This document shows, one piece after another, positions 1-64,000 of a DNA stretch of 64,000 nt (positions are counted from its first letter, which is position 1; each line of letters starts with the position of its first letter). Source of the DNA: Rhea pennata (lineage: Eukaryota; Chordata; Aves; Rheiformes; Rheidae); the NCBI RefSeq assembly GCF_028389875.1, contig NC_084664.1, positions 113,529,466-113,593,465 on the forward strand, given 5' to 3'. A program made the translations under genes and the position numbers. The notes beneath the pieces are model-generated. The model worked only from the letters and a program-made list of their open reading frames with translations, had not been told where the DNA came from and made no database searches.

Positions 1-3000
1 TTTTAAGTTGCTTTAACTATTTATTTCCTTCATATTTTAAGCTGTTGGACAGAGACTAAACGAAGCTATAACTGAAGTAAATCTCGCAGATACTGAGTTA
101 TTCTATTTTGTTCTCCTAAAATAAATTGCCACTTCAGCCATATGACCCAGTTGAGGAGACTCTACTGCATAAAAGTTCTGTGGATTTGAATGAATTTGGA
201 GTTAGGAACAGAATTCAGGATCTCTAAACGTCTGTGAGCTTGCAAATTTTATAGTCCATATTTTATGTGTAGTTAATTCTTGGACTTTGGGAAAAAACAG
301 TACTTAAATTTTGTGCAACTTTCATTCAGAACAAAAAATGCTGTAAATTGTTCTGCCATATTAATTTCCCTTTGCTTTAACAGAGGCATCCTTCGGGAAA
401 GCAGTCTTCCTGCTTCCTGCTATGGGAGCGAGAAAACTGAATAATTATTTAAACTGTTGAAAAGTAACTTTTCAAATAACCATTGGGGACATCTTTTTCA
501 GGGGAAAAAAATTGAATAGAATGGTTTAAAACTGAAGGTATAAAAATATTCTGTAGTAGCAGACATACTTTTTGTTCTTGTCCAAATAGGGTTCAGAGAA
601 AACAAAATCTTTCTATTTATAAGTCGGTCATAAATCCTGTCCAAAATAGACTAGATGGCTTTGACAAGTCATGACATGCATGTTATTGTAATCTGAAACA
701 ATCTTTTGGCCTTGCTTTTTGTGTACATCAGGCTTTCAATTCTTTAGATAATTCTAACCACTTGCAGATTAGTAAGTATGAACTGCTACTACCTTAAGTG
801 AAAAAATAATTGAATTATCCTTTTCTACTTGCATTTATTTATTGTGCACTTAAATATTGTAGACAATGGGGCAGCAATAATCCTATCTAGACAATATACT
901 GGGTATTTTTGCCTGTGGTATCTTTTCTTGTTGGAGAAAACTTCTTTGTGTGGTAAAGGCTTGAAATTGTGAGGCTAGACATCATAACTCTGAATGTTAA
1001 AAATGGCCTTGTGTATATTTATTACATATTTGAGCACATAAGATTGCTTTTGCAATTCTGATATTTTAGTTAATCTCTCCCTTACAATCTTGAGTGTTGG
1101 GATGAAGAAAATTAACCTGTCAGTGTTACGTAATTATTTTAAGTGATCTGCTGTAGGTTTTTTGGCAGGTTTTTGGTTTGTGTACAAAAAAGCACAAATT
1201 ATTTTTCACTCTTTCTGAATACAAGAAATAAGCTGACTTGACTGAAAATCTAGAATTGATCGTGAAAACATGAATGGTCTTAAAATCAAAGTTCTATTTA
1301 GCAGTTAGTTGGGTTTTAATATCTAAGCTTAAACATTTAAATCTGATAGACTTTCTCCACTGTACCCCAAAAGTTAGAAGCAGCTCCCTCTGACTGGGAG
1401 TCAGGTACCCACATGCAGGCTCTGGGTCTAGTGCAGGTTTTCGTGGGGGTGTGGAGGGATAAGGGAGAATGGGGGGAATGTTACCCCCCTCCTCCCAGCA
1501 TCTGCTTGCTTTCCTGTCTTTTGTTACCTGGCTCAAAGTAGGTGGTGGAGACTGCTCATGGTAGCAACGGGAATGCAAAGATGAAGCCGTGCTTTTAGTC
1601 AGGCCACTACAGTCATGCTTGGAAGATCTCAGTCTAGGTCTTGGCTGTGACACATCTCCTAGGGGTTTCAGAAACCCATAGGAGAACAGAAAATTACGCT
1701 GTTTATATCTATGTAGTTATATTAATACCTTTTCTTCAGTATGGTTAATCTGGTTTAAACCAAGCAACATAAAATAATTCCAGTGAAGGCATGCTCACAC
1801 TAGAAGGAAATACCTGTGCAACTGTTAGAGCAACATAACTGCATTAGCTTAAATTCATAAATCAGTTTTTACCTGTAGGACTTTTTCCATGTAGGTCATA
1901 CCTTAGGGTCTGTCTGGCTTTGGAATTCTTGCCCTGATAATCTCTGAAGGTTTGGAAAGTTTCAGTCTGTGCTTGCCCTGCCCTTGTGTTCTTCATAGCC
2001 ATCTGCTGCTGGTCACTGTTTCTACAAAAAGCCAACTTTATTTGTTGTCAAAACCCTAGCCCAGGCCCACGGTTAAGCAGGAGCTCCTGGTTGGAGTCTA
2101 AGGCGACTGTTGAAGACAGGATACTGAGCTAGGTATGTCTTTCTGGTTAGGAGAGAGGTGTACCAGATTGGTATTTAATGAAAATATGCTTGCTTCCACC
2201 TCCAGTCTGTCTTTCCTGAATATTGTTTTGTTTGATTGGAAAAGACACACTTTGTTGCCATGTTTGCATACAGGATCTGATCAAAGGAACGTGCAATGTA
2301 TTTGAGATAGTGTAGGCAAAACTGTGCTTACAATACAATTTTACAAGCAATAACAGCATATACTTTGCAGAGCAGATCATGTGCCATCCATAACACAATC
2401 TTTTTCTCCAGTATGCTCCTGTGGCACTTGCTTGCCTTTAAACTGGAAGAAAAGAGAGCTGTCCAAGTATACCATGAGTAGGAGGAGATCTGTATATTTG
2501 GTCATAGGCAAAAGAGTGTGACTGAGAAGGAAAACAGAGTGCTCACCTCTCTCTTGACTTCGTCTTATTGCTAATTCTTAATTCTACATTGTTTGTTGAA
2601 AGTTAGTGTTGCAGTAGTTAATTTTTCTTTTATGTCTGGATCCAGAATGGAACATCAGTGGGAGCTTCCAGTCAGATGGCAGGGCCTGTTGTTGACTAGT
2701 ATGTGAGAGTTGTAGTACCTGCTGGAGTTGGTCCTATCTTCTACCTTCTAGAGCTTCAGTAAAAAAACAGTAGGTGTTTCTTCAAGAGAGGAGTCTTTGC
2801 CTGAGAAGATTCAAGTTGGAGAACTGGAAATCTTCAGTCTCCTTCATAGGTATTATGTCCAAAGTCTGGTACAGCTGAGTAAGGCTTCCATGCCTAACCT
2901 ATTCAAGGCTCAGAAGTGCACTTCTGTCATCCACCTTCTTGTCTTCCATTCTAAAAAATGTTAAGAAATCACAGAAGGACTTGAAAGGCTGAAGGACCTT

Positions 3001-4403
3001 ACTCTTTCTTATGCAATTTCAACTTATGCTAATTTTCCAGTTTGTGTTGCAAGATCCAGCATTCCTTCAGTGTACATTCATTCTAGTAATCTTGTCAGCC
3101 AGGTAATTGGCTTCTGCAGTAGAAGGATCAGTCACCTTCAATAATTAAATTAATGCAAATTTTAAATCTGATTTCTTTAGAAAGCAGGAGCTAGAACAAT
3201 AGATGTAATAAGCTTTTAACTCTTTCAAAGGTATTTCAAATACAAAATTTTTCAGTTTTTTTCTCTCTGTGTGATGCCCTCTGTTTGCTATACTATTTTT
3301 GCTAGCTGTAGCATTATTAGCAGCCAAGCTGGATTTTGTTCTGCTTCTATGAAATCAAAAGCATTACCATAGCAGCCACAGACTTGCTCCTTGAATATGT
3401 TTGGACAGTCATGTTGAAAGCAGGATTTGGTCTGTAGAAACATTAGGATCAAAACTTTCAAATTGTGTTAGTCAGTGATAAAGGAGGATGTCTCTTGACT
3501 GTTAAATGTATTTTAGTGTATGAATAAACGAAGTCTAATAGTGCTGTTTTTTAATTATTTTTCTGGGTAAACCACACTTAAATGAATACTAAACTTTGAA
3601 ATTCTAATAACCTAAATCCTTGCTGCAGTGTCTTTTTTTTTATGCTTCTCTATCTTCATTTTTTGTACCTTATTTCATCACTAATTACAAAGTCATTGTC
3701 ATTTGCACTTCAAATGCATGACAGTAGACTCTGAGGTCTCATTATGCTAGTGCTGTTGCTGATTGTAAAGACTGAATCCAATAGAACAGCATTCTTTGAA
3801 ATTTCATGAGTTGTTTTTAGTAAAATAAGCAAACTAATTCATGGCAGTAAAAATTGTGTATATTGCATAAAGAATGCAGACCACTCTTGCTCATTCTTCA
3901 GTATATTTTCCTTCGCGCACATGGTGGATCACTTTGTATATAGAAAACAATTTTCTTATCAAAGTATTGACTTTTTAAAAAAAGATGAACAGAATTAGTT
4001 GGATATCATAGTAGTGGCAAAAAAGATGTTAGTCTCATTCTGGTTATCTTTGTTTCTTCCCCTCTTGCAGTCTATGTGACTTCTAATAAATGACTTTTAA
4101 ATACTACTGTCCGAAACCACCTGTTTGACAGATGCTTTGCATTGTTTGCCTAGCTGTACAAAAAGCAAGTATAGATTGCATGTCTCCAGTGACATACAGA
4201 ATCAGCTCTGCACTTGTTTAAGCAAATAGTCAGCTGTTAGCTAATGGATCCATTAGTGAACTTTCTGCAAAATATCCTGTCTTCATTACTGCATGAAATT
4301 TTAATAACTGTAAAACATGACTGTGGTTGAAATGTCAGTGGACCTTTTTGTAAAGCATTTAGTTTCACATTTGCAAACTGAAATGCTTCTTTCCTTGCAC
4401 TTT

Positions 4404-4431
4404 CCCCCCGCCCCCCCCCCCCCCCCCCCCG
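4404..4431. repeat. Poly-C tract (G-run on the minus strand)
   Basis: Six C, one G, then twenty C. The opposite strand therefore carries a long G-run able to form a G-quadruplex. It also generates a spurious proline-rich ORF on the plus strand and a glycine-rich one on the minus strand. Confidence 0.95.
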
Positions 4432-7400
4432 CACTGAGAAGTAAAGGTAGATTAGCAGTGGAAATTTCTTTTTATTGTCTTTTCTTTAGCAATTGGTAAA
4501 CCTCCAAGAGCATTCTTTGTTTTTTGTTGTTGTTGTTGTTTTTTGTCTGTTTTGGGTTTTTTTTTTTTTTTTATGTAGCATAGTTTGTTTTTTCATGTGG
4601 TAGGATATTTGCAGTCTTTGTTTCTTCTTCTCAAGAAAAATTTGACTGCTCACTGTTCGTTTGACTCTTCATAGAGGAAAATTGAATTGTGCTCTTTTTG
4701 GCTGTATAAACACTTTCAATAATTGAGAGGAGAAACGTGTTTTCTCCTCTTTATTAACTTTTCCCTTCTCCTGCCTATTGCATTTAGTTTTTATATAGTT
4801 TAGTAGTTAATCTAGAGGTTGAAAATAGAAAATTCCTTAGGATGTCTTTTGTTCTGTGAGGCTGTCACTGCCGTACATTTTGATGAGGTCTCCAGAGGGC
4901 ATCTGAGGACATGATGAATCACAGCAGAAGTGAGAGATGAAGAGAACACCTCCAGCTGGCCCCAAGAAGAAACTCCTCATTCTACTTGATTTTTGTAGTG
5001 ATCGATTTTTGTTACCAAATACGTAACAGAAGTGAAACAAGCATGAGGCTCTTGCAGCTTCTGCTCTTACGGATTTCAGAGGTTAACCTCTGGCCCTCAG
5101 AATCTTGATACCGCTATGTAGAATCCCCTTTATGGGAAAAATAAATACTTTCATCTTTTTTGAGGTATCAGCAGACTGCTTTTTCTTTAAGAATGCTAGC
5201 TGTAAAAGACTGAATTAAAATCACCTCTTTCGAGAAACCTCTAGCATATTCCTTCATTTCAGTAGAACTTTCTTGATATACTTGGAGATCCTTGTTTTCC
5301 AGAAAAACAGCAGATAACAACTTGTACCATTAATGGTACATTGGCATTTGCTGGACGAGAGGTCCCTTCCAACATTGTCCCTCGGCACTGAATAGAGGAG
5401 GCCACCAACACTCCTAGTAAAGAGTTGCTCAGTATCTTAAAATATAATAGATCTTGAGTAAAAAAAATCATATTTCTCAGACTGGCAGAACATCTTTTCA
5501 GAAACAAAAGCAGGAAAAAAATAGCAAAGAGCTTACCAGCCATACTTTTAGATCATTGTTGAGCAACATTTTTCCTCATGATACTCTGCTATAAAACTGA
5601 AACGGGAATGAAAAGATACCAGCACTGACTTCCTTGGAGCCCTCAATTCGGCAGAGGGTTTAGGGGGCCTTCTGCATTGTCTGAGGTCTCTGTAGAGTGC
5701 TGAATCACATTGGATGTGGGCTTTTTGGAAAAGCCATCCAAAGGCCAGAGTTCAGTTAGGTCACTAAACTCTTACCTGGTGGCTGCCTCCTAGAGTACTC
5801 TTTCTTCTGTTGATTTTTTGGGGGCATCTACCTGCTACCCTTCAGCTGTCCTTCCAGTAATCATTTTAGCTGCTCCTTGTTCTTGAAAATGTTCTAATAT
5901 TGGGTTGCTTTAATCTAGAAGGCAGAACAAGACATCTGTGCTTTTCATCCATGCCTCTCAGAACAGTTTCCTGATAGACCTCCAGCAAGCTGACTTCTAA
6001 CCCGCCCACCAGACACATTTGCACAGTAATCAGAACAAACAGAAGAGTATTCATTTCAAAGAAGGAACAAGATACTCTAAGTTATTCAGCTAGTTTGTTT
6101 CAGACAGCAGACTGAGCTAAAATAATGATTTAACTAATGGGAGTGGAACAGTGGTTTGTGAATAACTTATTCTGGGCCAGCAGTTCTTTGAATAGATGAA
6201 CTTTTGCAGAGCAAACAAAAAGTTCTCATCTCTATCTCTGCCTCTGAAAAGAGTTCCATGCTTCAGAAAGTGTGTTATGAGCTTTACCACAGAAATATAT
6301 TCCTTAATATTTTGGTGCTGGTAAGAGAAGGGGGAATAAAACTAGTTGTTAGCTATTTCAATAACATAAATTTTTAATAACAAAGTATTAGAACAGCTAA
6401 ATCTGACACTGTATACTAGCTGCTTAGTGTCTGTGGGCAGGAGGCTGCTTTATCCAGTGATATATTGCAAGTCTAAACCCTAATAAATCTTTCTTTTCTT
6501 TCTTTCTGTGCAATCATTTTTCCCTTTTGTACTACTCACTGTTTGTGTCTGTCATCTCTGCTCTCATTCCTCTGCTCCCTCCTTGTGAAAGCATGCACAG
6601 TATTTTGTAGGAATTTTCCATCTCTGTTTTTGACTTTTAAAAGCAGTGTTTTGCTTACCCAAATTTTTTTTTGTCAGTATGCACTCAAAGTAGAGCTTTT
6701 AGATCTTGGTCTGTTTATTTCTTTGTCTTGGAAGTGCTGATTGAATCTCTGTTGTTAATCTCTCTAACCCCTGGAAGAAGATTACATTAGCAATGAAGTG
6801 GGTGGGAGCAGAGAAGCAAGGGAAAGAGACTGTTGATTGTATTTCTCTAAAATGAATTCATATTTTGAGTCACTGCTTGTCTTTGGTTAAAGTAAACCAA
6901 TGGTAATATTTGCTACTAAACATACTAAAGTGTGTGAGCGCCTCTGCGTTGCGCTAGTTATATGGCAGCAGGTGGTAGCATGGACACTGTCCATTTGGCT
7001 GCAGGAGCAGTTCCGCGGGCAGAATCCTGCAGTATCACCGGGACTGGTAGATTTGCTTCCATCTTCTGTAATCTCGGAGCCTTATCAGCCTGTTACACGT
7101 TAACCAAATGTCAGAAATGGTGGGGGGGAGGGAAAATTGTCTGTGATCGATGCTTAATTATACAAATGTTTGTGCCTTTTAAAGTTACTTTATGTGTTTT
7201 GTTGCATGGTTCACCTGTATCGTGAATTAATAATTAGCTTTTCTACTGTAGATTGTAAGACTTCTTTTGTAGGGTATTTAGATATGTTAAATTCTTCATT
7301 TATGTATTTGAGGCTCAGTTGCTCTATTAACATTCATGCACAATTAATATTGGCAAAATCAGAAGTAGAAGATGAGGTAAGCTGTGCTCCTGTGATTATT

Positions 7401-7898
7401 CCTAATTCTTCCCTGTAAAACTCATAGGCAAGATGTGTAAAAATGCGGTTATTTGTCTTCATGGCTGCTCGTTTCTGCACCAGTAATCATCTATAGCCCT
7501 TTACACTAATAGGGACTGCAGTGGCAGGGTGAATATTCTTAACTTTATGGTCAATAAATTTAATAAGGTCATCTATGGTCATGCTTTCCAGAAACTCACA
7601 TTCTCAGTTCTTGAGGAAATTATGGTATCTTTAATATTGTAATGGTTAGTTATATAGAGGAAATCAGAAGACAGTTTTAGAGTAAGAACTATGTTTTGTC
7701 CGTGTGTGAGTATATTAGTATTTGTTTAGTAAGATTTATTTTATTCTGGATGCCTGTGTCTGGTAGCCAACAAGGTAAGAGAGAATTGAAATGGAAAATA
7801 AAAATAATTGGACAGATAATGGGAAACTTTTCCTAATTGTTTGATCTACGATGTTAGTTAAAGAATTTGTGAAATTGTCATTGCAGTTACCAAAAATT

Positions 7899-7899
<1 letters not shown>

Positions 7900-7943
<44 letters not shown>
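7900..7943. repeat. Poly-T homopolymer, about 44 bp
   Basis: Uninterrupted T run in the presumed YES1 intron 1. It could be the poly-A tail of an old minus-strand retroposed sequence, but no element body is recognisable beside it. Tract length in an assembly is unreliable. Confidence 0.95.
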
Positions 7944-7946
<3 letters not shown>

Positions 7947-9075
7947 GCATTCAAATTGCTGCTGTTTCTGTTTAAAAAAAATGACTTAGGAAATCAGCTG
8001 CTCCACATTATTTTTTCTTTCTATGGAAATTCCTAATTTTGAAGTTAAAGTAGATTTATTTTTCAGGAGCTTGGGATTTTTCTTGTCAGATTAGTATTGC
8101 ATCTAGTATGGACTCCTGTTTCCTCCCTGACTTGTGTCCCAGAGGGGATAAGTCAGAAGATGCCTACTATCAATTGTCACCATCTGACAGATGACAGATG
8201 GGACTTCTTAAGCAGCAGTAAATTGTTTGTGGCATGTCTCCTCTCTGATGACTATCACCAGGTAACAGCTATCCCCACAGCCAACAGCTATTCCCACAGG
8301 AATAGTCTGCCTGTAGCAGAAGTTCATGGCAATCTTGGGCAGTTAAGGCTAGAAAATTGTCACCTGTCAGGGTGTAGTTCCATTGCAGTTACTCTTACAA
8401 ATTTTTTTCTGATTATTCTATTTAGACCCGTGAGTTTAGTTAAGGCTGCCTCATGGCAGTGAATATTACAGGTTCATTTGTGAGCTTTATTTGGTGGGGG
8501 GAAACAAACAAAAACCTTTCTATTTCTTTAAAGCTATCCTTAGCTGTAATACAAGCAACAGATCAGAACCTCGTTGCAGAGATGCTTAAAAAGGAAAATG
8601 GGAATTTTTTGTATAATTGTTTATATTACTCTACATTTGTCACCTCTGCTGAAAACTCCTGATCTTTCCATTCTCCCTTGCTATACAAGTCTTCAGTGTT
8701 CCTGGTGCTTTCCTTGCCTGTTGTCTGTGCGACTCTTTTCTTTTTACCATGTGCAGTCCACTGAGGAATTGGGATGAAGAATAATCTAAATGTGCTGCCA
8801 GTGTGTGTTCTTATAGGGGAAAATAATTGTTCTCTCTAGTCTGTGAATGCTTTAGATTTTCTTCAAGAACAGTTTTTCACCAGAATGTGTAATCTGCATG
8901 TAGTAGCAGTTGCTGGGGGTATTGTCATTTTTATTGCTTTTTTTTTTTTTTTTTTTTTTTACAGTAATAAATCAGTATTTACAAGAACTTTTTGTGAATC
9001 TTCTGTGTTGTCTATCAGAAGATGCAACATAGAGATGAACTCATTTTTTTCTCTCTTACTTTAACAGAAGCAGCC

Positions 9076-23508
<14,433 letters not shown>

Positions 23509-25112
23509 GCCAACAATCTATGTAACATGCACAAATCTGCCAAATGTAAAAGACTTGCAAAGAATTCCTGATGTCTTTAAGGAATCAAAGGAAAGAAAAT
23601 CTTCGCTACTTTGCATGCTTTTAATGGCAAACTGGAATTTTGTAATACAGTTGCACAAAACCACTTTTGAAGTGTTATAATCTAATTTACCAATGATGTG
23701 ATTTTTTTTTCTTTTTCCCGACTTATCTCGGGGTCCAAAGGAAGCTTAGTGAAAATACAGAATGGTAAAACGAGTATTGGTGTGAACAAAAGCAGCAAAA
23801 CCAATGTTTCATATCCTTTATTTTCCCAGCATTTAATAATCTTTCTGCTAAAGAGGGAATTGTCTGGAATTGCAAGTGATCTTGAGGTAGGACATTTTTA
23901 AAGCAGAGGAACTTTATGGGACCAAACAATTCCATTCCAGTTCTGTAAGACTTCCTGCATTCAAAAGTACATGAGTATTTTTCCCTTAGAGGTGGTACAA
24001 CCCTGTTGATGCATAGTCTTGATCTTCACGCTTCCTCTTGCATAGACTTAATTAGGGTAGGCAGGTTAAAAGAGAAATTGGAACAGTGTGAGACAAACTT
24101 TGATCTAAATAGTAGACCTCAATAGCGAAATTAGAGAGCATAATGCACTGTGTTAATACATGTTATTAATGTAACTGGAAAATAGCATCAGAGTTTTCTT
24201 TTTTTCTTTCTGCATAGCTAATTAAGAATAATGAAGGTAACTAGAAAATGAGGTAATATTTTATAAAGTTACGCTGATAAAGTATGATGATATTTGAACT
24301 TGAAACTATAATAAAATTGGGGTAGGGTGGAAATCCCTTAATATTCTTATCTCCATCTCACAAAGAGCTTTTGTATGCGAGAACTACCTGAACAAAGCTC
24401 ACCGTGAAAGCAAGACTGAAGCTGATAAATGGCCGCTTTTAGTCCATTTTCAGACACAGATTTGGTACTGTTATATGTGGCTTTTATATTGTTAATAAGG
24501 GTGGGTGCCACAAATGTAAACTGTCACTAGTTCAGGGATTTAGTTGCACTTTTGCTTTTCTTGACTATTAAGACACTCTTACACACAGTTTCTCTTCTCA
24601 CTTTCGCCCTTCCCGTAGAATTATTTAACTAAAAGTAAACAGAAGAAAATGTGAAAGTTTAAAAACTAAAGGGATAAAGTATATTTAATGTTGACCGAAT
24701 ATAGTGACAATGAACTTTTGCTGGCATTCAGCACAGCTTATACAACATCTAGATTTATTTTCTTCCGCTGCTGACATATCGAGCAATAACATCATGTCTT
24801 CTATTCAACAATTTGCATGAGGTTTTTGAATTTCTGATCAAGCTTGTATAATTTAATTTTGAAACACTAAACTCATACTTACCTGGTGGGTTGAAATTAA
24901 TATTACTCTTGTAAAGCTATCCAACAAGCGGATTTCAGAAAAGTTGGTAATATAGTTCCGGTACTAAACCTGACCTTTTCTTCATGGATTTACACTACAT
25001 TGAATCCAACTACCAAATGGATCTGTATAAGACCAGTGCCATCATTTCCATTTTCCCTCATTATCCCTTATCACCTGTATAGCTGTGGTTATCAAATTTT
25101 AAAAGGGCTTTA

Positions 25113-25115
<3 letters not shown>

Positions 25116-25146
<31 letters not shown>
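25116..25146. repeat. Poly-A tract of about 31 bp in the YES1 3' UTR
   Basis: Genomic A-run inside the presumed 3' UTR, not preceded by a close AATAAA. It would cause internal oligo-dT priming and a false apparent 3' end. Confidence 0.9.
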
Positions 25147-25147
<1 letters not shown>

Positions 25148-25568
25148 CCAAAAAATTTGAATTTTAATTTTTCTAAATATTTTAAAATGAATAACACAAT
25201 CATATGAGTTTATGTATTAATACAGCTATAACAAAGAATGCCAAAAAATGACACTGGCATTGTTTGGATTTTAATTACTGAATGGAACAATTCATTGTAG
25301 TAACACTTGTATAGTAAAGGAATAAAACACTAACTTAATGAACGTGTTCATTGTAAATGGTTGTGTATTATAAAACTTCCCCAAAAGAGATTGTATGTTT
25401 ATGAAAATTTATTTGTGTTTCACCTCAAAACCTTGATGTGGTTCTTACCCTAACAGAGTTTAAAATTCACATTCACCTTTTTTATATAAATAGTAATAAG
25501 TTTAATTATGTAACTAAGTATTTTTATAAAGTATGGCATTGTTGAACTGTTTTGCAGAATTGGTTCAA

Positions 25569-25574
25569 AATAAA
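25569..25574 (+). promoter_or_regulatory. YES1: Candidate YES1 poly(A) signal AATAAA
   Basis: AATAAA followed by 'tttctccttgattgtctctg', a T/G-rich downstream element. It lies about 2.06 kb after the stop codon. Weaker alternatives are at 24310 and 25321. Confidence 0.5.
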
Positions 25575-28500
25575 TTTCTCCTTGATTGTCTCTGCTTATT
25601 TTAAAAAAAAGAAAAGGGGAAACAAAAACAGAGTAACCTTCTTGGGGAGGGGAGAAGGGAGGGAATAAAAGGGGAAATTGAACTTTGAAGCGACAGCTAC
25701 CTTGAGGTGTATGCTTTTCTCTGTAAACTGTTTTAATGTACTTTCATAAAAGATGCTGAGTTCATGGTGTGTTATAAACTATTGCTGTGAAAGGAAGACT
25801 TTTTCTAGAGCAGTTCAGAAGTCCTTGGCAAGAGCTGGCTAAAACAATTCTGTCTAGGCTTAAAATTGACCTTGGATGGACAGACGGACAGACTTGGCAT
25901 TCTTGGGACAAAAATTCCAAAGTAGACTCTCAGTTGGTGATCACTGCTGCACCGTAGGCAAATACACTTCCTGTTTCTTACTTATCTGGCATTAGCAGTC
26001 ACTGTTGATTTCTGTGCAATTTTCAGGGAATTTCATAAATTTGTTCTTGTGATAGTGGATATTTTTTCTCAATTACGTTGAATGTTACCTATCTCAATGA
26101 CCAGTACTACTCAAATTCCACATTCTGAGGTGTATATTCAGTGCCATTGTAGATTAAGCAGCTAGTACTGTCAACATACTGTTTGAGTTTCAATAATAAC
26201 TAATAGAGCACTACAAGAGTTCTTACAGAAGCTATGAACTGCAAAGTTTACTGTATTTTTAATAGTTCCTGTAATGTAATTAATGTTTTGCTGTTTCTAA
26301 TGACAACAACACTGTAATATTTCTAGTAATCTGTACTCTCCCTGTTCTCCATCAGACCTTGTCATACCCATTTTCTTGTGGTAGGGCTGCAGATTGTTTC
26401 TGTCATGCATTGTTTCAAGATGTAGTATTTGAAAAATATTTTCATATGATTTTTGAGTAAATATCCAAACATAGAAGTGTGTATGATCCTACTGTTTCGA
26501 TGAAATACATCTTATTTCAGCATAAAGCATCAGAAAAAGAATCTTATGTGTTCTTAGCCTTGAAAGCATTGAATTTCATCATTCATTACATTTATGACTA
26601 GCTCTTACCTCTGAAAATGAGCCTTGGAAGGGTAATTGAGGGGTGGGAGGAGGTGTCTCATAACTTGATGATGGGTAGAAACAAGACAGAAAATTATTCT
26701 TACCCTCATTCTTCCAAGTTACTGGCAATTCTGAAATATGATCTACACCATATTGAGAAACCACAACTGTGGAATGAATATAAACCTAACAATCTAATAA
26801 TGAGCTCCAAACTCTTGTTATTTATTTCAATCTGTTTAATCCAATAAAATTTTGTTCTTTTCTGTGAACGTGCCATAGATGTTTGTACCAACTTTCCCTC
26901 AACATGTAAGACTGCTGCAGAGCTATAGAGTCATGTTAGATATAAACCCCAAAGACCCATGCTTAATCTAAGCAGCGTGTTGTAAACAGCAGAGTCAAAT
27001 TCCTACACCCAGCTACGGAATTTAGGGCTAAATTTGAGTGATTGATTTGGGAACCAAAATCAGGTCCAGGTAGATAATTGCTAAAGCTCCAAATTGCACT
27101 TCATACATTCCCTGCCTGTCTGTTGTCTTGCAGTAGGAACTTTGACTAAGACTCCTTGTGAAGATACCTGGAGGTGCAGGTGTCTTCCAGCCCTGCATCT
27201 TGCTCCTACTTCAGCCTGATGGACATGGAGGAACTGAGCTTCATCAGCCTCCTGGGCCCAGTGGGAGACTTGTGGTCGATGCAGGAGTGAGAATCCTTGT
27301 GTGTGCCTCTAGCCACCACCTTTTTCAGACAGGATGGGAAGAGATGGTACAGGGGAATGGACATACCTACCTCTGATACAGCAGCCTCAAGCAGAAAACC
27401 TGGGCTCTGAGCTAGTCTCCAGGATTGCCATTACATCTTACACAGGTGATTGTTAAGGGTGAAAAAGATGTAGTTACGTGTGCAAAACCAAATGCAGGAC
27501 TTCATTCACAGCCACAGGCATTAAGCATTCACTCTAGAGCAGGATTCCTTTTACTCTTGCTTTCTGTCTTCTCTTAGGACATTTATGAGGAGATTAGCTG
27601 GGAAAATATCAATGGCATCCCATCTCCTCCCTTAGCATAGGGGAGGGAAAAGGAGAGCTTGAGAGTGAAGGATGGAGGTGAGAAGCTGGGATGCTACTTT
27701 GAGCACTTACAGGAAAGAGGGAAGCAGGTTGAGGGCTGTAAAGCAAAGATAGCAGGGATCGTCTGTTTTCTTTGTCATGTTTTAGAAAAGAAGTTGAAAC
27801 AGGCAGGCAAAGGAAGCGAGGAGCATCCACTTCCTTGTGCACAAAAATGGGTCAGTGGAAATGGAGCAAAGCTGCAGAGAAACGTTCCTTCTGTTCTCTG
27901 TGATGGTTCTGTATCTGCTCAGCTCGCCCTGACTGGTTCCTAGCTGAGCCCCTGAATATTAGCTGGGAAAACCCAATATGAGAGCAGAGCAGAAAATTTT
28001 TTGCCCTGTAAATGAGTGAACCTTGATCAGTTCTTTGAAAAACTGATACAGAGGGCCTAACCAGAGAGATACTGGTTCCTGGAGACCACACTGACAGGGT
28101 TGTTTGCCTTTGCAGGTTAACCCCAGAGCGATGATGTTACAGACACTCTGGCAAGGAACTTAGCATTTCTTCCCTAGTGGCACTATGTGGATGTAGGATT
28201 TGGGATTAGGTTTCCCTCCTCATGCATGTGTACTGAATGCTTAGGGACCTAAAGCAGAGTTCAGGAATCCCCTGTGGGACCCATGCTCTTCACTGGACCT
28301 AGTCTTTGAGCTTATCTTTCATGTCAGTTTTGCATGCAAATACTTGTTTTTTGTGTATTACACTTTGGTTATTCATTTTTAACATTCTTTTTTAATTTAA
28401 AGTCATATTTTTGTTAAATTGCAATAACTACTGTTGTTGAGAGGATAAAAGTATTTATAGCATTATGTACTTTGAGAACATGGTCCATCTTATCTGAATA

Positions 28501-29550
28501 TTTCACTTATTTTAAATGGGTAGAAACATATACTGGCCCTTTTTCTGCTTTTGATTTGTTCTTCTTAAAGGAGAAGGGAGAGTTACCTAATTAAACTTAG
28601 CAGGGCCTGAGGAATAGCCTGGTTATTTAAAAGAGAAACCTGAACACAAGGTTGTTGATGAATCAGTCACGTACCAACACTGAAGCTAACTGCTGTGAAA
28701 GCATTCCTTCTCTTATGAAAAAGCTGCCCGCAGTAGGAGCACTCGACCTCTCTTGTGTGTGCCCTGCTGCTAGGTTATTAAGCCTCTAGCTGAGACCACT
28801 GATACGTACATACTATGGCATGGATAGGTCAGTGCATCTTACATTTGATCCTGAAAATCCATCCTGAGCATGCTAACAATTAGGCTTTTTTCCTTGCTGC
28901 ATCTGCTATTCATTCAATACCCAGCATCTACTCACAACTGGGGCAGTCTTCCAGGAGCTCAGTGGCTGATGACCCTTCCCTCTAATGTCTGGAAGCACCA
29001 CAGTTATATTTTCTAGATAAACAAGGATTTCTGCTCTTGCAAACAGAGGAAAGAATAAATCTCAGTTTCAATCTGACTTTTATGAAAAAAATAGCATGAA
29101 TAAGGAAAACATCTAATAACTTGACTGCTTCATCATGAGAACAGTGAGGATGGTTCCCTGCTCCTCCGCAGACTGTGGGATATACCCAACAAGGAGATGC
29201 TGAAGGTGTGTTGTCAAAAAGTGACATTGCAGCCCCTGCTTGGTCCTGGCAAGGAGGCTGAGCCTGTGAATTGCCTCCAAAGTCTTTTTGAAGAGCTCCC
29301 AAGAAAAGGCAAGAGAAACTGTTCACATGTGTGAGTGGAAAATGGCTCCTAAATGACTTACATCTCTTACTGTCCACACCACCTTTCTCTACCTTTCTAG
29401 GCAAGATGTTTATCATTCACTGCGATTGACTGGCTTTTATTTCTCCATTTTGTGGCTGTGTCATAACAGCATGAACATGTATTAGAATTCACAGAATTAA
29501 AGATTAGCAGCTTTTAGCAACTTTGTGTACCATTGCTTTTTTTTCCCTCT

Positions 29551-29553
<3 letters not shown>

Positions 29554-29583
<30 letters not shown>
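29554..29583. repeat. Poly-T homopolymer, about 30 bp
   Basis: T run followed directly by 'aacag', so it looks like a strong polypyrimidine tract and acceptor on the plus strand; no exon follows that I can identify. Confidence 0.9.
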
Positions 29584-29587
<4 letters not shown>

Positions 29588-31198
29588 GGAGGTGACTGGC
29601 AAAATGAGAAGCTCTAATACAGCAAGGTCAGATCCATATCACTTTCACTGAAGTACCCTCTTCACGTCTGGAATGGCTTTCATATTGGTTTATGAATAGC
29701 ATAGATTTATGCTCTTTCTTTTGTACTAAAGGACTGCAAGTACAATAGAAATTGTTTCAGTATTTACGTTTTAATTTAGTGCTGTTTTGTTAAGGCCCTG
29801 GATTTACTTAAAAGGAGATATTTATGGAAAATTACTGAAAAGCCTATGGGAATTCTCTGCTGGCTTTCTGGTGACCTTCACAGGGAAATGCCCAACCTGG
29901 AAGCAATTTGACATTCTGGATAGTCGTGTAAGAGCAAGAATTCCCTGTAGCACTGCATCAAAATAGTGCATTTAATCTTCCTGCACCACTCGGCAAAAGA
30001 CAGCCACTTGCAAGGAGAGGGTTTTTTCACGTGAAACCAAAGTTCAATCAATAGCTTCACCAGGTTTAAGGTTATAATAAGTAGATGACTAAAAAGCTAA
30101 GCATAATCTCTGGCACCACTGTCATTAGAATGGCCTCAGCCTATTCTGACTGTCCTAAGTGTTTTGAAGAGCAAGGGTACGGGACCTTAGCAACAGATAT
30201 GCCCCTTTTCAGTTGAACTGATCCCTAAGGGGACTAACAAGGAATGACACACTCTGCAGCTTGGGGATGACAAATGGCGTTCAAAAAGGTAGTGAGAAAT
30301 ATATCCACTTCGGCAAGCCAGCCTGGTTTGGGAAAATGCTGTTAGATTATCAGCAGCGCAGCACATCCCTCTTTTGTCCACCCCACACAGCCAATTCAGT
30401 CTTCTGCCAGGCAATGGACAGAAATCTACTGCTATGCTACTACCGTCTTCAGGGTTTCCAAGGCATCTGCCATCTCACTCAACAGTCATTCTTACCTAAC
30501 GTCTAGCACTTCTCACTCTCAAACCCTTCACAAATTAGGTCAGTTTGATAATCTCCTGATGGGAATCAAGGCAAGGGGGGAGTAGGTGCCTCACGTCATC
30601 CAGAATAAAGTTGGAGACAGCAATAGCTAGGGTTGGTCTGCTAAGAATTACCTTCTGGTGGGCAGCTTTTAACATCTGCCAACTTGGACTCCTCGTCTTG
30701 AAGTTGCAGAGGTCACTTCCTAAGACATGCTTGCTGTAATTTTGCATTATCCACCACAGTGCACACCTGGATAAAACTGGTGGATCCAGTGTAACAATTC
30801 CAGGTGCCTCCACAAAGCTAATATACAATTGTTCTTTGCAGACATCATGGAGCTTGACCTGGGAGACTCTGCCAGCTGCTTGCATTGGCCTGGCTCAGGT
30901 ACTGCTGCGGCTCAGCTCACCTGCTACCCAGATAACCTATGTGTGGCAAGTGCTGGTTGTCCTGTTGGCACAACTTCCAGTGCAATGTTGGTCCTGGGCC
31001 TCAGCGCCTTTGCCTCCAGGACCAAGTTCTGCAAAGCCCCAAGGAGCTCACATGCAGCCTCACTGGCACCTGTGCAAGTCCCTGAGGCCTGAGCTGACAC
31101 AAAGGTGAGCAAGTGGCCTTGCACCATGGGAGACCCATGCCTTCAGCACACTCCTTATGATCTAAGATCACGTCTTTGAGGGAGTATTTGATTTTACC

Positions 31199-31262
31199 AT
31201 GATATCATTGGATTATAGGATCATTCCGGTAGGAAGGGACCTGTGGAGGTCTTTTGTACCCC
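31199..31262 (-). mobile_element. CR1 LINE 3'-tail fragment, minus strand
   Basis: Reads as the reverse complement of the CR1 3' end: an octamer-like tail (gattatagga) followed by 'ggtaggaagggacctgtgg'. Only about 65 bp are recognisable. Confidence 0.7.
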
Positions 31263-31649
31263 CTGGTAAGTGGGTCCTGAGCTGTCATGGCTTGCAGCCG
31301 GTGAGGTGGCCTGTTTCAGTGATGCTGGTAGCTGGGCACATCTCTTCAAATGCTGGAGCACCCTCCTTCCCAAGTGCTGATGGGGGGGGGAGAAGGAAAA
31401 GAAGGCAGTGGAGCTCACAGCAGCCAGGCCCAGCACTAATGACAGTCACTGCAGCCCACACAACACCCTGATCCTGACTACTCCAAAGCCAGCGTGGTGG
31501 TGGAGACCAACGACTATGCCAGGCTCAGAAGCTATGAGCTGACATTACCCTGGGCAGAGGCAAGGAAGTTGGAAAGTTGTTACCCTGCCCAAAATGAAGG
31601 AGGAATCCCCTGGTCCACACCTGATACTGCTCCTGCATCTTGCAAAGGA

Positions 31650-31790
31650 ACTGCATTTAGCTCAGTTAGTTAGAGTGTGGTACTGCTAATGCCAAGGTTA
31701 CGGGTTCAATCCCCATATGGGCTATGCTGAGGGTTGGACTAGATGATCTCCAGAGGTTCCTTCCAACCTTACCATTCTATGATTTAAATT
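31650..31790 (+). mobile_element. tRNA-Ile-derived SINE with CR1-like tail (TguSINE1 type)
   Basis: The head matches a tRNA-Ile gene: A box in 'ttagctcagttagttagag', 'gtggtactgctaatgccaag' around the anticodon arm, B box 'gggttcaatcc' at about 31701. The tail from about 31725 is the CR1 3' end (gggttggactagatgatctc, ccttccaacc, ending attctatgat), the part that the CR1 reverse transcriptase recognises. This structure fits CR1-mobilised SINEs described from songbirds. It sits inside the ENOSF1 pseudogene between two exon remnants. Confidence 0.85.
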
Positions 31791-32739
31791 CAGCGCGGAG
31801 CCATGTGTAAAGGGGTTACAGGTGTCAGCATGATCTAGGTGGCTTGACACCAGAAGTTAAATTAAAGCTATTCACCCACTTCCCACCACTCCCATACACC
31901 AGTAAATCTCTTCTCTGAGTTGTATCTGCAACCCCACTCTGTGCTGTGTTTATTCCTATGTTAAACATGAGTTTCCCTCCAAGCAGGCATGAACACACAT
32001 GCTCCTTTCCCCTGCCTTGCAGACAGCGGGCCAGTTTGCAAGATCAGAATCACACACATGCTGAAGGAGCGCTCTGGAGCTGGCCCAAAGTGCTCAGCCG
32101 CTTTAAGCTACAGCAACTATATTTCTTGGGCAAGGTGGGGAACATTGTACAAAAATGTGTTCCTTAATTGCACAGCAGGCTTTGTGTCTGTTTTTATTAG
32201 GTAAAGCAATTTGTCATGAAAGGATACAGCTGAGATAGCGTTCTGCTTGCAAGGCTTTGCAGCAAAAGATCTAGTTTCTCTGTAGTTGTCTTTGGTTCTT
32301 TATAGTACCAGATTTATCTACTCTTGTCCTCCTTGGTAATTAACACTTTCTGTATAAAGGCAGAGCACATTGGCTGCAGGGCCAATGACACGGGCTGGTC
32401 ACTTGCCACAGAGACACAGTGTGAACTGGGAAATGTGGTCCTCTGCCCACCATTAAACCCAGTCTCCCAGATCAATAGTACTCTAAGGAATAAATACATA
32501 AGAACATGCAACTTCTTTTATTTTTTTTCTGTGATCGGAGCAAAGTAAATGAGTTTTCTAAATACTTGGTCTGTTTTTATTTATGTAAGCATCGTCTTGT
32601 TTATACAGAACTCATCTGTACAGTCACTTATTACCTGTTCCGTTCATCAGCTTAGGTTTCTGCGCAGGAGTCAAGGACTTGATGATACCATGCCTCTTTC
32701 TCCCTTGATCCACCTCTGAAATTGTTTCTTACAGAAATA

Positions 32740-32768
32740 TCTTTTTATTTTATTTTATTTTATTTTAC
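32740..32768. repeat. (TTTTA)n microsatellite
   Basis: About five copies of a TTTTA pentamer in an ENOSF1 pseudogene intron. Confidence 0.85.
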
Positions 32769-35700
32769 TTAGCAATCTGGCAAGCATATACTCAGTTATT
32801 TTAAGTTTCTTTAAGGATTCACCATTATCTTTAGTTACGCTAAGATCTGAGTCTGTGTATCACCCGGTCTGATATTTGCAGCTTCAGACCTGGTCACCTA
32901 AACTGCTGAACACCCTTCAGTCTTCATGAGAGGGAATGCTCGAGGTACAACCTGCCTGGACTCCTGAATGCCCTCAGTCACTGTAGTATGTGATTCATCA
33001 CTTCCAAGAAAGGTGGGATGGGAAGTTGTCCCCGTAGTGCAGATAGGAAGAGCAGAGGAACAGAGACACAGACAAATAAAGTTCCTTGCCCAGAAGCAAT
33101 CAAAAATGTGTTTATGAAACTGATGTTCAGACACTTGTTTCTCAGATCATAAGCAAAGACCCTGAACAGGGGATATCTCAGAGAATTAGACTCTCAGTCT
33201 CCCGTTCAGATTTCTCTTACAAATCTTACAGATTTCTCTCTCTATTCCTTGCTGCTGAAAAAAATGATGGTTGGCGTTCAACTTTCGACTGTGTCTGTCC
33301 TTTTTTTTTGACCCTCTACAGCTTGCTGGACAAGTGTTCATGTAAGGATATGCTTTCCTGATTTGCATGGGTTGTATCCTATGGTGTTCCCTGGAATTTA
33401 TAATGAAATAAATGAACGGAGGTATGTGGGACTGGAAAAAACAGTTCTGCTGCTGCCCTGAATCTCAGAGACATAAAACAGCAGGACTACAACTGCCTCT
33501 CTATCATTCCCAGAAACTGAGTCCTTTATTAGGAAATGAGATCTTGAATGTGACTGCAAGTACCAACCTACTCTGGGAGACAGAGCAGTTGCCTGCAGGG
33601 ATGTTATGTAAAGGCTCTCCCATTTAAAGAAACACTGTCTTCCTCAGAGGAGAGGAGATCTGAAGCCTCTGCCTCTGACATAGTGCTGGGCTATTGATAT
33701 AGAGCTTACAGTGGGGATGGAGGGCAGAGCTGTTTCATTTTCCTCTGAAACAGGAGGTGATAAATAGCAACTCTTCACCTAGAAAGCCTTTTAAAGCTAT
33801 TAAATTTTTGGAGGAATGGCTCAGCACTTGGCAATAGAAAAATGAGGTGAAACATGACCATACAACTAGATGGTGGCCACCCAGATCTGGGTGCAAAGTG
33901 AACGGTTCCATGATGACACAATTCATGGACTGTCAGAAAAGTCTACTTCTCTCAACATCAGCTGAAGGACGAGCCCACAGTAATTCTGTTACAGGCATTT
34001 TGCTGTAAGGAGGCAGTAAATGCCAGTATTCTTTGCAGTTTGTGCTGTCAAGGCTCTCTGCTCACATGGTCAATAGGCACATGGAAGAAACTGTCAACAA
34101 CTTTGGAGGCTTCTGCAGAGAGCTCACCAGCAATGAGCAGCTCTGCTGGGTAAGACATGTAAGGGGGAAGGCTGTTGTGAAATAAATGGATGGTAACAAA
34201 CATATAAGAGTGCATTCTCACAAAACATGGCATTTCCTATTTCAATTTCTATTTCTATTTCAACTTCTTGGAAATCGAGAACTCATTTAGTGCTAAGGGA
34301 AGCCTGTGAGAAAATGACTTGTCAGAGAATTCCAGATGGGTAGTTGATAGAAATGGCACATTTCAGCAGTTACTTCTTTTATAATTTCTAACCAATACAA
34401 ATTCCTCTTTTTTTTTCAGTGCCAATGACTCTTCCCCTTGCTATGTTAACAAGGATTTCTTTTAATATTTAGGGAACAAAATATCATTTACAAGAAATTT
34501 AGACACTGGTGAGTATCAGACCACGGATGATGCTGGTGCATGTATATTTGTTTGCTCAATAGATTTGACCAGTGAGGGGTGCTATGCGCTTGGCTACAGG
34601 TGCTGTCCTGAAGGCTCTGTGGGATCTGTGGGCCAAGCAAGAGGGAAAAATAATGCTCATAAGACCTGAATGTAAGAACACTCAATTCATCCAGAGAGAT
34701 TTGCTGCTCCTGGCTCTCCTCTTTTGCACATCTGGTCTTGATTCTGCAGTAATATATACATATGCTTAGCTTTAAAATACCAGATAAAGTACAGGCACCA
34801 CTGAGTTCTTGGAGACTGTGCACATGCTTAGCTTTTGCAGGATGGAAAACTGTAACAACTGCACATTGCTTAGCAGTGAAGTTGACCTGAACATTTCAGA
34901 ATCATTTTGTGGTAGCTCTAATATTTCTGAAAGAAGATTTTTGACCGGCCCTGCTTATCAGCTGTTTCTGTGTACGCTTTTCTCTTGATGTCGTCTTTCT
35001 TATTTGTAGATTTTAGTCTGAGATTTTAATTTTTTAACCACTTCCCTATCATAAATGCTACTGATCCAGGAGCCAACAGTATATACTCACACATTGCTGG
35101 ATATTAAAAATAACTTATTCGCACAGAAATTGGCTTTTTGGTCTTTGAGCATAAAACCATTGCTATGGTGGAGTCCTAGTTCAGAACTTCAGACTGAGGA
35201 TAGATAGAGGCTACAGGAGGTTAGATAATATCAGATACAACTTTGCTGTGGCTGTATCTTGATGGGCACAGTCATAAGTGCTTGATCTCTGTAGACCTTC
35301 TGGTTTAATGGGACAGAAGCAGCAAAGCACTGTAGCTAGCCGTGGAGCTAGCCACATGCACACTCATACACCATGCACCTCAGGGCGTCCCACCACGCTA
35401 TCCTGACTTCACAGCTGGCAGGGGAGAGCCAGCTTCCACCCCACCAGCTTGGGTCTGCCAGCCTCCGCCGTCTCTCACTTTTGCTCCATCACATTGAGCC
35501 TTCAGGTATCCTTCTGTGTGCAACCAGCACCCTTCAGCTTGCCAAATCCAAGAGCACTAGGATCTTGAAAAGCACATCATCAAAAAATTCACAGCACAGA
35601 TATCTTAAATGTATGAAAGGATATTTTGCATAGTGATAGGTTTCAGCAAGGGGTTAGACCAGCATTTCAGATAGCTAGTATGAAGCTCACTTTTTCTTTT

Positions 35701-38700
35701 TAGTAGAAAAGTCATGCCAGCAATACTGCATCTGTAATGAAACCAAGGTAAGAGGGATGCTCCAGTCTTAATTATTTTAATGGAAAAGTGTTTAATGTTC
35801 TTGGTTGGGGTTGAGAACTACAGTACTTTAGTGTCAGTAATTAATTCTGAGTGTCAGATGAAAACACATTTGCACATTCTGACACTTCTTCAAGAAGCAA
35901 AAACCATGTTCATGTTACCTCCTTGATAGCATCCACCTGGTTCCAATTATTTAATTCATTTTGTTTTCCAGCCTCTGTGGAAGTTACTAGTGGATACGGT
36001 AAGGAAATCTTGTTATACTTCCAATATAAAGGTAATTTGACATTCTTCTTTCTGACTGTATTAAAAGAGAACATGATTTAGCTTGTGTCCAGATTCTGGG
36101 GGAATTCTGTTTAATTTTAAGATGCTCTAAAAGAACCTATTTTTTTCTGGGAGCGGAAGCGTGCCAACAGGAATGCACCTCTAAGTTAATTTGACATCTG
36201 GAATGTGAGACATGGCTTTCCCATTTAATTTTTCACTCCTTCCTGGATAGAATTTAAAAGAAAGCTGAAAAGAGCTTATTATCTAGCACTTACAGCCACA
36301 AACTAAGCACATGCTTGCATCTTTACCAGGGCAACAAAGGCTCAGGATGAGGTGGTTGGTGGGGAGCATCTAGAACATGTGCTATGTCTCAGTTCCCTAT
36401 TCACTTAAGAGAAATGGAGAAAAGATTGACAGTCATGGCTCATGCAGCTAGCATTAATTAATCTTTTGTCATCTTATTGTTTTATTATGCCATGCCTTTT
36501 ATTCATGGCTTGTTCTTGAATCAGGAGCCCAAGCAATTGCTGTCCTGCACAAAGTTCAAGTATATTACTGATGTGCTAACAGAAGCAGCAGCTTATGTCA
36601 GCCTTCTTTCCCTCAAAGCTGGACTCTCCTCCTTCCTAATCCTTGAGTTGCCTCATCAGCTTCAATGGGAACTCAGGAATACACCCTCGGTCCATGAGAC
36701 TAAAATGGGTCAGAGAGGCAACCACAGTGATGAAAGCTGGAGGAAGAAGGAAAATAGTTATTCACTGTAATTTCATATTCATGTTTATTCCCTTACAGAA
36801 ATACTCCAAAATGGCCTGCTTGGAAAAAAAGAAAGGGTGAGTTTAAACTGATGTGTACCTGATTAAAAGTATTACTCTGTAAGTCTTAGAAAATGGGAAA
36901 GGGACCGTGTGAGATGAAGCATTTTTTTTGCCAGCGTCTTCTCATCCATCTCCAGGACTGCAAAGTTGGGTGTTTGGTTTATGCTGTATTGGTGACTTTT
37001 TGCCACATAACTGTTGTGTGTCAGGCTAGCAAGGAGATTGTGCTGTTTTCTTCCAAGGATTTTTCTGAGTTGTAATTCTTTTTCATTAAAATACCTAGGG
37101 AGAAGAGAGGGGTGTTTATTCAGCAAAACTGATCTCCTTGATTAAAATTAGGGCTTTTAAGGAAGAAAGAAGTCAAAACACCTCCACTGTCAGTTTCCAC
37201 AAAGAATGGTCTTTGACAGACTATTTAACAAAATAATCTTTTGTTGACTAAAAAAATAGCCTGACTTGAGAAAATCTTTATGTTTCAGAAAAGCAAATGT
37301 TAAAGCATGGATATCCTGCTTATACAACATCCTGTGCCTGGCTATCCTACTCAGACCAACTGTTAAAACAAGTTTGAATGTTTGATCTCTCAAATAGCAA
37401 GATCTTAAATGGTTTGTACAGTGGGGAAATGTTAACAGACAATGATCAATGCTCAGTGTTTGCTCCTAAATGCTTAAAAGTTTTGCTGGACTGAGTAAAA
37501 AAGTAACACTGTAGATACATTTGAGGAGTGGAAAGCAAGTCCAGTGCCATAATTCTCCCAGTAAGGCAGAGGACTACAGTCTTGTCTATCACCAAGGATA
37601 TGCATCCCCAAGGTATATGAGTATTGAGAACAAGATATTAAGACAGCAAAGGAATTATATTTATATGGGCATGTCATATCTAACAGAGCTTTTGCATGGT
37701 TGTAGCAGTGTCAAATTAAATGAGGAGCGTATGCACATAGCGATGCTCAGAAAAGTGATATGAATTAATCAAAAGTGTCATCCTTGAGAGCATTAGTGAA
37801 AACACATCAAATCTGCACCTGAATGGCTACGTTCAGAAGCCCAGTGCCTGTAACCTGCAGTAACGTCATCTCCGAGGAGTAAGGATGTCTCAGCTAACGT
37901 GAATCTCAGAAGTTTGATAATTTGGTTGATTAACCAACCAACTTAATAAGTTGGTTTCTTCTGGAACATCTGGTTGCCTTAGCTTTGAGGGATACTTTGC
38001 AGCTGGCAACAGCAGGAGAAGTGCCCTCAGTTTCATTTGGAGAGTAGCATCTTTCCTGCCAGAGAAAGTTGCCTGTGCAATGGACTTGGTTTTTTGTGAA
38101 ATACTGTGAAAGCCTTTAACAGTTTATGGGTGTCAGATTTAGCTAATGTAACTGGGGTTTACATTCTAGGAGATATATTCCTTAGTGAATCTAGAAGTAG
38201 CATTGCTGAGTCATGACATTTTCATATTTGGATTAGAAAAAGTTATCATATGCTACAGTTCAGCTAGGCTGAGGAGTTTCCTTCTCTTTTTTCAGCTGGA
38301 TGTTATTCATGTATCTCATCTCATTTTTCTGATGAGTTTCTGCTGTCTCTTAGGAAGAAACTGAAAATTTATTCTGATTTTGAAAATGTGTAGCTTAGTA
38401 TTATTAAAGATGCATTGTAGGAGAGTTATTTGGAGATTTATGATAAGTGTAACTTTACCTGCAGTTATGTACAGAGGTTTTGGAAGAGGGCTGGACAAGG
38501 TACAGTAAATACTTGTCTTGACTGTTGCTCTTCTGTGTTTTATGCTTGGCTCTTTTATGTCTATAATATGGACAGTCGTGTCTTTGCTTCTGTATACCTC
38601 TTGGACACGTCCCCTCCTTCTGCTGCATAATACTGCATTGCAGGAAAAGAGCAATGGTATGGCAAAGCTGAGGGCTGATGGCAAATTAAAATAACTGTTT

Positions 38701-39057
38701 CCACTGATTTATGAAAAAAACATTTGCTGTTTTATTTTCACAGTAGGATGAAGCCTGCTTGTAAGGGAAGAGAAGTAATAAAAAACAATTCTTTCCATAA
38801 GAATGTGATGCTGAAATTGTAAAATCTAGTTAATATATTTCTATCTACTGATGCATTAATCATTCAGAAGTGATCTATATCTTGTTCCAAATGAGCATCT
38901 AGGTTCAAAGTAAAGGTGGGTGCAGATCTGTAGGATGATATTCGTAGATGCAGATTTATTCGAAAAATGATTGTCCCTGACAAAACAATGATGAATATCA
39001 CTTTCTACTACTGTATGAAGTCATTTTATATAAAACTCGAAGATGAAAGTTCTCTCG

Positions 39058-39728
39058 TTATGTACATTTATTGGCAAAGAGTTCCCTTCCTTCCTGAAAT
39101 CCTGAATAATGATGCCAATAAATGTTGACATGCACCAGCAAAGAGTGATGTACGCAACCCAGTATATCTATAACTAAGAATTTCACCCTATATTTCATGT
39201 GCCAGAACTTCCATTCAAGTCTGGAGGGAATCCCTCTTGCAGCACTGCCTTCTAAAAGATTTAGGGTGCCTTTTATATCCAGGAAGGCTTCTAGAGGAAC
39301 ACTTGTTAATATTTTTTCTCCAGTGTCTGGCCAAAGGTAAACAGAAAAACAAAAATTTCTAGCTAAATTCATTTGAATGAAGAGAAATAATTCAATGCAA
39401 GTCATGTATTCAGATTTGGAAATGTCTGCTTGGCTTCATTAACTACTATATGCCGGATCCTTTGCCCCATGTTTTCCATGACAGGCCATGGTTGTCCATC
39501 TGCTCTGGGTGCTGCAGTGTAGCATGGGACTTCCATAGGTGCCATATATCCTGAAATACCAATCAGCAACTCTGTGAACACAGGATGGCAGGGACCTAAG
39601 AACCTGAAAAGGAGCCATAGTGTCATTTCCAGATCAAAATTAATAATTTTCAGATGTTCCATTTTTTGAAGGATTGGGAGGAGGTGTAATTTTCCTTCTG
39701 TTAGAGTGAACTGCTGCTTGTGAAACAT
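39058..39728 (-). other. Two abutting unidentified ORFs on the minus strand
   Basis: An ORF of 108 codons (39728-39402) and one of 115 codons (39405-39058) overlap by four bases, keeping about 670 bp almost free of stops across two frames. They lie in an intron of the ENOSF1 pseudogene. I recognise no family, signal peptide or domain. Chance ORFs or the remnant of an inserted element are both possible; no function is claimed. Confidence 0.25.
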
Positions 39729-41156
39729 GTCTGTCTTAAATACTATGTTTTCTGTTACGAAGATTTTCTGCTGAAAATTTCAGACAATCATGTTCATGTG
39801 TAGGGTGTTTTACTCCAGTATATGCTGACAAAACATTTTGGTTCCCTCAGAAGACCCTTCTGTCCTTGTTACAGCTCCTGATCTGTCTTGTTCAAACCCA
39901 GCTTGGGTATTGCTATAGAAATTGCAAGCTCCTAGCATAAGCATGGCCAAAAAAACATATGATTCAGACAGAATCCCAGCTTTTAATTTCCTTTCAATTT
40001 CCTGGATTTTCATCAGTTCATGTCAAATTTTCAGTTCCTTTTATTAGAGTCTGACAGGAAAAAGTCAATAGAATCCTGAAGCACATTTGATTTTTATTTT
40101 CCTTACCTCCAGATGCTGGATGCAAACCAATGATGGGAAATAAAGGAAGCAGTAGAGTTAGTCACTGAACTAGCTGAACTTCAACCCTTATGGATTGAGA
40201 AGCCAACTTCTTCAGATGGTATTTTGGGACATGCAGCCATTGCAGAGGTTGGAGGGCTTCCCTCCTCCCCCCCCCAATAATGACATAAAATCCATAAAAC
40301 TACAATGTATTGTTTATACTATTCCTTGACTACTCAGAGTTCAGGTTGAATTAGTTATTCAGAGTCTCATTGAATATATTTGTTACAGGACCTTGACACA
40401 CATTCTGCACCCATATTCCCTTAAGTATAAAGGAATAGTTTGCACCTAAAAAATATGCAAAAGGATTGTCATGCCTGCATGAGGAAGACAGCCAACAATT
40501 AGTTTAAAATGTGCATGGACTTCTTCTAAAACATGTAAGTTAATGTTTCAATGAAGTTGGAAGTATATTGGTTCAGAGATTGCACTCACAACATGACGTA
40601 CTTAGCAGCACTGTTAAAGCCCCATGTGTACCGTATGTGCATTTCTTTGCTGCTCCACACACCTTGCTCTATAATTCTTTACATGTTTGTGTAGCAGAAA
40701 AAGCAGAAAAATATCAATAATTTTTTTTATTGTATGTGTAATGTTTTCTATAAAATGAGTAGCAAACGTTATGCTGAATCAATTGTTATTCCATCCTTTA
40801 TATTATCGAGTAACTTTATTAGGAATTAAAAACCAGAAGCAAATCTTGAATGTTTACTATTTCTTTGTAGGCCTTAGCACTGCTAGGAATTGGTGTGACA
40901 ACAGGAGAAAATGTGAGTATATGCTTAAGTGTTTTTTGGCTTTTTCCTTATTACTGTTTATTTAATGCAACTACTACCTAACCTCTGGGAGCTGGTGCCA
41001 AAACTCTCTTGCATTTCTCACTCGGGATAAATACTACAAACGAAAAATATTTGATAGCTGTTTCAGCTATTCCCTAACAGGGGTGCCTGCCTTCTCTCCC
41101 TGATTCTTTTTTTCCCCATACGTATTTTCTGTGAACCACCTAGGAATACCTACTGT

Positions 41157-41180
41157 TTATTTATTTATTTATTTTTATTA
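41157..41180. repeat. (TTTA)n microsatellite
   Basis: Five or six TTTA units in a pseudogene intron. Confidence 0.8.
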
Positions 41181-41709
41181 GGAGAGTAACTGCTAACATT
41201 TTGTATTCTCTGAATAGTAATACAAACAAGTGCATCCATGGCTATGCTTGCCCCATATAACAGCTAGAGAAGGAAAACACGAAGAATAAGTCCATGCAAC
41301 TCAATAGAACATGCTGTGGCTACGAGAGATAACTTAAAAGTCACCTGGAAGGTCTGTGCAGCACAAGTCTGGACACTATGGTCTGTACAGAGCTGCAGGG
41401 CTCCTGACCTGCGGTATCTCCTTTAGCTCGAGGGTAATTAGCACAGCTCCCAGTTTGCTCTGTGGCTCTGGAATCGATGTGTTTTGCTCAGTACTGCCCT
41501 GTGCGTGCAGATATCACCTCCCTGCAACAACTTGACGGAGTGTTTATTAGCATGAAAAGGTTTCTGGCTCTTATTCCCATATCACCGCTATCTGTGCTAC
41601 ATTAACTCAGCTGTAAAGATTACAGTCTCTGAAGATTATTCTGTTAGCAAGTTGCAGTTTCTGACAGGGATCTGTATAGTGTTCCTCTGAGAAATATTCA
41701 CAAATAAAC

Positions 41710-42670
41710 AACTCAGACATTAGAAACAGGAAGATCTTTCTGTTCAGGTCTCAGCTCAGTCATTACTAGAGGCCCAGTCCTTGAGTGTACTCGATATTCA
41801 GCACTTCTGGAGAAACTACAGACTCTGTCTTCAGCTGATGTTACCTGGACAGACTCAAGTCTCTTGAAGACCCCAAAGAAATCTAACCTGGTCAGCACAA
41901 TACATAGCTCTGACTCGTGCTCACTGCTCGGAACAGATGCAATGGTTGAGATTTTTCCACCAGCTGCCATATTCCCCATTTGGGTTCTCTGCCTGGTTTT
42001 GCTCAAGGGAGGCCTATCACCACAGAGGGCTTTAACAGATGGGCCCTGTGGCCTCAAACTGACTCCCAGGTGCCCACTCCTCAGGCACCTGGGGCCACTG
42101 GTCAGGTTCTGGATCAACGCGGGAAGGCTATGGCCAGGCATAGCTGAAGACAGGCATGCCTGGGACATAGCTCCAGTCAAGACAGTGGGCCCTGGGCTGA
42201 GCTGAAATGGAGCTCCTGTGCCCAGCCAGGTCCTGCGTTGGTTGGGGCCCATAAGGCCTGCCAGTGCCCTGAGGCCCTGAGAGCAGTCTCCCCTCCTGCA
42301 AGATGCATGCTCACACCTTATAGAGCTGTGAGCGCTCAGACGTGGAGGGATTTAGTTGCTGCGGGGGACCCAGAGTCGGGATAGGACAGGGCAGGATGGT
42401 TCCACCACCACCATGGTGGAGAGACAGGTCCAAGGTCAAGCTGGGAACACCAGCGAGCGAGTCAGGGTCAGGATAAGGCTCACTGATGGTAACCAGGGTC
42501 AAGCACAGTCCAGTGATCAGCAGGCAAGTCCACGGTAATGAGACCAGCCAAGGTCAGGCCAAGAAATCATCCATTTACCCATGGCCAGGCATAGGCACAG
42601 CTGCAAGGCCAGGTTGCACCTACGGCACAGCTCAGGCAGGGACTGAAGGTCCAGTGGGGAGCATGTAGTC
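41710..42670. repeat. GC-rich block of unknown origin with degenerate GGTCA-containing repeat
   Basis: About 1 kb clearly richer in G and C than the surrounding intron. The minus strand is open for 179 codons (42252-41713), but the product is low-complexity and unlike any family I know. From 42432 to 42556 the string (A/G)GGTCA recurs at 42432, 42464, 42495 and 42550, with a partial copy between the last two, suggesting a decayed minisatellite of about 31 bp. An LTR or other inserted element is possible, but I see no terminal repeats. Confidence 0.4.
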
Positions 42671-45074
42671 CCAGGTGAGACTGGCGAGAGTAAGACCTAT
42701 TAGTGCACTTGGGGCTCTTGTGGGTTTTTTTCAGAGGGAAGATGCTCTGCTCCATTTTTAGATGTTATATATACAGCTATTTTATAAGGTTTTTAAGTAA
42801 CCTTTCCTTTCTGCCAACAAAACTCCTTATTAGCATTAGTAGAAAGTCATTGCCATCAGCTGTATTTAAATACTTTTCCCATGAAATACTTGTAATGAGT
42901 CCAAAGACCCATTTCCAGAATTACTTCCTGGATACATCATCAGTAGTGAGGTGTCAATAGATAGAACAGTACCTTTTAGAATACCAGCCTACAACCCAAA
43001 GTAAGTTGTTTTATATTGCACCCATCTTCCTGCCAAGTCTTGACACTAAATCTACAAAGCCAACCAATGTGAACTAACAAACTCTCAGTTCTCTGGAGCA
43101 ACTGGAGAGAAATACTACATTAGCATAGTTTCTCTGCTGCCAGTTTCTCATGCCAAGCCCTGCTATCTACACATATTTCATAGCCGAGAGTTTCTTGCTT
43201 TCAGCTGTTGTCTGCCAGTAGATAGTACACTCAGTCTGGGGGATGGGGCATTGTATAATGAGCATCTATTAGGATAAATTTGAATTATCCATTAGAATAG
43301 CCCTGCTTTATAACATGCCAAATCCTGAATGCAGGCTTTATTTTAGGATTTGTAAAAACTTTTTTCTTCTTTTCACCATAACCTCTAAGAACCACATAGC
43401 CATCTAATGTATTTATCCACAGCACTCCCCTGTGAATAAGGTAAGCAGTGTTATCCTTACTTTAGACATGAAAAACTGATGTGAGACCTGAACTAATTGA
43501 ACAACTTATCTGAAATCTGAACAGAAAATCTGTAGCACAGCTGGAAATGCAATCCTGCATTCCAAGCATCTTGTCTACAAAGCCATCCCTCATCTGGCTG
43601 TACTGTTCTCCAGGAGAAGGAATGATAGCAAAAGACAGTAGAATCACTGCTATATTCACTTCAGCTGCCTCAAAATAGGAATAGTTGTTCACATGCATAG
43701 ACATCCCAAAGGTACAGTGCTGAGTGAGCATGCTTAACTGTAGTCAGGACAGTCCAGTTCTCTGTGCCACCTGAAGACCTTCCCTGCTAGCAAACACGGA
43801 GGCTGGTTAGGTAACCAGAAGAGGTGAGTTGGCTTGTAAAGCAACCTCACTCCTAAAAAGACTGTGAGGCAAAATGCTCTGAAAGTTTGAGCAGTGCAGG
43901 AAGTTTCCGGTCCCAGACAACTGCCACATCAGCTTTACCTAACACTTCTGCTCCAAAAGTGAGCCATGTTTGCTCAGGTTAAGCCCACTATTGTTGTTCC
44001 TAGACTGGAAGAACCATTTTCTCTTGGTATTTTTGCTTCACTTTCACTTATGTGGGTCAACATCCATTTAAGGGGTAGTAATTTCTAAACTCACTCCAAG
44101 AAGACTGGGCTCTTATGCACACGGTAATTTTTTTTTCAGTGTGCCTCTGTTCATCCACACTTAGGTCACACATGACCCTCTTAGTAGTTTAACTTGTGTA
44201 GGCTAATTCTTTTAATACTGGCAGCATCCTTGAGCTTCTCCTCATACAAATTCTCATGAAGTATTTCCTATAAATAATTAAAATAATTCAGATTTATTGA
44301 GAAACACAAGAGAGACATTGTACAAATGTTTTGATATTAGTTGCCAGCAGCTCTTGTAGAGACTTACTTCTAGAGACTTCAGGTCTTAACTTTTTATTTT
44401 TCCCTTACAGTATCAAAACAGAGTGATATTTAAACAGCTCCTACAAGTTAAGGCCCTGACTTATCTCCAAATTGACAGTGGCAGACTGGGAAGTGTGAAT
44501 GAAAAGCTGTCTGTGCTGCTGATGACCAAAAGGTACCAGAGAAAGGCTCTGAAAAATGCTACATGAGTGAGAAAATCTTTTTCTCTCTCTCTTCCCCCCC
44601 AAATTAGTCTGATTAGTTTCTTCATGCTTTTAAGTTCTTTCTAGGCATAAGTTAGTATGCACTGCTGTATATTCGTTTGTTTGGTGTTGCGCTACAGGTG
44701 TGCACCAGAACACATTTGGTCTCTCAGTACTGGACACTGTCTTTCTCTAGTGTGAACTTGGAGGAGGGGGGGGGGAAGAGCTGCTCTGACTTTTTGTCAG
44801 GAGCATTGTTAAAATGCCATGAAAGAATGAAGACATCATTGATCTTAATCACTTTTAGTCATTTCCCTCATGTTCTTAACTTCAATGAAGTACAGGCGTT
44901 GTTCTGTTTTGTTTTCAGTTCCTGTTTGCCCTCATGCTGGGGGAACTGGCCTTGTGAATTAGTCCAGCACTTGAAAATTGTTGATTATATCTCAGTATCT
45001 GGAAGGCTTGAAGGTAGGTTAGTTATACAGAATATGGTATACTACCATAGCAATTGACTATGGTGATGGTCACC

Positions 45075-45098
45075 TTTTTTTTTTTTTTTTTTTTTTTT
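45075..45098. repeat. Poly-T homopolymer, about 24 bp
   Basis: T run just after the remnant exon at 44919-45017; no associated element recognised. Confidence 0.9.
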
Positions 45099-47560
45099 CT
45101 GATGTTGCTACATGGTGATTCCAGCATGCATTTGCCTTGTTATCCCAGTGGGCTACAAAGGGAAGTTCGAAATGTGGATTAGAGTCCAAGCAGGTAAAAG
45201 TGAACAGTCAGTAGCATTTTTGAAAAAGCTGCTTCAGAACTGGACTGTGTTCTGTCCTCAGATATTTCACAGGGATGTCACTAGAGTGGCAAACTCACCA
45301 CGCCAGATTAACAAACAGACTCTAGATTTTGATGGCAGATCAGGCGTTTGTCTCAAAATTCAGAAATAGTTCCTTCTCTTCTGACCTCTTACCTATCATG
45401 ACAACTCATACTCTCAGTGGTATTGAAGTGCGGCCAATTTTGCAACATTACGTAACACACGAAAATAATGTGGGGTATAAAAGTTTCTCTGAGAAGGTAG
45501 GACATTGAGGGAGTTAGTATCTAAGCAAAGTGGTAAGAAACTTATCTTTGTTAGCCGATTGAATTTTCTCTAGGAAGTAGGGGAAAAAAAGGTGATAGAA
45601 GTACGCATTTGGAGGCAGAATGACAGATGAGGAGAAACTCCACAAGGCCAAATTGTGAGCCAGAATAAGTGCAGCAGTCAGCAAGGCAAAATGTTATGGA
45701 TGTGCAGAGCTAGTAAGGAACCGAGCCTTTATTGCTACCTGTAGAGCTCCTCAAGTCACCAGCTGGCAAGCATGAGGGACGGCAAAATGCTGGGACAACT
45801 TGTTCATCAGGCAATAAGTCCAAGAATACCTTTCTTTCAATTGGCTCCTGTGTTCCTTAACCCGTAGGATCTAACAATGTCTCTAAATGTTTTGTTTAAA
45901 CTGTTGCTCTGAATCCAGTCAGCCTGCAGTCTTACTAGTCATCTTCGCCAGCAGTAATCTTGCCCTGCAAATTCCAGCTAATCTGAAGTGTTGTAAGAAG
46001 TGGTTTCCAGCAAAAAGAACTTAACTTGCTCCATGCAGGCACAAATGCAGGTAAATTTGCGACCTAATTTGTTTTCTTGTGCCTTAGAGGTCAGTAAATG
46101 CACACAAGAATCTTTAACTTACAGAAGTGCACACATGATAATAAGGTTGCTATCAACCTAAAGCTGAGAAATATCATTAATATAGATGGAATATCAGAAC
46201 TAGGTGACCTTAAAAAAACAGACTACTAGAGATGGGATGAAATTCACTGTAAGGAACATACGACCTGGCTTTTAGGTCTAATAACAAGAATATTTGCTAC
46301 TGCCTGTGAGTTCGGTATATCAAAGCAGACAAGACATGAGTTTGTTACTTAATTACATGTTGGCTCCTGGGCACCCATTTAATGCAACCTCAAGAAAAGA
46401 CAGGTTTTATCTTCCATGTATCAAGCAAGGCTCTGGTATGATCTCAGCTAAAACACCACTCTCATCATCTGTTAAAGGAAGATGAACTAAGGTACTGAGG
46501 AGAACCTGTCTAATAAGCAGTAACTTATTTACCTTTGATATAGAGGAGGTAGTAATAGTTTCATTCTGCAATTTTCTTGTGCTGGACTAAACACTGGAAC
46601 AACAACTTAAGTTTTATAAGTCCTACTGGTTATAATTTAGAATAAAATTTGTCTTCTAGGATTAATCGACTGAGTGCATTTTCAGTAATATCCAAGGACA
46701 GAAAAACATTAGTTCTACAGTAAAGGTTGATTGTTCTGTGTAAGGAGGTATAGAAAATTGTTGGCTGGGGTAGCATGGATTAGAGTGGTGCCTGAAGAGC
46801 ATCCTTTAGCTGTGACGTACTTGAGCTCCACTTTTTTTCTTCCAGGATGTGTGAATTTGTAGATCACTTTCATAAACACTTCAAATATCCTACTGTAATC
46901 AAGAATTCTTCCTACATGCCACCTTAGGTATGCTGTCTTATGGGTACACAAAGGAATGTACCTCCATCACAAACAATGACAGATTTTGAAAAATCTATAA
47001 AATATGTAACAAATTTTTCTAATGGTACTCAGTACACTTAAACTGGATGGTGGATACATTATTACACTAAACAAAGAAGTAGGCTTATTAATTATACCTT
47101 CTAAATGCAAAGTATAAAACTGAAAAGTGTTCTGAAAAGAGCAAAACCCTAGTCAGAATTTAGTCCTAGGAACGCCTCTTAGGTCTGTCTAATAGTTTGT
47201 GTTGCTGACTTACTTATCTACCAAACACATTAAGAGTGTGCCCTCAACATCTTTTATTTCTGTAACTCTAACCAGACAATAGGGTAAGACAGGGAGGTAT
47301 GACTCCCTCTGGCCTTTTCCGTAGGCTCAAAGGAGGATACAAATTCATACTCCAATCTTGAGCAGCAAAAGAAAATTGTTACCCAATTGCAAAATGTATC
47401 TTCACTTCCTACTCAGTGTCTAAAAAATATTCTGATCTGTAAAGGTGCTGGATATTCTACTGAAAAGAAAGAAAAATCTGCAAGAAACTATCATTTTCCA
47501 GAGGGAGGTCTGGCAGAATCATCTTTAAAGCCAAAAGGCAGAGCAGCATTGAATACTTAA

Positions 47561-47637
47561 CCCCACAAAATTTTAGTTAAAAGATAAATTCCTCAAACTT
47601 ACTTTTAGAGCACACACAATCTCACGAGACAGTGCTA

Positions 47638-47678
<41 letters not shown>

Positions 47679-48569
47679 GAAGATAAGTGCTTCTGTGCAG
47701 TGAAAGGATTTGCAAATAACTTTGATGTAAAATATGTTTCTGAAAGTTATGATCAGTTTAAGAAAAATGCAACAATCCTCTTATACTCAGGCCTCTGAAT
47801 GAACTGAGTCAAATCCCACTGATTATTAAATTTTTAGAACTAATTCAAACAACTTTGCAATATTCGCGATGGCAAATTTATTGAACTTAAAAATTCAGCA
47901 AGTTATTTTGAATAAAAATTACTGTGCACTCCTCTGTGTTAAAATATATATTGAATATGCTGTGTCTGAAATATTAACTGTAATCTATCCACAACTGAAT
48001 TTCTGAAGAGGAATTTTGTACATACTCAGGTTACTACAAAGGTTGCAAGGATAAGAGACAAAAGCTGAATTTTGCTAGGCTCAAATACCATAAGCACTTC
48101 TACAGCTAAACTTTTACTACTCCAAGATGTAAAATTAGTTTGTATGCTTATGGGATCTGGACTTGAATGATGAGTGATGTGACTTACTCATCATTAGCAT
48201 ACATACAGATGGTTTCCTGTGAGGCAGACAGATTGTTGCTAATGCTACCTGTAACCTAGGTTTAACTACAGCTGTATTTGATTTGTATGAAATTCATCGT
48301 TTATAGAAGGCTGGAGAACAAAAAATGCTGATACACAGATGATATGAGGAGATTCTTTCAGACACAGCTCCATTAAGAACTTTCGCCTTCCTGCTTGGTT
48401 CACCTAAGTTTGGATTTTTTTTTTCCTTGCTAAATCTCGCTTTCCAAGGTCCTAAAGTAAAACAGAATTTATTTTTGCTTTTCAACTCTTAACTTACTAC
48501 TAGCTATAAACAAACATCATACTAAAATTAAATATGCACCATCCCTTTCAAAGGACATTTTTTAAAAAG
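47561..48569. other. ENOSF1 pseudogene - TYMS convergent spacer
   Basis: AT-rich spacer between the stop codon of the ENOSF1 remnant and the presumed TYMS poly(A) site. It holds a 39-bp A-run at 47639-47677. It corresponds to the place where human ENOSF1 and TYMS 3' ends overlap antisense. No coding content seen. Confidence 0.6.
47639..47677. repeat. Poly-A homopolymer, about 39 bp
   Basis: Uninterrupted A run 79 bp after the ENOSF1 remnant stop codon. No AATAAA lies just before it, so it is not evidence of retroposition. Confidence 0.9.
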
Positions 48570-48570
48570 T

Positions 48571-48576
48571 TTTATT
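48571..48576 (-). promoter_or_regulatory. TYMS: Candidate TYMS poly(A) signal
   Basis: TTTATT on the plus strand, i.e. AATAAA in the TYMS direction, about 565 bp after the TYMS stop codon. Another copy near 48468 could serve a longer 3' UTR. Confidence 0.45.
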
Positions 48577-49138
48577 AAACAGTATATGCATTTCAAAGAG
48601 CTTTTCAACCTCGAAGAAGTCCTCTATTATACATAAACTTTCTTATTTTCAGTACAAAATATAGCATGTAAACAAGTACTACAAAGAAAAAGTTTGCATT
48701 TCCATAAGGTAGTAACTGAAGCAGCCACTACTAACTAATGCAAGGTGTAGGAAATTATCTCATTAACAATTTAAAACTATGTTAGAATCTGTATAGTATA
48801 TGTACTGCCTACAAAATAGGAATAAATCAAAACTCACCTTCCAAAACACAGAAGCTAAAGTCTGCCCTGCTTTGTTGCGGATGGAAAAAAACAGCACCAT
48901 TTTCCAAGCCTAAAAATCAGTTCTGCATGACAGCCTGATACAAAGGCAACATCACTCTATTAGTATCTACTTTTTCAAGAATAAAATTTGTTTCTTTTTA
49001 AGTAGCTGCTTTCTAGAACAGGATCTTCTCCATATAAATTAACTAAGGTTTTCTCTTAAAGAAAAGAGTAACTTGAAGTACTGTGAAAGCCAGATAGCCT
49101 AGCTAGTTTTCCATGTTAATAGAAGTAGTTTTATAGTA

Positions 49139-58630
<9,492 letters not shown>

Positions 58631-58696
58631 GGCGCCGCCAGAAAGCACCCGCGCCGCTTCTCGGCGCCCGCCGCGGCCCTGCCTTTCCCGCCCGGA

Positions 58697-58726
58697 GGAG
58701 CGGGGCGGAGCGGGGCGGAGCGGGGC
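58697..58726 (-). repeat. TYMS: Three tandem GC-box decamers upstream of the TYMS start codon
   Basis: The plus strand reads GGAGCGGGGC three times in a row; in the TYMS direction this is GCCCCGCTCC, each junction making a CCGCCCC Sp1-type box. The array begins 67 bp upstream of the ATG. Human TYMS has a different, 28-bp tandem repeat in its 5' UTR. Confidence 0.85.
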
Positions 58727-58830
58727 GCCGCCTCCCCGCGCCGCTTCCCGCCTCCCCTGCCCTCCGCTCCGTCTTCCCCGGCGGAGGGTGGCCCTTAGCG
58801 GGGGAGCGGAGCCGCGAGCTGCGGGTGAGA

Positions 58831-60845
58831 AATACAGCTCACTGCGTACGGAGGAAAAACCATTACTGCGGTCTTGAGTTGCTAGCTCATACATCACAAT
58901 ATTTATTAAGCAAAATTTGATTTATATGCAGTTATTTTAACTGTAGACAGCTAACAATCAGCCGTACGTTGAACTTAGGAGCACTTCATCTAAGGAGAGT
59001 CATGGAAGAAACACTTCGCACATCTTCTTCCCTAGGGGAAGAAAAGATTTTTGATTAAACATTTTGAGCTGAGAAAATAACGTTAGAAAAACAAATATAT
59101 GGGGAAACTATCGCTATCCTGCTAAAGGAATACACACAACATGCAAAAGAGAATGAAGCAAAGTGTTTTTCTCTTTTTCCCTTTTGTACAAAATATTCCT
59201 GTCGGTTTTTTACTTATTGCTTTCGTCGTACATTGGTGTGCCGCGGCCCTTGTGCAGACTGAACATGCAATGGTATTGGCATTTGTAAATCAATGCCATC
59301 TACTTTTCTCTGGTGTAAGATGGCTACACAAGGCAGGCTGCACAGGAGAATCAAAGATTCAGACTAAAAATCGTAATCAGACTAAAGGGATTAATACTGT
59401 TATCATTAGGCTTTGAAAATGAATGTCGTGTGAACAAAAAGCATATATTGCAGATAACTATGAATTACAAAGAATTTTGAAGGAAAATTGTAGAGACTGT
59501 GCTCTGCATTATATTACAGACTGCATTATATTACATGCATATAATATTAAAAAATGTGTACTTTTTAATATACCTGTAATTTCACCAATAGAAACCTAAT
59601 AAAAATTAAATCTAATAAAAATTTGTAGTATTCACTGTATTCTGTGGTCTTCTCTTGTGGGAGCTATTTCTCTCATCTGTCCAAAGTTCCTGAGTCTGAC
59701 CTCAGAAGATTAAAGACAGTCAATTAAAAACTACTGGAATTGTCTTATATTAATTTATTTTGTTAATGTTGAATCTGTTTTACCTGTCTTCTGAGACTTT
59801 TGTGCTGCCCGTTCAGGCCATGTTCCTCAGCTTTATTTGCTGAGGTAAGGATGTCAAGACACCCATGATTTAACGAGGACCCTTTCCCCAAATCTAGTGA
59901 CTCCTCGGAAGATGAGTGGGACACTGCCGTGATTTGCCTGTACAAGCTGCCTGTTACAGCTCTGGCCTCTTCTGGGAGAATCTGAAGCCCCTGGAGCTGT
60001 GCTTCTCGGAGCCCTCCTTTCTTCCCAGGGTGGCTGACTAGCCCCACAGCAAAGTAGGACCATCTGGATCAGTCTCATCTTTCCTGAAGATTCTCCATGG
60101 GTTTACAAAATACAAGGTATTGTTCTTCCCTGTTGCTCTGTCTGGTTCTTCCCTAGTCCCCATTCCTTCTCGGAGCATGGAGACAGGCCTCTATGAGCCC
60201 CTTCTACAGAAATGATTAGAAGTATGTAAGAAGGATCCCTTTTATGCATGTACCCATAAATACCACTACGCAGAATCTGTTAACAGAACACTGTTAATCT
60301 GAGCACAGCACTGTTAATCTGAACATTTTATGGTAAAACTGAGCTCTTTCGAGTAATGGTGCTGATTTTGACTTTGTACTCCTTCATGGCTGAAGATAAT
60401 GTGGAGCATACCATTAAACATCACCTAAAATAAAAACATAATGAATAGTGGTAATTCCAGATCATACTTGATTAATGAACACAAAAACAGGGTATCCAGT
60501 GCCAAAGCTCTGGTCTGTGGTTGTGAGGCAATTGCTTTTTCATGGAATTTTTGTCATTGCATTATCTCATCCCAGATGTTACTTAAAGATCGATGGTTTC
60601 ATATTAAATAAGTAGAGTCTTTAAATACTGTCATGTCTGTAGTTTGCAGGCTAGAACATTGAGCATTTGTTTTTGTTTTCCATAACATTTTTATCTATCT
60701 CTCTATCAATCTATGTGTCATTTATGAAGAGAAAATCTTGAATATACAGTGACTGAATCCTGTTCCAATTAAAGTTCATTGCAATGTAAACATCTCCTAC
60801 GAAGAACTATGTTCTCTATGAAAGAAGATATAACTAACTTACCAC
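58831..60845. other. CLUL1-TYMS intergenic region
   Basis: AT-rich DNA between the CpG island and the CLUL1 stop codon. It probably includes the CLUL1 3' UTR; minus-strand AATAAA hexamers at about 59753 and 59832 are possible ends. ORFs here have no recognisable content. Confidence 0.55.
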
Positions 60846-63800
60846 TTAAAAATTCTGTTTATAAAGTTGCAATGCTTTCCCAGCTATGTATTCAATGAAT
60901 TCAGTACTCTTTGGGTCTAAATTGGAAGGAATTTTAATGGTAAAAGTAGGTGAAGTCAGAATATTGACGTCTACCACTGTTTCATTTGTACCAGAGAGAT
61001 CCCCAGGAACCACCTGGAAGAGAAAAAATCAGTACTTTAGACACTGGAATCTAATGTTCTATCAGTTTTGTTTGTATCTACTGTGCTGAACACTTTTAAT
61101 GAGGAAAAATTACATAGGAGAATATTTTAAACTTGTCTAGTTTTTTAAAATTACTTTCTTCTGAGAAGACAGCATGTGTCTGAATTCATAGTAAAATATA
61201 TCATGGACTGTGGGAAGAGGTGACATGACACTGCAAGACCATATTAAAGATCTACGTATTAATATTTATACCACAAACTACATTTATAAAGAGTTTCTGG
61301 TCTCTTAACAAAAATTTGTGAGTTTTTCCACTGTTTTAACGAGAAAGTTTGTGTGGTTTAAGTAATTCTTTATGTTTTTCTAAACTAATCTTAGTTCTGT
61401 ATTTTTATTTTTCCAAAGCAGATAACTAGGATTCAGTTGGAAAATTATGCTTAAATATTGCCTGTGTCTGTATTCCTGATTTTGCAGTGCTTTTGGGGTA
61501 GCTTGCACAATCATTTCGTATAAAGTTCTTGTAGTAATAGTAATAAACTGGACTTCTGAGTCAGATGGGATAACAGGATTTGTCCCTTGTCCAGCAAAAT
61601 TAATTGAATTTACCTTGGATGTATTCTTGTGTATGAGATACAGTTAGTCATGATGTATTTACTGGAATATAGACAGAAGTTGTTTTTGATAAGCAGCTTC
61701 CACTGCAATAACTTGCATAATATTTTTTTTTTTTTGGACCTCTGGAATATATAGGTACAGATATAGACATATAGGTATATATTCAGTGTTCTAATAAAGA
61801 TATGTTACTGATTGGCACAGTGCAATTTATCAGAAGGTAATCTGAGGCCAGTTGAACCTAGTGGTGTCAATTTGCTTAGGTTAGACAACGATTCAGGTTT
61901 GTCTATCAGATATTTGTCAGACTAAAAGGATTTAGAGGAAAATAGTTTCTAATCTCTGGAGTTTCAGCTCATCGAGGGATTTTCAAGCATATTTAAATTC
62001 AACCTAAGTAGGAATTTGATGTTCTAATGTCCAAAAATTACACAAACATTCATAATCTGCAAGAGTGTAAGTATCAGCAAACCACATATTAAGGACAACA
62101 CTGTGCAATAGATCCTTTCAGTAGATAACCTTTACCTTAACTATATTGAAAATGTTTTCTGGTCCGATGGTCGTATTGGATAATTCAGACACCCACCCAA
62201 ATCTTTCTTTCATTTTGTTCAACAAGTAAGAAGTGTCTTCTGTATGACGCTGAACCATCTGGAGAATCTGCTCATACTGCTCACCCGAGAGATTAACCAG
62301 TTTAAAGGCTTCATCAAACTTTATGTGTAGTTCAGGAACATTTGGACAATCTGTTTAGAGAGACAACCAGCATGACAATTACAGGAAAGCATTATGTCTT
62401 GCACTTGGTCTTTTCTATCTGAAGAACAGAAACTAAGATTTTTATTTTTTTTAGGAAGGAAGTGTAATTTTGGTTTGGAGTTTAAGTAATGCTAACCAAA
62501 AAAAAAAAAAAAAAGAGTAATTCTCACTGACCCATTTTGGTGGATTTAGTTTAGGTCATAATGACTAAATGGATTAATTATCCCATTTGCTGTATTATGA
62601 TGCTTTACCAAATAATTTGAGGTTTATGTCATATTCATGGCAATTGATTTTCTGATATGCTAAATAAGACCTGGTGATTGTTACATATAGCAACTTCTCA
62701 ATCTCCTCTTATAGGATTTTTTTTCTTTTTATTGTTGATATTCCTTTTTCAGTGCATCATAAGCATATAGGTTTTACAAGAAAGCCTGTAGTGTATGCTG
62801 TTAGCATTGCAGTTGAGTGCTAAGGCTTAATTTTACTTTATCTTTCATTACTATATGACCAGCAGTATCTGCTATGAATTCAGAACTGAAGATTTCTGGA
62901 TTTTGTTTACCAAAATATGTGTTTAAAGAAGAACAGTGTATTACTCCTACAGGCAAACTGTCATGGACACATTCAGTTTAACTCTTCAAAAAAGCATTAT
63001 CAAGGAACACCGTCAGGTTGATAGTATAGTGACTGCAAATAGAAACTGGTATGTGTAATACACAGCTATAGAAAAAAAAACATTTTTAGTGAAATGGAAA
63101 TGATCTGATACTCCTTTCAAAATGTGTCATTGGAAATTTAACATTTTCCACACTCGAGGTGTACTGAAGGTGTTTGGTAAGGATACACTGTGGTTTTGGG
63201 GAGGTAAGTAATTCTGAAAGCAGCAGAAACACTGTGCTGTAGCAGGAGGCCCAAGAGCAGCTCTAGGTGATACAGTTTGAATTCTTTCTAGATGCCCATG
63301 GACAGTGTATGCCAGAGCTTTGTCTTCGTTGTACATATCGACAAGCACTCCCCTTCTTGCTCTTCAATCAACCCTCTTTGTTGGTGTGGTTCAACAAGAG
63401 GTATTACAGGCTATGCAGCTATTGCTTTCCTTTGGAGGTGCTAAATGCTGTCTGACATTAGGTCTGGTTTTCTGCAGGAATACCTCAGGACTTCTAGCTT
63501 CTCCTCACTTTCTGCTAAGCCCTTCTACACCAGGCAGGATCGATTACTATCTGATCTCCTGTTTCTCTGTTGGATGGCATTTCTAACAAAATATATACAT
63601 ACTTTCTTACAGAGTCTAGAACTTCTTGCTTTGGGCCTACAGGAATATGTTAATAACTGAGTTATACTGACACTGTGTGGAGACAGTGGGGAAAGGTAAT
63701 TGAAATCATCTGGAATGACTAATAGTGTTTGAATCCATAGTTACAGTAGAAATTCAGCAGCAGAAAGTTAATTCCCAAAACATGGAAAAAGCACAGTGCA

Positions 63801-64000
63801 AAATGAGAGCATCAAAATCTAAAAATGAATGGCCAACACATTACAGAAATAAGTGAGAAAATAACTGTTTACCATGCAAAAGATTATCTTGACATTTCTG
63901 ACATCTCTCATGGAACTGCAGGCATCCTGATGAATTCTCATGAAGCTCTTTGCACGAAGTTCTTTGATGCCCAGATATAATTTCTGAGAACATGCCACTT
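60846..64000 (-). CDS. CLUL1: Clusterin-like protein 1, last three coding exons (5' part outside window)
   Basis: Secreted clusterin relative, in mammals expressed mainly in retina. Exons in reading order: 63873 to beyond 64000, 62350-62136, 61013-60846, joined in frame with GT-AG borders. The first visible exon has the clusterin-type cysteine pattern: CKELHENSSGC, then CQKCQDN; the next opens with DCPNVP and has QYEQILQMVQRHTEDTSYLL and FGWVSEL, which correspond to clusterin's amphipathic helical region. The last exon ends FIEYIAGKALQLYKQNF and stop. N-glycosylation motifs (NSS, NLS, NTT, NET) fit secretion. Clusterin itself is the closest alternative, but position next to TYMS, on the same strand as in humans, favours CLUL1. 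No break is seen in the visible part. Confidence 0.9.
61014..62135 (-). other. CLUL1: CLUL1 last intron
   Basis: AT-rich intron of 1.1 kb between the last two coding exons; contains only short T and TA runs. Confidence 0.8.
62351..63872 (-). other. CLUL1: CLUL1 intron upstream of the helical-region exon
   Basis: A 1.5-kb intron with a short A run at about 62499-62515. The ORFs at 63.1-63.66 kb show no resemblance to known proteins. Confidence 0.75.

What the first reader, a model, noticed from the sequence alone, without database searches (positions are those of the whole stretch)
31464..47560. ENOSF1 is a decayed unitary-type pseudogene between intact YES1 and TYMS
Thirteen exon remnants remain in order, with introns, in the ancestral position, but carry four in-frame stops, at least three frameshifts and several lost splice sites. 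Seen directly: the stops and shifts against the reading frame of each remnant. Known: ENOSF1 is the L-fuconate dehydratase-type enolase superfamily member next to TYMS. Inference: loss of the L-fucose/fuconate breakdown step in this lineage, unless another copy exists elsewhere.
Basis: partly seen in the sequence, partly recalled or inferred. Interest (0 to 1): 0.8.

Follow-up and report, generated by a model that had tools for sequence, protein, structure and literature searches.

The report
Decayed ENOSF1 gene in a bird
Between two other genes, this bird genome carries the crumbling remains of ENOSF1, an enzyme gene for breaking down the sugar L-fucose, and no second copy turned up; gene loss of this kind is ordinary, and ENOSF1 loss in birds had already been suspected.

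Summary
Score 1144, against 137-168 in 5 of 5 shuffles and 162 antisense. There are four in-frame stops, four frameshifts, two splice donors without GT and no detectable first exon. Neighbouring TYMS aligns without stop or frameshift; YES1 was checked only by motifs.

At 107 positions where at least 97.5% of 80 bacterial homologues agree, human ENOSF1 keeps 105 and the relic 87. Whole-genome searches found no second copy, so a unitary pseudogene is the best reading. Two rough clocks give about 0.08 neutral changes per site, some 25-45 million years at recalled avian rates.

Novelty is limited: ENOSF1 was reported undetectable in chicken and zebra finch (PMC1261261, PMC3197473), though a 2025 chicken study names it. 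A modest addition: the pathway's first enzyme, HSD17B14, is also undetected here and in a published chicken survey, while BDH2, FAA-hydrolase and fucose-salvage family genes match. ENOSF1 may have decayed because its pathway was cut upstream; that order is inference.

The parts
9076..23508 (+). YES1 coding region (left neighbour)
   Evidence: 10 stop-to-stop stretches hold 23 of 26 recalled Src-family motifs, in order; not aligned end to end
31455..31567 (+). ENOSF1 remnant 1, aa 26-63; frameshift near 31545; weak donor at 31568
34032..34149 (+). ENOSF1 remnant 2, aa 64-103; frameshift near 34062 (a better acceptor ends at 34037)
34563..34649 (+). ENOSF1 remnant 3, aa 104-132; stop TGA at 34566; donor without GT at 34650
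35972..35998 (+). ENOSF1 remnant 4, aa 133-141
36525..36596 (+). ENOSF1 remnant 5, aa 142-165; donor phase doubtful
36798..36836 (+). ENOSF1 remnant 6, aa 166-178
37288..37371 (+). ENOSF1 remnant 7, aa 179-206
38465..38499 (+). ENOSF1 remnant 8, aa 207-218
38903..38990 (+). ENOSF1 remnant 9, aa 218-247 (KxK motif kept); stop TAG at 38931; donor without GT at 38991
40113..40247 (+). ENOSF1 remnant 10, aa 248-292; stop TGA at 40131
40871..40912 (+). ENOSF1 remnant 11, aa 293-306
44411..44532 (+). ENOSF1 remnant 12, aa 307-347, best kept (32/40 identical), no lesion inside; exon end ambiguous
44911..45017 (+). ENOSF1 remnant 13, aa 347-383; frameshift near 44951
46846..46927 (+). ENOSF1 remnant 14, aa 383-409; stop TAG at 46925, just before a GT
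47441..47537 (+). ENOSF1 remnant 15, aa 410-442; frameshift near 47507, then a TAA short of the human C-terminus
49142..58618 (-). TYMS, 7 coding exons, no stop or frameshift (right neighbour, tail to tail)

Best explanation
This is a unitary pseudogene of ENOSF1 (L-fuconate dehydratase, also called rTS), left in its ancestral place between YES1 and TYMS in a bird, probably a passerine. Shown here: orthology by order, orientation and sequence; multiple disabling lesions; no other copy detected in the assembly. Inferred: the gene lost selection tens of millions of years ago and has decayed about neutrally since. Most likely cause (inference, odds about one in three): the L-fucose degradation pathway had already lost its entry enzyme HSD17B14, so fuconate dehydratase had no substrate to work on; fucose salvage genes remained.
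For: Spliced alignment score 1144 against 137-168 in 5 shuffles and 162 antisense. Four stops, four frameshifts, two donors without GT, exon 1 not found. TYMS in the same window aligns with 0 stops and 0 frameshifts under the same aligner. Identity to human 262/405 = 65% against 240/290 = 83% for TYMS and 71% reported for zebrafish against human ENOSF1 (PMC3197473, passage). At 107 positions with at least 97.5% agreement among 80 bacterial homologues human keeps 105, relic 87, Fisher p 5e-5; each bacterial protein keeps at least 97.0% in leave-one-out. Genome: 9 of 10 matches in the window, tenth E 3.84; PF13378 in one place only, this one. Cause: HSD17B14 best match 40% identity, 32.5 bits over 67 aa, whereas BDH2 gives 8 pieces at 56-86% in one place on C4; chicken marked '-' for hsd17b14 in PMC7064643 Table 1; PF07959 matches on C8 and C13.
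Against: The residues recalled as catalytic (K220, K222, D250, E276, E305, H355) all happen to be kept in the relic's reading, and remnant 12 has 32/40 identity and no lesion. Per-exon identity does not track human-Xanthomonas conservation (r 0.03; Spearman 0.22, p 0.43), so a strictly uniform decay is not shown. A 2025 chicken paper treats ENOSF1 as an expressed gene, so the cause cannot be an old avian HSD17B14 loss acting equally in every bird; mouse is listed with hsd17b14 but without ENOSF1, so ENOSF1 can be lost with HSD17B14 present. No reads, RNA or relatives could be examined.
Confidence: 0.92

Rival explanations
1. The relic is one of two copies: an intact ENOSF1 survives in sequence missing from the assembly (gap, W, or a germline-restricted chromosome), so no function was lost.
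For: The assembly may be incomplete; songbirds carry a germline-restricted chromosome (recalled).
Against: Relic sits at the ancestral place with introns; protein and Pfam searches of 1.27 Gb found nothing else. The same protein search picked up remnants as weak as 35% identity, so an intact exon set should have shown.
Confidence: 0.05
2. The stops and shifts are sequencing or assembly errors in a working gene.
For: No reads could be seen.
Against: Eight reading-frame lesions within about 1.2 kb of coding sequence, against none in the 290 aligned codons of TYMS nearby; the amino-acid replacements at 20 of 107 nearly invariant sites are substitutions spread over the gene, not the mark of base-call slips.
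Confidence: 0.01
3. The protein is dead but the locus still has an RNA role, for instance as a transcript antisense to the TYMS 3' end, as described for human ENOSF1.
For: Tail-to-tail order with TYMS is kept; last ENOSF1 remnant and TYMS stop codon are about 1.6 kb apart; plus-strand AATAAA or ATTAAA hexamers occur between them and beyond. Human antisense role: PMC13406643 and PMC1261261 (passages).
Against: No transcript data; exon 1 not found and no CpG-rich stretch at 26001-35000 (observed/expected at most 0.40), so no evident promoter; hexamers of this kind are common by chance.
Confidence: 0.05
4. ENOSF1 decayed for its own reasons (diet, redundancy, chance), unconnected with HSD17B14.
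For: Mouse lacks ENOSF1 (PMC3197473) yet has hsd17b14 (PMC7064643); chicken is listed with ENOSF1 in 2025 but without hsd17b14 in 2020.
Against: Both dedicated enzymes undetected in this one genome.
Confidence: 0.5

Closest known systems
Bird ENOSF1/rTS absence (PMC3197473, 2011; PMC1261261, 2005)
   Same: Same gene, not found in chicken or zebra finch; the 2011 paper says birds apparently lost it, the 2005 paper notes the TYMS-rTS pair is syntenic in vertebrates (passages and section 5 seen)
   Different: Those rest on failed database searches (the 2005 paper itself allows insufficient chicken data); here the dead locus itself is seen exon by exon
STK33 unitary pseudogene of neognath birds (PMC4509753, abstract and outline seen)
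   Same: Remnant exons with indels and premature stops at the original locus, no functional copy
   Different: Different gene; shared by 28 neognaths, whereas the extent of the present loss is unknown; there whole exons were deleted
ENOSF1 loss in rodents and others (PMC3197473 section 5)
   Same: Repeated loss or erosion of the same gene (mouse, pig and sheep without identifiable homologue)
   Different: Mammals, independent events

Membership tests
ENOSF1 orthologue (L-fuconate dehydratase, enolase superfamily) | Sequence match along the protein | tested here: met
   15 remnants covering aa 26-442, 262/405 identical over the counted stretches
ENOSF1 orthologue (L-fuconate dehydratase, enolase superfamily) | Place beside TYMS, tail to tail, same direction as YES1 | tested here: met
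   that the pair is a vertebrate synteny: PMC1261261, passage
Unitary pseudogene | Introns kept, ancestral position (not a retrocopy) | tested here: met
   14 gaps between 15 remnants, most with GT..AG or a nearby one
Unitary pseudogene | Disabling lesions in the reading frame | tested here: met
   4 stops, 4 frameshifts, 2 donors without GT
Unitary pseudogene | No functional copy elsewhere in the genome | tested here: met
   within the assembly of 180 contigs; PF02746 searches did not complete
Unitary pseudogene | Working orthologue in relatives and fixation in the species | not testable with these tools
   Genome has no relatives here; the literature on chicken conflicts
Processed pseudogene (retrocopy) | Intronless, at a new place | tested here: not met
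   Introns of about 0.2-3.5 kb between remnants, kept synteny

The most novel reading that the evidence does not exclude
Birds dismantled L-fucose degradation in order: the entry enzyme HSD17B14 went first, with a gene block missing from birds (its neighbour BCAT2 is reported absent in birds, PMC4290089; the neighbourhood is recalled), and ENOSF1, orphaned and no longer needed either as enzyme or as TYMS antisense partner, then decayed separately in several lineages, of which this is one caught at an intermediate stage.
Probability: 0.3. Interest if true: 0.45.

Novelty: new member of a known kind. Interest (0 to 1): 0.3.

Why it matters
It turns a reported absence of ENOSF1 in birds into a visible, datable relic with lesions that can be looked for in relatives, and offers a natural knockout for an enzyme whose physiological role PMC13406643 (passages) calls not yet fully elucidated and whose zebrafish knockdown is reported to harm embryos (PMC3197473, abstract passage). 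As gene loss it is ordinary.

Tried and rejected
Exon 1: probes from human and the Xanthomonas enzyme gave nothing beyond shuffles (one search failed on a wrong option). DP piece at 30455-30484 (4/10) dropped as chance; likewise a 17-residue 5' piece of the TYMS alignment (7/17). Per-exon identity against human-Xanthomonas identity gave no correlation. Pfam on six window translations: only remnant 12 gave MR_MLE_C, E 0.004, below the curated cut-off; the YES1 stretch gave no kinase match. No repeat families of 60 bases or more in 28000-50000. ARAGORN found no tRNA; the Rfam tRNA match is a SINE head. The two overlapping ORFs at 41708-42351 are single-copy DNA apart from one 93-base 74% match, without Pfam match: no gene claimed. 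Dating: neutral distance 0.085 (0.048-0.135) from conserved sites and 0.081 (0.022-0.206) from stops; a looser set (human = Xanthomonas, 157 of 206 kept) gave 0.094-0.122 and 29-64 million years; avian rates 1.9-3.3e-3 per site per million years are recalled.

Full report
What is there. The window lies at C2:113529466-113593465 of a 1.27 Gb genome in 180 contigs. It places 15 remnants in order on the + strand, 31455-47537, covering aa 26-442. The score is 1144; five shuffles of three-base blocks give 137-168 and the antisense strand 162. Plain tblastn agrees, with a best hit of 65.1 bits.

Lesions. In-frame stops stand at 34566 (TGA), 38931 (TAG), 40131 (TGA) and 46925 (TAG). Frameshifts lie near 31545, 34062, 44951 and 47507; the second and third are clear, the others lie in weakly matching stretches. 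Two donors lack GT (34650, 38991). Donors at 31568, 36597 and 44533 are doubtful, and several acceptors that the aligner marked as non-canonical have an AG within a few bases. Exon 1 is not found above chance in 23601-31600, and no CpG-rich stretch appears at 26001-35000.

Controls. The same aligner finds TYMS on the minus strand, 58618-49142, in seven exons with 240/290 residues identical to human, no stop and no frameshift (an extra 17-residue 5' piece was judged spurious). YES1 was tested only lightly: 23 of 26 recalled Src-family motifs occur in order in 10 open stretches at 8998-23508.

Is it really decayed? Identity of the relic to human is 262/405, 65%, below the 71% reported between zebrafish and human ENOSF1 (PMC3197473, passage). 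With 80 bacterial homologues, 107 positions inside the remnants show at least 97.5% agreement; human keeps 105 and the relic 87 (Fisher p 5e-5), while each bacterial protein keeps at least 97.0% when left out in turn. The 20 changed positions run from 36 to 391. Against a simple picture, the residues recalled as catalytic are kept, remnant 12 is 32/40 identical without a lesion, and per-exon identity shows no correlation with human-Xanthomonas identity (r 0.03).

Another copy? The human protein gives 10 matches in the whole genome at E up to 10; nine are these remnants and the tenth is E 3.84, 31% identity, on C1. The Pfam C-terminal domain PF13378 matches once, here, with a TGA inside. Searches with the N-terminal domain PF02746 did not complete. 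Sequence missing from the assembly cannot be excluded.

Age. Loss at the 107 sites gives a neutral distance of 0.085 (0.048-0.135); the four stops give 0.081 (0.022-0.206). With avian rates of 1.9-3.3e-3 per site per million years (recalled) the point estimates mean about 25-45 million years, the wider bounds of the first about 15-71. The looser site set gives 29-64. These are rough.

Which bird? A tRNA-Ile-like head with a CR1-like tail lies at 31657-31785; 40 copies were scored of 3802 candidates, and the consensus of 30 of them matches 19 of 20 bases of the TguSINE1 primer printed in PMC5729268 (passages). That paper places TguSINE1 in passerines other than New Zealand wrens. The copies were picked by similarity to the window's, so their low divergence (window copy 3/129) is biased.

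Pathway. PMC13406643 and PMC11293516 (passages) give HSD17B14 as L-fucose dehydrogenase, ENOSF1 as L-fuconate dehydratase, BDH2 as candidate for the next step and FAHD1 as suggested hydrolase. In this genome HSD17B14 has 19 matches, the best 40% identical over 67 residues at 32.5 bits, which looks like paralogues. BDH2 gives eight pieces at 56-86% identity in one 10-kb place on C4, one with a TAA inside its 56% match. PF01557 matches on C15 and C28, which member is FAHD1 not determined. PF07959 (fucose salvage) matches on C8 and C13. PMC7064643 Table 1 marks hsd17b14 absent in chicken and in spotted gar, present in 11 of 13 species (passage). PMC4290089 (one passage) says BCAT2 is absent in birds; its main text does not name HSD17B14, and that the two genes are neighbours in human is recalled. 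Absence of HSD17B14 here could still be an assembly gap.

What is known. PMC1261261 (passages) failed to find the gene in chicken and mouse; PMC3197473 (passages and section 5) found none in chicken or zebra finch and proposed loss in birds. PMC12586055 (one passage) lists ENOSF1 as a microRNA target in chicken, so at least its annotation treats the gene as present; this conflict is unresolved. Searches listed no paper describing an ENOSF1 relic in a bird; they cover openly licensed papers only and only their listings were seen, apart from the papers named. STK33 (PMC4509753, abstract and outline) is a close parallel of a unitary pseudogene in birds.

Verdict. A real unitary pseudogene, well supported; ordinary as a kind, with loss of this gene in birds already suspected. 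The bolder reading, ordered dismantling of fucose breakdown, is open and testable.

Noticed in passing
31657-31785: TguSINE1-like SINE (tRNA-Ile head, CR1-like tail) in the intron just after remnant 1; points to a passerine host.
   Followed up: partly
31200-31330 and 51078-51395: Stretches whose translation resembles one often seen beside CR1 elements in birds (resemblance recalled, not tested).
   Followed up: no
41708-42351: Overlapping open frames of 165 aa (+) and 212 aa (-) in the 3.5-kb gap between remnants 11 and 12; single-copy DNA apart from a 93-base 74% match on C12, no Pfam match.
   Followed up: partly
29554-29583 and 47639-47676: Pure runs of 30 T and 38 A on either side of the relic.
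   Followed up: no
G000 C1 (match at 200899716): Contig C1 exceeds 200 Mb, long for a passerine chromosome 1, which is recalled as split in many species; contig naming is unknown.
   Followed up: no
whole genome: No convincing HSD17B14 (L-fucose dehydrogenase) orthologue; only SDR-like matches of up to 40-51% over short stretches.
   Followed up: partly
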